Source of the DNA: an uncultured Bacteroidota bacterium
Lineage (GTDB): Bacteria; Bacteroidota; Bacteroidia; Flavobacteriales; BACL11
Direction of reading: 5' to 3'
Length of the DNA stretch: 64,000 nucleotides
Assembly: GCA_902587125.1 (NCBI GenBank)
Contig: CACIJW010000001.1
Coordinates: forward strand, 269,566 to 333,565
Positions within the stretch are counted from its first letter, which is position 1, and every line of letters starts with the position of its first letter. The notes below the pieces were generated by a model. It saw only the letters and a program-made list of their open reading frames with translations. It searched no databases and had not been told where the DNA came from. A program made the position numbers and the translations under genes. Positions 1-64,000 of the stretch are shown in pieces.

Positions 1-843
1 TTGTACAAAAGTCTTTCTGGCCTTTTTAATTACAACGAAAATTTTGTCTCATATAACTTATTAGCCATTTTTCCAATAATAATGAAAGTTGTATTGCTAT
101 ATATTTTAAATCCAGAAAATATTTCTGAAATTATTAAAATTATTTTTTTATTAAATTTTATTTACGGTATTTTTAGCATTGCATTAATTCTTAAAAAAAT
201 ATCATTTAAATTAAAATTTGATTTTTTGTTCTTTAAATCTTACTTTATTTTTAGTTATAAGTCTTTTTTGTCTACAACTTTAAAGTCATTGCATCAAAAC
301 TCTGATAAAATTTTTGTAAATATATTTATGGGTAATAGTTCGGTTGGAATTCTTGATATATTAAACAAGGTTGCTAGATTGGGTAATGTTATTATGAGTC
401 CTATATCAACAATTTTACTTCCTAAAATGAGTAAAAGTTTTAGAGAAACAAAAAAAATTGATTTTGAAAATATTTTTAAAACTTCTTTATTATTTAGTAT
501 AATCTCTATCATTGTTGCTACATTAGTTTTCTCTCTTAAAGAACCATTTTTTTATATACTAGGTTTAAAATTGGACTCAATAAGCAATTCTTTAATTATC
601 TTATTTTTAAGCATAGCAATAACTAAGTCAATCGCCTGGTGGGTAAGGGCGCTTCCTGTTTCAATAGGAAAGCCAGAAATACCTATTGGTACGAATTTAA
701 TAGAAGTAATTATTATTAACCTAAGCTTTTATTTATTTATCGATAAATATGGGCTATTTGCTGTTGGAATTGTTAAATTAATAATACCACTCATAACTAT
801 TTTATATGTTTATACAAGAGTTAAAAGTCATGTTAACCGTTAG
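1..843 (+). CDS. Polysaccharide flippase (Wzx/MATE-like), 3' part
   Basis: This is the C-terminal 280 residues of a multi-spanning membrane protein; the reading frame is open to the left edge, so the true start lies outside the window. It has several hydrophobic helices separated by short basic loops (for example KMSKSFRETKK near residue 143), as in oligosaccharide-unit flippases of the MATE/MVF fold. These move lipid-linked sugar repeat units across the inner membrane. It is followed at short distance by a sulfotransferase, a Wzy-like polymerase and glycosyltransferases, which supports the assignment. No catalytic motif exists for this family, so the call rests on topology and context. The very low GC matches the next genes. 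Confidence 0.75.
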   Translation: MYKSLSGLFNYNENFVSYNLLAIFPIIMKVVLLYILNPENISEIIKIIFLLNFIYGIFSIALILKKISFKLKFDFLFFKSYFIFSYKSFLSTTLKSLHQNSDKIFVNIFMGNSSVGILDILNKVARLGNVIMSPISTILLPKMSKSFRETKKIDFENIFKTSLLFSIISIIVATLVFSLKEPFFYILGLKLDSISNSLIILFLSIAITKSIAWWVRALPVSIGKPEIPIGTNLIEVIIINLSFYLFIDKYGLFAVGIVKLIIPLITILYVYTRVKSHVNR

Positions 844-874
844 TATCATTGTTAAAACTTAATAACTTTAATAG

Positions 875-1762
875 ATGAGAAACAAAGAGTTTTTTGTTAT
901 TTCTGGAATACACAGAAGCGGAACTACATTCTTAGCAAAGTTATTAAATTCAAATAATTTATTTTCTTCAATACACGAACCTCTTAACTTTGATGTAGGA
1001 ATCAAAAAAAATAAGTTCTGGTATCCATATCATTCTCTTTTAAATGAAAATTTTAAAGAAAGTGCAGCTCTAGAGAATGTGTCAAAAATAGACTTAGATT
1101 TTAAATCACCAAAAAAAACACTAAACCCATTAAGGGCTATTTTTAAATCTAGAGGCAATATTGATTTTTTAATGCACAAATATTTTTTTTCAAATAAAAA
1201 AGTATTGTATAAAGATCCTTTCATGTCAATGTGTGGTAATTATTTTTTACAGAAAAATAAAAAAACTAAGATAGTTTATCTAATAAGGCATCCTAAGTCT
1301 TTTTACAAAAGCAATTTAAAAATGGGTTGGGATTTTGATTTTAGACTTTTTCCGTTGAAGGGTGTATTATCTGATTTTCCCGAACTAAAAAGTAATATCT
1401 TTCTAGAAAGTCATGAAGAAAGATTATATAGTTTGTATAATATTATATATTTCGTAATATTTCTCACAATAAAAAATTTTCCGAACCAAACTTATCTTTT
1501 AAGACATGAAGATTTTTGTATAAATCCAGTCGAAGAAACAAAAAGATTATGCAGATTTTTACATATTAATTTTTCAAGTAAACACGAAAAATTTATTAAA
1601 AAACACATGTTAAATGAAGAAGATTTTATTAAAAAAGGGAAGCAGTTTAATTTTAAAAGAAACAGTAAAAAAATTGCTATTGAAACATTGGGAAAGAAAA
1701 TAATTGAACTGGAAAAATATAAACATATTTTTAAAAGTGAAATTTTAAATTTTTACGAATGA
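875..1762 (+). CDS. Sulfotransferase family protein
   Basis: A 295-residue protein with the two PAPS-binding elements of sulfotransferases. The N-terminal 5'-phosphosulfate loop GIHRSGTTFL is at residues 11-20, and a 3'-phosphate-binding stretch IVYLIRHPKSFYKS lies around residues 130-143. It should transfer sulfate from PAPS to a hydroxyl, here most likely on the surface polysaccharide made by the neighbouring genes; the acceptor is inferred only from context. The stop overlaps the start of the polymerase gene by 4 bp, so the two are probably translationally coupled. A carbohydrate sulfotransferase inside a capsule/EPS locus points to a sulfated glycan, common in marine bacteria. Confidence 0.85.
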   Translation: MRNKEFFVISGIHRSGTTFLAKLLNSNNLFSSIHEPLNFDVGIKKNKFWYPYHSLLNENFKESAALENVSKIDLDFKSPKKTLNPLRAIFKSRGNIDFLMHKYFFSNKKVLYKDPFMSMCGNYFLQKNKKTKIVYLIRHPKSFYKSNLKMGWDFDFRLFPLKGVLSDFPELKSNIFLESHEERLYSLYNIIYFVIFLTIKNFPNQTYLLRHEDFCINPVEETKRLCRFLHINFSSKHEKFIKKHMLNEEDFIKKGKQFNFKRNSKKIAIETLGKKIIELEKYKHIFKSEILNFYE

Positions 1763-2838
1763 AACATGTCTTTTTTTTTATCGTATATGTTTTGCTATAT
1801 TTTGTTAACATCAAGTTATTTAATATTAACATAGCAACCTTTTTAGTTCCAGTTTTTATATTTTTTCAATCCTATCAGAACAGAAACCTAATAAATGTAT
1901 TAAATGACAAAAATCTATATTTCTTGCTACTAATGTATTTATGGTACTCCATCGTCGTGCTTATAAATAACTCGATTTTAGAAAGCGTAGTAATTATTTC
2001 AAATTACTTATACGTAATACTAGCTGTGATGATTTGCAACAATTTAACCAAAAAAAACATCAGATTTATAAATTATTACTCCGCACTTTTTTTAGGGATA
2101 TTTATTATTGGATTTATTTTAAATTATTTCCAAAGTGGGTCCACTCTTGAAATAAATGTTTTTGGATTTAAACATAGAACCGGATTAGCTTACCAAATAT
2201 TTTACACATTCGTGTTGTTTTCTCAAACAAGTACCAATAGAAGATATTTAGTTAACATGTTTATAATAACATTTATTGCCTTGATAATAAATTCAAGTAG
2301 GGGTCCATTAATTATGATGTTAATTTTTTCTTTTTACTTATTTAGAAAAAACTTGAACTTTAAATTTATCACATACATTTCAATATTTTCAATTATTACA
2401 TCACAAATTTTTGCTAAAGAATTTATTTTTTCTTTTGATAGATTAAAAAATATATTTTCACTTGATAGTTCTGGGGGTTCCAACTTGTATCGTCTTGAAT
2501 CACACTTGTCATTAATCGAATATTTAAAAAACAATCCATTTGGAAATGGTCTTAATTCATTTTTAAATAACTTTCAAATGTTCACTAACTTAGACTTAAA
2601 AACTGCTGAAAATTTACCTCCTGATAGTTCCTTTGTTTTAATTGCCTACGACACAGGCATTATCGGCTTAGCATTATTATCTTTATTTTTCTTTAACTAT
2701 GTAAGAAGAAACTACAATAACAAAATAACGCTAATACTGATACTTTGTATATTATTAAACTTTCTAGCAGATGAAAAGTTTAATGGTGGTATATTTGTGT
2801 CGATTGCTTCTTTATATCTTACTAAAAACAAATTATGA
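1759..2838 (+). CDS. O-antigen/EPS polymerase (Wzy-like)
   Basis: A 359-residue integral membrane protein with about ten hydrophobic helices and a larger periplasmic loop in the second half (about residues 225-290, containing SSGGSNLYRLESH and NPFGNGLNSFLNNF). This topology, with the NSSRGPL motif around residue 176, is typical of the O-antigen ligase/polymerase superfamily. It should polymerise lipid-linked repeat units in the periplasm. It overlaps its neighbours by 4 bp on both sides. Nine consecutive T bases lie in codons 4-7 (1771-1779). Polymerases diverge strongly, so the call rests on topology and neighbours; a WaaL-type ligase is the alternative. Confidence 0.75.
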   Translation: MKHVFFFIVYVLLYFVNIKLFNINIATFLVPVFIFFQSYQNRNLINVLNDKNLYFLLLMYLWYSIVVLINNSILESVVIISNYLYVILAVMICNNLTKKNIRFINYYSALFLGIFIIGFILNYFQSGSTLEINVFGFKHRTGLAYQIFYTFVLFSQTSTNRRYLVNMFIITFIALIINSSRGPLIMMLIFSFYLFRKNLNFKFITYISIFSIITSQIFAKEFIFSFDRLKNIFSLDSSGGSNLYRLESHLSLIEYLKNNPFGNGLNSFLNNFQMFTNLDLKTAENLPPDSSFVLIAYDTGIIGLALLSLFFFNYVRRNYNNKITLILILCILLNFLADEKFNGGIFVSIASLYLTKNKL

Positions 2839-3926
2839 AAATTTTATTTGCATCACATACAGGAGTATACACTGGAGGTGCTGAAAAAAGCATGTTACAT
2901 TTAATTTTACATGCAATGAAAAACAATAAAGTAATAGTTAACATTCCTGATGGTAATCAACAATATTATAAAATTTTAAAAGAAAATAAAATCAAAGTAT
3001 CTAGGGTTTTAAAAGATAAAGACAAATCAAAGTATGTTGGATTTTTCCAACCAAATCTTTTCAAAAAAATAATTAGGCGAATTATTTATGTAATAAAGTT
3101 TTGTTTTTTTTTAAATGAAAAAAAACCAGATGTTGTTTATTTAAATACAATTAGAACATCATCTGAACTAATAGCTTGTAAAATCATGAATGTTAACACA
3201 GTAATGCATTTGAGAGGATTTGATGATAAAAGTAATTTTAGAAATTTTCTGCTAAGATTTTGTGATGTTGTTATAGTGCTTAACAACTATGCAAAAAAAA
3301 TTGTGAATGAAAATGGTAAAAAAAACAATGTAATTGTAATAGCTAATGGTACGCCAATTAAACAACTTAAAACAAAAAAGTTTGATTATAAAAAATTAAA
3401 CTTTTGTACTATTGGCCCATATAATTACAGAAAAGGTACTGACCACTTGTATTATTTTTTAAAATCATTAATACAAAACAAAATAAATTTTAAATATCAT
3501 CATTTTGGAAAAGTAGATCCTGAAGATTTATTTTCAGAGAATTATTTAACGAAAATTAAACAACTAAACTTTGATTATGTTGAGCATGGATACTTAAAAA
3601 ATGATAGTGTTATAAGTCATTTAGAAAAAATGCATTTTATGGTTCTATGCTCAAGAAAAGAGGGCTTGTCTAGAGCATTTCTTGAAAGTATTGAGAGGGG
3701 GGTCATACCAATTTTGAGTAAGATTAGTGAACATGAGGAATTAATTCATGACAAAGGATGTATTGGACTACACTTTAATGAAAAAATGCATTGTGATGTA
3801 CTTTTTGATGCTATTAATAAGAAACAACTTGAAAAAATATCTAATAAAGCTAGAGAAAATGCTGTAAATAAATATGATTTGAAAAAAATTAATGAAGATA
3901 TTTTAAATGTATTGAAAAATGTCTAA
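2835..3926 (+). CDS. Glycosyltransferase, GT4-like
   Basis: A 363-residue GT-B fold glycosyltransferase. The N-terminus has the glycine-rich acceptor-side loop THTGVYTGGAEKSMLHL-type sequence (roughly residues 8-24). The C-terminal half holds the nucleotide-sugar motif CSRKEGLSRAFLESIERG (about residues 273-290), the E-x7-E pattern of GT4 enzymes. It would add one sugar to the growing lipid-linked repeat unit on the cytoplasmic face. Donor and acceptor cannot be read from sequence. It overlaps the polymerase gene by 4 bp and the next glycosyltransferase by 8 bp. Confidence 0.87.
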   Translation: MKILFASHTGVYTGGAEKSMLHLILHAMKNNKVIVNIPDGNQQYYKILKENKIKVSRVLKDKDKSKYVGFFQPNLFKKIIRRIIYVIKFCFFLNEKKPDVVYLNTIRTSSELIACKIMNVNTVMHLRGFDDKSNFRNFLLRFCDVVIVLNNYAKKIVNENGKKNNVIVIANGTPIKQLKTKKFDYKKLNFCTIGPYNYRKGTDHLYYFLKSLIQNKINFKYHHFGKVDPEDLFSENYLTKIKQLNFDYVEHGYLKNDSVISHLEKMHFMVLCSRKEGLSRAFLESIERGVIPILSKISEHEELIHDKGCIGLHFNEKMHCDVLFDAINKKQLEKISNKARENAVNKYDLKKINEDILNVLKNV

Positions 3927-4995
3927 AATTTTATTAATACATAATACTTTAGCACCATACAGGCAACCATTGTTTAAACATATGAGTTCAATTTCAAAAA
4001 TTGACTTTTGCATACTAGAAAAAGATTTAGGTTACAGAAAATGGGAGAATGAAATAAATATAAATTTTGATTTTTTTTATGCAAAAACAAGGTATGTGAA
4101 TGTTTTAAGCAAGAAAATTTGTTGGTCTATAAAAATATCAAACATTAAAACTTATGATGTTATTATCATGCCTGATGACAAAGCATACCTGCTTCCTTTA
4201 TTTAAAATTAAAAAATCATTAAATCAAAACCAAAAGATAATATTTTGGACAGCAAATAATAAACATTCCCTATTTCATATCAATTCTATCTTTAATTTTT
4301 GTTTAAAAAAAATATTTAATTTAATAAGGAGTTATTGTTTTTATGACTCTAGCAGCTACTTCTGGGCCTATGGGAAGTTCTGTGAAAAATATTTAATTAA
4401 CAGATTTAATATAAAGAAAAATAAAATATTTATCGGACTTCAAGGCTACCCAAAAGAAAATATTCATTTTAATTTTAAAAAAATAAACTTTAAAGACAGG
4501 TTCAAATCAAAATCAATTGTTTTTATTGGGTACCCGTCAAAGCGAAAAAATTTAGGGTTTTTTGCTAAAACATTGTTCAAAATCAATAAAAATAATTTTG
4601 ATTTACATTGTATTGGTCCATTGCCTAAAAAGAAAATAAAAGGAGTTAAATATCACGGATATTTAAATGGAGAGCAGAAATTTGATAAACTGAATGGTTT
4701 CAGCTATGCTGTATTGCCTAGTATTTCAGACCCCTGGGGATGGGTTGTTAATGAATGTATGTCGATTGGATTACCTGTTCTTGTGAGTGAAGGTGTTATG
4801 GCAAAGGAAATGGTTGCTGAAAAGTTGACTTTTAATTTAAATGAAAAAGATTTAGCTCAAACTATTAGATTTATAAATGAAATTAGTTTTGAAACATATC
4901 AAAAATTATCGAAACAATGTATGGAAACCTCAAATTACCATAGTCTAGATAAAACTAAACGTTCCTACAAAAAATTATTAGATGAAGTCAGATAG
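3919..4995 (+). CDS. Glycosyltransferase, GT4-like
   Basis: A 358-residue GT-B fold enzyme. The N-terminus HNTLAPYRQPLFKHM (residues 8-22) resembles the acceptor-binding start of family 4 glycosyltransferases, and PSISDPWGWVVNECMSIG (about residues 264-281) is the C-terminal donor-binding E-x7-E type motif followed by GLPVLVS. It should act in repeat-unit assembly. The start overlaps the preceding gene by 8 bp and the stop overlaps the next by 14 bp, in keeping with one transcript. Substrate specificity is unknown. Confidence 0.86.
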   Translation: MSKILLIHNTLAPYRQPLFKHMSSISKIDFCILEKDLGYRKWENEININFDFFYAKTRYVNVLSKKICWSIKISNIKTYDVIIMPDDKAYLLPLFKIKKSLNQNQKIIFWTANNKHSLFHINSIFNFCLKKIFNLIRSYCFYDSSSYFWAYGKFCEKYLINRFNIKKNKIFIGLQGYPKENIHFNFKKINFKDRFKSKSIVFIGYPSKRKNLGFFAKTLFKINKNNFDLHCIGPLPKKKIKGVKYHGYLNGEQKFDKLNGFSYAVLPSISDPWGWVVNECMSIGLPVLVSEGVMAKEMVAEKLTFNLNEKDLAQTIRFINEISFETYQKLSKQCMETSNYHSLDKTKRSYKKLLDEVR

Positions 4996-6001
4996 AAAAA
5001 TAATTATTTACTGTAATGACTCTAATTATGTAATTGGTGGGGTTGAACTCTTTAACAAAAATTTGGAAGATGCTTTTGACGAAAAAGGTGTTTCTTACAA
5101 GTCAATTTACAAGATAAATTGTTTGAAAAAATTTAATATTTTAAGAGAGCCTTTTAGTATTTTATATTTAATTTTTGTGACAAGATTTATAAAAACTAAA
5201 TTTATACTTATTCATCATTCAAACTTTTACTCAATTTTAATTCTTCCATTCATATATCCTTTTTTTAAAGAAATAAGGTTAATTAGTCACGTAGGTGATG
5301 AGTGGATGCACATAAAAAACAAGTTTTTAAGATGTTTAACTATTGTTTTACTAAAAAAATGTGTAAATAAGACTTTTGTAATTTCGGATAATCAAATTAG
5401 ATTTTTTAAAGGAGTGGATACACATAAAGTAACCAGCATAATCCCTAAAAAATTTGCAAAATTACCTGCTACAAAAACTTCAAAAGAAAACTATATTTTA
5501 TTTTTAGCGAGAGTATGTGTTGAGAAAGGCATTCTCGATCTGCTAAAAATTTATGAAAAGAATCATAAGTTTTTACCAAAGCTTAAAATATGTGGACCTA
5601 TTGATAGTCAGTCATTAAGAAAAAAAATTCTTAAATCAGAAAATAATTGTAAAGGAAAAATAGAGATTGTTGAGCCCGTCTATCAAATAGAGAAGAAAAT
5701 TAAATTAATTGATGAATCTATTTTTGGAATTTACCCCTCATACTATGATGCTTTTCCCCTAACTCCAATTGAATTTTTTTGCAGAGGAAAATTGTGTATA
5801 ACTTCAAACATTTCAGAATCAATTAATTTTATAAAAGATAAAAAACTATTAATTGAACCTGGCAATTTTAATCATATAAAATCTTCAATTGAATATTGTT
5901 TGGGTTTAATAAAAAACAAAAAATCGAACTCTGAGATAAATGAAACTATAAAATTAGCAAGAGAAATAGCTGAGGGAAAAATTGTAAAATATTTATTATG
6001 A
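4982..6001 (+). CDS. Glycosyltransferase, GT4-like
   Basis: A 339-residue predicted glycosyltransferase. Motifs visible are an N-terminal YVIGGVELFNKNL (around residues 16-28), the linker start NYILFLARVCVEKGILDLL typical of the second GT-B domain, and PSYYDAFPLTPIEFFCRG (about residues 252-269) with the spacing of the family 4 donor site. It probably adds another sugar to the repeat unit. It overlaps the upstream gene by 14 bp and the downstream WecG-like gene by 4 bp. Confidence 0.84.
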   Translation: MKSDRKIIIYCNDSNYVIGGVELFNKNLEDAFDEKGVSYKSIYKINCLKKFNILREPFSILYLIFVTRFIKTKFILIHHSNFYSILILPFIYPFFKEIRLISHVGDEWMHIKNKFLRCLTIVLLKKCVNKTFVISDNQIRFFKGVDTHKVTSIIPKKFAKLPATKTSKENYILFLARVCVEKGILDLLKIYEKNHKFLPKLKICGPIDSQSLRKKILKSENNCKGKIEIVEPVYQIEKKIKLIDESIFGIYPSYYDAFPLTPIEFFCRGKLCITSNISESINFIKDKKLLIEPGNFNHIKSSIEYCLGLIKNKKSNSEINETIKLAREIAEGKIVKYLL

Positions 6002-6666
6002 AGTTGTTAAAGTCAAATAATGAGTTTGAACTTAATCTTGATGGGTTAAATGGAAGATTAATTACCATAAACAACGAATACTTATTTTTACTAAACTATA
6101 AAATTGAAACAAGAAACATAAAATATTTAACAGTTGATTCCGGATACATACTAAGTTTTTTAAGAATATTTTACAGTAAAGAACTGAAGTTATTAACCGG
6201 CTTTGACTTGTTTATGTCTGCTATAAATCATTCAAATAGACAAATAATAGTAATTGGTAAAAGATTAAAAAATGAAACTGCTTTTTTAAACGAAAATCCA
6301 AAAGTAAAAAAAATAAACGCCATATATGGAAGTGCTGAAGAAATTAACAGTCAAATAAAAATTGATTATCCTGAAGTTGATTTTGACAACTGCATAGTTC
6401 TAATAATGCTAGGTGCCGAAAAACAAGAAAAATTAGGTGAAATTATTGAAAAAAGTTTAATTAAAAACAACACTTTAATTGCAGGCCTAGGTGGTACTTG
6501 GGAACAAATAGTAGACAATAAAAAAGTGCCTGATTTTTTTCTTTATTTTAGACTATCTTGGTTGTATAGAACAGTCATGTTTTGGGATAAATCAAAACCT
6601 AAAAAAATATTAAGAAGCATATACGCATTTTCTCTTTATTGGAAATTATTAAAATGGATAAAATAA
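5998..6666 (+). CDS. WecG/TagA/CpsF-like glycosyltransferase (GT26), divergent
   Basis: A 222-residue protein with the layout of the GT26 family. It has an N-terminal segment ending LLTGFDLFMSAI (about 65-76), a central Rossmann-like part, LGAEKQEKL (about 140-148; the family usually has G-x-PKQE) and a C-terminal GGTWEQIVDNKKVPDFF segment before LSWLYR. GT26 enzymes transfer a sugar such as ManNAc(A) to a lipid-linked intermediate and act as soluble or peripheral proteins at the inner membrane. The family match is clear in the second half but several usual residues are changed, so specificity is open. It starts 4 bp inside the previous gene and ends 33 bp before the export lipoprotein. Confidence 0.72.
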   Translation: MKLLKSNNEFELNLDGLNGRLITINNEYLFLLNYKIETRNIKYLTVDSGYILSFLRIFYSKELKLLTGFDLFMSAINHSNRQIIVIGKRLKNETAFLNENPKVKKINAIYGSAEEINSQIKIDYPEVDFDNCIVLIMLGAEKQEKLGEIIEKSLIKNNTLIAGLGGTWEQIVDNKKVPDFFLYFRLSWLYRTVMFWDKSKPKKILRSIYAFSLYWKLLKWIK

Positions 6667-6687
6667 ATAAATAATGAATTTTATTTT

Positions 6688-6695
6688 TAATTTTG
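6688..6695 (+). promoter_or_regulatory. Possible -7 element before the export lipoprotein gene
   Basis: TAATTTTG matches the Bacteroidota -7 consensus TAnnTTTG and lies 4 bp before the ATG at 6700, in the short gap after the glycosyltransferase block. No convincing -33 TTG was found at the expected distance. If used, the export/kinase pair has its own nearly leaderless transcript. In AT-rich DNA such an octamer can arise by chance. Confidence 0.35.
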
Positions 6696-6699
6696 AATT

Positions 6700-7470
6700 A
6701 TGAGATTATTCCTTTACTTAAGCATATTATTTTATCTTAGTTCCTGTACGACAAAAAATCAAATTCACTACTTAAAAGATTATGATGAATGGAATGATTT
6801 AGCGGTTTCTGATAATGTTAGTTTGATGAATTTTATCGAAGCGGGAGATATTTTAAAAATCGATGTTCAAGCTAGCGTTCATGAGGCGGCAATTCCATAC
6901 AATAGAACAAAGCTAGCGCATTCTAATCAGCAAAACCTAGATTTACTTAAAATTGAAGGATATCTGGTTGATGAATTTAATGATATATCATTGCCTGTTT
7001 TAGGGAAAATAAATGTTAAAAATCTCACGGAAATAGAAGCTGCTGAGAAAATTAAAAGCTTGCTATTGGAAGGAAAACATTTGACAAACCCCTCAGTTAA
7101 AGTAAGAAGAGTTAATTCAAAGTTTACAGTTTTAGGTGAAGTAAAATCACCTGGAACATACAGCTACTATGACATTAGTTTAAATCTTTTTCAGGCTTTA
7201 GGTTACGCTGGTGATTTAACAATTGATGGCGATAGAAAAAATTTGAAAATAATCAGAAATGAAAATGGACTGAGCACATTAAAAAAAATTGATTTAACAA
7301 ACTCAAAAATACTAAGCGACAAATACTTCTTACTGAAAAATAATGATGTAATTATTGTTAGTCCTTCATTCAGCAAAGTTAAAAGCGCTGGCTTTATAGG
7401 TAATCCATCTTCAATTGCATCTATGGCCTCAATACTTTTGAGTATTACATTACTGATAACAAACAATTAG
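6700..7470 (+). CDS. Polysaccharide export outer-membrane lipoprotein (Wza-like)
   Basis: A 256-residue lipoprotein: the signal peptide ends in the lipobox LSSC with acylated Cys16. It has a polysaccharide export (Poly_export) domain around residues 40-140, where GDILKIDVQA is typical, and an SLBB-like domain (KFTVLGEVKSPGTY, about 145-160). A hydrophobic C-terminal helix (about 235-253) probably inserts in the outer membrane. It should form the outer-membrane channel for the polysaccharide and work with the kinase/co-polymerase encoded next, whose ATG directly follows this stop codon with no gap (TAGATG). Confidence 0.9.
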   Translation: MRLFLYLSILFYLSSCTTKNQIHYLKDYDEWNDLAVSDNVSLMNFIEAGDILKIDVQASVHEAAIPYNRTKLAHSNQQNLDLLKIEGYLVDEFNDISLPVLGKINVKNLTEIEAAEKIKSLLLEGKHLTNPSVKVRRVNSKFTVLGEVKSPGTYSYYDISLNLFQALGYAGDLTIDGDRKNLKIIRNENGLSTLKKIDLTNSKILSDKYFLLKNNDVIIVSPSFSKVKSAGFIGNPSSIASMASILLSITLLITNN

Positions 7471-9840
7471 ATGACTGATTTTACCGATACTGATAAGAAA
7501 AAGTTAAATAATTCGTATCAACTTTACGATGAAGTGCTTAAGTATTTATTTTTTTGGAGATATTTTTTAATTAGCGTCATCATTTTTTTATTTATTGGAT
7601 TCTCCTATAGTAGATATAGTCACAAAACATTTACAACTACAGCTAAAATAAAAATAATTGATCAGAGCGAATCTGCAATTGAGCTTCCTTCATATGAAAA
7701 CTTTTTTTCGGGTAGTAACATAAATTTAGAAAATGAAATAGAGATTTTAAAATCTTATCCATTACTTGAAAAAGTGGTCAAAAATTTAAATCTCAATATT
7801 AAAGTTAAAAGAATTGGTAATGTTAAAAATACAATCACTGTAGACTATCCTTTTGATATTACTTTAAAACTGCCTCCAGATAGTTTGAAAGAAGAAAAGT
7901 ACAGATTAAATATAATAAATGATGGGTTTGAATTAGTCAATCTCAAAGACAATTCAGTACTTTTATTTAAGGGTAATTCAACAAAAGGATTAAAACATAA
8001 CCTATCATTTGATATTTATAACTTCGACGCTAAAGCATATATTCAAAATGATGTTGAAGGGTACTATATTAGTTTCATTACAAACGAAGAAATAATCACT
8101 CAATTAAAAAGAGATATCCAAATTTCTCAAATTGGTGATGACAGTGAAATTATAAAACTTTCGCACGAGTTTCTAAATCATCAATATTCTAAATTAGTTT
8201 TAGACAACTTAATTAAGGTTTTTAACGAGGATGGTATTAAAGATCGACAGCTGGTGCACAAAAGAACTATTGACTTTATTAATTCCAGATATGCATTTCT
8301 CTCACTTGAGCTTGATTCGATTGAAATAGCAAAGCAGATTTATAAAATTGATAATAATCTTGTAGATTTTAAAGCTAATTCAACATTGTCGTTAGAAAAA
8401 AGCTCAAAATCTCTTGAGGAAATATTTACAATCGAAAATCAAATTTCTCTCACTAGTCTAATTATTAATTCACTAAACAATTCAAAATTAGAATTATTGC
8501 CCAGTAATCTTGGGATTGAGAATTCAGAAATAAACATACTCATAAATAACTTTAATGAAAAGATACTCGAAAGAAAAAAATTAATTATTAGTGCTGGAGC
8601 AAGTAACCCTTCTGTGATACAAATTGATAATATTTTGAAAGAATCAAAAGAGAATATTAAAAACTCGCTGGAAAACAATTTAAAACAACTTGGTAGTCTG
8701 AGCAATAAATTCTCTAATCAAAATAATTTTATTGATAATCAAATAGCTGTTCTTCCTGAAAAAGAAAAAGTTTTAAGAGCTATAGAAAGAAATCAATCTA
8801 TAAAAGAAAATTTATACCTTTTTTTACTACAAAAAAGAGAAGAATCTGAGGTTGCCTTCGCTATTACAGAACCTACAGTAAAAATTGTTGAGTCTGCAAT
8901 AAGTGATAAAGTCAATTTTTGGCCAAAAAATAATTTGATTTACTTAATATCACTAGCGCTAGGAGTTTTAATTCCTTTTGGCATAATATACCTTATTTTC
9001 TTATTCAAAAACAAAATTTACTCAAGAGAAGATTTGGAAGGTTTAGGTATAAAAACTTCTGTAATTTCTGAAATACCTCAAATTGAAGAAGTAAATACAA
9101 CAATTCAATCTTCCAATGAGAGAAGTGTTTTAGCAGAATCTTTTAGGGTCTTAGTATCTAATTTAAATTTTCTATTAGAAAAAAATAGAGATGAAGGCAG
9201 TGTAATTATTACTACTTCTACAATAAAAGGTGAGGGTAAAACATTTTGTGCAATAAATTTAGCATTAACTTACTCTACTCTCAACAAAAAAACACTTTTA
9301 GTTGGGGCCGACCTACATAATCCTCAAATTCATAAATACTTTGATAAAAACAAGTCAACATCTGGATTATCAAATTTTTTAGTAGATCCAAGTATCAATT
9401 GGGAAAAAGAATTAATTAATAAATTAGAAGGGGTGAATTGCGATATAATGGTTGCCGGGCAAATTCCTCCAAACCCTGCAGAACTTCTAAATAACGGAAA
9501 CATTGATGTTTTGATTTCTCAAGCAAAAAAGAAATATGATTTCATCATAATTGATACTCCGCCCGCTTTATTGGTTTCGGATACTTTGTCAATAAGTTAC
9601 CTAGCCGACATTGCATTGTTTGTAGTTCGTTGTAATCATACAACTCATCATGTTATAGATTTTATAAATGATGTCATTCAGAAGAAAAAGTTTAAAAGAA
9701 TTACCACGCTTTTGAATGGTGTTGGAGCTAAAAACAGATATGGATACGGCTATTCTTACAAATATGGGTATAACTATAGTTATAAGTATGGCTATAATTA
9801 TGGCTATGGATACGGCTATGAGGCGGACAAAGAAGAATAG
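7471..9840 (+). CDS. Polysaccharide co-polymerase with tyrosine autokinase domain (Wzc-like)
   Basis: A 789-residue fusion of a Wzz-type chain-length domain and a BY-kinase. Transmembrane helices lie at about 31-47 and 490-513, with a long periplasmic coiled-coil domain between them. The kinase has Walker A GEGKTFCA (about 587-594), Walker A' VGADLHNP (about 611-618) and Walker B DFIIIDTPP (about 690-698). The C-terminus carries 14 tyrosines alternating with G, S, K or N (about 756-782), the autophosphorylation cluster. Cycles of tail phosphorylation control chain length and export through the Wza-like partner upstream. No cognate low-molecular-weight tyrosine phosphatase gene is in the window. 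A weak hairpin (arms 9853-9860 and 9879-9886) follows the stop codon. Confidence 0.93.
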   Translation: MTDFTDTDKKKLNNSYQLYDEVLKYLFFWRYFLISVIIFLFIGFSYSRYSHKTFTTTAKIKIIDQSESAIELPSYENFFSGSNINLENEIEILKSYPLLEKVVKNLNLNIKVKRIGNVKNTITVDYPFDITLKLPPDSLKEEKYRLNIINDGFELVNLKDNSVLLFKGNSTKGLKHNLSFDIYNFDAKAYIQNDVEGYYISFITNEEIITQLKRDIQISQIGDDSEIIKLSHEFLNHQYSKLVLDNLIKVFNEDGIKDRQLVHKRTIDFINSRYAFLSLELDSIEIAKQIYKIDNNLVDFKANSTLSLEKSSKSLEEIFTIENQISLTSLIINSLNNSKLELLPSNLGIENSEINILINNFNEKILERKKLIISAGASNPSVIQIDNILKESKENIKNSLENNLKQLGSLSNKFSNQNNFIDNQIAVLPEKEKVLRAIERNQSIKENLYLFLLQKREESEVAFAITEPTVKIVESAISDKVNFWPKNNLIYLISLALGVLIPFGIIYLIFLFKNKIYSREDLEGLGIKTSVISEIPQIEEVNTTIQSSNERSVLAESFRVLVSNLNFLLEKNRDEGSVIITTSTIKGEGKTFCAINLALTYSTLNKKTLLVGADLHNPQIHKYFDKNKSTSGLSNFLVDPSINWEKELINKLEGVNCDIMVAGQIPPNPAELLNNGNIDVLISQAKKKYDFIIIDTPPALLVSDTLSISYLADIALFVVRCNHTTHHVIDFINDVIQKKKFKRITTLLNGVGAKNRYGYGYSYKYGYNYSYKYGYNYGYGYGYEADKEE

Positions 9841-9982
9841 TAGTTAGCATGTAAATCCAACTTGGGATTTCTTTTAAATTGGATTTAAGATCGAAAACGT
9901 CAAAACTGAAAATATTAGATATAGTTATTGCAATAACTAAAAATATCAAGATTCTTTTCCAACTTTTTTCCATAGGCGCTAA

Positions 9983-10018
9983 AATAATAAACCTCACAAA
10001 TTTGTGAGGTTTATTATT
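9983..10018. terminator. Perfect 36-bp palindrome, probable bidirectional terminator
   Basis: Two perfect 18-nt arms meet at 10000/10001. The core is CCTCACA-AATT-TGTGAGG, flanked by A-rich sequence on the left and T-rich sequence on the right. Read from either strand this gives a GC-containing stem followed by a U-rich run, the form of an intrinsic terminator. It sits between the autokinase gene (+, ending at 9840) and tRNA-Arg (-, ending at 10021), so it can stop transcription from both sides. Confidence 0.85.
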
Positions 10019-10020
10019 AG

Positions 10021-10094
10021 TGGCCCAGAGAGGATTCGAACCCCTAACCATCAGAGCCGAAATCTGACATTCTATCCAGTTGAACTACTAGGCC
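10021..10094 (-). tRNA. tRNA-Arg (anticodon TCG)
   Basis: A complete cloverleaf reads on the minus strand. The 7-bp acceptor stem is GGCCTAG with CTGGGCC, including one G-T pair. There is a D arm, an anticodon stem TCAGA/TCTGA around loop TTTCGGC with anticodon TCG (reads CGA), a T stem AGGGG/CCTCT with loop TTCGAAT, and discriminator A at 10021. CCA is not encoded. The anticodon was read by hand from the 7-nt loop. The terminator palindrome starts 2 bp downstream. Confidence 0.95.
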
Positions 10095-10099
10095 TATCA

Positions 10100-10107
10100 C
10101 AAAATTA
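10100..10107 (-). promoter_or_regulatory. Possible -7 element for tRNA-Arg
   Basis: On the minus strand this reads TAATTTTG, matching TAnnTTTG, and ends 5 bp before the mature tRNA 5' end. That is the spacing expected if transcription starts at or next to the tRNA. No clear -33 TTG is present. Confidence 0.4.
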
Positions 10108-10148
10108 AATGAATAAATCATATTTATAAATAATGTTCGTTTATATTT

Positions 10149-10156
10149 TAAATTTG
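10149..10156 (+). promoter_or_regulatory. Possible -7 element for porZ
   Basis: TAAATTTG matches TAnnTTTG and ends 4 bp before the ATG at 10161. It is arranged divergently from the tRNA-Arg promoter candidate in the same 66-bp gap. A transcript from here would be almost leaderless. Confidence 0.4.
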
Positions 10157-10160
10157 TATT

Positions 10161-12416
10161 ATGAGATATTTATTAGTGTTTTTTTTAATCTGTAATCAAA
10201 GTTTTTCTAACGAAATAGGAACGTGGAAAGATTACTATTCTTACAATGGTGCAAAAAAGGTTTTTTATAAAAACCATCAAACTTACTGTGTTACTAATAA
10301 TGGGTTGTTTAGCTGTAACAATAATAATGAACTCTTTCTTTATAATAAATTAAACTTTACAAGTGATTATGGAATTAACAATTTAGCTTTTGGCTCAAAC
10401 GCACTCATTATTTCATATGAAAATTCGAATATTGATATAATTGAGGATAATTTAACAATAAGTATCATGGACATAAAAAATTTAGAGATTGTAGGCAAAA
10501 GAATAAATAACTTAACTGTAATAGACAATGAGTTATTCGTTTCTGCATCTTATGGTATCTCTAAAATAGACTTAATTAAAAAAGAAATTAGTGACACATA
10601 TTATCTTTATAAAGATGGAGAATCTATTGAAATTAATGATTTTAAAAAAATAGACAATTATTATTTGGCAGCCACAAAGCGTGGAGTATTTAAAGCTGAA
10701 CAAAACTCATTACTAAACAATCCAAATAATTGGAACCAGATTGATACTAGCTCAAATGTTGTTAAAATAATTAATGGTTCCAGAATAATTTTTTTGTACA
10801 AACAGGGTTCAAATGCTAGATACAAAGTTTCAGAGGACTTGTCTAATATAAGTTCCGTATTATTTAATGCTAACAGCCTTAATGACATTACATACAGCAA
10901 TGACAAGTTTTTATTTGTCTACGAAAATTCAGTAGTTACTAGTGCTAATGGGGTCGACACACTTGACATATATTATGATAATTCACAACAAACAATATTT
11001 AAAAGCGCTTGCTATGACGATAAAAACAACATTTGGATAGCTGATAGCATAAATGGATTGATTAAAGTGACTAATGGTATTAAAGAATCAAACATTCTTC
11101 CAAATGGTCCAACTTCGAATAGTATGTTTGATTTAAATTTTTCAAACTCAAAACTGTATATGTCTCACGGTGGACACTCGAATTATAACGTTAACAATTT
11201 AAATTATCAGGGCGTGTCAATTCTTGAAAATAATTCTTGGGCAAATTATTCATCACAATTTCTTGGAAACAGTAGAGATATTGTTTCAAGCACAACTAAT
11301 GGTGATTACGAATATTTTGCATCATGGTATGATGGGATTTCAGAAATATCAAGTGATAATCTTTCAAACAAATTTGGATATAACAATACTAATGGAATAC
11401 TTGACACAACATACTACTCTAATAACAGAATCCAAATTTCAGACTTAAAGTTTGACAATTATGGTAATTTGTGGGGGTTAAATTCTCAAGTTCAAAAACC
11501 ATTATTTGTGAAAACACCACAAAATGAATGGTATTCTTACACATTAAATTTAGCTATTGAGGGATTATATTTTGATGAAATTTTAATAGATAACACAGGA
11601 CAAAAATGGGGCATAATTGCAAAGGGAAGTGGGAAGGGGTTATTTGTTTATGATGATAACAATACAATAGATAATCAATATGATGACCAATATAAGTTAA
11701 TCACAACAAGTGTAGGTCAAGGGGCGCTTCCAAATAACAATGTTAATTGCATAACAAAAGATAGAAACGGAGAAATTTGGGTTGGCACCTATGAAGGAAT
11801 TTGTGTTTTTAATAATCCCTCTCTGGTTTTCAGTGGTTATAATTTTGATGCACAACAAATATTAATTACAGAGGGCGATTATGGTCAATATCTTCTGAGT
11901 ACTGAGTCTGTAAAATGTATAGCTGTTGATGGAGGTAATAGAAAATGGATTGGGACACTTGGTGCTGGATTATATTTGTTATCAGATGATGGAACAGAAG
12001 AAATTCATCATTTTACAAGTGAAAACTCTCCTCTTCCGTCAAATAACATAATTGATATTGCTATAAATTCAAAAAATGGGGAAGTATTTATTGGCACAGA
12101 CAAAGGCTTATTATCATATACTAGCGACGCAACTGTCGGAGAGAGCTCTCAAAGTAATTTAAAAATCTTTCCAAATCCAGTCAGACAAAGCTACAACGGC
12201 CTGATCACAATAGACAAGCTTTACACTAATGCCAATATTAAAATCACTGATATGAACTTTAATTTGATTTATGAAGGCTTTGCAAATGGTGGTAGAGCAA
12301 CTTGGAATGGTAGAGATATTGATGGAAATAAAGTGCCAACGGGAGTGTATTTGATTTTTACTTCAGACGATATAGGAAATGAAAAGATTTCTGGAAAAAT
12401 ATTAATTATTAAGTAG
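10161..12416 (+). CDS. porZ: T9SS attachment-complex protein PorZ
   Basis: A 751-residue secreted protein with an N-terminal signal peptide (residues 1-17). Two seven-bladed-type beta-propeller halves follow, with repeats such as NNIWIADSINGLIKV, GEIWVGTYEGICVF and RKWIGTLGAGLYLL resembling two-component-regulator propeller blades. A C-terminal T9SS domain runs from about residue 661 (KIFPNPVR ... GVYLIFTSDD ... GKILIIK). Length and order match PorZ (about 776 residues in Porphyromonas gingivalis). PorZ is part of the PorU-PorV-PorQ-PorZ attachment complex that anchors cargo to anionic LPS outside the cell. The gene is directly followed by recO without a gap, an arrangement I recall from other Flavobacteriia. 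A generic propeller cargo protein is the alternative. Confidence 0.85.
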   Translation: MRYLLVFFLICNQSFSNEIGTWKDYYSYNGAKKVFYKNHQTYCVTNNGLFSCNNNNELFLYNKLNFTSDYGINNLAFGSNALIISYENSNIDIIEDNLTISIMDIKNLEIVGKRINNLTVIDNELFVSASYGISKIDLIKKEISDTYYLYKDGESIEINDFKKIDNYYLAATKRGVFKAEQNSLLNNPNNWNQIDTSSNVVKIINGSRIIFLYKQGSNARYKVSEDLSNISSVLFNANSLNDITYSNDKFLFVYENSVVTSANGVDTLDIYYDNSQQTIFKSACYDDKNNIWIADSINGLIKVTNGIKESNILPNGPTSNSMFDLNFSNSKLYMSHGGHSNYNVNNLNYQGVSILENNSWANYSSQFLGNSRDIVSSTTNGDYEYFASWYDGISEISSDNLSNKFGYNNTNGILDTTYYSNNRIQISDLKFDNYGNLWGLNSQVQKPLFVKTPQNEWYSYTLNLAIEGLYFDEILIDNTGQKWGIIAKGSGKGLFVYDDNNTIDNQYDDQYKLITTSVGQGALPNNNVNCITKDRNGEIWVGTYEGICVFNNPSLVFSGYNFDAQQILITEGDYGQYLLSTESVKCIAVDGGNRKWIGTLGAGLYLLSDDGTEEIHHFTSENSPLPSNNIIDIAINSKNGEVFIGTDKGLLSYTSDATVGESSQSNLKIFPNPVRQSYNGLITIDKLYTNANIKITDMNFNLIYEGFANGGRATWNGRDIDGNKVPTGVYLIFTSDDIGNEKISGKILIIK

Positions 12417-13109
12417 ATGTCTTACAGCTGTAAAGCCATCTCATTGGGTTATAAAAAAATTAATTCAAGCACAGTAATTTGCAATCTGATTACTGAAAAG
12501 TTCGGTCTAGTATCTTATTTAATTAAAGGATTTCAATCAAAAAAAAGTAAAACCAAAATAAATACTCTAGAACCCATGGGGCTGATTCAAATTAAATCAG
12601 CTCAATCTAAAAATAGAAATTTACAAAGGTTAGATGAAATACGGCTTTTAGTTCCTCCAACAAATTTTATTTCTGCCAAACTTTTGAAGATGTTTTATGC
12701 AGAGTTTCTTAAAAAAGTTATTAGTGAATCAACTGAAGATATTAGCTTGTTTAACTTCTTATGGAAAATCACTTTTGATTTAAATAGTAATGAGAGAATC
12801 AATAAGTCAGATCATTTATTGTTCATCATTAAATTAACTAATTATTTGGGCTTTTACCCAAATGTTATGAATATAAAAAACAGTTATTTTAACTTAGAAA
12901 ATGGGGGTTTTGAAAATATTAAATCTGAAAACACTATTACAAAACAAGAGTCAGATATTTTTAAATCAATAATAAATGGCAAGTGTGATGATTTTAATAA
13001 AATTGAGAGACAGATAGGTCTTGATATTTTAGTTAAATACTATAACTATCATAATCATGAAATTAAAAATTTAAAATCAAAAATAATAATTGAATCATTA
13101 AATGAATAA
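12417..13109 (+). CDS. recO: DNA repair protein RecO
   Basis: A 230-residue protein with the RecO layout: an N-terminal OB-fold (AISLGYKKINSSTVICNLIT, then GLVSYLIKG around residues 30-38) and a helical C-terminal domain (LIFIIKLTNYLGFYPN-like segment around residues 125-140). The Cys4 zinc motif of some RecO proteins is not evident. RecO loads RecA on SSB-coated DNA with RecR in the RecFOR pathway. Its ATG follows the porZ stop with no intervening base, and its last 8 bp overlap the TonB-receptor gene. Confidence 0.92.
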   Translation: MSYSCKAISLGYKKINSSTVICNLITEKFGLVSYLIKGFQSKKSKTKINTLEPMGLIQIKSAQSKNRNLQRLDEIRLLVPPTNFISAKLLKMFYAEFLKKVISESTEDISLFNFLWKITFDLNSNERINKSDHLLFIIKLTNYLGFYPNVMNIKNSYFNLENGGFENIKSENTITKQESDIFKSIINGKCDDFNKIERQIGLDILVKYYNYHNHEIKNLKSKIIIESLNE

Positions 13110-15216
13110 GATAAAATTAATATTTAGTTTTTTTCTTTTAGCTCAGTCAAATGATGTTTTAGGTCAAATTATCTTAAACAATTATGAGCTAGATTCAATT
13201 ACGATAATTTCTCCAAAATTTGAATTTAATAACAAAGAGTTTCAAAAAATAAAAAAAAAGGAATTAGAACTTGCTCCAATAAAAAATATTGATGATGTTC
13301 TACTCTCAAAGTTAAATGTGAGTATACAAAAAAGTCAATCAGGCTCGGGAAGCCCAAATGTTAGAGGTATGGAGGCTAGCAGACTACAATTAATATTCAA
13401 CGGAATTTCTTTAAACAATTGTATTACGAGAAGTGGGCACTCTCAAAATTTAAAATATGTAGATTATTTTAATATTGATGATATCTATACGTCATCCTCT
13501 AACAGTGTAAGCTTCGGATCTGGAATTATGAACTCTGCTATATATATAAACAGTGCTCCAATAAGAAAAAGTGATTCACATAATTCTAGTTTTTTTCAAG
13601 AATTCTCTTCAGCACTTAATAGTTCAAAAATGAATCTTAGTTCTGTTTATGTAATTGGTAAAGTCAATGCCTTTACTTCTGTATCAATTAATGATTACGG
13701 TCTTATAAAAGCAGGTGAAAATAGGACTCATGGATATGAAGATTGGGGTGACTTACCTCACATGTTTGAAAATGGAGGGCAAAAGTATACTCAAAATCAT
13801 TCTGTTTATTTGACGCAAAGGATTAGTAAAAACATCTCTGATTTTTCTATAGCAAATATAGACTTGTATAACTCTAATTTTAGTAAACTAAATAGAATCG
13901 ATAAATTAAATGATTTGAAGGAAGGGTCGCCAAAATTCGAAAAGTGGTATTATGGCCCTCAAAATTATTTTTTATCTAAACTGTCTTTATTAAACTACAA
14001 GAGTTATATGCTAAGTGACAAGTTTCAAATAACAACCGCTTATCAAAAGCTCAACGAATCTCGTCACAAAAAAAAATTTACAGATAACTTTCAAAGTAAC
14101 AGGTATGAAGATTTAGATGTTATTGATTCCAAAATGGATTTTAAAAAAAATTTAATAAAAAGCACTTTAAATTACGGTGTTAGTAATAGAGTAGAAATTT
14201 TAAATTCTAAAGCTAACCTTACTGATAGTATTTGCAATGCTTTTTATAATTCTACAAGGTACCCTGACGGTGGTAGTTATGTGGTTGATAACAGTATATA
14301 TGCCCAAATCCAATATAAGATAAATGATTTATTTTCTTTGACTCTTGGTGGTGGACTAAACGATTATTTTATTGGTTCTAAGTTTAATGATACTAGCATA
14401 ATTAATCTTGGCTATAAAAAGTTAGAACTCAAAAACTTATCAGTTATAAAAAACTTTTCATTAAACTACGCCAAATCCAATTTGGTAATAAACTTTAAAT
14501 TATTTGATGGATTTAGAAATCCAAATGTTGATGATATGACTAAAATTTTCTCAAAAGATGACAAAAATGTTGTTGTCCCAAATAACAATTTAAGTCCGGA
14601 GAAAGTAAGTAATTATGAAATTTCAACAACTTACATAACAAATAAATTTGAGCTTTCATTAAATAGTTATTTAAGCTTTATAAATAATGCTATTTCAAGA
14701 GAATTTTCACAAATCAATAACCAAGACTCAATATTATACGATGGTGAAATTATGAGAGTTCAAATGAATAAGAATATTGACAACATTACAATTTATGGAT
14801 TTGAAATTTTCACAAAAAGTCTGTTTGCTAATAATTACAGAATGGATAACAAGGTAATATTTACAGCTGGTCTAAAATCTAATAATGACCCATTAGCGCA
14901 TATTGCCCCGATTCAAATAAAGAACAACTTTAAAAAGAAAATTGGTGATTCTTATATCGCGCTGTCACACACATATTATGGTAAGAAAGATAGTGAAGAT
15001 TTTGACTTAGGTGGTATTGATAATTTAGATGAAGCAACAATTGACGGAATTCCATCTGTTAACTTTTTTGATGTTTCATATTTTAATCAGATTAATAAAA
15101 ATATAATTATTAATTTTTCCATAGAAAACATCTTTGATATACACCATAAATTTTTCTCCTCCGCAATTGTTAGCAGTGGAAGAAATTATGTCATATCTTT
15201 GCAAAAAAAGTTTTAA
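13102..15216 (+). CDS. TonB-dependent outer-membrane receptor
   Basis: A 704-residue protein with a signal peptide (about 1-22), an N-terminal plug (SGSPNVRGMEASRLQLIFNG at about 83-102, the typical plug core) and a long beta-barrel of alternating aromatic strands ending in a C-terminal Phe (YVISLQKKF). DSITIISPK just after the signal peptide may be a TonB box. No carboxypeptidase-D-like N-terminal domain and no SusD partner are present, so it is more likely a siderophore, metal or vitamin transporter than a SusC glycan porin. The substrate is unknown. It overlaps recO by 8 bp, and a secreted propeller protein follows 1 bp after its stop. Confidence 0.9.
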   Translation: MNKIKLIFSFFLLAQSNDVLGQIILNNYELDSITIISPKFEFNNKEFQKIKKKELELAPIKNIDDVLLSKLNVSIQKSQSGSGSPNVRGMEASRLQLIFNGISLNNCITRSGHSQNLKYVDYFNIDDIYTSSSNSVSFGSGIMNSAIYINSAPIRKSDSHNSSFFQEFSSALNSSKMNLSSVYVIGKVNAFTSVSINDYGLIKAGENRTHGYEDWGDLPHMFENGGQKYTQNHSVYLTQRISKNISDFSIANIDLYNSNFSKLNRIDKLNDLKEGSPKFEKWYYGPQNYFLSKLSLLNYKSYMLSDKFQITTAYQKLNESRHKKKFTDNFQSNRYEDLDVIDSKMDFKKNLIKSTLNYGVSNRVEILNSKANLTDSICNAFYNSTRYPDGGSYVVDNSIYAQIQYKINDLFSLTLGGGLNDYFIGSKFNDTSIINLGYKKLELKNLSVIKNFSLNYAKSNLVINFKLFDGFRNPNVDDMTKIFSKDDKNVVVPNNNLSPEKVSNYEISTTYITNKFELSLNSYLSFINNAISREFSQINNQDSILYDGEIMRVQMNKNIDNITIYGFEIFTKSLFANNYRMDNKVIFTAGLKSNNDPLAHIAPIQIKNNFKKKIGDSYIALSHTYYGKKDSEDFDLGGIDNLDEATIDGIPSVNFFDVSYFNQINKNIIINFSIENIFDIHHKFFSSAIVSSGRNYVISLQKKF
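15194..15201 (+). promoter_or_regulatory. Possible promoter inside the receptor gene end
   Basis: TATCTTTG fits the -7 consensus TAnnTTTG, 16 bp before the ATG at 15218. A TTG at 15167-15169 is 24 bp upstream, slightly more than the usual 17-23 bp spacing. It would let the propeller protein be transcribed apart from the receptor. Confidence 0.4.
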
Positions 15217-15217
15217 T

Positions 15218-17749
15218 ATGTTAAGGTTTTTATTGCTTTCAATATCTCTGTTTTTTACACAAAGTTTATATACTCAGGTTTGGGAAGATAACCTAAGAAA
15301 AACAAATACTTCTCCGTCTATAGAAGATAAAATAAATGCTTTCGATAAGTACAGAGAAAGCATACCTTATGAAAAAGGAAATGGATATAAGCCTTATGCC
15401 AGAGAGCTAGATTTTGTTGAGAAAAGAGTTTCAAATGATAGAACATTTCCTCATTTAGCCCTTTACAATGAGTGGCTTAAGGAAAAAGGTAAAAGTGAGC
15501 AATCAAGTAGCTCAAATTGGAAGCCACTTGGCCCAACAAACGTCCCAATAATTTTATCCAACGGCAAAAATCGCGGTGTTGGTAGAATTAATGCTATTGC
15601 TTTTGACCCATATGATCAGAATATTATTTATGTGGGATCTCCAGGTGGTGGATTTTGGAAATCAATCGATGGAGGGGCTAATTGGGTGACAACAAGCGAT
15701 GACTTACCAGTTCTCGGTGTCTCATCAATTGCTGTTGACCCAAACAATACAGATATAATTTATATAGCAACTGGTGATGCAAATGCTTCAGACACATACA
15801 GCATAGGAGTTTTGAAATCTATCGACCAAGGAGACACATGGAGCACCACAGGCCTTAGTTATAATGTTAGTGCAAACAAGAGGGTCAACAAAATATTGAT
15901 CAATCCCAATAACACAGATAGTGTTTTTGCTGCAACAAACACAAACATAATGTTAAGCGTTGATGGTGGTATAAGTTGGAATAATTGTGCTCCTTTAGGT
16001 AGATGGAGAGATATAGAGTTTATGCCAGGTAATCCTAATATTGTTTATGCAGCTAAACAATCAAGTGGCGGTTCAAACGTATACAGATCCTTGGACGGTG
16101 GCGGCAACTGGTCTGTCATTAATAATGGCGTTGCTTCATCAGGAAAATACAGGCCGCTTATTGCTGTTACACCAATTAATCCCAACGTAATTTATGCACT
16201 TTACTCAGCTTCTGATTATAGTTTTCATGGAATTTATAAATCGATTGATGGAGGAGATAATTGGAGTCTACAGTCTAATTCACCTAATATACTTGGAAGA
16301 GATACTGACGGTACAGGAACTGGAGGTCAATCTTGGTATGATCTTAGTTTAGGTGTTTCAAATAATGATGAGAATCATTTATTTGTTGGTGGAATAAACT
16401 TATGGGAAAGTACTGATGGAGGTGCAAATTGGACTATTGAAGCATCGAGCGGAAATGGTAATTATGCATACATGCATGTTGATCAGCATTGTCTAGAATT
16501 TCATCCAATAACTAATGTGCCTTATGCTGGAAATGATGGCGGTTTGTACAAGTATTTAGATAATTTAAACAATTGGATAGATATTAGCGATGGACTAGAA
16601 ATATCACAATTTTACAAACTAGGGCTTTCTGAATCAAATGCAAGTAGATTAATAGCAGGTGCGCAGGACAATGGAACTGAGATGCTAACAAACGGGGTGT
16701 GGGATGCAGTTAGAGGTGCAGACGGAATGGAATGCGCTATTGATCCTTATGATGAAGACCTGCTATATTCTTCATCTCAATATGGAGGGTTAAGAAAATC
16801 ATTTAATGGAGGAAATAATTGGGACAATATTAAACCTGTTTCGTATGATGGCGCATGGGTTACCCCCTACAAAATACATCCAAATAATAATAATATGATT
16901 GTTGCTGGATATGATGAGGTATACTTGTCTCTAACTTCTGGTGCGGTTTGGGACTCTATCTCATACAATGTTAGTGGAGGGCAGTCGGTTAGAACAATAG
17001 CTCTAGCTCCCTCTAACGAAGATTATATTTACGCTGCAACCTATTCTAGATTAATGAAGACAACCAACAGTGGTCAGTCTTGGACCAGCATAAAACCAGG
17101 GTTGCCTAATTATAATATCTCAGACGTTACAGTAAGTGATAACGACCCTAACAGGCTTTGGGTCACTATGTCGGAGTATAATGCATCTAATAAAGTTTTT
17201 GAGTCTAGTAATGGAGGTGCAACTTGGACAAATATAACAGGTACTAATCTTCCTAACCTTCCTGTTAACTGTATTGTTTATCAGGCTAATGCAAACGAAG
17301 ACCTCTATATTGGCACAGATATTGGTGTATATCATAAAGATAATACTATGAGCGATTGGGCGCCATATAAAAATGGACTTCCCAACGTTGTTGTCAATGA
17401 ACTTGAAATACATTATCCCACCAACAGAATTAGAGCTGCAACTTTTGGTAGAGGTGTTTGGGATAGCCCCTTAAATTCAAGCTCTACGTATGCAAACTCT
17501 GAAATAGTTAATAATTTAAATATTTACCCAAATCCAGCCAGCAATCAATTATACGTTAAATTAAAATCAAGTGATTTAGTTCATTTTGAAATTAGAAGTA
17601 TTTCTGGAAAAATCATAAAAGAGGGCACTCTTGCATCTAGTAACTATATAGATGTAAGCAGGATAAACTCAGGTACTTATATTATTAAAATTAGAGTTGG
17701 CAACTCATTATATCGTCAAAAAATCAGCATTACTCAAAACTCAAGATAG
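15218..17749 (+). CDS. Asp-box (BNR/sortilin-like) propeller protein with T9SS C-terminal domain
   Basis: The ATG at 15218 opens a clean signal peptide (MLRFLLLSISLFFTQSLYTQ), so the frame further upstream is not part of the protein. About 843 residues follow. They contain at least nine Asp-box repeats of the form S-x-D/N-G-G-x-x-W (SIDGGANW, SVDGGISW, SLDGGGNW, SIDGGDNW, STDGGANW, SFNGGNNW, SSNGGATW), giving one or two beta-propellers as in VPS10/sortilin-like and glycosidase-like proteins. The last ~80 residues (LNIYPNPASNQLYVKL ... GTYIIKIRVG) are a type A T9SS sorting domain. It is a secreted or surface-anchored cargo of unknown activity. The final 20 bp overlap the end of the DUF4837 gene on the opposite strand. 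Confidence 0.88.
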   Translation: MLRFLLLSISLFFTQSLYTQVWEDNLRKTNTSPSIEDKINAFDKYRESIPYEKGNGYKPYARELDFVEKRVSNDRTFPHLALYNEWLKEKGKSEQSSSSNWKPLGPTNVPIILSNGKNRGVGRINAIAFDPYDQNIIYVGSPGGGFWKSIDGGANWVTTSDDLPVLGVSSIAVDPNNTDIIYIATGDANASDTYSIGVLKSIDQGDTWSTTGLSYNVSANKRVNKILINPNNTDSVFAATNTNIMLSVDGGISWNNCAPLGRWRDIEFMPGNPNIVYAAKQSSGGSNVYRSLDGGGNWSVINNGVASSGKYRPLIAVTPINPNVIYALYSASDYSFHGIYKSIDGGDNWSLQSNSPNILGRDTDGTGTGGQSWYDLSLGVSNNDENHLFVGGINLWESTDGGANWTIEASSGNGNYAYMHVDQHCLEFHPITNVPYAGNDGGLYKYLDNLNNWIDISDGLEISQFYKLGLSESNASRLIAGAQDNGTEMLTNGVWDAVRGADGMECAIDPYDEDLLYSSSQYGGLRKSFNGGNNWDNIKPVSYDGAWVTPYKIHPNNNNMIVAGYDEVYLSLTSGAVWDSISYNVSGGQSVRTIALAPSNEDYIYAATYSRLMKTTNSGQSWTSIKPGLPNYNISDVTVSDNDPNRLWVTMSEYNASNKVFESSNGGATWTNITGTNLPNLPVNCIVYQANANEDLYIGTDIGVYHKDNTMSDWAPYKNGLPNVVVNELEIHYPTNRIRAATFGRGVWDSPLNSSSTYANSEIVNNLNIYPNPASNQLYVKLKSSDLVHFEIRSISGKIIKEGTLASSNYIDVSRINSGTYIIKIRVGNSLYRQKISITQNSR

Positions 17750-18611
17750 CTTCCATTTTTTTTATATAACTACGCTTATCCGCATTTGGTGCAAAAATAA
17801 TACCAAAAGTTATAATCTCTGATTCATTGTAGTTGCTAATGATAATTGGTCCACCCATAAATCCTTTATTAAGCTTCCATAAGCCTCTATAAAAACCTTT
17901 GTAAAGAATTGGTTCGTACATATTCTCAATCTTTACATGCGAGCCTAATTTACTCCCTTTTAATAATCTTTGAGATAATGAGTCCGTCAACATATACAAT
18001 TGATTTTTTGAAAGGATGGGGTTTTCAGACTTAAAAAATACTATATGTTGTATAAGTTCATTGTTTGACTTATTATCTGTAACAATTGTAACTTTATCGC
18101 TATCATATGCTTTTATAAAATTATTGGTAACTGTAAATTGCTTACCATACTTTAGACTCAAAAATTCTGAAAGTTTAGTATTTCTATTGCTATGGTTAAT
18201 GGCCTTATAAGATTTCAACTCCTGCAAATAAAAATCATCAAAAATCTCATTAATTTTTTGATTAAAATTAATGTCGTTGTAATCAAGATACCACACTATT
18301 TGATTTTTTGACCAAACATTATTTACCTTTTTTGTCGGATACTTATCAGTAAGTATGATTATATTTTTGTGTCTTCTAATGATACTTATAAAATCAGACT
18401 CTTCTACATTTAAAAGTTTAAACTGAGGCTCAAATCTAGTTAGACCATAAATCTCACTTGAAAATAATTTTTCAAGTTTTTCTATTTGCTCATTATTTTC
18501 AGCACTAGCATTTGAAACAATAACAATTTCACTAGAGTGACCTGTAGAATCTAATTTAACAGACTCTGTTGAACAAGCAAAGAAAAAAATTATGATGATT
18601 AGTTGTCTCAC
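17730..18611 (-). CDS. DUF4837-type lipoprotein
   Basis: A 293-residue protein starting MRQLIIIIFFFACST, a short lipoprotein signal with the acylated Cys at about residue 13. The remainder alternates charged and aromatic strands (VIVSNASAENNEQIEKLEKLF near the N-terminus, FYRGLWKLNKGFMGGP near the C-terminus), as I recall for the Bacteroidota-specific DUF4837 family. Function unknown. The start overlaps the stop of the upstream lytic transglycosylase gene by 4 bp, so the two are very likely co-expressed and an envelope role is plausible. The gene end overlaps the convergent T9SS cargo gene by 20 bp. Confidence 0.8.
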   Translation of the reverse strand: MRQLIIIIFFFACSTESVKLDSTGHSSEIVIVSNASAENNEQIEKLEKLFSSEIYGLTRFEPQFKLLNVEESDFISIIRRHKNIIILTDKYPTKKVNNVWSKNQIVWYLDYNDINFNQKINEIFDDFYLQELKSYKAINHSNRNTKLSEFLSLKYGKQFTVTNNFIKAYDSDKVTIVTDNKSNNELIQHIVFFKSENPILSKNQLYMLTDSLSQRLLKGSKLGSHVKIENMYEPILYKGFYRGLWKLNKGFMGGPIIISNYNESEIITFGIIFAPNADKRSYIKKMEAILSFE

Positions 18612-19900
18612 GTTTGAGGTATAATAATTTCCATGCCTGGCTTTAAATTATCAGAATCAAGGTTATTCATCTCTTTTAGCTTCCATATTGACAAACCATC
18701 AAATCTACTTGCTATTCCCCAGAGCGTATCCCCTGGTTGAACTTTATATACATTAAGATCCCTTGATGCATTGTCAACTTGATTAGAATTATTTTTAACA
18801 TATATAACTAACCTATCATTTATATCAATAAGTGAAGTTTTAAGATTATTCCACTTCTTAATTTCATAAACTTTAACTCCATAATACTTTGCAATCTTTC
18901 CTAAATAATCTCCATCTTTAACAATATAGTCTACACGTTGCTCATCGATTAATATTTCTTTTTTTTCAACTGAGGCAATAAAATTAATGCATACTTCCTC
19001 ATTTTGTAAATAATCCTCAACTGCAAAGCTTGGTAAGATTATTCTATTATTATTGGGCACAATATTTGACTTATACTGAGGATTCAGAAATACAAGCTCA
19101 TCATTGGTTACACATAACATTTCTCTGATACATGAATAGCTTACCTGATCATTTAATGTCAGAGTATCTAGCTCTTTTAATCTCAAGTCGACAGTATCTT
19201 TAATTATAGCATGTTCGTTATAATAATTCATAATATAATTCATTGCTATAAAAGTCGGAACATAATTTCTTGTTTCTGTTCTTAAATAAGGTCTTAAACT
19301 CCAAAAATCCTGCTTTCCTGTTTTATTAATTTTTCTTTTAATATAGCCTGGGCCTCCGTTGTAGGCTGCTAAAACTAGATTCCAATCTCCAAACTTATCA
19401 TAAAGTTTTTGAAAATAAATACATGCAGCCTCAGTGGATTTATAAGGATCCTGTCTTTCATCTAGATAAGATGTTACTTTTAAATCATATTCTTTACCAG
19501 TTGTGTACATAAACTGCCACAAACCAACTGCTCCAGATTTAGATCTAGCTTTTGGATTGAGTGCTGACTCAACAATAGACAGGTATTTAAATTCAAGAGG
19601 CAGATTATATTTATCTAAACATTGTTCAAAAATTGGGAAGTAGTACTCAGAAAGATTTAACATTCTTGATATTAATCTACTATTTTTATTTATATAATTT
19701 TTAATGAAAGAATCTACATGTTCATTGTATTTTAAATCCATGGGGGATTGATTATTCAAATGATCTAACCTTTTTAAAAAAACATTTGAATCACAAATTT
19801 GTGTTTGGATAGAATCTTTTTCTTTTTTAAAACACACACCGTAACTCCTTGTGCTAAAAAAAATAAAAAAAACTAGTGAGTATCTTATAAAAATATACAT
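18608..19900 (-). CDS. MltD-like lytic transglycosylase with two LysM domains
   Basis: A 430-residue exported enzyme. After a signal peptide (about 1-22) comes a family 1 lytic transglycosylase domain: SIVESALNP with catalytic Glu111, GLWQFM around residues 125-130, and AAYNGGPG around residues 178-185. Two C-terminal LysM modules (about 322-368 and 384-429, VKDGDYLGKIAKYYGV and VQPGDTLWGIASRF) bind peptidoglycan. It cleaves the MurNAc-GlcNAc bond forming 1,6-anhydroMurNAc in the periplasm. It is the first gene of a two-gene unit with the DUF4837 lipoprotein. The 118 bp upstream separate it from the efflux operon and contain a small inverted repeat (atcaac/gttgat near 19953). Confidence 0.92.
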   Translation of the reverse strand: MYIFIRYSLVFFIFFSTRSYGVCFKKEKDSIQTQICDSNVFLKRLDHLNNQSPMDLKYNEHVDSFIKNYINKNSRLISRMLNLSEYYFPIFEQCLDKYNLPLEFKYLSIVESALNPKARSKSGAVGLWQFMYTTGKEYDLKVTSYLDERQDPYKSTEAACIYFQKLYDKFGDWNLVLAAYNGGPGYIKRKINKTGKQDFWSLRPYLRTETRNYVPTFIAMNYIMNYYNEHAIIKDTVDLRLKELDTLTLNDQVSYSCIREMLCVTNDELVFLNPQYKSNIVPNNNRIILPSFAVEDYLQNEEVCINFIASVEKKEILIDEQRVDYIVKDGDYLGKIAKYYGVKVYEIKKWNNLKTSLIDINDRLVIYVKNNSNQVDNASRDLNVYKVQPGDTLWGIASRFDGLSIWKLKEMNNLDSDNLKPGMEIIIPQT

Positions 19901-20018
19901 CTTACAAAATTCTAAATTACTTTTAGGGATTTACAAATTAAAGCTTGCAATTATCAACTTAATATTGTTGATTATGACAACAAACATAAGGGTTAGTGTT
20001 TTTTGGTTAATGTGAAAA

Positions 20019-21353
20019 TTATTTTACGGTTTCGTTAATGATTTTGCCGGATAGCCGATAAAGATTGAGTTCTGCTATTTTTGCCATAAATAATGATTGG
20101 TTTAATCTATTTTTTGAAATACTTAAATCTACTTGAGCTAATCTAAAATCACTTCTACTTAATTGACCTTGAAAAAACTGATTTTTTGCTCTCTGAAAAA
20201 ATCTTTCAGACGCTTCATTATTTCTTGTTTCAATTTCAATTAACTTAATGTTATTTTCATATTGTTGGTAGGTAACATTAAATTCTTTTTGAATCTCTTT
20301 TTTAATAGATTCTAATTTTAATTCATTTGACTCAATTTCTATTTGTGTGTTTTGAGCAATTCTTTTTCTTGCCATAGCATCAAAAATATCCCATGATAAA
20401 TTTACAAATCCTGTTAGTCCGGTATTTGATTGATCTAAAATTATACTAGTATTGCTTTCGTTTTGATTGTAGCCGTATTGAGCAGAAACACTGACACTAG
20501 GAAAAATTGAGGTATTATTAATTTTTTTATCTTTTCTAGTAATCTCAATCAAATATTGATGAAATAAAATGTTGCTATTATTTTGGTTTGTTAGTTCTAA
20601 TAGCTCACTGTAATTTAAATCCTTATTAATTTCGACATAGCTTTCAACTGCATAATCTGTGCTTAAGTCTCTATTAAGTGTTTGATTAAGCCTTTCTTTT
20701 GCCGCTTTTAGTTGGTAGTCTGAGCTCATAACATTTACGCTGTCTTTGTTTAAATCTATTTCAGCAGCTAGCAAATCTAATTTTGATGCATTTCCAAACT
20801 CGTTCTGAATCTTAACTCTAGAGTACCTTTCTTTAGAGACTTCTAATAATTCATATAATATTTTATTTTCTTCTTGTAAATAAGCAATATCATAGTACTG
20901 TTTAGCAGTATTTAACAATACTTGCTCAATTTTCATAAGTAATTCTGTAGATTTTAAATCACTTTGTTTTTTTAATTTTTGATATGTATATACCGATGCT
21001 AAGCCTCCGAATAAACTGTAGCTGATTTCTACATTTCCGATTATACTTTTTGATTCAGAGTCAGCATCATTAATTTCAGGGAAGTCTTCTGTTGCAAATT
21101 CAATACTAGAGCTACCTGTGTTTCCAGATGCCGCACCATTAACTTTAATTATAGGTAGAACTCCCAAAACACCTACTTTTTCATAATTTTTTACTTGGTC
21201 TAACTCTGTAGTTTTGATTTTAATATCAATGTTTTCCTCAATTGTTTTTGCTAAAACTTTCTCCAAACTTATTGAGTTCTGAGCATCGACAGTTCCAAAG
21301 ATGGACAGCAAAATAAATATCCATATGGCCTTTAATTTATTTAATCTTTTCAT
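20019..21353 (-). CDS. TolC-family outer-membrane efflux protein
   Basis: Started at the ATG at 21353 because it opens a standard signal peptide (MKRLNKLKAIWIFILLSIFG ... DAQ); the frame upstream of it adds 12 residues that do not look like a signal. The mature protein of about 420 residues has two TolC-type repeats with long coiled-coil helices (TAKQYYDIAYLQEENKIL and KEFNVTYQQYENNIKLIEIE). It should form the outer-membrane trimeric tunnel of the RND system encoded upstream. It overlaps the RND permease gene by 17 bp, and the start codon lies inside that gene's 3' end. Confidence 0.92.
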   Translation of the reverse strand: MKRLNKLKAIWIFILLSIFGTVDAQNSISLEKVLAKTIEENIDIKIKTTELDQVKNYEKVGVLGVLPIIKVNGAASGNTGSSSIEFATEDFPEINDADSESKSIIGNVEISYSLFGGLASVYTYQKLKKQSDLKSTELLMKIEQVLLNTAKQYYDIAYLQEENKILYELLEVSKERYSRVKIQNEFGNASKLDLLAAEIDLNKDSVNVMSSDYQLKAAKERLNQTLNRDLSTDYAVESYVEINKDLNYSELLELTNQNNSNILFHQYLIEITRKDKKINNTSIFPSVSVSAQYGYNQNESNTSIILDQSNTGLTGFVNLSWDIFDAMARKRIAQNTQIEIESNELKLESIKKEIQKEFNVTYQQYENNIKLIEIETRNNEASERFFQRAKNQFFQGQLSRSDFRLAQVDLSISKNRLNQSLFMAKIAELNLYRLSGKIINETVK

Positions 21354-24300
21354 ACTCCATTTCTTTAATTGCGGGCTCTCTAAGCTCACTGTTGAGACTT
21401 TTACCAGTGAAAATCCATTCTTTAGTATATCTAATTTTATTAATGACCTTTAAAAATGCTGGTAGGAAAACAAGTGTCAATAACGTTGCTAAAACAAGTC
21501 CGTATGCAATAGCTATTGCCATTGGAATTAAAAATTGAGCTTGCAATTGCTTTTCAAAAATTAATGGAGCAAGTCCAACAATTGTTGTTATCGAAGTTAA
21601 AATAATTGGTCTAAACCTGGACATACCAGTAGCTGTTAATGCATCCTCAAACTTTAAACCATCTTTTAGATTTTTATTAAACTTACTTATGAAGACAAGT
21701 GAGTCATTAACCAATATTCCAATTAATGCAATCATACCGAAATATGAAAACATTGAAAGCTGAAAGTCATGAATAAAATGTCCCCAGCCTACGCCAATAA
21801 AGCCAAAAGGAATTAGAACAAAAACAGCAAATGTTTGTAATATACTTCTAAAAGTAAATAATACAATAGTAAGCATTAATATTAGCACAATTGGTCCAGA
21901 AAATGTTAATGAGTTACCTGTCTCTGCTTGTGACCTGATTTGCCCCTCAACTGAGTGTTTAATAGACGGATAAATCGTTTTAATGTTTGAGTTAATAAAG
22001 TCCTCTAAATTTGATGCAATAGTAATAGGGTTATCTATTTTTGGGTTCAAAAGGTCAGCATCAATTTGCACTGATCTTTTTCCGTCTAAATGATCAATAC
22101 TGAGTAAATCTCTTTCGATTTTAATATCAACTAAATCTCCAATAAGATAATTATTTCCCATTATTTTTATTCTCATATTTTCAAGATCATATATTGAATT
22201 TCTGTCTCGGTTATCATATCTAATCCATACCTTGACTTCATCCGTTCCTATTTGTAATCTTTGTGACTCAAAACCGTAAAAACCATTTCTTATTTGACTT
22301 AAAATTTGAGCTGTTGACAAATTCATTTGATAAGCTTTATTTTTGAGTCTTAGCTTTAATTCCTTCAATCCCTTTTGATCACTGCTTTCGATATTTTTCA
22401 TCATATTTAAGCTAATCATATAGTCTTTTAATTTTTTAACAGCACTTAGCAGTTCACTATTATTTTGGGAGTAAAGAGCTATACTAATAGGTCTTCCAAA
22501 TGGAGATTCAATATCAAATGAGAGTGATTCTGCTCCTGGAATTTCACCAACAGCTTCTTTAAAATATTTGGTTATTTCAGAAGTGCCTATCGATCTTTCT
22601 TCAGATGGGATTAATAGTACATTTAAATAACTTTTTTCAGAGCTTTGTGCGGTTGATAGTGTCCATTGATCAGCCGCTTGATTGTTTCCATATGTTTTTT
22701 CTATAGCCCTTATTAGTGAGTTACCATTGTTGAACTCATCGCTTATTTTATTGTTAACTTCTAAAATTTTATTTTCAACATAATTAATCCATTTTATAGA
22801 TTTCTCTTCACTTGAGCCTGGCTCAAACTTTAAATTCACTAAAATACTTTCTCCTTCAATATTTGGAAAAACTGTTGATTTGATCAAGCCTGCACTCATT
22901 GCACTAACAGTAATAATCAGTGAACAGACAAATATTAAAATTACCGTTAATGGATTTTTTAAAGTAAACCTTAATAGTGGAGCATAAAACTTATTCTTTA
23001 TGATATTAAGTGTTTCAGTGGTTTTATTTATTATCTTTTTTAATCTATAATGAGGCTCAACCCCCCTTAACGCTTTTGAATGGGCTATGTGAGTTGGTAG
23101 TATAATAATTCCTTCTATTAGAGAAAAAATTAAAGTTCCAATTACAACAAAACCCATTTCAGGAAAAAAATCACCAAGTATTCCTTCTAACATAAAAAAC
23201 AATGAAAAAGCTACAATAGTTGTTAAAATTGCTGAAGTAACAGCTGGTAACACCTCCAAAGTTCCATTAATTGCGGCATTTATTCTGTCCTCCCCTTTTT
23301 CAAATCTTTGATAGATATTTTCTCCAATAATTATACCGTCATCGACCAAAATACCTATCACAATTATCATTCCAAATAATGAAATAACATTTAAGGTAAC
23401 ACCATATAAAGAGGCAAGGATAAACATCCCTGAAAAAGAAATAGGAATAGCTACAGCAACCCATCCCGCCAGACTAGGGTGTAAAAATAAAGTTAAGACC
23501 AAGAGAACTAGAACAAATCCAATAACTCCATTTTTTGTAAGAAGTGCGATTCTTTGTTCAATAATAACTGAGTTGTCAACAATGATATCTGCTTTTATAT
23601 TTTTATTAATCTTATTGAAGTTTTCAAGATAAGATCTAGCTTTAGTAGCAACTATTGTAATATCTTCACTATTTGTATTGAAAACATTAATCACTACGCC
23701 TGGAATATTATTGTAGAACTTTCTGTTAGGGATATCCTGCCAAATTCTTTGAACAGTTGCAATATCTTTAATTTTTATTATTCTCTCATTTACTTTTTTT
23801 ATTACTATTTCTGAAATTTCATTCGCGGTGTATTTTTTATTATTACTTCTGATTTTAAAATTCTCGTCTTTACTTCTTATAGTTCCGCCAGTAATATCAA
23901 TATTTTCAGAATTAATCGCATTGTTTATATCTTGAAATGATAATTCAAATTTTTTAATGTCATTTTCTCTAACAGAGATTTCTATTTCTTCACTTGGATA
24001 TCCAGAGATTCTTACTTTAGAAATTCCTTTCATAGCTTTTAAATCGTCTTCAATCTCCTCAGCTGTTTTTTTAAGTTGGCTCAAGGATACATCTCCGTTT
24101 ATTGCAAATGAAATAGCTGGATTGAGGTCCTCCATTAAAGAAATCGAGGGGGATTCCATATCATCGGGAAAGGAATTAATCCTGTCAATAGCATTTTTAA
24201 TATCTTGAACTACCAATTGATTATTAACATCATTCTCAATTTCAACAATAATAGTGCTAGTATTTTCTAATGACTTAGATGTTATTTTTTTAATTCCTGT

Positions 24301-24525
24301 AATTCCATCTATGTTATCCTCTATTTTAAGTGTTACCATCTGTTCAATTTCTAGAGGTGAGGCTCCTGGTAATACTGAATTGACAAAAATTATTTTTGCT
24401 GACCTTTCAGGAAAGAAAGTTTTTCTGAGATTAAACAAACTCATCGATCCAAATATTATAATAAGAATCATAATAACATTTGCTGATACTGGATACTTGA
24501 CAAAATATTTTATGAAATCTCTCAT
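21337..24525 (-). CDS. RND efflux transporter permease (AcrB/HAE family)
   Basis: A 1062-residue inner-membrane protein with the RND layout: TM1 at about residues 14-32, a large periplasmic loop, TM2-6 (about 330-480, including GVIGFVLVLLVLTLFL and GILVDDGIIIGENI with the paired Asp of the proton relay), a second periplasmic loop, and TM8-12 (ALIGILVNDSLVFISKFN). It would use the proton gradient to pump hydrophobic or toxic compounds. It lies between the adaptor gene (1-bp gap) and the TolC gene (17-bp overlap), giving a complete tripartite pump. Substrate unknown. The lone DD in TM4 argues for proton coupling. Confidence 0.94.
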   Translation of the reverse strand: MRDFIKYFVKYPVSANVIMILIIIFGSMSLFNLRKTFFPERSAKIIFVNSVLPGASPLEIEQMVTLKIEDNIDGITGIKKITSKSLENTSTIIVEIENDVNNQLVVQDIKNAIDRINSFPDDMESPSISLMEDLNPAISFAINGDVSLSQLKKTAEEIEDDLKAMKGISKVRISGYPSEEIEISVRENDIKKFELSFQDINNAINSENIDITGGTIRSKDENFKIRSNNKKYTANEISEIVIKKVNERIIKIKDIATVQRIWQDIPNRKFYNNIPGVVINVFNTNSEDITIVATKARSYLENFNKINKNIKADIIVDNSVIIEQRIALLTKNGVIGFVLVLLVLTLFLHPSLAGWVAVAIPISFSGMFILASLYGVTLNVISLFGMIIVIGILVDDGIIIGENIYQRFEKGEDRINAAINGTLEVLPAVTSAILTTIVAFSLFFMLEGILGDFFPEMGFVVIGTLIFSLIEGIIILPTHIAHSKALRGVEPHYRLKKIINKTTETLNIIKNKFYAPLLRFTLKNPLTVILIFVCSLIITVSAMSAGLIKSTVFPNIEGESILVNLKFEPGSSEEKSIKWINYVENKILEVNNKISDEFNNGNSLIRAIEKTYGNNQAADQWTLSTAQSSEKSYLNVLLIPSEERSIGTSEITKYFKEAVGEIPGAESLSFDIESPFGRPISIALYSQNNSELLSAVKKLKDYMISLNMMKNIESSDQKGLKELKLRLKNKAYQMNLSTAQILSQIRNGFYGFESQRLQIGTDEVKVWIRYDNRDRNSIYDLENMRIKIMGNNYLIGDLVDIKIERDLLSIDHLDGKRSVQIDADLLNPKIDNPITIASNLEDFINSNIKTIYPSIKHSVEGQIRSQAETGNSLTFSGPIVLILMLTIVLFTFRSILQTFAVFVLIPFGFIGVGWGHFIHDFQLSMFSYFGMIALIGILVNDSLVFISKFNKNLKDGLKFEDALTATGMSRFRPIILTSITTIVGLAPLIFEKQLQAQFLIPMAIAIAYGLVLATLLTLVFLPAFLKVINKIRYTKEWIFTGKSLNSELREPAIKEMEYEKIK

Positions 24526-24526
24526 T

Positions 24527-25630
24527 CTAATTGTTATATCTTATTTCCATGCCATCATAAGCATCTTTTATTGACTCATTTAAAATTAAATCATTGTTTT
24601 TTAAACCCCTGATAACAGCATTTTCCTCAGAGATTTGGATGATCTCTATTTTCTTGGAAACCAATTTATTACCCAAGATTACATACATTTGGTTTTTATC
24701 AATTAAATTCCTTTTAACTAAAAATGTGTTTTCAGCTTCACCGACAATTATTTCACCAAAAACATACATCCCATTATACAAGTCATTATCAGTACTTTCA
24801 ATGAATACACTCATGTTCTGAGAATTTGCATTTATTGTTTTATTTATTCTAGAGACATATCCTAATCTTTCACCTTCAAACTCATCACTTTTTAGTAATA
24901 CTTTCGCTTTATTTTTTACAAGTAAGGTGTTTTTGATTGATGTACTTGATTCAAGCTCTAAAGTTTTAGGACTATGATACTTAGCAATTTTTTGACCGAA
25001 CACAATTGCAGTTCCGTTTTTTATTGATACCTCACTTAAACTACCGCTAAATTCAGCTATAAATAAATGCTTCTTTAGCCTATCCTCTGTTGCTTTAGCA
25101 TTAAAATATGTGTTGAAGAAATTTTTTCCTGAAAGGTAATTCTTAAGTTTTTTGTTTTCAATGTTTGGTAGTGAAGGTAAAGGAGTATTAAATCTGATTT
25201 CCTGCATAAATTCATACCATGAATTATAAGACTCTGGAAAATCAAACTTTATTTCTGAAACTATTTTTGAAACTTGATTTAATAAAGTGCTTTTTTGACT
25301 ATTTAAATTACTTTCTATTTCTTCAAACTTTACAAAGCCTAAGGTATCTCCCTTAGAAAAATTGACTCCTGATTTAAAGTTTGTGCCGTAGAATATACCA
25401 TTAACCTCTGAAACTATATTTATTTCATTGCTCGAAGACAGCTTTCCATAAACAGGTACCGTTATTTTATTGCTTTCTAATTTTACATTTTCTACATTTA
25501 CCAGTCTTGTAGATTCTGTCAGCTTGTTTATGCTTGTATCTTTTTTAAAGCTCATTAAAAGCTTTACGAAAAGAAATGATGCAAAAATTATTACTACAGC
25601 TCTTATGATTTTTCTTTTTGTTTCACGCAT
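24527..25630 (-). CDS. RND efflux periplasmic adaptor (membrane fusion protein)
   Basis: A 367-residue protein with an N-terminal membrane anchor (about 8-24) and a split biotinyl-lipoyl domain (VPVYGKLSSSNEINIVSEVNG at about 56-76 and GSLSEVSIKNGTAIVFGQKI at about 196-215), then beta-barrel and membrane-proximal domains. Between the lipoyl halves the usual long alpha-hairpin is replaced by a shorter segment rich in aromatics and prolines (about 120-190, FDFPESYNSWYEFM). It bridges the RND pump and TolC. First gene of the efflux operon, divergent from dxs. Confidence 0.87.
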   Translation of the reverse strand: MRETKRKIIRAVVIIFASFLFVKLLMSFKKDTSINKLTESTRLVNVENVKLESNKITVPVYGKLSSSNEINIVSEVNGIFYGTNFKSGVNFSKGDTLGFVKFEEIESNLNSQKSTLLNQVSKIVSEIKFDFPESYNSWYEFMQEIRFNTPLPSLPNIENKKLKNYLSGKNFFNTYFNAKATEDRLKKHLFIAEFSGSLSEVSIKNGTAIVFGQKIAKYHSPKTLELESSTSIKNTLLVKNKAKVLLKSDEFEGERLGYVSRINKTINANSQNMSVFIESTDNDLYNGMYVFGEIIVGEAENTFLVKRNLIDKNQMYVILGNKLVSKKIEIIQISEENAVIRGLKNNDLILNESIKDAYDGMEIRYNN

Positions 25631-25672
25631 ATTTTGGTTTTATATTGATGCTTAGCCTATATTTAGGGTTTG

Positions 25673-25680
25673 CAAATTTA
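25673..25680 (-). promoter_or_regulatory. Possible -7 element for the efflux operon
   Basis: The minus strand reads TAAATTTG, an exact TAnnTTTG match, 42 bp upstream of the adaptor ATG. It lies in the 151-bp divergent gap shared with dxs. No -33 TTG at ordinary spacing was found. Confidence 0.35.
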
Positions 25681-25756
25681 CTTTATTTATTTGTCATAGT
25701 AATTGATGCAATAACTTTGAGAGTCACAAAACTTATAAAATCTATGAATAAAGCGT

Positions 25757-25764
25757 TATCTTTG
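25757..25764 (+). promoter_or_regulatory. Possible -7 element for dxs
   Basis: TATCTTTG matches TAnnTTTG and ends 17 bp before the ATG at 25782. A convincing -33 TTG is missing. This would drive dxs and probably the tightly packed asnS-rpoN genes that follow. Confidence 0.42.
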
Positions 25765-25781
25765 TATAATTATTTTAACAG

Positions 25782-27701
25782 ATGTTTAAGCAAGGCTCCA
25801 TACTATCTAAAATTAACGCGCCTAGTGATATTAAAAATTTATCATCAGAGAATCTGGTAATATTATGTGCTGAGCTCAGAGATTACATTATTAGTGTTGT
25901 CTCTGAAAAAGGCGGTCATTTAGGAGCTAGTTTAGGAGTAGTTGAGTTAACAGTAGCTTTGCACTATGTGTTTAATACACCATATGACCAGCTAGTGTGG
26001 GATGTTGGTCATCAAGCTTATGGTCATAAAATTTTAACTGGCAGAAAAGATAGTTTTCACACAAATAGAATCTATAATGGAATAAGTGGCTTTCCAAAAA
26101 GAAGTGAAAGTATTTATGACACTTTTGGTGTAGGTCATTCATCAACTTCTATATCAGCTGCACTTGGCATGGCCACTGCTTCAAAGCTAAACAGTATAAA
26201 AGATAAACAACATATCGCTGTTATTGGTGATGGATCGATGAGTGCTGGACTTGCATTTGAAGGCTTAAACAATGCGGGAATAGAAAAATCTAACTTATTA
26301 GTGATTTTAAATGATAATTGCATGTCGATTGACCCTGCAGTTGGCGCATTGAAAGACTATTTAACATCTATATCTACTTCTAAAAACTATAACAAAACCA
26401 GAAAAAAAATATGGAAATTGTTAGGAGAAATAGGAAAATTTGGACCTAATCCACAAAAAATTGTCAAAAAACTAGAGGGTGCAATAAAATCAACTGTACT
26501 TTCTGAAAGCAATTATTTTGAATCTTTAAATTTTAGATACTTTGGTCCTGTAGATGGTCATGATGTTGAACAACTATCAAAAGTTTTAAATGATTTAAAA
26601 GAAATTGACGGACCTAAAATTCTCCACTGTTTAACGGTGAAAGGTAAAGGATATACTCCTGCAGAAAAAGGAGATACAACTAAGTGGCATGCGCCAGGAT
26701 TATTTGATAAAAAAACAGGCAGTATAATCAAAGGAAATGGTAATAAATCGGCTCCCAAGTATCAGGATGTTTTTGGAGAAACAATAATTGAATTAGCCAA
26801 AGAAAATGAAAAAATTGTTGGAGTAACACCTGCAATGCTAACTGGATCTTCTCTTAAACAAATGATGGAGACTATGCCTGAGAGAACTTTTGATGTCGGA
26901 ATTGCCGAACAACATGCTGTAACATTTTCAGCAGGACTAGCTACACAAGACATCATTCCTTTTTGTAATATATACTCAACGTTTATGCAAAGAGCTTACG
27001 ATCAGGTAATTCATGATGTTGCTATTCAAAACTTAAATGTTGTGTTTTGCCTTGACAGGGGCGGACTTGTTGGTGCTGATGGAGCTACGCATCACGGAGC
27101 TTTTGATATTGCATACTTCAGATGTATTCCCAATATGATTGTCTCTGCACCAATGAATGAAATAGAACTAAGGAACTTAATGTATACGGCTCAACTTCCT
27201 AATCAGGGGCCCTTTTCTATTAGATATCCTAGAGGGAAGGGTGTTACGATAGATTGGAAAAAAACTTTCAAAGAGTTAAAAATAGGCAAGGGGGTTATGG
27301 TAAAAGAAGGAAGTGATGTTGCAATTTTATCAATTGGCCATGTAGGCAATTATGTTATTGAATCTTACGAAAAATTTCAAAAAAAAGGCATAGATATAGC
27401 GCATTACAATATGATTTTTGTGAAGCCGCTTGACAAAAAACTTTTACACAGTGTATTTCAAAAATTTGAAAATATAATAACAATTGAAGACGGTTGTATA
27501 CAAGCAGGGTTTGGAAGTGCAGTTATAGAGTTTATGTCTGACAACAATTACAAAGCGAATGTTGTTAGGTTAGGTATTCCTGATAAATTTATAAATCATG
27601 GGACTCAGGAGGAACTACATAAAGAGTGTTTATATGATGCTGAAACTTTACAAAAAACTGTTGTTAAACTAGTTACCAAAACAGTTGCCAATGTTGGATG
27701 A
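25782..27701 (+). CDS. dxs: 1-deoxy-D-xylulose-5-phosphate synthase
   Basis: A 639-residue thiamine-diphosphate enzyme of normal family length. Visible motifs are GGHLGASLGVVELTVALH (about residues 45-62), WDVGHQAYGHKI, the ThDP/Mg motif GDGSMSAGLAFEGLNNAG (about 147-164) with DNCMSI, and the transketolase C-terminal half with DVGIAEQHAVTFSAGLA around residue 370, holding the catalytic Glu. It condenses pyruvate and glyceraldehyde 3-phosphate in the first step of the MEP isoprenoid pathway; dxr for the next step is at 58051. The 3' end overlaps asnS by 11 bp. Confidence 0.97.
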   Translation: MFKQGSILSKINAPSDIKNLSSENLVILCAELRDYIISVVSEKGGHLGASLGVVELTVALHYVFNTPYDQLVWDVGHQAYGHKILTGRKDSFHTNRIYNGISGFPKRSESIYDTFGVGHSSTSISAALGMATASKLNSIKDKQHIAVIGDGSMSAGLAFEGLNNAGIEKSNLLVILNDNCMSIDPAVGALKDYLTSISTSKNYNKTRKKIWKLLGEIGKFGPNPQKIVKKLEGAIKSTVLSESNYFESLNFRYFGPVDGHDVEQLSKVLNDLKEIDGPKILHCLTVKGKGYTPAEKGDTTKWHAPGLFDKKTGSIIKGNGNKSAPKYQDVFGETIIELAKENEKIVGVTPAMLTGSSLKQMMETMPERTFDVGIAEQHAVTFSAGLATQDIIPFCNIYSTFMQRAYDQVIHDVAIQNLNVVFCLDRGGLVGADGATHHGAFDIAYFRCIPNMIVSAPMNEIELRNLMYTAQLPNQGPFSIRYPRGKGVTIDWKKTFKELKIGKGVMVKEGSDVAILSIGHVGNYVIESYEKFQKKGIDIAHYNMIFVKPLDKKLLHSVFQKFENIITIEDGCIQAGFGSAVIEFMSDNNYKANVVRLGIPDKFINHGTQEELHKECLYDAETLQKTVVKLVTKTVANVG

Positions 27702-29127
27702 TCAAATTATTTCAGTAAAGGAAATTCTTGAATTAGAAGCGAATAATCAAAAAATCGAAGTCAAAGGGTGGATTCGAAACAAAAGAGGTGGTAAAAAAAC
27801 ATCATTTTTATCTGTCAATGACGGGTCTACAATTAATACATTGCAAGTAATTGCAGAAGGTCAACTAATCAACGAAGCAACAATAAAGGATATAACTACA
27901 GGCTGCTGTGTTCAAATAAATGGAATTCTAAAAAAATCAATTGGTGCCAATCAGCGATCAGAGCTTTTCGCGAAAAAAATCAAAATATTGGGTTTGGCTG
28001 ATGCTAATGAATACCCTTTACAACCAAAAAAACATAGCTTAGAATTTTTAAGAGAAAAAGCGCATTTAAGGTTTAGAACAAATACTTTTTCTGCAGTTTT
28101 TAGAATTAGGCACTGCATTTCTTTTGCGATACACAAATACTTTAATGACAGGGGTTTTTATTACATCAACACTCCTATTATTACCTCTGCTGATGCAGAA
28201 GGAGCAGGAGAATTATTTCAGGTTACAAATTTGAAAAATATAAATTCTTCTGACGCTAATTATGAAAATGACTTCTTTGGTAAGAAAACTAATCTGACTG
28301 TTTCTGGTCAACTAGAAGCTGAATTAGCTGCATTAGGTTTGGGCAAAGTATATACATTTGGGCCAACATTTAGAGCAGAAAACTCAAACACCTCTAGACA
28401 CTTAGCAGAGTTTTGGATGATTGAGCCTGAAGTTGCATTCTATGATCTGAAAAAAAATGCTGCTTTAGCAGAAGATTTTCTGAAATATTGTATTAATTAT
28501 TGTCTCGAGCATTGTAAAGATGACTTGTTGTTTTTAGAACAAAGGCTTGCTTCAGAGGAATCCTCATTAAAAAAAGAGCTTAGATCAGAACTGTCTTTAA
28601 TAGAAAAACTTGTGCATGTTTCAAAATCTAGTTTTGAAAACCTTACTTATACAGAAGCAATAAGTATTTTAAAAAACTCCAAGCCAAACAAAAAGAAAAA
28701 ATTTAAATATCTCATTTCAGAATTTGGGAATGAATTACAATCAGAGCATGAAAGGTACTTAGTAGAAAAAGTATTTAAAAAGCCTGTTATCATAACTGAT
28801 TACCCGAAAAAAATTAAAGCTTTCTACATGAGACTGAACGATGATAATAAAACAGTGAGGGCAATGGATATCCTGTTTCCAGGAATTGGTGAAATTATTG
28901 GAGGTTCACAAAGAGAAGAAAGATTAGATGTTTTAAATAAAAATATTCTTGATTTCAACATTGATAAAGAAGAACTATGGTGGTTTCTGGAAACAAGGAA
29001 GTTTGGAACTTGTGAACATAGTGGTTTCGGGCTTGGCCTTGAAAGATTGGTTATGTTTGTCACTGGAATGAAAAATATCAGAGATGTTATTCCATTTCCA
29101 AGAACACCAAAAAATGTTTCTTTTTAA
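27691..29127 (+). CDS. asnS: Asparagine--tRNA ligase
   Basis: A class IIb aminoacyl-tRNA synthetase of about 478 residues. An N-terminal OB-fold anticodon domain (KVKGWIRNKRGGKK-like region, about 22-37) is followed by the catalytic core with motif 2 GPTFRAENSNTSRHLAEFWMIEPE-type sequence (about 225-248) and motif 3 GFGLGLERLVMF near the C-terminus. The ATG at 27691, inside the dxs end, is preferred over a TTG 6 bp upstream. It charges tRNA-Asn directly, so GatA elsewhere in the window is more likely needed for Gln-tRNA(Gln). rpoN begins 3 bp after the stop. Confidence 0.96.
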   Translation: MLDDQIISVKEILELEANNQKIEVKGWIRNKRGGKKTSFLSVNDGSTINTLQVIAEGQLINEATIKDITTGCCVQINGILKKSIGANQRSELFAKKIKILGLADANEYPLQPKKHSLEFLREKAHLRFRTNTFSAVFRIRHCISFAIHKYFNDRGFYYINTPIITSADAEGAGELFQVTNLKNINSSDANYENDFFGKKTNLTVSGQLEAELAALGLGKVYTFGPTFRAENSNTSRHLAEFWMIEPEVAFYDLKKNAALAEDFLKYCINYCLEHCKDDLLFLEQRLASEESSLKKELRSELSLIEKLVHVSKSSFENLTYTEAISILKNSKPNKKKKFKYLISEFGNELQSEHERYLVEKVFKKPVIITDYPKKIKAFYMRLNDDNKTVRAMDILFPGIGEIIGGSQREERLDVLNKNILDFNIDKEELWWFLETRKFGTCEHSGFGLGLERLVMFVTGMKNIRDVIPFPRTPKNVSF

Positions 29128-29130
29128 AAG

Positions 29131-30465
29131 ATGCAAAAACAAAAGTTACAACAAAATCAAAAACTAAATATTAGCGTTGAGCAAATTCAGTTTTTAAACC
29201 TGCTACAAATTCCGGCAATTAATTTAGAACAAAGAATCAGAGAGGAACTTGAAGATAATCCAACATTAGAAGAGGAGTTAGTAGATGATGAAATAGAAGA
29301 AAAATCAGAACCAGGGTACTCAAAAAACACTTACTCATTAAAAAGCAAGGAAAATAAGACTGAGAAGGTCACTTTATCTTCGTTCTTAAAAAGCCAACTA
29401 ATTGGTGAAGATTTTGATGATAAAAAGCTTTTTATTTTAGATTACATCATTGAAAGCATAGACACAAGGGGCTATTTAACAAGAAATGCCTATTCAATTT
29501 CAAGTGATTTATTAACTAACCATGATATTGAAATAGATGAAGACTATATAAAAAATTGCATCAAAATTTTACAAACTTTAGAGCCGAAAGGTGTTGGCGC
29601 TTCTGATTTAAAAGAATGTATACTGATCCAGCTTCAATTACTTGAAAAAAATGAGATATCAGAAAGGTCCATTAAGGTTATAGCTGATTTTTATGATGAT
29701 TTTATAAACAAAAAATATGAGTTATTATGTGAAAAATTAAAAATAGACTTAAATACTCTAAAAAAAATTTATCAGCAAATTGAAAAATTAAATCCTTTTC
29801 CTGGTAAAAGTTTTGATACAGATGAAGTGAAAAACAACTATATCGTTCATGACTTTTCTATCTTAAACGTAGGTGGAAAGCTAGAAATGAAAATTGAGAA
29901 AGGTCATAACATTAATCTTAATATTAGTTCTTATTATGAAAACCTGATACAAGAAACAAAGGATAAGGAAGCAAAAAAGTTCTTAAAAGAAAAGATTGAT
30001 AAGGCAATGTGGTTCAGAGAATCACTAATAAAAAGACAGATAACCTTAAAAAAGGTCGCTAAAGCCATTATGTCTTTACAAGAACGTTATTTTTTGTCAG
30101 GAGATATATCTACACTGAAACCCATGAAGCTTGCAGACGTTTCTGAACTTATCAACATGGACATATCAACTGTTTCAAGGGTCTCAAATGGAAAATATAT
30201 AGAAACTTCTTTTGGAAGTTTTTTGATGAAAGAACTTTTTTCTGAAGCTTATAAAAAAGAAAATGGTGAACGTGTTTCAAACAAGTATGTTAAAATGCTA
30301 CTAAAAGACATTGTTGAGAAAGAAAACAAATTAAAACCCTTAAACGATGAAAAAATTGTTGAAATTTTAGAAAAAGATGGGTTTTTTATTTCGAGAAGAA
30401 CTGTTGTAAAATATCGTGAAGAGTTAAAAATTCCCAATGCTAAATTGAGGAAATCTATTGTATAG
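29131..30465 (+). CDS. rpoN: RNA polymerase sigma-54 factor
   Basis: A 444-residue protein with the sigma-54 order. The Gln-rich activator-interacting region I comes first (MQKQKLQQNQKLNISVEQIQF ... LLQIPAINLEQRI). An acidic region II spans about 50-60, the core-binding domain about 90-250, the HTH lies near ADVSELINMDISTVSRV, and the RpoN box SRRTVVKYREEL sits near the C-terminus. It directs RNA polymerase to -24/-12 promoters and needs AAA+ activators, none of which are in the window. The asnS-to-rpoN gap is 3 bp, and the next gene starts immediately after the stop (TAGATG). Confidence 0.96.
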   Translation: MQKQKLQQNQKLNISVEQIQFLNLLQIPAINLEQRIREELEDNPTLEEELVDDEIEEKSEPGYSKNTYSLKSKENKTEKVTLSSFLKSQLIGEDFDDKKLFILDYIIESIDTRGYLTRNAYSISSDLLTNHDIEIDEDYIKNCIKILQTLEPKGVGASDLKECILIQLQLLEKNEISERSIKVIADFYDDFINKKYELLCEKLKIDLNTLKKIYQQIEKLNPFPGKSFDTDEVKNNYIVHDFSILNVGGKLEMKIEKGHNINLNISSYYENLIQETKDKEAKKFLKEKIDKAMWFRESLIKRQITLKKVAKAIMSLQERYFLSGDISTLKPMKLADVSELINMDISTVSRVSNGKYIETSFGSFLMKELFSEAYKKENGERVSNKYVKMLLKDIVEKENKLKPLNDEKIVEILEKDGFFISRRTVVKYREELKIPNAKLRKSIV

Positions 30466-31056
30466 ATGCATTGTTTTTCTTATTTGTTCCATCCTGTTTT
30501 TATGCCCCTAACGGTCTTTATGTTTATTCATCTTGGAAACAAATTCTTAGTTTATCCGATTCAAACTCATTTAAGCTATTTTTATCTCATATTAATCTTC
30601 ACAACAATTGTTGCCCCTTTATCAATAATAGCGTTGAAAAAAAAATACGGAATCATTGATTCATATGAGATAAATAATCACAAAAAAAGGCATCACGCTC
30701 TTTTTCCTGCACTTATTTGGAACTGTGTTTGTTACTACCTAGTTCGTAGCTTATTATATTTTTCTGCTGAACTAAATATTATTTTTATCACTCCAATTAT
30801 TTTGATTTTTATTTGTTTGATAATCTCTAACTTTTGGAAAATCAGTATACATATGACAGCTTTAGGTGGAGCAACAGGAATATTTTATTACCTGTCGATT
30901 ACTTACAATGAATATTTTTTAATTTTTTGCTTTTTTGTTATTATTTCAGGCTTAGTTGCTAGCTCAAGGCACCTCAATAAAGCTCACAGTTTCACTCAAA
31001 TATACTCAGGATATTTGTTAGGCGCATTAGTTTTTTTCCTTTTAATCAATATTTAA
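30466..31056 (+). CDS. PAP2-like integral membrane protein
   Basis: A 196-residue membrane protein with five or six hydrophobic helices. The C-terminal part contains a PAP2-type third motif SSRHLNKAHSFTQIYSGYLLG, which keeps Arg-x5-His but has Gln where the phosphatase Asp usually stands (H-x3-D). The second motif is reduced to KISIHMTALGG. It is therefore related to the phosphatidic acid phosphatase/lipid phosphatase superfamily, but its catalytic state is doubtful. Substrate unknown. It starts directly after the rpoN stop and ends 5 bp from the convergent OmpA/PD40 gene. Confidence 0.72.
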   Translation: MHCFSYLFHPVFMPLTVFMFIHLGNKFLVYPIQTHLSYFYLILIFTTIVAPLSIIALKKKYGIIDSYEINNHKKRHHALFPALIWNCVCYYLVRSLLYFSAELNIIFITPIILIFICLIISNFWKISIHMTALGGATGIFYYLSITYNEYFLIFCFFVIISGLVASSRHLNKAHSFTQIYSGYLLGALVFFLLINI

Positions 31057-31061
31057 ACTAT

Positions 31062-32456
31062 TTAAAAAACCTCAACACTTCTTATTCTTACTTTCCTCTC
31101 TAAAATATATTCTATATTATAGATTGCTTCATCTTTATTTTTTGGTATTTCTAAAGTGCTATTATATTCGCCAAAAGGCATTAACTTAATATCTATTTGG
31201 TCATTTTCAAAAAATTGTTGTAAAACGTAAGAGTCATAAGATTCGATATAATTTTTTACACTGGAGATTCTCCTTTTTGATAAAGATTGATTGTATAAAC
31301 TTTCAAATAATGGGCTTGCATAACCCTCAATTGTAATTGATATGCCTTTCCCCTGTCTAACTAAGGTAATTATCTGATCAATAAGATTATTGAATTTATT
31401 AAAGTTTTTAATCAATGAGTCTTCAAAAAAGCTAATGATTTGATTATTTCTGTCAAAATCATAATACTGGTTTTTTAAAAGATAATAATCAACGTAAGAC
31501 TCATAATAATCTTTATTAGTAGTTGTATCTAATGTACAGCAATCAGGCTGATCATTATGAAAATATAAATTAATTGGTAATTCAAATTTTTGACTAAAAT
31601 TTAATTTGTCATCTCTATTATAAGCTTTTTTTAAAATATAAATATCGCTACAACAACTTATAGAATCACTACAATTATCTCTACTGGAAGAAAAATAAGA
31701 AACAGTATCACAAATGACTGAAAAATACGTTTCATCATAGTTAGAGTTAATCTCTGAGTAAGATTTCGATGATTCCCATTTATTTAGAAAGCCTGATGAA
31801 TAATATATGTCAAAACCCATTGATAAGTTTTTGTTTGAACTGTAGTACATAAGTTCCCGCGAAGTGTCATAAAAAGGAGTTATTTCATCATATTCTGAGT
31901 TAATTGCAGGCCCTGCATTTATTGGAGAACTGAATGTTCCGTCGTCATTTTTAAAAGAAAACCATATGTCCAAACCGCCATAGCCTCCTTTCCTATCGCT
32001 GGCAAAAAATAAAACTTTTCTATTATTATGATCAACGAAGAATGGATTTGTATTATTATAATTTTTTTCGTTAATAGTTTTTGGAAGCAGATTAAACTTT
32101 CTAATATTTCTAATGTTTTCTAAATATGAGATCTTACATGATTTAGCATTTTCACAAATACTAAAATATCCGGAATTATTATTTTCGAAACAAAAGTTTG
32201 CAATTTTTTTATTTGAAAAGAAGTTAAGTTCTCTTGACTTAAACCATTCATCTTGTTTTTTTACCGCATAAGACAAATTAGATTTCTCATTACTTAGCTC
32301 CGTATAAATTGCTGTACTGTCGTTAATATACCTAAAGTTGAGTTCAGAATTTTTAATAGTATTGATACTGCCCTTTAGCTTTTCTATTTGCAAAGATTGC
32401 GAAGTAGAAAAAAAATATAGATGAAGAAAAATTAAAATTAAATATAACTTGGACAT
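31062..32456 (-). CDS. OmpA-family protein with PD40 repeats (adhesin-cassette partner)
   Basis: A 464-residue exported protein (signal peptide about 1-20). The central part has WD40-like PD40 repeats (NPFFVDHNNRKVLFFASDR, GGYGGLDIWFSFK, LMYYSSNKNLSMGFDIYYSS). The C-terminal ~110 residues form an OmpA-like peptidoglycan-binding domain (SITIEGYASPLFESLYNQ, then LSKRRISSVKNYI). Its place after a PorP/SprF gene and a gliding-CTD adhesin matches the sprB-sprF-ompA type clusters of Flavobacteriia, where such proteins tether the surface complex to the cell wall. It overlaps the PorP/SprF gene by 19 bp. Confidence 0.85.
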   Translation of the reverse strand: MSKLYLILIFLHLYFFSTSQSLQIEKLKGSINTIKNSELNFRYINDSTAIYTELSNEKSNLSYAVKKQDEWFKSRELNFFSNKKIANFCFENNNSGYFSICENAKSCKISYLENIRNIRKFNLLPKTINEKNYNNTNPFFVDHNNRKVLFFASDRKGGYGGLDIWFSFKNDDGTFSSPINAGPAINSEYDEITPFYDTSRELMYYSSNKNLSMGFDIYYSSGFLNKWESSKSYSEINSNYDETYFSVICDTVSYFSSSRDNCSDSISCCSDIYILKKAYNRDDKLNFSQKFELPINLYFHNDQPDCCTLDTTTNKDYYESYVDYYLLKNQYYDFDRNNQIISFFEDSLIKNFNKFNNLIDQIITLVRQGKGISITIEGYASPLFESLYNQSLSKRRISSVKNYIESYDSYVLQQFFENDQIDIKLMPFGEYNSTLEIPKNKDEAIYNIEYILERKVRIRSVEVF

Positions 32457-33376
32457 TTAACTATTGTATTTTGTTGTTGTTTTTTAAAAAGATAGTAAAT
32501 TAAAGTAAACTCAATAGCTCCATTATAATTGGTAGCTTTTGAAAACTCAGAAACATTAATGTCATATGTAAATGTAAACTCGTAGTTATTATGACGAAAC
32601 CCAGCTCCTGCAACTATTGCATCAGAAAATCTATAGCACAAAAGTGGTTTTATTATTGTTTTATTTTTAATAGTATTTCTAAAAATATATTTAAGATTCA
32701 AGCCTAGTAATGTTTCGTTCTGGCTGTTTTGAATAGAATGAAAAAAGAATGTTTCATAATTTATATTGTTAAGATTCAAATTATAAAAGTATGCGAAATT
32801 ATATTTCAATTGTAATTTATCATCTAATGAAATTAATGAAATATTAGGTTTATTCAAATGATTTATGGATAGTCCAATGTTGTGAGAATGATTATTATTA
32901 AAAACAAAAGAGTAATTAGTTCCAAGGGTAAAGTCAAAGTAGTTTTTTTTTGAGCTTGAAAAATATTCATATTGTTCAAAATTCAGTTCGGAAAAATTAA
33001 CTGACCTTTGGTTAAAAGAAAATCCCGCTCCAAATGAAAGGCCTTCTACTAACATAATATCTTTTGAGAAAAAAAAATTCAAACTATTATTATTTAGGCT
33101 AGCATTTCCAGAATTATCAGATAAGAAATTAATGCCCAATGACCCTATATTTCGAATTTCTTTGATATAGACAGTTGCTGAAAATGTTTTAAATGGTTCT
33201 GCAACACTTTGCCATTGACTCCTAGATTGAACTTTAAATGCATAATCGCTAACAATTTTTTGAGTAAAACATGGATTTATTAGTAGTTCGTTTTTTGATA
33301 TTTGTGAAAAATGAGTGTCTTGCGATCTACAAATAATTGATGAAAATATTAACGTGCAAAAAATAATTTTTTTCAT
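32438..33376 (-). CDS. PorP/SprF-family T9SS outer-membrane protein
   Basis: A 312-residue predicted beta-barrel with a signal peptide (about 1-18) followed by QDTHFSQISKNELLINPCFT. This is the conserved start of PorP/SprF proteins, which usually read Q-x-x-HFSQ-x..., NP-x-x-TG. Many amphipathic strands follow. These proteins are needed for secretion or surface display of adhesins carrying type B (gliding-type) C-terminal domains. It lies directly after such an adhesin with a 4-bp overlap, so the two are almost certainly a cognate pair. Confidence 0.9.
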   Translation of the reverse strand: MKKIIFCTLIFSSIICRSQDTHFSQISKNELLINPCFTQKIVSDYAFKVQSRSQWQSVAEPFKTFSATVYIKEIRNIGSLGINFLSDNSGNASLNNNSLNFFFSKDIMLVEGLSFGAGFSFNQRSVNFSELNFEQYEYFSSSKKNYFDFTLGTNYSFVFNNNHSHNIGLSINHLNKPNISLISLDDKLQLKYNFAYFYNLNLNNINYETFFFHSIQNSQNETLLGLNLKYIFRNTIKNKTIIKPLLCYRFSDAIVAGAGFRHNNYEFTFTYDINVSEFSKATNYNGAIEFTLIYYLFKKQQQNTIVKCPSYI

Positions 33377-36300
33377 CTAATAAGGTTAATATTTCCTTTA
33401 TATATAAATTCTTTATTTCCGTAACATCTTATATCTAGGTAAAAGTCAAAAACCTGATTTGTCAAGACTTTTCCATCGTGTCTTCCATCCCAATAGTCAA
33501 AAATATTTTTTGATTCAAAGACTTTTTGGCCCAGGCGATTGTAAATTAGAATATGAAACCTTTCTACTACACCGTCATAATCTATGACTCTATAAAAATC
33601 ATTTATCTGGTCCCCATTTGGAGAAAATGCATTTGGAATGTTTATTTTTGATAAATCGCAATTATAATTTCTTACCTTAACAAATATAGAGTCTTCTTCA
33701 ACACATCCATTATTATTTACTTCAACAAAAAAAATTTTATCTGAATAAAGATTTAATGTAAAAGATTTGTTTTGATTGTTATTTGACCATGAATACGGAA
33801 AGTCAGTTAACAGACTAAGTGTTACTTCTTGGCCGTAGAATATTATAGAGTCACTTGCCCATAGTGAGTCAATAGTTGGTCTCTGAATAACTTCCACGTA
33901 AATGGAGTCATTAATTTTACAACCTAGATTATTGATTACTTCAACTTCATAATACTTTGAAAATTCTGGAACAACATATACTTGAGAGGAATCTGTTCCA
34001 AATGATGAGACGCTTTCATTCCAGTTGTAAGATTGAATTGGGTTTCCTGGCACTAAATTATTAACTATTATCAAACTACTGTCTCCAAAGCAAATACTAT
34101 TATCGCCATCTAAAGATATATCAATATTTTCTGACTTAATTGAGACACTATCACTACTAAAGCAATTCCCATTATCAGCTCTAACAAAATATGTCATAAC
34201 CTGTATCGCTTTAATACTATCTCCCGAACTTAAAATATTGGTAAAATTAACATCACTTGACCAAATAAAATTTGCAACACTATCATTTGAAACTGCAGTT
34301 AAAATAATTGAATCATTACAGTAAGATGTGTCATCACTAGCCAATACACTAATGTCATCTACATTAACTTTTTGAATTATCGTGTCAAAACAGTTGTTAC
34401 TATAGTTAATTACTAAAGTATATTCTATTGTGGAATCAATATTGGTAAATGGCCTTTGAACATTGTAAGAGCTTAATCCGTTAATGGGATTCCAAAAGTA
34501 ACTCGAATTAATTGAAATTGGATTGTTTATACCAATTCTAATTTTTTCATGCTTGCATTTGTAAAGCTCAGGAGCTGATTTTTTTTGATTACTTAGTATA
34601 TACAATTCTTTTTGTATTGTATCAGAAATATTGCATGAAAGTGAGTCAATTGAAATAAGTCTAACCAAATAGTTTCCTGTCGTATCATATGTATGTGTGG
34701 GTGAGGGTTGATTACTTGAGTTACCATCACCAAAATCCCAATAAAATAATGTATTAGAAATAGTATCTGTAATATTATTAAACTGAATTGTCAAATCGCA
34801 CCCTATTAAGGGTGCTTGAAAATCTGAAATAATAAGAGGTGTATTCATGTCAAATTTAAAAACTCCATTATTACAGTTTGGGCTATTATTTGTTGTTGAA
34901 ACAGCTCCAGGATTTGGCTTCACTGGAAAGTCATTATTTCCATCACAGCCTGCACAAACTGACTGATATATTACACCTTTATTATCAAATCTTGATGTGC
35001 CACCATCAACATGCTCTCTGCTTACATTTCCCCCAAAAAATGTTGCATAATCAACATTATCCATGCCTTCACTGATGACCATGAAATAAAAATCATTGCC
35101 ATCTGTTGTAATTTGATAAGCACTGTCTGAAGTAGGAAGGTTTAATGTTGAAAGCTGCCCGTTTATACCACTTCCCCAACCTGAAAGATAATAACTGTTA
35201 CATAAATCAACCATAAATGCTGTTGGTGATATGTCAGGAGTTCCTTTACCTGAACCTACCGCAGATGACCTTATTATTGAGGATAAACTACTTGAAAGAG
35301 TCGAAATAAACTGCCCTGACTTTTGTGTAGATATTGTTGAGTTTTTAATAAAAAAATTATTGGTGTCATTTGTTTGTCCTAAGACGTGAACTTGATCATT
35401 TTTGGTAACATCTATAAAAAAAACCTGGTCATATGAGTCAGTACCAAAGTAGGTAGAGAAAAAGATACTATCTGCATTATTATCAATCGTAGTTATAAAA
35501 CCATCTGGACTCAGTCCATTAGAACTATTATAACTTTGCTGAAACGCTAAAGGTGTTGTGTTTAAATCTGGCGATGTTGTTCCCCCTCCAAATACAATAT
35601 CATTATTTCTATTAAAATCAATAGAGTAAATACAATCGTCGCCTGAACCACCAAAATACGTGCTCCAAATAATATTTGATAAGTGCCTGTCTAGCTTAAA
35701 AACACAACCTTCTAATCCAGAGCTTAAATTAGATTGGATTGGGTTAAGCGTGGGGAAGTCTGTGGATCTAGTACAAGTTCCTACTACTATATTGTTATCG
35801 TTATCAATTTCTATTTCTCCCCTCACCTCATCAGCGTAATTAAAAGTAAGTTTTGATGAGTTATTTAAACCATCATTTAAAGACCCCCCAAAAAAAGTTG
35901 ATGCAACGAGTTGCCCCCCACTAGTGCTTAATTTTGAAATAATTATATCAGATCCGTTTGGAAAGCTAGCTCCTATTCCATTAGGCACAAAATTAGTTCC
36001 TCCATTAAAAGTTGTATCAAAGCTGGATTCAGTAGTGGGAAAATCTTCCGATCCAGTTGTTCCAAAAATATAAAGCTCTCCTAAATCACTAACTATCATG
36101 CTATGAGGTAATTCATCAAAACTCCCCCCTAGATAAGTTGAATATATTCTTTGTGTGCCAGTATTATTGTATTTAGTTATTGCTATATCTGTTCCGCCAT
36201 TGCCAACACCTCCATTAAAGTTTAGCTGATAAGCCCCCAGTGTGGTTGGATATCCTGGTCCAAATGAAATACTTCCAGCATATAGGTTTCCCTGTTTATC

Positions 36301-37065
36301 ATAAGTAGCAGTATATCCAAAATTATCAGCTGAAGAACCTGAGTAGGTTGAAAAAACTAGTTCTGGATCAATTACTAAGTCATAATTCTTATCGTATCCA
36401 TTTGGAAAGGAAAAGCTAACAACATTATTTTCTAGTTGATATTTACAGTCTACATAGATTTTTTTACCGTTAATTATTTGATAAACTTCAGGTATTTGCT
36501 CCTCTACTTCAGTAAATGAAGCTTTTAGAATGATCGTGTTATTTTCAGTTAATTTTATGTCATCTACATAATTATATTCAATCTGTATACTTTCAGGATT
36601 ATGGTTTTTTTCAACATGAATATCATATTTTATATTATTTCCTTCAAAATAAATTACATAGAATATTCCTTCGTAAATAGGTCGCTTAATTTTATTGTAA
36701 GTTTTTACATTCTCAACCCAATTTTCTTTAGAACCTATGTAATAATTTTCATAGTAATTAGCTGCATCAATATAATCTATCTCGTTTGATTTTAGTGAAT
36801 TTATGAAGCTAACCTTGTATGAGTGAGCATCAATATAGCTGTCTTCAGAAAACCCCTCGTGTATATCTCTTAATTTATTTTTATCAAATAAGTTATATGT
36901 AAAGCCTCCCGTTTCAAGAAAAAAAGCCCCTTGAGAAAAATTAGCTTTTGAAAAAACTTTCTTTGGATGCTGACCGTCATTTTTAATAAAGTTATTTTGT
37001 GAAAAAGATGTAGAAGTTAACAAAAGAGTTAAAAAAAAAGAAATTAATTTTTTATCAAAGATCAT
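33373..37065 (-). CDS. Giant surface adhesin: DUF7948, SBBP propeller, PKD and gliding-type C-terminal domain
   Basis: A 1230-residue secreted protein. Order: signal peptide (about 1-22); DUF7948-like N-terminal domain (FIKNDGQHPKKVFSKANF onward, to about 230); SBBP-type beta-propeller blades (about 235-690: FSTYSGSSADNFGYTATYD, YSTYLGGSFDELPHSM, STYFGGSGDDCIYSIDF, ATFFGGNVSREHVDGG); a PKD domain (FYWDFGDGNSSNQPSPTHTY, about 775-800); Ig-like Cys-containing repeats; and a type B gliding-motility C-terminal domain (INIPNAFSPNGDQINDFYRV ... RLGQKVFES). The last domain marks T9SS export through PorP/SprF-type partners, encoded next. A surface adhesin role is inferred from architecture; the ligand is unknown. 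It begins inside the 3' end of an M23 peptidase gene (11-bp overlap). Confidence 0.9.
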   Translation of the reverse strand: MIFDKKLISFFLTLLLTSTSFSQNNFIKNDGQHPKKVFSKANFSQGAFFLETGGFTYNLFDKNKLRDIHEGFSEDSYIDAHSYKVSFINSLKSNEIDYIDAANYYENYYIGSKENWVENVKTYNKIKRPIYEGIFYVIYFEGNNIKYDIHVEKNHNPESIQIEYNYVDDIKLTENNTIILKASFTEVEEQIPEVYQIINGKKIYVDCKYQLENNVVSFSFPNGYDKNYDLVIDPELVFSTYSGSSADNFGYTATYDKQGNLYAGSISFGPGYPTTLGAYQLNFNGGVGNGGTDIAITKYNNTGTQRIYSTYLGGSFDELPHSMIVSDLGELYIFGTTGSEDFPTTESSFDTTFNGGTNFVPNGIGASFPNGSDIIISKLSTSGGQLVASTFFGGSLNDGLNNSSKLTFNYADEVRGEIEIDNDNNIVVGTCTRSTDFPTLNPIQSNLSSGLEGCVFKLDRHLSNIIWSTYFGGSGDDCIYSIDFNRNNDIVFGGGTTSPDLNTTPLAFQQSYNSSNGLSPDGFITTIDNNADSIFFSTYFGTDSYDQVFFIDVTKNDQVHVLGQTNDTNNFFIKNSTISTQKSGQFISTLSSSLSSIIRSSAVGSGKGTPDISPTAFMVDLCNSYYLSGWGSGINGQLSTLNLPTSDSAYQITTDGNDFYFMVISEGMDNVDYATFFGGNVSREHVDGGTSRFDNKGVIYQSVCAGCDGNNDFPVKPNPGAVSTTNNSPNCNNGVFKFDMNTPLIISDFQAPLIGCDLTIQFNNITDTISNTLFYWDFGDGNSSNQPSPTHTYDTTGNYLVRLISIDSLSCNISDTIQKELYILSNQKKSAPELYKCKHEKIRIGINNPISINSSYFWNPINGLSSYNVQRPFTNIDSTIEYTLVINYSNNCFDTIIQKVNVDDISVLASDDTSYCNDSIILTAVSNDSVANFIWSSDVNFTNILSSGDSIKAIQVMTYFVRADNGNCFSSDSVSIKSENIDISLDGDNSICFGDSSLIIVNNLVPGNPIQSYNWNESVSSFGTDSSQVYVVPEFSKYYEVEVINNLGCKINDSIYVEVIQRPTIDSLWASDSIIFYGQEVTLSLLTDFPYSWSNNNQNKSFTLNLYSDKIFFVEVNNNGCVEEDSIFVKVRNYNCDLSKINIPNAFSPNGDQINDFYRVIDYDGVVERFHILIYNRLGQKVFESKNIFDYWDGRHDGKVLTNQVFDFYLDIRCYGNKEFIYKGNINLIR

Positions 37066-38281
37066 AAAGTGTTTCTGATTGTAACAACTGTAACAAACTG
37101 TCTTTAAGAAGCATATAATTCTCTTTATTTTCTTTTTTTATTGGCTCTCCAGCAGGAAGTTTTTCTCTATAGGGATCTACTTGTCTTCCATTTTTCCAAA
37201 ACCTATAACAAACATGTGGTCCGGTTGCTAGTCCTGTACTACCAACATAACCAATGACATCTCCTTGTTTAACAAATTTTCCTTTTTTTATACCTGAAGC
37301 TATTTTACTCATGTGTAAATATTGAGTTGAGTATTTTGTATTGTGTTTAATTTTAACATAATTGCCGTTATTTCTGCTGTATGAGGCTCTGCTAATCGTG
37401 CCGTTTGCTGTTGCCATTATAGGGGTTCCTGTGGGGGCTGCATAGTCGGTGCCAAAATGACCTTTCCACTGTCCAGTTACGGGGTGTTTTCGTCTTTTAC
37501 TGAATCTTGATGAAATTCTACTGTATTTAATGGGTGCCCTTAAAAATGTTTTTCTCAGGTTGTTCCCCTCGTGATCAAAAAAATCTCCGTAAAGCTCATT
37601 TTCTTCAAAATAAAATGCGTAAAAATTATTTCCTGAATGTGTGAAAGAACTTGCTTTCACATCTCCTATTCCAATAAACTCTCCTTCAACATATTTTTCT
37701 TCAAACAATACTGTAAAGTAATCTCCTTTTTGAATTTTAAAAAAATCTAATGTCCAAGCATATATTGCTTCAAGCTCCACAACTAAAGCTGGGCTTAAGT
37801 TATTATTTATTAAAGCGTTCCATAATGAGCTTTCAATAGTGCCACTGGACAGTCTGTTTTTTATCTCAATGGGTTTTTTACCTACATAAACCTTAATATC
37901 ATTTCTAATATCGAATACGACATATTCTGCGAGTGATTTTTCATAAATAAATACCTGTGCAGTTTCATTTGTGTCTTTTGAGCATAAGACTGTGTATTTT
38001 TTTCCGGGAACAGCTCTTCTAAAATCAAAAATATCTTTTGACTTTTTTACAATTCTATTAATTTGATTATGATCAATATGATGTAAATATAATATCTCAC
38101 CTAGCACCTGCCCATCTTTTATCGTTCCACTTTTTATGCTAAACGAATCTAAATCAAACCCGAATTTTATGTTTGGCTCTTTAATTTCTTCCTCAAAAGT
38201 AATTTTAATCTTGTCTGTGTTGTTAACTAAATAAAAGATGGTAGATAAAACAAGAACTATTAGAATTAAATATCTTTTCAC
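37055..38281 (-). CDS. M23-family peptidoglycan endopeptidase with Cys in the HxH position
   Basis: A 408-residue protein with an N-terminal membrane anchor (about 4-20), an OapA/LysM-like or substrate-recognition middle part, and a LytM domain (about 270-385). The first zinc motif is intact (HFGTD, near 278). The second reads GPHVCYRFW (about 352-360): the family normally has H-x-H, here H-V-C, so the third zinc ligand would be Cys. I recall this variant from other Bacteroidota but could not check. Its stop overlaps the adhesin start by 11 bp, suggesting peptidoglycan editing is co-expressed with adhesin display. Confidence 0.88.
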   Translation of the reverse strand: MKRYLILIVLVLSTIFYLVNNTDKIKITFEEEIKEPNIKFGFDLDSFSIKSGTIKDGQVLGEILYLHHIDHNQINRIVKKSKDIFDFRRAVPGKKYTVLCSKDTNETAQVFIYEKSLAEYVVFDIRNDIKVYVGKKPIEIKNRLSSGTIESSLWNALINNNLSPALVVELEAIYAWTLDFFKIQKGDYFTVLFEEKYVEGEFIGIGDVKASSFTHSGNNFYAFYFEENELYGDFFDHEGNNLRKTFLRAPIKYSRISSRFSKRRKHPVTGQWKGHFGTDYAAPTGTPIMATANGTISRASYSRNNGNYVKIKHNTKYSTQYLHMSKIASGIKKGKFVKQGDVIGYVGSTGLATGPHVCYRFWKNGRQVDPYREKLPAGEPIKKENKENYMLLKDSLLQLLQSETLYDL

Positions 38282-38334
38282 AAATGCAATTTAGTGTTTT
38301 AAATATTTGCTGAAAAAAACTTATAGTTTATTTA

Positions 38335-39801
38335 TTAAATATTGTGTGTCAAAAATTGATTAACAAAGTTGAAAATTTTCTTTTCATCAAAGTTTTTAGC
38401 TTGTATTTGAATTCCAAATGGCAGGTTTTTCTTACATTTCCCTAAAGGAACTGATATCGCTGGGTTTCCTGAAAGATTAGCATGAACCGTAAAGATATCT
38501 TCAATGTAAAGGTCTGTCGGATCATCAGTTTCACTGTCTATTTCAAAAGCTGTACGAGGTGTTGATGGTGTGATAATAAAATCGAAATTTTCAAAAATTT
38601 TATTGGTTTCCTTTTGTATTAAAGACCTGATTTTTTGAGCTTTAGTATAATATGCTTCTTGATACTCAGAACTTAAAACAAAGGTTCCTAACATAATTCT
38701 TCTTTTAACTTCCTGTCCAAACCCTTCTGTTCTAGATTTTACAAATGTGTCATTAAGATTTTCCGCTTCACTACTTCTGTGCCCATATCTTATGCCATCA
38801 TACCTAGCAAGATTAGATGAGGCTTCAGCAGTAGTAAGAACATAATAAGTTGGCACTAGATATTCAAGAAAAGGAAAACTACATGTTTCAACTTGATGTC
38901 CGCTAGACTTAAGTGACTCTATTAAATCTAATGTTGATTTTTTAATACTACTATCGAGTGCTTTTAAATCTAATGTTTCTTTTAAAAATGCTATTTTGTA
39001 ATTGGGCTTCTTTTCGAAATTAGAATAAGGCTCAACTCTTTTCTTACTAGACGTATTGTCATTATGATCATGTCCGGAAATAACCTCTAAAACTAAGGCA
39101 TTGTCAAAAAGAGAGTTTGATAAAACTCCTATTTGATCAAATGATGAAGCGTATGAAATTAAACCATATCTTGAAACTCTTGAATATGTAGGTTTAAAGC
39201 CAAAAACACCACAAAAAGATGCTGGCTGACGAACAGAACCACCAGTATCTGAGCCTAAACTCACCATGCAAAGATTTGCTGCCACAGCGGCAGCTGAACC
39301 TCCAGAAGACCCTCCGGTAACCATCTTTTTGTTTAATGGGTTTAATGGTGGGCCATATACGCTATTTTTATTAGTGCTCCCCATTGCAAACTCATCACAG
39401 TTTACTCGACCAATAATTATAGCATCCTCCTTTAAAAGTCTTTCGATTGCTGTAGCAGAATAATTCGACTTAAAACCTTTAAGTATTTTTGATGAGGCTG
39501 TTACAAGATGATTCTCATAGCACAAGTTATCTTTGATTGCTATAATCATACCAGCAAGCTTGCCCTGAGTTTTGCTTTTTATTTTTTCATCGATTTCATT
39601 AGCTCGATTTATAGCTTCATTTTCAAAAACCTCAATAAAAATATTTAAGTCTTTATTATCATGTATTGACTTTATGTAATTTGCAGTTATTGACCGAACG
39701 GTAGTTTTTTGGCTCTGAAGGTCATCTCTAACTTGTAAAAAAGATTTTTTGTTTTTCAACTCAGCTCTTATCTTTGTCTTTATCAATTTCCTTGGTAGCA
39801 T
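38335..39801 (-). CDS. gatA: Aspartyl/glutamyl-tRNA(Asn/Gln) amidotransferase subunit A
   Basis: A 488-residue amidase-signature enzyme with the full catalytic triad: Lys90 (AIKDN), cis-Ser165 (GGSSGGS) and Ser189 ([11 protein letters not shown]). The 75- and 99-residue spacings equal those of the Staphylococcus GatA triad (K79/S154/S178). It releases ammonia from Gln for transamidation of misacylated tRNA within GatCAB; gatB and gatC are not in the window. The ATG at 39801 overlaps tatA by 41 bp. A TTG at 39759, right after the tatA stop, gives [14 protein letters not shown] and an N-terminus of more usual length, so the true start may be there. Confidence 0.95.
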
Positions 39802-39940
39802 CTTTGAATTCCTTCATTCCCTTTCCTAAGCCCTTCATAAGCTCTGGGATTTTTTTTCCACCAAATAAAATTAAGACAACTAGAACTATAAGAACCACTT
39901 GCCATGGTCCAATCATACCTAAGATAGTCATTGATTTCAT
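39761..39940 (-). CDS. tatA: Sec-independent translocase subunit TatA
   Basis: A 59-residue protein that is easily missed because it is short. It reads [14 protein letters not shown], one transmembrane helix (about 15-27), then the family hinge and amphipathic helix [18 protein letters not shown] followed by EFKDATKE. The FG-x4-PE and EFK motifs are textbook TatA. It forms the pore-like component of the twin-arginine pathway for folded proteins; no tatC lies in the window. Its 3' 41 bp overlap, in another frame, the longest possible gatA. It is 33 bp downstream of the EnvC-like gene. Confidence 0.93.
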
Positions 39941-39953
39941 AATTTAATTTTAG

Positions 39954-39961
39954 CAAATTTA
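39954..39961 (-). promoter_or_regulatory. Possible -7 element for tatA-gatA
   Basis: On the minus strand this reads TAAATTTG, an exact TAnnTTTG match, 13 bp before the tatA ATG and within the 33-bp gap after the EnvC-like gene. No good -33 TTG. Confidence 0.35.
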
Positions 39962-39973
39962 ACAATTTGTTGC

Positions 39974-41215
39974 TTAATAAAGTTTGTAAATCCAATCTCC
40001 AGGATCAACTTTATCATAACCTTTCCAAATTTCAAAATGTAAAAGAGACCTTTGTTCTTTTTCATTATATCTAACTTCACCTATCTTCTCTCTTGTTAAA
40101 ACTTTCTCTCCGGTTTCAACAACTACATCTTGAAGTCCAGAGTAGACAGTGTAAAATTCTCCATGCGAAATTAATACTGCCTTTCCTTCTCCCTTAACGA
40201 CAAAAATTCTTGAAATTTTTCCATCAAAAATTGCATTAACTTTGGCATTTTTTTCAGTTACTATGTCCACTCCATTGTTAAAAGTTTGAACTTCAGAAAA
40301 AATTTGATGTTTTTTGTTTCCAAATTTTTGAATAACAACTCCTGTCTCAACTGGCCACGGCAACTTTCTTTTGTTTTCTGCAAACTTTTTTGTTAACTCT
40401 AAAGCTTCAGGAGAAAGGTTTAATTTATTAGACTTTTCTGCAAGCTCTCTTGCTTTCTTAATCTCCTCTTCAATAATTTTTCTGATTTTTTCATCTAACT
40501 CATTAGCCCTTTTTTGTTTCTCTTTGAGTTCTCTCTTAAAATATTTTTCCGACTTAACAAGTTTAGAAATCAATTGTTCTTTCTCAGTTTTTTTATCAGA
40601 AATTTCACTAAGATTTTCATATTTGTTTTCATAAAGTTTTTTCTTTTGAAAAGTATTTTCCTCAAGCTCTTGTTTTATAAGTTCTAGCTTATTAATTTCT
40701 TGCTTTATCTCATTCTGTTCTTTTGATATTTGAATTGAATAGTTTTTTCTTTGAGTAGTATATTGCTTTACGTATAATAGCCTTTTATAGGCTTGATTAA
40801 AATCATCAGAAGAAATAATAAACATTAACTGATCTTTTAAGCCTTTATTTTTACTGTATGAAAAAATAATTTTGGAATAATTTTCCATAAGTGTTTCAAG
40901 CTCTGCTTCTTTGGTGGAAATAGTCTCTTTACTTTCTAATATTGTTTTATTAATATTTTTTATTTTTCTTTCTTTTAGTTTAATTTCAATGTTTAGCATT
41001 TTAACTAAACTCTCCTCTTTTTCTATTTGTGTACTAAGAGCATTCAAATAATTTAAAGATTTTAATTTGTTTTGTTTTGTTTTTTCTAATAGACCATTTG
41101 TTATTTTGATCTCATTTTCTATTTTTTTCTTCTCTTTTTTTAAATCGTCTTTACTTTGAGCGATGACAATTTTAGAGACAACTACTAAAAAAAGAAAGAA
41201 TTTAAATTTTTTCAT
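39974..41215 (-). CDS. EnvC-like murein hydrolase activator (degenerate LytM domain)
   Basis: The start is set at the ATG at 41215, which opens the signal peptide MKKFKFFLFLVVVSKIVIAQ. A long coiled coil (about 22-270, rich in K/E heptads such as KKEKKKIENEIKITN) precedes a LytM/M23 domain (about 300-410). The first metal motif reads NNGVD instead of H-x-G-x-D (about residue 313), and the second reads LLHFEIW instead of HLHFE (about 392). Two metal or catalytic His residues are thus lost, as in EnvC, which activates amidases rather than cutting itself. The start lies inside the end of the DUF4292 gene (14-bp overlap). Confidence 0.88.
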   Translation of the reverse strand: MKKFKFFLFLVVVSKIVIAQSKDDLKKEKKKIENEIKITNGLLEKTKQNKLKSLNYLNALSTQIEKEESLVKMLNIEIKLKERKIKNINKTILESKETISTKEAELETLMENYSKIIFSYSKNKGLKDQLMFIISSDDFNQAYKRLLYVKQYTTQRKNYSIQISKEQNEIKQEINKLELIKQELEENTFQKKKLYENKYENLSEISDKKTEKEQLISKLVKSEKYFKRELKEKQKRANELDEKIRKIIEEEIKKARELAEKSNKLNLSPEALELTKKFAENKRKLPWPVETGVVIQKFGNKKHQIFSEVQTFNNGVDIVTEKNAKVNAIFDGKISRIFVVKGEGKAVLISHGEFYTVYSGLQDVVVETGEKVLTREKIGEVRYNEKEQRSLLHFEIWKGYDKVDPGDWIYKLY

Positions 41216-41777
41216 AGCTATCTGGAATGTTAATCTCAATTTTTTGGTTTGTTCTTTGAACTTTGTTGAGGTTAATTTTTAAAAAAACGCCTTCTTTATC
41301 TTCTTTTTTTAAAATTATATTTTTAGGAAATTTAGGAGTTGTAGCATCATTAAATTCACTAAAAAATAAATGAAAAGTGGTTCCTTTAAATTCTAATTCG
41401 GTATTCTCAAAATTCTTTATTTTCTCCAACAAATTTTCATTGAGGATTTTTTTTGAATCATTAAAGCTTATTTTTTGGTAGTTTTTTTCAATTCTGTTTA
41501 TTAAACAAAGTGTGTCAGCTATTAAAATAACACGAAAGAGTTCTAAGTTAAATAATGAATTTACCGAAACCCAGAGATTATCACTATGATCTAAAATTAA
41601 ATTAATTTTTCCATTAATTGGAGAGCTTTGTTCGTAGTACGTAAATTCTCCTGAAGCTTTGAAGCTGTTTTTAATTTGCAAATCAGAATTTTGGCTTTCA
41701 CTAACATTCGTATTTGTTAAATAAGGAAGGCTACAAGATGTTAAGAAAAAAAACAATAAGTATTTAAGCTTACTCAT
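41202..41777 (-). CDS. DUF4292-type lipoprotein
   Basis: A 191-residue lipoprotein: MSKLKYLLFFFLTSC is a lipoprotein signal with Cys15. The remainder looks like a LolA/LppX-type half-barrel (FKASGEFTYYEQSSPINGKIN, then LWVSVNSLFNLELFRVILI). I assign it to the Bacteroidota DUF4292 family from this pattern and the TPR protein / EnvC-like neighbours. Function unknown; lipoprotein or lipid handling is possible from the fold. It overlaps the TPR gene by 8 bp and the EnvC-like gene by 14 bp. Confidence 0.82.
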   Translation of the reverse strand: MSKLKYLLFFFLTSCSLPYLTNTNVSESQNSDLQIKNSFKASGEFTYYEQSSPINGKINLILDHSDNLWVSVNSLFNLELFRVILIADTLCLINRIEKNYQKISFNDSKKILNENLLEKIKNFENTELEFKGTTFHLFFSEFNDATTPKFPKNIILKKEDKEGVFLKINLNKVQRTNQKIEINIPDSYEKI

Positions 41778-43500
41778 ATAGTTTTTTTTCTCTTATTTTT
41801 TTTTCTAATAGTTCTGAACCCTCTCCAATAACCTTAGCTTGCTCCCACTTTTCAAACGCCTCATTTTTTCTATTTAGCTTATAAAGTATATCTCCATAAT
41901 GTTCTAAAACAACGGGACTTTCACTACTTCCATTTTCAACAGCTTTCAAAATCCATGATAAAGCTTCATCATATTGTTGTAATTTATAAAGTATCCAAGC
42001 ATATGTGTCTTGAAATGTTCCGTTGTTTGGTTCTAGCAAATTACTATTAAATGACATTTCTTTTGCTTTTTCTAAATCAACACCTCTTAAAGATAGGTAG
42101 TAGCTGTAATTATTTAATACAGTTGGATTTGACGGATTTATCTTAAGTGACAATTCAAAAAGAGAATCTGAAGATTCATACTCCTTTGTTTCATTATAAC
42201 ATTCTGCTAATGAATTATAAAATTCATTTAATAAAATATTGTTGTCAAAAACGTATTCTATGCCTTGATTAAAAATATTGATAGAGGTTGTATATTCTTT
42301 TTTTCTAAGCAAGGATATTCCATTAAAGTAATAAAAAACAGCATTTGTTGGAAAATATAATAAAGCTTCTTCTGTAATATTTAGCACCTTATCATATTCA
42401 TTTCTTTCTGCATTTACAAAAATTAGTTGAGTCCAAATTTGAGGCTTGGATTTGTCAATTTTTAAAACTTCATTATAATAAACCTCTGCTGAATCAAGCT
42501 GTCTGTCCTCATAAAGTAAATCCCCAAAGACGGCATATGATTTAGGATCTAAGGGGTGTGCTTGGACTATTTTTTTACAGAGATAAAATGCTTGGGCCCT
42601 ATAGCTTGAATCTTGTAATAAGTTTAAATAAGAAACTAATATTGGTATTTTCCCATCAATACTTAAGCTACTGCTTTCAAAAGCTCTAGCGAGCTCCTTA
42701 AAAGCCTTTTCATTTTCTCCAATGGATTTATAGTAGTCATATAACATTAGATAAACTCTTCCATTATCTTTATCTAGTTCAGAAATTTTTTTAAAGATTT
42801 CAAATGCTTTTTCTTTTTCATTATTTAGTAAATAACCCTCAGCTAATATTTCCAAAACATCTGTATCCTCAGGAAACTCTTCTGCGAGGATTAAAAGCTC
42901 ATTGTTTGCACTTTCAACATCTAAGGTTTGCATATATATTTTATGCTTTTGTAAAGAAAGCATTTTATTAATTCCTATTATACTTTCAAGTTCATTGTAT
43001 GTTTTTACTGCGCCTTTAAAATCACTTGATAGTATATAAACATCTGCTAGTTCATAAAAGTATATTTCACTTTTTTTATTTGTTTTAGTTAAGGATTTAT
43101 ATATTTCTTTAGCCTGCTGGTATTTTTTTTGCTTACTAAGCAAACGAGCACATAGATACGCATATGTTTCATTAGCCTCGTTTAGCTTGTGAGCTTTTAA
43201 GGAGTATTCTAGCGCTTGATTGTTTTGGTTTAGATTTTTGTAAATTTTTGCTACCTCGTATAAGGGTGCTGCAACGTTGGGATCAATTTTTATGCATTTT
43301 TCAAATAGTACTAAAGCGTCCTCATAGTTTTCAAGATGTTTTTGTTTTAATGCTTCAAAAAAATTATGATCAAACTTCTTTCTTTCACCGTCACTTAAAA
43401 CAAGCTTAGTTTTATTTTTTTCACTTTTTTTGTTCCACTGGGAATATGTGAATTCTGAGGAAAAAATTAATGAACATAATATTAAAATTTTAATTTTCAT
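41770..43500 (-). CDS. Tetratricopeptide-repeat protein, exported
   Basis: A 576-residue protein with a signal peptide (about 1-20) and roughly a dozen TPR units across the chain (for example LKQKHLENYEDALVLFEKCI, AAPLYEVAKIYKNLNQNNQ, PYAYLCARLLSKQKKYQQA-type and EHYGDILYKLNRKNEA). TPR arrays bind proteins; no catalytic domain is visible. It sits between the sugar nucleotidyltransferase gene (4-bp overlap) and the DUF4292 lipoprotein gene (8-bp overlap), an order I recall as conserved in Flavobacteriia. A periplasmic scaffold role is inferred. Confidence 0.85.
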   Translation of the reverse strand: MKIKILILCSLIFSSEFTYSQWNKKSEKNKTKLVLSDGERKKFDHNFFEALKQKHLENYEDALVLFEKCIKIDPNVAAPLYEVAKIYKNLNQNNQALEYSLKAHKLNEANETYAYLCARLLSKQKKYQQAKEIYKSLTKTNKKSEIYFYELADVYILSSDFKGAVKTYNELESIIGINKMLSLQKHKIYMQTLDVESANNELLILAEEFPEDTDVLEILAEGYLLNNEKEKAFEIFKKISELDKDNGRVYLMLYDYYKSIGENEKAFKELARAFESSSLSIDGKIPILVSYLNLLQDSSYRAQAFYLCKKIVQAHPLDPKSYAVFGDLLYEDRQLDSAEVYYNEVLKIDKSKPQIWTQLIFVNAERNEYDKVLNITEEALLYFPTNAVFYYFNGISLLRKKEYTTSINIFNQGIEYVFDNNILLNEFYNSLAECYNETKEYESSDSLFELSLKINPSNPTVLNNYSYYLSLRGVDLEKAKEMSFNSNLLEPNNGTFQDTYAWILYKLQQYDEALSWILKAVENGSSESPVVLEHYGDILYKLNRKNEAFEKWEQAKVIGEGSELLEKKIREKKLYE

Positions 43501-44495
43501 TCTATGACAGTAAAATCTCCTATACTAACTTGATTAGACGTGTTTTTCCCATCTATTGATGTAAAACTACCAACCATTGAGTTTTTGAGTTTAATTTTAC
43601 TAATATCATTATTGCTTTGTAAAATAACATTGTTCAACTCACAATCTTCTATTTTGTTGTTGTCCTCGATTGAGACATGCGGGCCAATTTTAGAATCTTT
43701 AATGAAATTATTTTTACCAATATAGCATGGTTCTACAATTTCACAATTAATAATTTGGCTAGTTTGATCCACATTGTTTTTTTGATGAAATAGTACCCTT
43801 TGGTTAGTGTAGCATGTTGCGTCTTTGTTACCACAATCTAACCATTCTCGAACCTCTGCTGCGCTAAACTTGTAATTTTTATTTTTCATGTTTTCCAAAG
43901 CGTTGGTAAGTTGGTATTCACCTTTGTCTTTTATGTTGTTGTCAATCAAAAACTCTATTTCACTTTTTAAAATTGATGAGTCTTTAACATGATAAATTCC
44001 AATAATAGCAAGATCCGAAACAAACACATCCGGTTTCTCAACAAAGTCTGTGATAATATCATTATCCAATTTTACAACTCCAAATGAGCTAGGATCATCT
44101 ATTTGTTTTACCCATATTGTTCCATCTGCAGATTTATTTATATTAAAATCAGACTTGAACAAAGTGTCAGCAAAAGCTATTACACAACTACCAGTCATTA
44201 TTTTCTCAGCACATAAAACAGCATGCGCTGTTCCTAGAGGCCTATCTTGATAAAAGATGTGCCCATTGGCCCCTAACTTTTCTGCAATTTTTATTAAGTC
44301 TTCTTCCACCTCAGTGCCAAAATCTCCAACAACAAATCCAATATTATCAATTGCTTCCTCAAATGAAGCAGATATTTCTTCAACTAATCTTTGAACTATT
44401 GTTTTTCCGGCTAATTTGATTAAAGGCTTTGGTGTGGTAAGAGTATGCGGTCTTAGCCTTGTGCCTCTTCCAGCCATAGGTATTATAATATTCAT
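43497..44495 (-). CDS. Sugar-1-phosphate nucleotidyltransferase with left-handed helix tail
   Basis: A 332-residue nucleotidyltransferase. The N-terminal pyrophosphorylase signature GRGTRLRPHT ... PKPLIKLAGK is at residues 9-30, with the Asp-containing FADTLF around residue 110. The last ~90 residues carry hexapeptide-like repeats (VEPCYIGKNNFIKDSKIGPH). It should make an NDP-sugar (dTDP-glucose, UDP-GlcNAc or GDP-mannose type; not resolvable here) for surface glycans. It follows the MazG-like gene after 9 bp and overlaps the TPR gene by 4 bp. Confidence 0.9.
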   Translation of the reverse strand: MNIIIPMAGRGTRLRPHTLTTPKPLIKLAGKTIVQRLVEEISASFEEAIDNIGFVVGDFGTEVEEDLIKIAEKLGANGHIFYQDRPLGTAHAVLCAEKIMTGSCVIAFADTLFKSDFNINKSADGTIWVKQIDDPSSFGVVKLDNDIITDFVEKPDVFVSDLAIIGIYHVKDSSILKSEIEFLIDNNIKDKGEYQLTNALENMKNKNYKFSAAEVREWLDCGNKDATCYTNQRVLFHQKNNVDQTSQIINCEIVEPCYIGKNNFIKDSKIGPHVSIEDNNKIEDCELNNVILQSNNDISKIKLKNSMVGSFTSIDGKNTSNQVSIGDFTVIE

Positions 44496-44504
44496 TTAAA
44501 ATTT

Positions 44505-44858
44505 TTATATAAATTGTTTAAGTTTTGGAGCCTCCCATCCTTTCGGCTTTAACACCTTTCCATCCTCTCGTTTAATTACTTTTCCTGTTTCTGTATTGAT
44601 TTTAGCGAAGTTTGTCTTCATCACTTCTTTCCATGCACTTTTGCCCTTAAAATCACCCGCTCTAATGGCGCCTATCGTAACCACTAAGATATCGATTAAT
44701 GCATCTAATTGTTCTACTCTGTCGTTTTCTTTAATAGCTTCTTCTAATTCATCCATTTCTTCTCGAATTAGATTAAGATACATATCGTAATTTTCTTTGC
44801 TTGGCTCTTGATCACAAGCCGTTGCAAATTTATTTATGTCTTCAAATACATCTGTCAT
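44505..44858 (-). CDS. MazG-like nucleoside triphosphate pyrophosphohydrolase
   Basis: A 117-residue all-alpha NTP-pyrophosphatase. The metal-binding pattern is present: EEMDELEEAI (E-E-x-x-E, about residues 32-41) followed by EQLDALIDI (E-x-x-D, about 49-57). The C-terminal tail KREDGKVLKPKGWEAPKL is typical of the short, phage-like members. These enzymes hydrolyse (d)NTPs to the monophosphate and PPi; substrate not determinable. It lies where I would expect dut in Flavobacteriia (between the flippase and nucleotidyltransferase), so a dUTPase-like house-cleaning role is possible. It overlaps the flippase gene by 4 bp. Confidence 0.85.
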   Translation of the reverse strand: MTDVFEDINKFATACDQEPSKENYDMYLNLIREEMDELEEAIKENDRVEQLDALIDILVVTIGAIRAGDFKGKSAWKEVMKTNFAKINTETGKVIKREDGKVLKPKGWEAPKLKQFI

Positions 44859-46354
44859 TTTGTTCTTATTTTTTTTGTTTTAAACTCTAACACATAAGCT
44901 ACAAAAATAAAGATTAGGATATAGATAGAATTAATTATTTCACCTAAATTATAAAATTGACTAATCATAAAAATAAAAATCATTAAAATAAAGTATGTTG
45001 ATATTGACCTCAAGTCATAGGGGACTTTATAATTAAACCTTGAAAAATAAAACGAAACTATGGTCATTGTTACATAACAAACTAAAGTAGTTATTGCAGA
45101 CCCAAAAATACCAATAACTGGCACAAGCATGAAATTTAGTGATATAGTAATAGCTGCTCCAAAAATTGAAATATATGCCCCGTAGCGTGTTTTGTCTGTT
45201 AATTTATACCAAATAGATAAATTGTAATAAAGTCCAAAGAAATAATTAGCGAGCATCAGAACGGCAACAATCTTAAAGCCTCTTATATCGTGAAATTGTG
45301 TTCCAATAAAGTGCTTGAACAAATCAAAATTTATCATTACTACTAAAAAAATAGTTGAAGAGACAATAACAAAATATTTCATTATGTCAGCATATAATTT
45401 TTTTGAATCTTTTTCCTTCTTATACCTAAAATAAAAGGGCTCAGCCGCATATCTAAATGTTTGTATGAATAGCATCATAAATATTGATATTTTATAAAAA
45501 GCACCATAAATTCCTATTTCATACATTATGTCTCCACTCGGATTTGCTGATGTATCTTGTATTGATGGTAATAGTTTTTTTAAAAGTACCCTATCAACAG
45601 TTTCATTAATCATTCCAGCTAAGCCCGCTACCATAAGCGGTAATGAATACCTGATCATTTTTTTCCATAAAATGTAATTAAGGCCCCACCTTATACCTTT
45701 CATTTCTGAAAGTAAAACTAATAAGGTTGCGGAGGAGGCAATTAAGTTTGCTATAAAGACATAGCCCACTCCAACTTTTGGGTCGTAAAAACTTTTTATT
45801 AGAACAGATAATGTGTCTTCGCTTTGTAATAGTGGACAGACAATAAGAAAAAATAATACTGCAAAAATATTTATGGCTATCGACATGACTCTGACTAGTG
45901 AAAATTTTAAAGCCTTGTTCTCATATCTTAACTTAGCAAAAACAATAGAACATACCGCATCAATTCCCACAATAATTGAAAACCATTTAACGTACTCTTG
46001 ATTATTTGGATAGCCTAAAAAGCTTGAAATTTCAAATGAAAAAAGGAATACGCAAAAAATAAATAGTGATGAAGATAGTAGTAAAGAGATTAAAGCAGTG
46101 CTATATACATATTTTTTATCGTCATTTTTTTGTTTAAACCTAAAGAATGCTGTTTCCAAGCCGTATGTTAAAAAAACAATAAGGAATGCGAGGTAGGCAT
46201 ACATTTCTGTAATAACACCATACTCCCCAGGGTTGAATCCGCCTATTTCTGGTCTTGTTAAGATAGGTGTAAGTAAATAATTTAATAGTCTACCTATAAC
46301 ACTACTAACTCCGTATATGGCTGTTTGACCGGCTAATTTTTTTAATTGAATCAA
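44855..46354 (-). CDS. Oligosaccharide flippase (Wzx/MVF-type)
   Basis: A 499-residue membrane protein with about 14 hydrophobic helices. It begins KLAGQTAIYGVSSVIGRLLNYLLTP, the usual start of polysaccharide-biosynthesis flippases of Bacteroidota. It should move a lipid-linked glycan across the inner membrane. It is distinct from the flippase at the left edge, so the cell has at least two export routes; this one is linked to conserved housekeeping genes rather than to glycosyltransferases. It overlaps the enoyl-CoA hydratase gene and the MazG-like gene by 4 bp each. Confidence 0.9.
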   Translation of the reverse strand: MIQLKKLAGQTAIYGVSSVIGRLLNYLLTPILTRPEIGGFNPGEYGVITEMYAYLAFLIVFLTYGLETAFFRFKQKNDDKKYVYSTALISLLLSSSLFIFCVFLFSFEISSFLGYPNNQEYVKWFSIIVGIDAVCSIVFAKLRYENKALKFSLVRVMSIAINIFAVLFFLIVCPLLQSEDTLSVLIKSFYDPKVGVGYVFIANLIASSATLLVLLSEMKGIRWGLNYILWKKMIRYSLPLMVAGLAGMINETVDRVLLKKLLPSIQDTSANPSGDIMYEIGIYGAFYKISIFMMLFIQTFRYAAEPFYFRYKKEKDSKKLYADIMKYFVIVSSTIFLVVMINFDLFKHFIGTQFHDIRGFKIVAVLMLANYFFGLYYNLSIWYKLTDKTRYGAYISIFGAAITISLNFMLVPVIGIFGSAITTLVCYVTMTIVSFYFSRFNYKVPYDLRSISTYFILMIFIFMISQFYNLGEIINSIYILIFIFVAYVLEFKTKKIRTK

Positions 46355-47118
46355 TTATATTTTGGTTTTCTTTTTTCAAGAAAAGCTGTCGTCCCTTCAA
46401 CAAAGTCGTCTGTTTGAAAACATTTACCAAACTCCTCAATTTCAGTTTCAAACCCGCTTTCATTCTTTAAACTCGCATTTATGCATTTTATTGCCTTTGA
46501 AATTGCTCTTGGAGAGTTTTTAATAATTTTTCTAGCTATGTTTTCACAAGTGGGCAAGAGGTCCTCTAGCTCACAATATTCGTTTATTAAACCACTATGC
46601 TTTGCGTCTTCAACCCCAATCATTTTGGCTGTTAATATATATTCCATTGCCCTTCCTTTTCCAACTAAATTTGTTAGCCTCTGCGTTCCTCCGTATCCGG
46701 GAATTACACCTAGTGAAACTTCTGGAAGCCCAAGTTTAGAATTTTTCGAAGCAACTCTGATATGTGCAGATAATGCAAGTTCAAGACCTCCTCCTAATGC
46801 ATATCCATTTATAGCTGCAATTACTGGTTTTGGGAAATCTTCAATTAAGTTGAATAGATTTAAATGACCGCTTCGTGATAAATCTGTACCTTGTTTGTTA
46901 TCGTAATTGCTAAACTCTTTTATGTCTGCTCCAGCTACAAAAGATTTTTCTCCAGCCCCAGTTAAAACTATAACTCTTGTGTTTTTATCATTTTGCAAGT
47001 TGTTGAAGGCTTTTCCAAGCTCTTTGATTGTAGAAATGTTTAGGGCGTTTAGTTGTTTTGGCCTATTAATAGTAATCGTTGTAATAAGCTCTCTGTTGGA
47101 AATTAATAGATTGTTCAT
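46351..47118 (-). CDS. Enoyl-CoA hydratase/isomerase (crotonase family)
   Basis: About 255 residues from the ATG at 47118 (a TTG 9 bp further out is less likely). The oxyanion-hole stretch AGADIKEF (about 62-69), GGGLELAL with the first catalytic Glu (about 106-113) and LPEVSLGVIPGYGGTQRL with the second Glu (about 128-145) are all present, so it should be an active hydratase. It adds water to trans-2-enoyl-CoA in beta-oxidation or a related pathway. The chain-length and stereochemical preference are unknown. It follows atpG by a 46-bp gap and overlaps the flippase gene. Confidence 0.92.
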   Translation of the reverse strand: MNNLLISNRELITTITINRPKQLNALNISTIKELGKAFNNLQNDKNTRVIVLTGAGEKSFVAGADIKEFSNYDNKQGTDLSRSGHLNLFNLIEDFPKPVIAAINGYALGGGLELALSAHIRVASKNSKLGLPEVSLGVIPGYGGTQRLTNLVGKGRAMEYILTAKMIGVEDAKHSGLINEYCELEDLLPTCENIARKIIKNSPRAISKAIKCINASLKNESGFETEIEEFGKCFQTDDFVEGTTAFLEKRKPKYN

Positions 47119-47164
47119 TTCACACAATTTTAATTGTAAATATATAAAAAGGCATTAATTGAGC

Positions 47165-48031
47165 TTAGCCGTTAAGAGCTTCTGCTCCACCAACAATTTC
47201 AAGTATTTCTCCGGTGATTGCAGCCTGTCTTGCTTTGTTATATGAAAGTGTTAACTCATTCTTTAGTTCAGTGGCATTGTCTGTGGCTTTATGCATTGCA
47301 GTCATTCTAGCCCCGTGCTCTGATGCGTTTGAGTCTAATATTGCTTTAAAGAGTTGTGTTTTTAACGATTTCGGTATTAATTCGTTTAAAATTTCATCCT
47401 TACCAGGCTCGTAAATATAGTCAACAGCTTCTTGGCTATTTTCAGATTGAGTTTTATTAAGTGGTAAGAAATCCTCTTGCATAACAATTTGGGTTGCGGC
47501 GTTTTTAAATTGATTATAAACTAAAATAACTTTATCAAATTTTTCATTTGCAAAATCATTTAATATCAGTTCTGCGATTTTTGACACGTCTTCATAGTTA
47601 ACATCTTGAAAAACATCATCGTGAGTTGAATGAACATTGTACTTGTTTTTTTTAAAAAACTCTGAAGACTTTTTTCCGATAGACAGTATTGTTAACTCTG
47701 ACCTAGAGTTTAACTCTTTTTCTATCTCAATTGTTTTTTTTATAATATTTGCATTAAAACCACCGCATAAACCCCTGTTAGATGTAATTGGAACAAGTAA
47801 AATTTTACTAACCTCTCTTACTTCTGAATATTTGTTTTTAGAACTGTCTTCTGAAGCTGATGATACTGATGACATTATTTCAGTTAGCTTATTTGAATAT
47901 GGTCTTAATTGTATTATAGCATCTTGAGCTTTTTTCAACTTGGCCGCAGAAACCATTTTCATTGCTGAGGTTATCTGTATCGTAGACTTTACAGATGTTA
48001 TTCTAGATTTTATTTCTTTTAAATTAGGCAT
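47165..48031 (-). CDS. atpG: F-type ATP synthase subunit gamma
   Basis: A 288-residue protein starting [20 protein letters not shown] and [12 protein letters not shown] (about 23-35), with the central [11 protein letters not shown] motif (about 85-95) and C-terminal [22 protein letters not shown], all family hallmarks. It is the rotating shaft linking the F1 head to the c-ring. Last gene of the atpBEFHAG series; it overlaps atpA by 8 bp. As usual in Bacteroidota, atpD and atpC do not follow. Confidence 0.97.
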
Positions 48032-49610
48032 TTTCCTTATACTTTGGAGCTAATTCATTTACTGCTTTTTCTAGACATGATGTTATTTTATCATCTAATT
48101 TACCTGATGCTAACTGATCCAACACATCTTGATGTTTAGTGTGTAAAAAAGAAATGTACTCCTTCTCAAACTCCTTTATTTTAGAAACAGGAACATCCAT
48201 TAACAAGCCATTTGTTCCACAATAAATTATAGCTGCTTGCTCCTCTACTCTTAAGGGGGAATATTGGCCTTGCTTTAAAATTTCAACATTTCGCTTTCCC
48301 TTTTCAATTACAGCTGTTGTTGCTGCATCAAGGTCTGATCCAAATTTTGCGAAAGCCTCTAATTCTCTGTACTGCGCCTGATCTAATTTAAGTGTTCCTG
48401 CTATTTTTTTCATTGATTTAATTTGAGCGGATCCACCTACTCTAGAAACTGATATTCCTACATTAATTGCCGGCCTTACTCCTGAGAGAAATAAGTTTGA
48501 TTCAAGAAAGATTTGACCGTCGGTAATTGAAATTACATTAGTTGGTATATATGCGGACACATCTCCCGCCTGTGTTTCAATAATCGGTAACGCTGTTAAT
48601 GAACCCCCTCCTTTTACTTTTGATTTTAAAGACTCTGGAAGATCATTCATTTGAGAAGCTATTTTATCATCATTTATGACTTTTGCCGCTCTTTCTAAAA
48701 GTCTAGAATGTAAATAGAACACATCTCCTGGATAAGCCTCTCTGCCCGGAGGCCTTCTTAGAAGTAGTGAAACCTCTCTGTATGCAACAGCTTGTTTTGA
48801 CAAATCATCATAAACTATTAAGGCGGGTCTTCCTGTATCTCTGAAATATTCTCCGATTGCAGCTCCTGAAAGAGGAGCGTAAAATTGAAGAGGTGCGGGG
48901 TCACTTGCGTTAGCTGAAACAATTACAGTATATTCAAGTGCGCCCGCTTCTTGTAATGTCTTTGCAATTGCCGCAACTGTTGAGGCTTTTTGTCCAACAG
49001 CAACATAGATGCAAAATACAGGCTCACCTTTGTCGTAGAACTCCTTCTGGTTAATGATTGTGTCAATTACAACAGCTGTTTTCCCCGTTTGTCTATCTCC
49101 AATAACTAATTCTCTTTGCCCTCTTCCTATCGGAATCATAGCATCAACAGCTTTAATTCCTGTTTGTAAAGGCTCGTTTACTGGTTGTCTGTAAATAACT
49201 CCTGGGGCTTTTCTTTCAATAGGCATTTGAAAAGTTTCTCCTTCAATTGGGCCCTTACCATCTATAGGCATTCCTAAAGTATTTACAACCCTTCCAAGCA
49301 TCCCTTCACCAACATTAATTGATGCGATTTTACCTGTTCTTTTAACAGTATCTCCCTCCTTGATTCCTTTAGAAGGCCCAAGAAGTACAGCACCAACATT
49401 GTCTTCTTCCAAGTTAAGGACAATTGCCTGTAGGCCGTTTTGAAATTGGACCAATTCTCCAGACTGTGCATTATTTAAACCATATATTCTAGCTATACCG
49501 TCTCCTACTTGCAATACAGTTCCAATTTCTTCAAGTTTTGATTCAGTATTAAATCCTGATAGTTGTTTTCTTAAAATAGCTGATACCTCAGCCGGCTTTA
49601 CTTCTCCCAT
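48024..49610 (-). CDS. atpA: F-type ATP synthase subunit alpha
   Basis: A 528-residue subunit with Walker [11 protein letters not shown] (about 173-182), [29 protein letters not shown]-type central region and the alpha/beta signature [14 protein letters not shown]. It forms the non-catalytic nucleotide-binding half of the F1 hexamer. It overlaps atpH by 13 bp and atpG by 8 bp, which fits translational coupling within the operon. Confidence 0.98.
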
Positions 49611-50179
49611 ATTTGTTTATTTAAATAGTTTTGTTCATATAAGTTTACACTAAAATTTTGCTTCATTTCATTAATCTTGTTGGAAACACTAGCATCTATT
49701 TGCTTGTTGCCAATATTGATTATTGCTCCCCCAATTATACTCTTATCAATTTTTTCCTGCAGATCTACATTTTTATGCCCCTTTTTCTTTATAAAATCTA
49801 ACACCTCTTCTCTTGTTTCGTTATCGATCTCTGTAGCTGTAACTAATTTTGCAGATATTATGTTTTTCTTCTCTTTGTATAGAGAGATAAAACTTTTTGC
49901 TACTGAGTCTAGTATTGCCTCTCTCTTTTTGCTTGTAATTATTTTTATAAATCCGTTGGTAAGCTCTGATAATTTATTGGAGAATACTTCTTCAATTATA
50001 ATTATTTTCTTATCGGTCTTAATTATAGGGCTTTTTAAAAGCAAATAAAATTCTTTAGATTCTTGACAGACAGTCAAAATCGTATTCATATCAGAATAAC
50101 AATTTTCCAAATTGTTAGTTTCAACAGCTAGCTCTAGCAGAGCTTTTGCATATCTATTTGATACTTTTAAGTCTTTCAT
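49598..50179 (-). CDS. atpH: F-type ATP synthase subunit delta
   Basis: A 193-residue protein with the OSCP/delta pattern: [19 protein letters not shown] at the N-terminus and [22 protein letters not shown] near the C-terminus. It is the stator part tying the b subunits to the top of F1. It shares one base with atpF and overlaps atpA by 13 bp. Confidence 0.95.
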
Positions 50180-50682
50180 TAATTTAGATCTTTGTCTTGC
50201 ATTGCATCAACAACAAGTTTTTTCTGAGCTTGTTTGTCTTTAAGTTCGCTTTTTATGATTTTTTCAGCAATTTCAATAGACAAGTCAGCTACTTGGTTTT
50301 TAAGCTCCGTTATCGCTTTCATTTTTTGATTATGAATCTGTTCCCTTGTATCGTCCATTATTTTCTCTGCTTCTAAGGTTGCTTTTTCTTTTGCGTCCTT
50401 TATTAAGCTTTCTTTCATTTCACGAGCCTCTTTTAAAATCAAATCTCTTTGAGCTTTTGCCTCTGCCAATATTTTTTCATTATCTGCGGTGAGGTTTTCC
50501 ATCTCTTTTTTTGCATTTTCTGCAGATTGTAATGCGTCTTCAATATTTTTATTTCTTTTGTCTACAGAGTCTAGAATAGGTTTCCATGCAAATTTTTTCA
50601 AAATAAATATTAATAATATAAACACCACGCTTGTCCAGAAGACAAGACCTATCGCTGGTGTTACTAAAGCCATTGGGTCCAT
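50179..50682 (-). CDS. atpF: F-type ATP synthase subunit b
   Basis: About 167 residues from the ATG at 50682 (MDPMALVTPAIGLVFWT). It has one transmembrane helix (about 8-27), then KKFAWKPILDSVDKRNKNIEDAL and a long charged coiled coil. The frame stays open further upstream, with a TTG at 50715 and an ATG at 50709. Those lie inside a perfect hairpin and would add residues not seen in the family, so 50682 is preferred. Peripheral stator stalk linking subunit a to delta. Confidence 0.93.
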   Translation of the reverse strand: MDPMALVTPAIGLVFWTSVVFILLIFILKKFAWKPILDSVDKRNKNIEDALQSAENAKKEMENLTADNEKILAEAKAQRDLILKEAREMKESLIKDAKEKATLEAEKIMDDTREQIHNQKMKAITELKNQVADLSIEIAEKIIKSELKDKQAQKKLVVDAMQDKDLN

Positions 50683-50698
50683 ATAATTTGTTTTTATG

Positions 50699-50731
50699 TA
50701 ACTAGCCATAACCAACCGTTATGGCTAGTTA
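50699..50731 (-). promoter_or_regulatory. Perfect intercistronic hairpin between atpE and atpF
   Basis: Arms 50699-50712 and 50718-50731 are perfect 14-nt complements (TAACTAGCCATAAC / GTTATGGCTAGTTA) around a 5-nt loop. The hairpin lies in the 64-bp gap between the atpE stop and the chosen atpF ATG. No U-run follows it, so it is unlikely to be an efficient terminator. An RNA-processing or stability element that raises atpE over atpF is the likely role. Confidence 0.7.
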
Positions 50732-50746
50732 GTTAATTAATAATTT

Positions 50747-50986
<240 letters not shown>

Positions 50987-52015
50987 TTAATGGTGTTCTA
51001 CTGTCGCTAATCCTATAAACAAAGAGGTTAACAAAGTAAAAATATATGCCTGTAAAAAAGCAACAAGCACTTCTATAAAGTACATAAACAGCACGAATAG
51101 AACTGATACCGGCGCAACACCAAAAGCGCCTGCATTTCCTAAACCACTCTGAGCCATAAAAATCAAAGAAATAAGACTCATAATAATGATATGTCCTGCA
51201 GAAATATTTGCAAATAGCCTTATCATTAAAGCAAATGGTTTTGTAAATATTCCAACTATCTCAATAGGTATCATGATTGGCATCAAGGCCAATGGGACAC
51301 CGGGAGGGTTAAAAATATGCCCCCAATATGTTTTGTTTCCTGAAAGATTGGTTACTATTAAAGTTATGAAAGATAAAACTAGAGTAACTGCAATATTGCC
51401 AGTTAAATTTGCTGCGGCAGGAATAAGACCTAAAAGGTTATTAACTAGTATAAAAAAGAATAGCGTTAGTAAATATGGTACGTACTTTTTATAGCCATGA
51501 CCTATGTTTGGCTTGACAATATCGTCTCTTACAAAAAGAACAAGCGGTTCTAAAAAAGAGAGCAGGCCTTTAGGGGCTTTGTCTTTATTGCTTTTTCTTG
51601 CAGCGCCTACAAACAGCAGAAGAAGCACCATCACAGACAACAACATAGATGCAACATTCTTTGTAATAGAAAGGTCTACAAACTCTTTATTATTAACCTC
51701 TACTAAATGACCGTGATCCAACGCATATTCACGATCTTCGATTTTTACGTTTTTTTTGCCATGATGAAACTTAGAAGAAAAGAAAATATCTAGTTTCCCG
51801 TCACAAAATAATATTAAAGGAAGGGGTATTGAAACAGACTTTTTTCCCTCACCCCAAAGATGCCACTCGTGAGAATCAGCAATATGATGCATAATTGCAG
51901 GAACGGGGTTGTAAATCTCACCTTCATTTAGTGGTTTTGGGTCTCCTGAAAAAGAAACTAGTGGACATAAAAACAGAAAAATCAGAGCTGCTAATTTGTT
52001 TTTATTGTGAGTCAT
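50987..52015 (-). CDS. atpB: F-type ATP synthase subunit a
   Basis: A 342-residue protein. The membrane core has the essential Arg region LMIRLFANISAGHIIIM and the last helix pair of the family. Compared with the ~270 residues of E. coli AtpB there is an extra N-terminal part of about 110 residues: a signal-peptide-like start (LAALIFLFLCPLVSFSG) and a His-rich soluble segment (MHHIADSHEWHLWGEG, FHHGKK, LDHGHL). This extension is known in Bacteroidota. It provides the proton half-channels beside the c-ring. The next gene, atpE, follows after 30 bp. Confidence 0.96.
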   Translation of the reverse strand: MTHNKNKLAALIFLFLCPLVSFSGDPKPLNEGEIYNPVPAIMHHIADSHEWHLWGEGKKSVSIPLPLILFCDGKLDIFFSSKFHHGKKNVKIEDREYALDHGHLVEVNNKEFVDLSITKNVASMLLSVMVLLLLFVGAARKSNKDKAPKGLLSFLEPLVLFVRDDIVKPNIGHGYKKYVPYLLTLFFFILVNNLLGLIPAAANLTGNIAVTLVLSFITLIVTNLSGNKTYWGHIFNPPGVPLALMPIMIPIEIVGIFTKPFALMIRLFANISAGHIIIMSLISLIFMAQSGLGNAGAFGVAPVSVLFVLFMYFIEVLVAFLQAYIFTLLTSLFIGLATVEHH

Positions 52016-52073
52016 TTAATTATATTAAAACAAGACAAAATTAACTTTTTATTTATATTAAGGCTTGTCAATT

Positions 52074-52418
52074 TTAGCTTTTATTTAAATGTTTTTTTTT
52101 ATTTATTAAATTAATTGTCAAAAGAACAAAATAAACGAGAAAAAAATTTATAATGTAGAGTTTTCTACCTGTGTTTGAAGATGAGATTTGAGGCAGTAAA
52201 AAGACAAGGCAAAAAACAATTCTAAAAAAATTTATTGATAATGCCAATAAAGGTTTTTTACTGTTGTTAAGTCGCTTTTCACACATTTGAGTAAAAACAT
52301 CGAGAGCAAAAAGAAACAAATGAGAACTTACAGCAAAGTATAGCAGTTTTTTTATTTGGAAAACATATATGGCGCCAATATTGATAACTAAAAGAGCTAG
52401 TCTTAGATTAAGATTCAT
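52074..52418 (-). CDS. Small membrane protein, DUF6168/AtpI-like
   Basis: A 114-residue protein with four hydrophobic helices (about 5-20, 24-44, 60-80, 88-106) and a Lys-rich tail. It lies between the AtpZ-like gene and atpB, the position of the AtpI/UncI-like accessory protein in many operons and, as I recall, of DUF6168 in Flavobacteriia. It may assist c-ring assembly or Mg2+ supply, by analogy only. It overlaps the AtpZ-like gene by 11 bp. Confidence 0.72.
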   Translation of the reverse strand: MNLNLRLALLVINIGAIYVFQIKKLLYFAVSSHLFLFALDVFTQMCEKRLNNSKKPLLALSINFFRIVFCLVFLLPQISSSNTGRKLYIINFFLVYFVLLTINLINKKKHLNKS

Positions 52419-52626
52419 TTTTTGTTTTTACATACATGTAATAAAGTGAAATAAAAACAGATATTAAAGAAAAGGATATCGTGAAAAACTGATTGATTTC
52501 AAAAGCATCATCTGTTTTTTGACCAAGCCATGTTCCTATAAAAATAATTACCCCCATTTGCAGCGCAATCGAGGAAAACATTACATATTTCTTAGGCTGA
52601 CCTTTCCTTTTTTTCAGGTTTTTCAA
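52408..52626 (-). CDS. AtpZ/AtpI-family accessory protein
   Basis: About 72 residues if begun at the TTG at 52626: a basic N-terminus KNLKKRKGQPKKYVMF, then two transmembrane helices separated by GTWLGQKTDDAFE, the AtpZ pattern. The only ATG that fits (52581) would remove the basic N-terminus found in relatives, and an upstream open frame runs antiparallel to no gene but through the bactofilin gene. The start is therefore uncertain. AtpZ is an accessory factor of ATP synthase assembly. It overlaps the bactofilin gene by 35 bp at the favoured start. Confidence 0.75.
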   Translation of the reverse strand: MKNLKKRKGQPKKYVMFSSIALQMGVIIFIGTWLGQKTDDAFEINQFFTISFSLISVFISLYYMYVKTKNES

Positions 52627-53005
52627 CGTTTTTAATGTCTTTGATAACAGCACCCATGCTACAAGAACCTGTAAATGTTGCTCCAGGCTCAATAGAAAGT
52701 TTGCTTGTAACAATGTCTCCGTTTAGCCTTGCTGTTGCTTTTAATGACAGTAGCTTTGACACAGTAATTTTTGCGTTTATCGTTCCAGAAATATCAGCGT
52801 CCTGGCAAACGACATCACCCTCTATAGTTCCATTAGCCCCCAACACAACCTTCCCTTCTGTGTTTATAGAGCCCTTTAATGTTCCGTCCACACGGATGTC
52901 TCCTTTAGACTGAATGTCACCCGTGATAATTGTACCAGACCCAATCATGTTAATGGCTGGGCTAAAATCATTTTTTACCATTGAATCATTTTTATTTGTA
53001 AACAT
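52592..53005 (-). CDS. Bactofilin family cytoskeletal protein
   Basis: A 137-residue protein with a short disordered start and a right-handed beta-helix core of repeated strands (GSGTIITGDIQSKGDIRVDG, LKGSINTEGKVVLGANGTIEG, DADISGTINAKITVS). This is the pattern of bactofilins, which self-assemble into filaments on the inner membrane and help position cell-wall enzymes and other machines. It lies between porW and the ATP synthase genes. A -7-like element lies 16 bp upstream. Confidence 0.93.
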   Translation of the reverse strand: MFTNKNDSMVKNDFSPAINMIGSGTIITGDIQSKGDIRVDGTLKGSINTEGKVVLGANGTIEGDVVCQDADISGTINAKITVSKLLSLKATARLNGDIVTSKLSIEPGATFTGSCSMGAVIKDIKNVEKPEKKERSA

Positions 53006-53021
53006 CTTGTTTTGCTTTTGG

Positions 53022-53029
53022 CAAATCTA
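53022..53029 (-). promoter_or_regulatory. Possible -7 element for bactofilin-atp genes
   Basis: The minus strand reads TAGATTTG, matching TAnnTTTG, 16 bp before the bactofilin ATG in the 38-bp gap after porW. No clear -33 TTG. It could start a transcript that continues into the atp operon. Confidence 0.4.
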
Positions 53030-53043
53030 AGAAATTTGTTTTA

Positions 53044-55635
53044 TTAAATAGCCGGGTAGTTTTTTTTATAAAAATCTTTGTAGCCCTGTAAGTCTCTGTC
53101 TTTATAAAAATCTGAAAAGTTGTCTTTTGAAATTATTATTTTTTCAAAATTTAATTTTAACATTTCCTTCATAACTCCCTTGTCTGCTAAGGCCCTTAGC
53201 TCATAGTTTAGTGACCCATCATAATCCATATATGTTTTTATAATTAAGATGTGTTGGTCTAGACCCATCATCAATGAGCTAACCTCAATGGTTTGGGTGG
53301 AAAATTCTTTTTTGTTGAAGTCTGAAAAAACACTCATTAAATAGTTCATGTCGCTGTTTTCTTTTGGCATTACAAAAACTATCATGTGGTCATTGAGTAA
53401 ATTTAGCTTATATGGGCTTTTGTTAACTGCCAAGTAGTTTGATTCTTGTATAGATTCAGGGTTTTCAATGCTCTTTAACACCTCAGTATATTCTTCTCTC
53501 TCTTTTTGACCCAGGTCTTTGTTGCTTATAATTTTATTAATTTCTGCTATGGCTGAAGTAGTATCACCAAGCCTGTACATTGAAAGGGCTCTCAAAAAAA
53601 TCTCTTTATCAATCAGCGTTCGTGTTTTTATATTTGCAGTTAAGCTAATTACCTCTTTGTGGTTATCATTTAAAAAGCCGTCTATAATTGTTGAATAGTA
53701 CTCCTCATCTTTCGCTCTTTGTTTTTCACCACTAGAGACATAAACAGAATCGGCAAGAATTTTTGCATACTTTGACTTTGGAAAATTTGACATTATGATT
53801 TCTTTGGTCTCACGCGCAAGACTCTTTTTTTCTTTATTAACATGGTTTAAATATATGTTGTAGTAGGCGAGAGGAACATAAATTGTGTCAGAACTATATC
53901 TTCTGAAGATTTCGTAAAAAGTAGCGTTGCTTTTTTTATAGTCATCGAAATAGTCTCTGTAAATAATTGCTACTTGATATAGCGCTTCTTTTATTTTTTT
54001 ATTTGAAGCGATTACTTCTTTTTCGCTTTTTGGAATCTTAGAAAGATAGTAATTGGGGTTTTTCTTATCACTTAGTTGTTTTAGCTCATTTAACTGACCG
54101 CTTGTTAGTGTCGTGTCTTCCCCAAACTCATTTAAAACACCCTTGTCTCTCCTCCTCCAATCATCCTCTAATTTTCTTTTTCCCCACGTTTTTCTAAACT
54201 CAGAAAGCCCAAAGCTAAGTGTTGAGGGGTTGTAAAAGTACCACTTACCTCCTGATGTTTTGCTTCCAAACTGTTCTCTTGATCCATATCGGTTGTTTTC
54301 ATACATACTTTGTTCTGTAAGCATTTTCTGCTCTTTTTCTTTTTTTTCATTTTCGATTATGTTGTTTATAATCTCATTAACCAGTTCGAGCTGAATATTT
54401 TTTGGTAGTACTGAAAGAGCTATTAAGCTGTCTTGCAGGTAAACAATGTCTAGGTTAGTAATGAGTTTGTTTAGGTTTTGAGAGGTTTCAGAAATTTCAG
54501 CATATTTTTCGTCATTTTTATCTACATAAAAGACAGTACTGTCATAGTAAAGCCCGGCTTTTCTATATTCCTGCTTCCCGTAGTATATCTTAGCGAGGCT
54601 ATAAAAAGAGAGGGCTTTTTGAACGTCGTTTTCAAGACTGTATTTTGTTGAATTTAAAAGACTATTTATGCAGGCTGTTGTATCCATTTCAGCAATATCA
54701 ATTTCAGAAATGGTGAAATAAATTTGATCAAGATATTCTTTGTTTTTATCATCTTTCAACATTTTTTTTAAAGCTTCTTTTGACTTCCTTACGTTGATTC
54801 CGGTTTGAATTGAAGATTTTGCCAAATTCATTTTAGCGTTAAAAGTCATTTCGTAATCTGAGCTTTCTCTAATTACGTCTTCAAAAAGTTCGTACGCGTT
54901 TTTTTGATTTCCCACTTTTTGATAAACTTGTGCTAAAATATATTTGAACCTAGAAGCTTGTTTTTTGTTTGAAAGCTTAATACATTGCTTTAATTCATCT
55001 GATGCAAGAGAGTAGTTTTGTTGTTTTAAATAACAGTCTGCTATCGAACTATGCTTAAATAGTTTTGTTTTTTTATTTAGTGTTCTTTTTTTATTAAGCT
55101 CATCTATTAACACCTCGCAAGCTAAAAAGTCGTTTTTTTCAGAGTAAGCTCTTAAAGCAAAGATTTTGGCCTCATATGCTGTCTCTGTCTTTTTGAACTC
55201 ATCTATAATAAACAAAAATGTCTTTAACGCCTCATCAAATTCTCCTTTGTAAAAATAGGCTTTACCAATCATTAAGTAGTTGTCGTCTATCCACTTGCAA
55301 TACTCTTTCCCCTTTATTTTCATCGAATGCCTTTGAATAACTACAGAGCCTTTTCTTATCGCTTTATCCATATAAGAGTGCGCTGATTTGGACGCAGAAA
55401 GGTCTTTTTCTTTAAAAACAGTAATTATTTGACTGTAATCTTCTTCTGAATTTTGGTTGATTTTATCAAGCCCTTTTTTAATGCTTTCTTTGCCATTAAA
55501 GTACCCATTATATTTTGCTGTTGTATTGTGATATTGTCTGTTTACCCATCTGTTTTTCTTTGTTGAACAAGATGACAAGAACATAACAAGAAGCAATGAT
55601 TGTATAAGGAGCTGTTGTGTTGTTCGAGAATTCAT
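53044..55635 (-). CDS. porW: T9SS periplasmic lipoprotein PorW/SprE
   Basis: An 863-residue lipoprotein: the signal ends in FLSSC (Cys about 23). Just after it comes the family hallmark NRQYHNTTAKYNGYFNGKESI. A long TPR region follows (about 110-420), then KWYFYNPSTLSFGLSEFRK and a WGKRKLEDDWRR stretch (about 465-495), which I recognise from SprE/PorW, and further TPRs to the C-terminus. PorW/SprE is an outer-membrane lipoprotein of the periplasmic side needed for T9SS function and, in gliders, for motility. It lies upstream of bactofilin and the atp genes and is divergent from an M23 peptidase gene. Confidence 0.88.
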   Translation of the reverse strand: MNSRTTQQLLIQSLLLVMFLSSCSTKKNRWVNRQYHNTTAKYNGYFNGKESIKKGLDKINQNSEEDYSQIITVFKEKDLSASKSAHSYMDKAIRKGSVVIQRHSMKIKGKEYCKWIDDNYLMIGKAYFYKGEFDEALKTFLFIIDEFKKTETAYEAKIFALRAYSEKNDFLACEVLIDELNKKRTLNKKTKLFKHSSIADCYLKQQNYSLASDELKQCIKLSNKKQASRFKYILAQVYQKVGNQKNAYELFEDVIRESSDYEMTFNAKMNLAKSSIQTGINVRKSKEALKKMLKDDKNKEYLDQIYFTISEIDIAEMDTTACINSLLNSTKYSLENDVQKALSFYSLAKIYYGKQEYRKAGLYYDSTVFYVDKNDEKYAEISETSQNLNKLITNLDIVYLQDSLIALSVLPKNIQLELVNEIINNIIENEKKEKEQKMLTEQSMYENNRYGSREQFGSKTSGGKWYFYNPSTLSFGLSEFRKTWGKRKLEDDWRRRDKGVLNEFGEDTTLTSGQLNELKQLSDKKNPNYYLSKIPKSEKEVIASNKKIKEALYQVAIIYRDYFDDYKKSNATFYEIFRRYSSDTIYVPLAYYNIYLNHVNKEKKSLARETKEIIMSNFPKSKYAKILADSVYVSSGEKQRAKDEEYYSTIIDGFLNDNHKEVISLTANIKTRTLIDKEIFLRALSMYRLGDTTSAIAEINKIISNKDLGQKEREEYTEVLKSIENPESIQESNYLAVNKSPYKLNLLNDHMIVFVMPKENSDMNYLMSVFSDFNKKEFSTQTIEVSSLMMGLDQHILIIKTYMDYDGSLNYELRALADKGVMKEMLKLNFEKIIISKDNFSDFYKDRDLQGYKDFYKKNYPAI

Positions 55636-55668
55636 TAAGACATTAACTATTATTATAGTTTTTTATTA

Positions 55669-55676
55669 CAAATTTA
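55669..55676 (-). promoter_or_regulatory. Possible -7 element for porW
   Basis: The minus strand reads TAAATTTG, an exact TAnnTTTG match, 33 bp before the porW ATG in the 104-bp divergent gap. No TTG at the usual -33 spacing. Confidence 0.38.
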
Positions 55677-55706
55677 TCTTAAAAATAAATATGTTTATAA
55701 TTTATG

Positions 55707-55723
55707 ATATTTGTGACAAATAT
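55707..55723. promoter_or_regulatory. 17-bp palindrome in the porW/M23 divergent gap
   Basis: ATATTTGT-G-ACAAATAT is a perfect 8-bp inverted repeat with a 1-bp centre. It lies between two divergent genes, 16 bp before the M23 start and beyond the porW -7 candidate, the usual setting for a dimeric regulator. No regulator can be named. Confidence 0.35.
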
Positions 55724-55739
55724 AGATTAGCTAATAAAA

Positions 55740-56567
55740 TTGGAAAAAAAGAATAAGTTTTTTCGCTTTGCAATAATAAATGACAATAGCCTAGAGGAGA
55801 TTTTTAATATTAAGTTTTCTAGAGCTAGTCTATTGTGGCTAACATCTGCTGTTTTACTAGCCGTGTCTGTTGTTTTTGTATTACTACTTGGCTACACCCC
55901 CTTACGAAACCTGATACCTGGAAAGTCTAAAACTCATGTGCAAAATGAATTAATAACGATGATTCAAAAGGCCGACTCTCTTGAAAAAAGTCTTGGCAAC
56001 TATGGCCTTTACACAAAAAATCTAAAAAAAGTTCTTTCAGACAGTGTTTCTCTTGATAGTGTTAAGGATCTGTTTGAAGAGGGTTTTATAGTAAAAGGGG
56101 TTGATTTTAAACCTTCTGTTGAAGATTCTATTTTAAGGGCTGAGGTAGAGGCTGAAGAAAGCATAAGTTTAAACTCTAATTTAAAGGAAAAAAAACTGAG
56201 CGGCTTTTTTATAAAGCCTGTTGACGGGTTGATTACCGAAGAGTTCAATAAAAAGATTGGTCATTTTGGAGTTGATGTTGTTTCAAAAAAAGGAGCATTT
56301 ATTTCTTCCATTGATGACGGAATGGTTCTGTTTAGCTCATGGACTCACGAATTTGGGTATGTTCTTATTATCAAGCACCAAAACAGCTTTATATCATTTT
56401 ACAAGCATAACTCTGAGGTTTTTAAATCAAAAGGGGACTATGTAAAGTCTGGTGAAACAATCGCTATTATTGGAAATTCTGGAAAATATTCTACTGGGCC
56501 TCACTTGCATTTTGAGCTTTGGAAAGGCTCTTCGCCTGTAAACCCAATGAATTATATTTTATTTTAA
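55740..56567 (+). CDS. M23-family metallopeptidase (canonical LytM)
   Basis: A 275-residue protein begun at a TTG; the only upstream alternatives before an in-frame stop are poor. An N-terminal cytoplasmic stub FFRFAIINDNSLEEIFNIK precedes a transmembrane helix (about 30-50), a short coiled region and a LytM domain with both zinc motifs intact: HFGVD (about 175-179) and GPHLHFELW (about 252-260). It should cut peptidoglycan cross-bridges. The next gene starts directly after the stop codon (TAAATG). Unlike the two other LytM proteins here, its active site is canonical. Confidence 0.9.
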   Translation: MEKKNKFFRFAIINDNSLEEIFNIKFSRASLLWLTSAVLLAVSVVFVLLLGYTPLRNLIPGKSKTHVQNELITMIQKADSLEKSLGNYGLYTKNLKKVLSDSVSLDSVKDLFEEGFIVKGVDFKPSVEDSILRAEVEAEESISLNSNLKEKKLSGFFIKPVDGLITEEFNKKIGHFGVDVVSKKGAFISSIDDGMVLFSSWTHEFGYVLIIKHQNSFISFYKHNSEVFKSKGDYVKSGETIAIIGNSGKYSTGPHLHFELWKGSSPVNPMNYILF

Positions 56568-58067
56568 ATGAGTTTGAAAAGCATTCTTGCGTATCCTTTT
56601 GCATACATTGTCAAATTAAGAAATGATCGGTGGATAAAAAACCCTCTTAAGTTTCAAAAAAAGACTTTTCACAAGCTGATAAAAAAGGCGAAAAAAACAA
56701 CTTTCGGAATTGATCATAGTTTCGAGAACATAAAAACATACGAAGATTGGAAAAAAAACGTGCCAATTAGAGATTATGAGGGGCTCAAGGAATATGTTGA
56801 TTTAGTTGTAGACGGAAAGAATGATGTTTTATGGCCTGGTAAGCCTCAATATTTTTGCAAAACTTCAGGAACAACTTCTGGCGCCAAATACATTCCCTTA
56901 ACAAAAGAGGCGCTTCCGTTTCACATTAAAGCTGCTCGCGATGCAATTCTTTCTTTCATATATGAAACAAAAAAAACTGCTGTTGTAAATGGAAAAATGA
57001 TTTTTCTTCAAGGAAGCCCTGATCTGGAAAACATAAATGGTGTTTTAACCGGACGCCTTTCTGGAATAACCGCGCATCATATTCCCAAATACTTACAAAA
57101 AAACAGGCTTCCAAGTCTTGCCACTAACCGCATTGAAAACTGGGAAGATAAGGTTGATGCAATTGTGGATGAAACCATAAATCAGCCTATGAGCATAATT
57201 GGAGGCATCCCCCCTTGGGTTCAAATGTATTTTGAAAGGCTTTCAACAAAAAGCAACAAAAAGATAAAAGATTTATTTAGCAACTTCTCTCTATACATAT
57301 ACGGAGGTGTTAATTATGAGCCCTATCGAGAAAGCATTGAGTCTATAATAGGCGAAAAGGTGCCTTCTGTGGAGCTTTTTCCTGCTTCTGAAGGGTTTAT
57401 AGCTTATCAAAACTCTCAAAAAGATGATGGTCTTTTGCTTTGTGTTAATCATGGTGTTTTTTATGAGTTTGTTGAGGCAAGCACTTTCTTTGATAAAAAG
57501 CCAAAAAGGGTTTCTTTAGATGGTGTTTCTTTAAACGTAAACTACGTTCTGATTCTCAACACAAACTCTGGGCTTTGGGGCTATAACATTGGGGATACTG
57601 TTATGTTTGTAAGCTTAACCCCTTACAAATTAATTGTAACCGGAAGGATTAAACATTTCACCTCAGCTTTTGGAGAACATGTAATTGGAAGCGAAGTTGA
57701 GAGTGCTCTTTCAGAGGCAAGTAAGATATATAGTTGTGGGGTAACTGAATTTCATGTCGCACCAGTAGTTGCCCCAAAAGAAGGTGGGCCGCACCATGAA
57801 TGGCTCATTGAGTTTGATAAAGAACCAGAATCTTTAACTAATTTTGCAAATGAGATTGATAAAAACATGCAAAAAATTAATTCTTATTACTGCGATCTAG
57901 TAAAGGGTGGTGTTTTGGACAGTTTAAAAATTAGGGTTATCGAGAAAGGGGGGTTCGTTCAACACATGAAAAGTATTGGTAAGCTTGGTGGGCAAAATAA
58001 AGTGCCAAGGCTTGCAAATGACAGAGGAGTAGCAGACAACTTATTAAGTTATGAAAAAAAAGGTTAA
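56568..58067 (+). CDS. GH3-family acyl-acid-amido synthetase-like protein
   Basis: A 499-residue member of the GH3/ANL superfamily. Visible motifs are the ATP-binding TSGTTSGAKYIPLT (about 104-117), YGGVNYEPY (about 246-254) and YNIGDTVMFV with GRIKHFTSAFGEHV further on. Plant GH3 enzymes adenylate auxin or jasmonate and join them to amino acids. The bacterial substrate is unknown; an acyl-adenylation/ligation reaction is likely. It follows the M23 gene without a gap, and dxr begins 17 bp before its stop. Confidence 0.88.
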   Translation: MSLKSILAYPFAYIVKLRNDRWIKNPLKFQKKTFHKLIKKAKKTTFGIDHSFENIKTYEDWKKNVPIRDYEGLKEYVDLVVDGKNDVLWPGKPQYFCKTSGTTSGAKYIPLTKEALPFHIKAARDAILSFIYETKKTAVVNGKMIFLQGSPDLENINGVLTGRLSGITAHHIPKYLQKNRLPSLATNRIENWEDKVDAIVDETINQPMSIIGGIPPWVQMYFERLSTKSNKKIKDLFSNFSLYIYGGVNYEPYRESIESIIGEKVPSVELFPASEGFIAYQNSQKDDGLLLCVNHGVFYEFVEASTFFDKKPKRVSLDGVSLNVNYVLILNTNSGLWGYNIGDTVMFVSLTPYKLIVTGRIKHFTSAFGEHVIGSEVESALSEASKIYSCGVTEFHVAPVVAPKEGGPHHEWLIEFDKEPESLTNFANEIDKNMQKINSYYCDLVKGGVLDSLKIRVIEKGGFVQHMKSIGKLGGQNKVPRLANDRGVADNLLSYEKKG

Positions 58068-59211
58068 CATCGGTATACTTGGCTCAACCGGCTCGATTGG
58101 AACACAAGCCTTACAAGTTATTAGTGAATGCAAGTCAATAGATTATTCGGTAGACTTTTTAACTGCTAATAATAATTTTAAACTTTTAATACAACAGGCT
58201 ATCAAACACAGGCCAAAAAGTGTCGTGATAGCTAATGAGGCTCATATAGAGGAAATTAAAAAGCAGCTCAAGGGGTTAGATATATCTGTCTACAGCGGAG
58301 CTTCGTCTCTTGAAAAGGTTGTTGAAACCGAAACGACAAATATTGTCTTAACGGCCTTAGTTGGTTTTAGCGGATTAAAACCAACGATTAATGCTATTAA
58401 GTGTGGGAAAAAAATTGCATTAGCCAATAAAGAAACCCTAGTTGTTGCTGGCGAACTAATAATGAGCTTATGCAAAAAGGAAGGTGTTCCAATTATACCT
58501 GTTGACTCTGAACACTCAGCTATTTTTCAATGTCTTCAAGGAGAGCCACAAAGACATGTTGATTCTTTAATATTAACAGCTTCAGGAGGGCCTTTCGTTG
58601 GAAAAAAAAGAGACAGTTTGAAAAATATACAGGTCAGGGATGCTTTAAATCACCCCAACTGGGAAATGGGAGCAAAGATTACTATTGATTCTGCCTCTCT
58701 AATGAATAAAGGTTTAGAAGTAATAGAGGCAATGTGGCTGTTTGACATCAGCGCCAAAAATATAGAGGTGGTTGTTCACAGGCAGTCCATTATTCATTCT
58801 GCCGTTCGTTTTATTGACGGCTCTATAGTGGCTCAACTCGGCTACCCTGACATGAAACTACCTATACATTATGCATTATCATTTCCACAAAGACAACCGT
58901 CGAGCTTAAAAAAATTTGACTTCTTAGACTACCCGAACCTTTCATTTGAAGAGCCTGACCACAAAACATTTAAAAACTTATCTCTAGCTTTTCTTGCAGC
59001 CAATAAAGGAGGAAGCGTTCCTTGTGTTTTAAACGCAGCTAATGAAGTTGTTATTCAGGCTTTTTTGGAAGAAAGAATTAGTTTTTTAAAGATGTCCGAT
59101 ATCATTGAAAATTGCATGGAAAAAATTAACTTTGTAAAAAAGCCTGATCTCAAATCATTGATTGATATTGATCAGGAAACTAGATTTTTAGCAAATAGCC
59201 TTATTAAATGA
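58051..59211 (+). CDS. dxr: 1-deoxy-D-xylulose-5-phosphate reductoisomerase
   Basis: A 386-residue enzyme with the NADPH-binding GILGSTGSIGTQALQVI (residues 8-24), the metal-binding PVDSEHSAIFQCL (about 149-161, Asp and Glu ligands), TASGGPF (about 178-184) and HPNWEMGAKITIDSASLMNK (about 201-220). It converts DXP to MEP, the committed step after Dxs. It overlaps rseP by 4 bp, a common pairing in bacteria. Confidence 0.97.
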   Translation: MKKKVNIGILGSTGSIGTQALQVISECKSIDYSVDFLTANNNFKLLIQQAIKHRPKSVVIANEAHIEEIKKQLKGLDISVYSGASSLEKVVETETTNIVLTALVGFSGLKPTINAIKCGKKIALANKETLVVAGELIMSLCKKEGVPIIPVDSEHSAIFQCLQGEPQRHVDSLILTASGGPFVGKKRDSLKNIQVRDALNHPNWEMGAKITIDSASLMNKGLEVIEAMWLFDISAKNIEVVVHRQSIIHSAVRFIDGSIVAQLGYPDMKLPIHYALSFPQRQPSSLKKFDFLDYPNLSFEEPDHKTFKNLSLAFLAANKGGSVPCVLNAANEVVIQAFLEERISFLKMSDIIENCMEKINFVKKPDLKSLIDIDQETRFLANSLIK

Positions 59212-60548
59212 TATTTTTAATTAAAGCCTCTCAATTGTTACTAAGCTTGTCAATACTTGTTGTTTTGCATGAGCTAGGTCACTTTTTGCCTGCCAAATAT
59301 TTTAAAACAAAGGTTGAGAAGTTCTATCTTTTCTTTGACCCTTGGGTTTCAGTTTTCAAAAAAAAGGTTGGAGACACTGAATATGGAATCGGATGGCTTC
59401 CTCTTGGTGGCTATGTAAAAATAGCGGGGATGATTGACGAGTCAATGGACAAAGAACAGATGAAAAAAGAGCCTGAAAGCTGGGAGTTTCGCTCAAAACC
59501 CGCCTGGCAAAGACTTATCATCATGCTGGGTGGTGTGGCGGTGAATTTTTTGCTTGGTATTTTTATTTACTCTATGACCTTATACGCTTATGGGGACAAA
59601 TACCTCCCAAACCAAAGCTTAAGCAATGGGGTATGGTGTGTTGACGACATGGCTTATTCTCTTGGCTTTGAAGATGGTGATAAAATTATTTCGATTGATA
59701 ACAAAAAGCCTGACAGGTTTTCCTCAATTTTAGAATCCCTTCTTTTAGGAAGCGAGGTTCTAATTGATCGAGGAGGCTCGTTAATTAAGATGTCTTTGCC
59801 TAAAGACTTCGCAAAACAATTAATTGAAAACCAGCCCTCAATGCTGTTTTATCCAAGAATACCTGCTGTGGTAAAAGAAGTTCTAAAGGGCTCCAGCGCC
59901 GAAAAGGCAGGTTTGTTAAGCGGTGATAAAATTATTGCTGTAAACGACACCGAGATATTTTTTTTTGATGAACTAAAAAGGTCCTTAGAAAAATATAAAG
60001 AACAGAGCATTTCATTAACCATAAAAAGAGAAGGTGATGTTGAATCAATAAAGGTTGGTGTTGATGCTGAAGGAAAAATAGGTTATCAAGCCTTAATTCC
60101 TTCTATAAGCCAGCTTTCAGAAATGGGTATATACAAGTTAAAAACTGCCAATTTTTCCTTTTTTGAATCACTACCTGCGGGCTACAAAAAAGCCAAAAGC
60201 AAACTGGGCAGTTATGTGGATCAGTTCAAATTAATACTTAAGCCTAGTACGGGAGCATATAAGGGATTAGGTGGTTTTGGGGCAATAGGAAACTTGTTTC
60301 CAGCTGTATGGGACTGGGAGGTCTTTTGGAACCTAACCGCTTTTTTGTCTTTGATGTTAGCCTTTATGAATTTGCTTCCCATTCCCGCGCTAGACGGAGG
60401 TCATGTGGTTTTCTTATTATACGAAATAGTAGTTGGAAAGCCCGCGCCTGAAAAGGTAATGGAGTACGCTCAGGTTGTTGGAATGGTTATTTTATTGAGT
60501 TTGTTAGTTTATGCTAACGGTAACGATATAGCAAGGCTGTTATTCTAA
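59208..60548 (+). CDS. rseP: RIP/site-2 metalloprotease RseP
   Basis: A 446-residue membrane zinc protease with HELGH at residues 21-25 in the first helix, a PDZ domain (about 215-285, EVLKGSSAEKAGLLSGDKII) and the second metal-ligand motif NLLPIPALDGGH (about 390-401). It cuts transmembrane anchors such as anti-sigma factors or signal-peptide remnants inside the membrane. It overlaps dxr by 4 bp and shares one base with the antiporter gene. Confidence 0.95.
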   Translation: MIFLIKASQLLLSLSILVVLHELGHFLPAKYFKTKVEKFYLFFDPWVSVFKKKVGDTEYGIGWLPLGGYVKIAGMIDESMDKEQMKKEPESWEFRSKPAWQRLIIMLGGVAVNFLLGIFIYSMTLYAYGDKYLPNQSLSNGVWCVDDMAYSLGFEDGDKIISIDNKKPDRFSSILESLLLGSEVLIDRGGSLIKMSLPKDFAKQLIENQPSMLFYPRIPAVVKEVLKGSSAEKAGLLSGDKIIAVNDTEIFFFDELKRSLEKYKEQSISLTIKREGDVESIKVGVDAEGKIGYQALIPSISQLSEMGIYKLKTANFSFFESLPAGYKKAKSKLGSYVDQFKLILKPSTGAYKGLGGFGAIGNLFPAVWDWEVFWNLTAFLSLMLAFMNLLPIPALDGGHVVFLLYEIVVGKPAPEKVMEYAQVVGMVILLSLLVYANGNDIARLLF

Positions 60549-61873
60549 TGGAAAATCTAAGCTCATACGGATTGATCATTATATTTTCTTTAACGATTAT
60601 TCTTTCCTATTTTTTTAATCTAATTTCAAGCAGGTCAGGCGTACCTTCTGTTTTAATGCTTATACTTCTAGGAATGGTTGTAAATTTTGGTTTGAATATG
60701 ATGAATTATGACAAACCCAACCTTGGCCCCATACTAGAAATTCTTGGGGTGGTCGGATTGATTTTAATTGTTTTAGAAGCCGCGCTGGACCTAGAGCTTG
60801 TTAAAAACAAGGTTGGGCTGATTGTCAAGTCCTTTACCGCTGCTTTGTTAGGTCTTGCGGCGACCGCTTATCTAGGGGCTGTTATTCTACAAGCTTTATT
60901 TAATCTCGATTTTGAAACCTCTTTACTTTTTACCATTCCTCTTTCTGTATTGAGCTCTGCCATAATTATTCCTAGTTTAGAGGGGCTGTCTGAGTATAAA
61001 AAAGAGTTTATGATATATGAAAGCACTTTCTCCGACATCTTAGGAATCGTTGCCTTCTACAGCGTGTTGTCGCTTGCTGAAAGTGATTCAAACTCTGGTG
61101 TTTATGAAGAAGTTGCTGGTAACTTGTTGCTCACAGTATTTTTTTCGGTGATAATTAGTTATGTTTTAATTTATATTTTTCAGAACTTAAAAGGTCATGC
61201 CAAACTGTTTTTGCTGATATCTGTTTTGCTTTTACTTTATGCTGTAGGTAAAATTTTTCACCTTTCTCCACTAATAATAATTTTAATGTTTGGTGTGATA
61301 TTAAACAACTACTCCTCGTTTTTCAGAGGGGGTTTATCAAAACTAATAAAGCGAGAACAAATGGATCATGTTTTAGGCGACTTTAAAGTAATTACCGCTG
61401 AATCTGCTTTTGTTGTCAGAACGTTCTTTTTTATAATTTTCGGCTGGAGTGTTTCTTTGATTTCTGTTTTTAATCTTAAAGTAATTTTAATTGGTTTTGC
61501 ATTATTAGTAATTATTTATTTGTGCAGGGCTGTTGTTCTTTTCTCAGTTTCAGGAAAAAAAATAATACCACAACTATACCTTGCCCCCAGAGGTTTAATT
61601 AGTGTTTTATTATTTTACAAGATTCCCCCTCACTTTAAGAGTGGCTTAGAGTTTGAGCCATATCTCCTTTTTATAATTATAGCAACATGCTTAGTGATGA
61701 GCTGGTCTCTTATCAGACAAAAAAACAAATCAAGCGAATTAGAGTTGGTTAGTGGCGATTTAGACGATATTAAAAACGACTCTGAATCTAGTAATAGCTT
61801 ATTAAATGATGATATTACTGAAGAGGTTAATGAAGAAAAAACAGTCGTAGAAGAGATTGATAAAGAATTTTAA
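60548..61873 (+). CDS. Cation/proton antiporter (CPA family)
   Basis: A 441-residue membrane protein with about 12 helices; the early region GVPSVLMLILLGMVVNFGL (about 30-48) and LEILGVVGLILIVLEAALDLEL (about 63-84) are typical of CPA1/CPA2 Na+(K+)/H+ exchangers. The acidic C-terminal tail (about 400-441, rich in D/E/S/N) is cytoplasmic. It exchanges monovalent cations for protons; ion specificity unknown. It begins on the last base of the rseP stop (TAATG) and ends 11 bp before the ALDH gene. Confidence 0.87.
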   Translation: MENLSSYGLIIIFSLTIILSYFFNLISSRSGVPSVLMLILLGMVVNFGLNMMNYDKPNLGPILEILGVVGLILIVLEAALDLELVKNKVGLIVKSFTAALLGLAATAYLGAVILQALFNLDFETSLLFTIPLSVLSSAIIIPSLEGLSEYKKEFMIYESTFSDILGIVAFYSVLSLAESDSNSGVYEEVAGNLLLTVFFSVIISYVLIYIFQNLKGHAKLFLLISVLLLLYAVGKIFHLSPLIIILMFGVILNNYSSFFRGGLSKLIKREQMDHVLGDFKVITAESAFVVRTFFFIIFGWSVSLISVFNLKVILIGFALLVIIYLCRAVVLFSVSGKKIIPQLYLAPRGLISVLLFYKIPPHFKSGLEFEPYLLFIIIATCLVMSWSLIRQKNKSSELELVSGDLDDIKNDSESSNSLLNDDITEEVNEEKTVVEEIDKEF

Positions 61874-61884
61874 AAACAATACAA

Positions 61885-63417
61885 ATGATAGATATTAAAA
61901 AAACACTTGAAAAGTTAAATATCTCCAAAGAAAATATGGGAACCTCAACTGGAAACAATTTTTTTGGTAGTGGCCCACAAATTGAATCTTATTCCCCTGT
62001 TGATGGTGAGCTTATTGGCTCCATCTCGTCAACAACTAAAAATGACTATGATAAGGTTATTTTGACAGCACAAGAAGCTTTTAAGTTTTGGAGAAGCTGC
62101 CCTGCTCCAAAAAGAGGAGAGATAGTAAGGAAATATGGTGAGAAACTTAGACAAAACAAAAGTTTTTTAGGTGAGTTAGTTTCATATGAAATGGGGAAGT
62201 CTCTACAAGAGGGTCTAGGTGAAGTGCAAGAAATGATTGACATCTGTGATTTTGCAGTTGGCCTTTCAAGACAGCTAAATGGATTAACTATGCATTCTGA
62301 AAGGCCTAAACACAGAATGTACGAGCAATACCACCCTCTTGGCATTGTTGGGATAATCTCAGCATTTAACTTTCCTGTTGCTGTTTGGAACTGGAACACC
62401 GCTCTCGCATGGGTTTGTGGTGATGTTTGCGTTTGGAAACCTTCTGAAAAAACACCACTTTGTGGGATTGCTTGTCAAAACTTATGGGCCGATGTGGCTA
62501 AGGAAAATGATTTGCCTGAAGGTATTTCTTGCTTAGTAACTGGAAATTATGAAGTTGGTGAATATTTAACTACTGATGAACGTATTCCTCTTATATCCGC
62601 AACAGGCTCAACGAGAATGGGAAGAATTGTTGGCTCAACTGTAGCTAAAAGATTTGGGAAAAGCTTATTAGAACTCGGTGGAAATAATGCAATTATTGTA
62701 ACGCCTAATGCTGATTTAAAAATAACAGTAATCGGATCTTTGTTTGGTGCAGTAGGAACTTGTGGGCAAAGGTGTACAACAACAAGGAGGCTTATTATTC
62801 ATGAATCTATCTATGAGGATGTAAAAAATAAACTTTCCTCAGCCTATAAACAGTTAAAAATAGGTAATCCACTAGATGAGTCAAATCATGTTGGCCCATT
62901 AATTGATATTGATGCTGTTAATGCTTATCTCAATGCCATCGAAAGAGCTAAAAAAGAAGGTGGAAAAATTGTTGTTGAAGGCGGAGTTATTGAGGGAGAA
63001 GGGTATGAAAGTGGTTGTTATATTAAGCCCGTAATAATTGAAGCAGAGAACAGTTACAATATTGTACAGGAAGAAACATTTGCTCCTATTTTATATTTAA
63101 TAAAGTACAATAATATTGAGGAGGCTATTTATATGCAAAACAATGTAAAACAAGGTCTTTCATCTGCAATAATGACTTCTAATCTAAAGGAAGCTGAACG
63201 TTTTCTTGCAGCAGACGGAAGTGATTGTGGAATAGCAAATGTTAATATAGGAACTTCTGGTGCAGAAATTGGAGGTGCCTTTGGTGGTGAAAAAGAAACT
63301 GGAGGAGGTAGAGAAAGTGGTTCTGATGCATGGAAAATTTATATGAGAAGACAAACCAACACAATTAACTACTCGTCTGACCTTCCTCTTGCTCAAGGTA
63401 TTAAATTTGATTTATAA
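61885..63417 (+). CDS. Aldehyde dehydrogenase, ALDH7/antiquitin type
   Basis: A 510-residue ALDH with FNFPVAVWNWN (about 155-165), KPSEKTPL, ELGGNNAI with the general-base Glu (about 262-269) and GTCGQRCTTTRRL with the catalytic Cys near residue 297 (CGQRC, the ALDH7 signature). ALDH7 enzymes oxidise alpha-aminoadipate semialdehyde in lysine breakdown and also betaine aldehyde and lipid aldehydes; the actual substrate is not settled by sequence. It is convergent with the M28 peptidase gene with only 7 bp between stops. Confidence 0.92.
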   Translation: MIDIKKTLEKLNISKENMGTSTGNNFFGSGPQIESYSPVDGELIGSISSTTKNDYDKVILTAQEAFKFWRSCPAPKRGEIVRKYGEKLRQNKSFLGELVSYEMGKSLQEGLGEVQEMIDICDFAVGLSRQLNGLTMHSERPKHRMYEQYHPLGIVGIISAFNFPVAVWNWNTALAWVCGDVCVWKPSEKTPLCGIACQNLWADVAKENDLPEGISCLVTGNYEVGEYLTTDERIPLISATGSTRMGRIVGSTVAKRFGKSLLELGGNNAIIVTPNADLKITVIGSLFGAVGTCGQRCTTTRRLIIHESIYEDVKNKLSSAYKQLKIGNPLDESNHVGPLIDIDAVNAYLNAIERAKKEGGKIVVEGGVIEGEGYESGCYIKPVIIEAENSYNIVQEETFAPILYLIKYNNIEEAIYMQNNVKQGLSSAIMTSNLKEAERFLAADGSDCGIANVNIGTSGAEIGGAFGGEKETGGGRESGSDAWKIYMRRQTNTINYSSDLPLAQGIKFDL

Positions 63418-63424
63418 TCTAAAC

Positions 63425-64000
63425 TTAATTTAAGGCAGGCCTTTTATCTCTATTAGCAATTTCCCAAGCGGTTAAGAATATTAATTTAGTTATTCTTTCA
63501 GTTTTTTCTAAATCAATTTTATCTATTGTATCGCTTGGTTTATGATAATCTTCATGCACTCCATTAAAGTAAAATATTACAGGTATGTTGTTTTTTGCAA
63601 AATTATAATGATCAGATCTGTAATAATATCTATTTGGGTCGTCAACATCATTATATGTATAATCAAGTTCTAAACCTATATGATTTTTATTTGTTTCTTC
63701 ACTTATTTCGTGAAGTTCGAGACTTAATCTATCTGAACCTATCAAATAAACATAATTATTATGTGTGTGCCAATCATCTATTCTTCCTATCATATCTATA
63801 TTTAAATTAGCAACTGTATTCTCAAGAGGATAAACTGGGTTTTCAGTATAGTGTTTACTTCCTAGTAATCCTTTTTCTTCACCTGAAACAGGCATTATCA
63901 GAACACTTCTTCTTGGTCCTTTTCCTTCCTTTTTTGCAATCATAAAAGCTTCTGCTATTTCCAGCGTTGCTGCCGTTCCAGAAGCGTTATCATCTGCACC
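63425..64000 (-). CDS. M28-family metallopeptidase, 3' part
   Basis: The frame is open to the right edge, so the N-terminal part is missing. At the edge it reads GADDNASGTAATLEIAEAF, a metal-ligand segment of M28 aminopeptidases. Then follow SGEEKGLLGSKHY with the catalytic/ligand Glu pair, NIDMIGR with the Asp ligand, and YRSDHYNFAKNNIPVIFYFNGVHEDYHKPSDT with the last His ligand. It should be a zinc exopeptidase, likely exported in this group, though its signal is outside the window. Confidence 0.93.
   Translation of the reverse strand, partial: GADDNASGTAATLEIAEAFMIAKKEGKGPRRSVLIMPVSGEEKGLLGSKHYTENPVYPLENTVANLNIDMIGRIDDWHTHNNYVYLIGSDRLSLELHEISEETNKNHIGLELDYTYNDVDDPNRYYYRSDHYNFAKNNIPVIFYFNGVHEDYHKPSDTIDKIDLEKTERITKLIFLTAWEIANRDKRPALN

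Follow-up and report, generated by a model that had tools for sequence, protein, structure and literature searches.

Of the models proposed for the attachment of type B surface proteins to Bacteroidota cells, two stand out, one with a moving GldK track and the other with a static PorE anchor. For the static case, the consulted part of PMC9143113 describes in Porphyromonas gingivalis a PorE-PorP-PG1035 complex with wall anchoring, in which a type B substrate and a PorP-like barrel are joined by a PorE-like protein of the periplasm that carries PD40 and OmpA-like domains. The consulted part of PMC12618676 describes a cognate shuttle and static complex for type B substrates, with Flavobacterium johnsoniae static operons such as Fjoh_3952-3951-3950 in the order substrate, SprF-like shuttle, PorE-like protein. 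In the mobile adhesin system a type B substrate, SprB, is likewise followed by a PorP/SprF barrel with a conserved cysteine in its periplasmic C-terminal tail; SprF ends in Cys-x-Cys and forms a disulfide with GldK (PMC12635249, in part), and SprB/SprF has no neighbouring PorE-like gene in the sections consulted of PMC9143113 and PMC12618676.

The locus described here consists of four minus-strand genes (Table 1) in a window of 64,000 nucleotides, the whole stretch of DNA that was analysed. The host genome is a small marine Flavobacteriales genome. The ORF coordinates and the Pfam and NCBIfam domains bear out the gene functions given by the first-pass annotation, and its successive overlaps of 11, 4 and 19 bases. 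We consider it likely that the locus is a T9SS type B cassette of the same wall-anchored class as PG1035-PorP-PorE, beside a general MepM/ShyC-type M23 endopeptidase joined to it once in the ancestor of two families (f1 and f9). Judged by sequence, the three-gene cassette is of a known, phylum-wide kind, and is stationary rather than of the mobile SprB-SprF kind. The T9SS would export the surface protein, a DUF7948/propeller protein; the PorP-like barrel would hold the C-terminal domain of this protein and would itself be linked by the PorE-like protein to the periplasmic side, probably to the wall. Among the T9SS markers, SprA and GldJ were found in 5/5 genomes each and GldM in 4/5, being missing from the window's assembly and present in its genus mates G003 and G004. 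It is literally true that no sprB-like genes surround the locus, as the first-pass annotation remarked, but T9SS genes do lie within the window, namely PorZ (10161-12416) and PorW/SprE (53044-55635).

Table 1. Genes and cysteine codons of the locus, in window positions.
Feature	Position	Strand	Basis
M23 endopeptidase, MepM/ShyC-type, 408 aa; GTG start, hydrophobic N-terminus, Csd3_N2 + M23	37055..38281	-	Pfam/NCBIfam, alignment
T9SS type B surface protein ("adhesin"), 1230 aa; DUF7948, SBBP-type propeller (~233-742), PKD, Ig_7, CHU_C/TIGR04131 C-terminal domain	33373..37065	-	
PorP/SprF-type outer-membrane shuttle, 312 aa	32438..33376	-	TIGR03519 above cut-off, tree
PorE-like periplasmic protein, 464 aa; PD40 propeller + OmpA-like domain, no lipobox Cys	31062..32456	-	
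M23 Cys358 codon, at the canonical HxH zinc-ligand His position	37208..37210	-	alignments
PorP Cys308 codon, end of C-tail (KCPSYI), four residues from C-terminus; overlaps next gene's start codon	32453..32455	-	alignments
Vicinal Cys268-Cys269 codons, propeller loop of PorE-like protein	31650..31655	-	alignments, AlphaFold model

The surface protein carries a type B C-terminal domain (TIGR04131, 42.1 bits, cut-off 35; PF13585, 51.3 bits, cut-off 27) together with the DUF7948, SBBP, PKD, Ig_7 and CHU_C domains recognised by Pfam and NCBIfam. To call it a giant adhesin overstates its size, since two other CHU_C ORFs of the genome reach 2202 and 2483 aa. It is strongly conserved, and with a dN/dS of 0.12-0.14 in three within-genus comparisons, similar to that of rpoN, it is by this measure under purifying selection; we rejected the description "rapidly evolving adhesin" on the same values. 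A PDB sequence search with its profile returned no relative, and a literature search on DUF7948 no paper. The barrel, encoded directly downstream with a 4-base overlap, scores 120 bits with TIGR03519 (cut-off 90.55).

The third cassette protein reaches the Pfam cut-off for PD40 (21.7 bits, cut-off 20.9), and its OmpA score of 20.2 lies under the cut-off of 27.2; an AlphaFold model (pLDDT 86.8) that shows propeller strands and, at the C-terminus, an alpha/beta domain backs the OmpA-type end, and the protein combines the PD40 propeller and OmpA-like domain of a PorE-like partner. It is distinct from canonical PorE, scoring 48.8 bits with the NCBIfam PorE model (NF052230, cut-off 600), and a PDB sequence search with it gave no relative. 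Compared with PG1035-PorP-PorE as covered in the consulted part of PMC9143113, the three genes at this locus directly follow and overlap one another, and canonical PorE is a separate gene of the window's genome (G000:C12, 614.3 bits); the partner is also shorter than P. gingivalis PorE, with no TPR match, no lipobox, a vicinal Cys-Cys and a serine for Asp576. Of the Asp, Asn and Arg that bind peptidoglycan in PorE (PMC7192894, in part), two are kept, the corresponding side chains being Ser381, Asn389 and Arg396. Among cassette-linked rows, 54 have a letter at the Asp576 equivalent, which is serine in 53 and X in one; it is aspartate in 9/9 other paralogs. The missing lipobox cysteine and the replaced Asp576 suggest that wall binding may be weaker or different.

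The "sprB-sprF-OmpA type unit" of the first-pass annotation holds as a three-gene type B cassette found across the phylum, but the sprB-sprF label does not, because the PorP tail has one cysteine and a PorE-like gene is its neighbour. Relative to the SprB-SprF system in the consulted part of PMC12635249, the tail Cys-x-Cys is replaced by the single Cys308, and a cysteine pair is found on the periplasmic partner. These cysteines are conserved: that of the PorP tail in 26/26 and 40/41 sequences of two alignments, the second of the PorE-like pair in 56/56 and the first in 55/56, the pair providing 2 of the 10 invariant columns among 37 PorE-like sequences. Among 42 neighbouring PorP-OmpA pairs, 39 had both features, three, all second-type cassettes, had neither, and none had just one. 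Twelve further PorP-PorE pairs comprised one with both and 11 with neither, and these 11, from two genomes of f3, presumably the Flavobacterium family, would set the present cassette apart from F. johnsoniae-type static operons. The paired state forms a single clade in the PorP tree, so the pairs count as one event and not as independent ones. No mature Cys-Cys was seen in unlinked PorE paralogs at 12 loci. Nine genomes have a cassette without a neighbouring PorE; seven of them encode a Cys-Cys PorE elsewhere, and in the other two none was present among the matches inspected. In this survey 3/7 matches of G169 and 4/10 of G173 were read as loci.

The cysteine set is a new element of the cassette that, by analogy with the SprF-GldK disulfide, may lock the two proteins together. 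We tentatively propose, at somewhat short of an even chance, that a disulfide between Cys308 and Cys268 or Cys269 forms a covalent trans-envelope clamp in the DUF7948 type B cassette across Bacteroidota, fixing the surface protein to its periplasmic anchor. Such a clamp would correspond to the SprF-GldK bond, except that the cysteine pair would sit on the opposite protein and the anchor would stand still rather than move. If true, it would bring to static anchoring the principle of inter-protein disulfides recently described in gliding. A literature search found no report of a PorP-PorE disulfide among titles and abstract openings. The conserved cysteines on both partners make the contact a one-gel question.

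In a rival reading, which we regard as possible but on the doubtful side, the cysteine of the PorP tail would bond to GldK in the gliding/T9SS track, and the Cys-Cys of the PorE-like protein would be a separate structural or redox feature. The C-tail cysteines of SprF and PorG bond Cys343 of GldK (PMC12635249, in part), and a sister PorP group with a CPxF tail, seen beside GldJ, has the tail cysteine and no PorE neighbour. This alternative is at odds with the confinement of Cys-Cys to the PorE-like proteins of this cassette and their unlinked counterparts, other PorE paralogs being without it, and with the joint absence of both features from the f3 and second-type cassettes.

The M23 protein has the domain layout of the murein DD-endopeptidases MepM, ShyA and ShyC (Csd3_N2, 60.2 bits, cut-off 27; Peptidase_M23, 110.3 bits, cut-off 28.7), aligning to 2gu1 along most of the sequence and to ShyA within residues 160-401, and reaches none of the NCBIfam equivalog cut-offs. 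It differs from these enzymes in the final motif, where the HxH position reads HVC and the third zinc-ligand histidine is a cysteine, as in 42/49 aligned orthologs; cysteine can also bind zinc. The HxxxD motif is present as HFGTD, and we take His275 and Asp279 of this motif and His323 and His356 to be the other site residues.

The first-pass annotation gave M23 an active role in the export unit, opening the wall, and suggested comparing gene order in relatives. M23 is indeed not separate from the surface protein in f1 and f9, adjacency being found in 21/21 and 10/10 genomes with both genes, but in f8, f13 and f15 it was found in 0/19, 0/1 and 0/1. In other families the same M23 stands elsewhere, often beside LeuS, DUF3108 or tryptophan-2,3-dioxygenase genes (48 of 51 full-length rows surveyed, leaving out the own genome and the contig-edge matches G022 and G033; among the 17 loci outside f1 and f9, at least three, L088, L094 and L095, end shortly past M23, their downstream neighbour not being visible). 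The cassette also occurs without it, M23 lying upstream in 15 of 80 named-genome loci, all from close relatives (some loci are cut on the upstream side, e.g. L116, L139, L158, L168, L171 and L172). The f1 and f9 M23 sequences form one clade (support 99/98), and the adjacency fits a single ancestral join, after which M23 would have stayed.

It is unlikely, in our estimate, that M23 is instead a dedicated part that locally opens peptidoglycan to let the secretion machinery or the PorE-like anchor be placed at the site of cargo export. M23 keeps its place in all 31 f1/f9 genomes with both genes, although the neighbouring genes change both upstream (GatA, Dxs, LeuS) and downstream; position and N-terminal part persist even in five f1 genomes with a different type of catalytic domain (HLH, not HVC). 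Against this, full-length M23 occurs in 104 of the 148 genomes of the order and the surface protein in only 52, at cut-offs of 1e-120 and 1e-50 where no match means no strong match; the window's genome has no other full-length MepM-type match, which points to a general function of M23; and none of the 21 genomes outside f1 and f9 with both genes shows the adjacency. In addition, the M23-surface-protein junction varies from -14 to +27 (one start artefact set aside), whereas the surface-protein-PorP overlap is -4 in 29/29 f1/f9 loci with PorP visible. The PorP-OmpA overlap is -19 in 18/25. Starts in these comparisons are longest-ORF starts, gaps at L059, L062, L078, L137 and L132 being start artefacts, and some rows are counted twice, L120 and L092 being one genome. 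In one survey of regions, 58 rows corresponded to 54 newly read regions, two further rows falling in L052 and L056 and two within L212 and L237. On sequence comparison, then, M23 is an order-wide, ordinary MepM/ShyC-type wall enzyme, and its distribution shows a lineage-specific neighbourhood rather than a part of the common mechanism; it may share a transcript with the cassette and is probably unnecessary for the way the cassette works.

Nor is the unit self-contained, as had been supposed, since the minus-strand run starts before M23: gatA ends 53 bases upstream, and in most relatives the genes upstream are DUF3108 and gatA. We rejected gene overlap as evidence for a unit, and it says little here because overlaps are also seen in 20 of the window's 38 other neighbouring gene pairs on the same strand. 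Scans of sigma-70-like promoters (57 sites, 56.0 expected), of TTTG/TANNTTTG, which we take to be the Bacteroidota-type promoter consensus (9, 7.88 expected), and of terminators (5, 3.3 expected) remained at chance level and neither favour nor exclude an internal promoter. The overlap does raise the very improbable reading that the tail Cys-Pro is a by-product, without a protein role, of the OmpA start codon overlapping the Cys308 codon; we rejected it because only 16 of the 39 cysteine-bearing pairs have the -19 overlap, 12 having another and 11 none, and the tail cysteine is kept in 9/9 PorPs with no PorE gene behind them.

The window comes from a 1.54 Mb assembly of 36 contigs and has a G+C content of 31%. 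Among the matches listed, the nearest named relative is the uncultured Bacteroidetes genome AG-898-D03 (91% identity over the surface protein; locus L096) and further close relatives are Flavobacteriales/Cryomorphaceae assemblies, metagenomic for the most part, from whose labels we read the group as marine. ORF calling reproduced exactly the four reading frames of the first-pass annotation and their overlaps of 11, 4 and 19 bases, while its interpretation, a self-contained adhesin export unit whose M23 peptidase opens the wall, was supported in part only.

Features of the window discussed in the text
Feature	Position	Strand	Assignment
M23 gene	37055-38281	minus	
Cys codon of M23 HVC motif	37208-37210	minus	site of canonical HxH
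Surface protein gene	33373-37065	minus	
PorP/SprF gene	32438-33376	minus	over TIGR03519 cut-off
PorE-like gene	31062-32456	minus	PD40 propeller, OmpA-like end
PorZ	10161-12416		NF052228, over cut-off
Type A T9SS cargo	15134-17749		Por_Secre_tail
PorW/SprE	53044-55635		NF052312, over cut-off
Third M23-domain gene	55740-56567		
Small TatA-like frame	39802-39973		seen by eye

The three genes behind M23 form a cassette of a known kind. At least 583 stretches across the phylum were confirmed to encode a relative of the surface protein, and many of the 80 loci kept from these matches (Flavobacteriales, Bacteroidales, Chitinophaga, Cytophagaceae, Saprospiraceae and others, judging by title) have the order surface protein, PorP, OmpA. 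Within families f1 (the window's own) and f9, PorP overlaps the surface protein gene by four bases wherever it is visible (29/29 loci), and the 19-base PorP/OmpA overlap recurs in 18 of 25. Two papers describe parallels, namely PG1035-PorP-PorE (PMC9143113) and the static operons of F. johnsoniae, which include a homolog of PorE (PMC12618676), and both report sprB and sprF to lack a PorE-like neighbour, so that the earlier label "sprB-sprF-OmpA" is inaccurate. The modelled PorE-like protein (pLDDT 86.8) gave Foldseek matches to propellers, TolB included. SprA and GldJ were found in all five genomes tested for T9SS markers and GldM in four, being absent from the window's assembly and present in its genus mates G003 and G004. 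An additional ORF of 263-280 aa separates PorP from the PorE-like gene in two relatives (L052, L055); that of L052 had no Pfam match.

The cysteines of this cassette are distinctive and apparently undescribed in the literature as searched. PorP of the window ends in KCPSYI, and the aligned cysteine is present in all 26 f1/f9 PorPs having the column; across the phylum set, 40 of 41 carry a cysteine within their last six residues, the sole exception, L155, is an ORF of 248 aa that lies at the edge of its contig. Vicinal cysteines, Cys268 (55/56) and Cys269 (56/56), are found in the PorE-like partner. In an alignment of 37 sequences just ten columns are invariant and these cysteines account for two of them; in the model they close a low-confidence loop (residues 263-266 under 50) just ahead of strand 271-277. 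Of 42 neighbouring PorP-OmpA pairs, 39 had both features, three neither and none one alone; the three represent a second cassette type, in genomes also having the first. When 12 genomes were surveyed for PorP genes, a further 12 pairs proved to have PorE next door, 11 with neither feature (two f3 genomes) and one with both (L236, family f14). Unlinked PorE paralogs, the canonical PorE among them, showed no mature Cys-Cys in any of 12 loci. In nine genomes no PorE gene follows the surface protein and its tail-Cys PorP; seven encode a Cys-Cys PorE elsewhere, and none was seen in the matches inspected for the other two (G169, G173). In the window the codon of Cys308 and the start codon of OmpA share bases, yet gene overlap does not account for the tail cysteine, because only 16 of the 39 Cys-bearing pairs overlap in this way.

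A possible disulfide clamp would join Cys308 of the PorP tail to Cys268-Cys269 of the PorE-like partner. However, the paired PorPs form one clade (support 98/88) and the pairs therefore represent a single evolutionary event, not replicates. Their sister group (L217, L218, L220, L225, L226, L227, L229, L230) has the tail cysteine without a PorE neighbour, terminates in CPxF (cysteines counted by script at -4 and -16), and lies beside GldJ where observed (the window's genome, G013 and G057). This allows the tail cysteine to pair with GldK instead of the PorE-like protein, as has been demonstrated for SprF and PorG (PMC12635249). The wall-binding ligands of PorE are taken from PMC7192894. At the Asp site, 54 cassette-linked rows show a letter, which is Ser in 53 and X in one, against Asp in 9/9 other paralogs; the PorE-like anchor may thus lack a PorE-type grip on the wall.

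The surface protein contains DUF7948, SBBP, PKD, Ig_7 and a CHU_C/TIGR04131 type B signal (Pfam, NCBIfam). Fifteen such proteins were aligned; 14 of them share 42-50% identity with the one in the window, and the propeller is especially conserved. A within-genus dN/dS of 0.12-0.14 does not fit a fast-changing adhesin. Structure modelling of residues 1-780 (mean pLDDT 84.8) places the propeller at about residues 233-742. Among solved structures it is matched best by CylK, an alkylating enzyme from cyanobacteria (Z 35.8 over 392 residues, rmsd 2.4, 20% identity; next unrelated row Z 27.8); a PDB sequence search found no relative. We take this modelled likeness as one of fold only and claim no shared chemistry.

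M23 precedes the surface protein in 31 of 48 M23 loci (29 in f1, 2 in f9) and in 0/17 loci of other families, at least three of which end too early to judge. Among 148 genomes of the order, wherever both genes occur they are adjacent in f1 (21/21) and f9 (10/10) and nowhere else (f8 0/19, f13 0/1, f15 0/1); the M23 link is lineage-specific. Since f1 and f9 M23 form a single clade (support 99/98), one join is enough to explain the pattern. Outside these families M23 often lies near LeuS, DUF3108 and tryptophan-2,3-dioxygenase genes. Because LeuS-like genes, assigned by size and place with a domain scan for the L053 one only, are still upstream in f9 and three f1 genomes (L057, L058, L060), the cassette likely came to sit behind an older M23 neighbourhood. 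The arrangement has persisted while its flanks changed, a hint of some advantage such as, perhaps, joint expression. We nevertheless take M23 for a general endopeptidase whose neighbour is lineage-specific, given its far wider spread (full-length in 104/148 genomes versus 52/148 for the surface protein at the cut-offs used) and its single full-length copy in the window's genome.

Most of the protein itself (Pfam Csd3_N2 and Peptidase_M23) aligns with 2gu1, and the alignment with ShyA covers residues 160-401. Its HVC motif presumably supplies Cys in place of His as third zinc ligand; Cys occupies this site in 42 of 49 orthologs, and five f1 genomes (L079, L082, L084, L086, L092) have HLH with an altered catalytic domain, the N-terminal part and gene position being retained. 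The third M23-domain gene is divergent from PorW/SprE, 104 bases away, and the TatA-like frame fills the space between an EnvC-like M23 gene and gatA.
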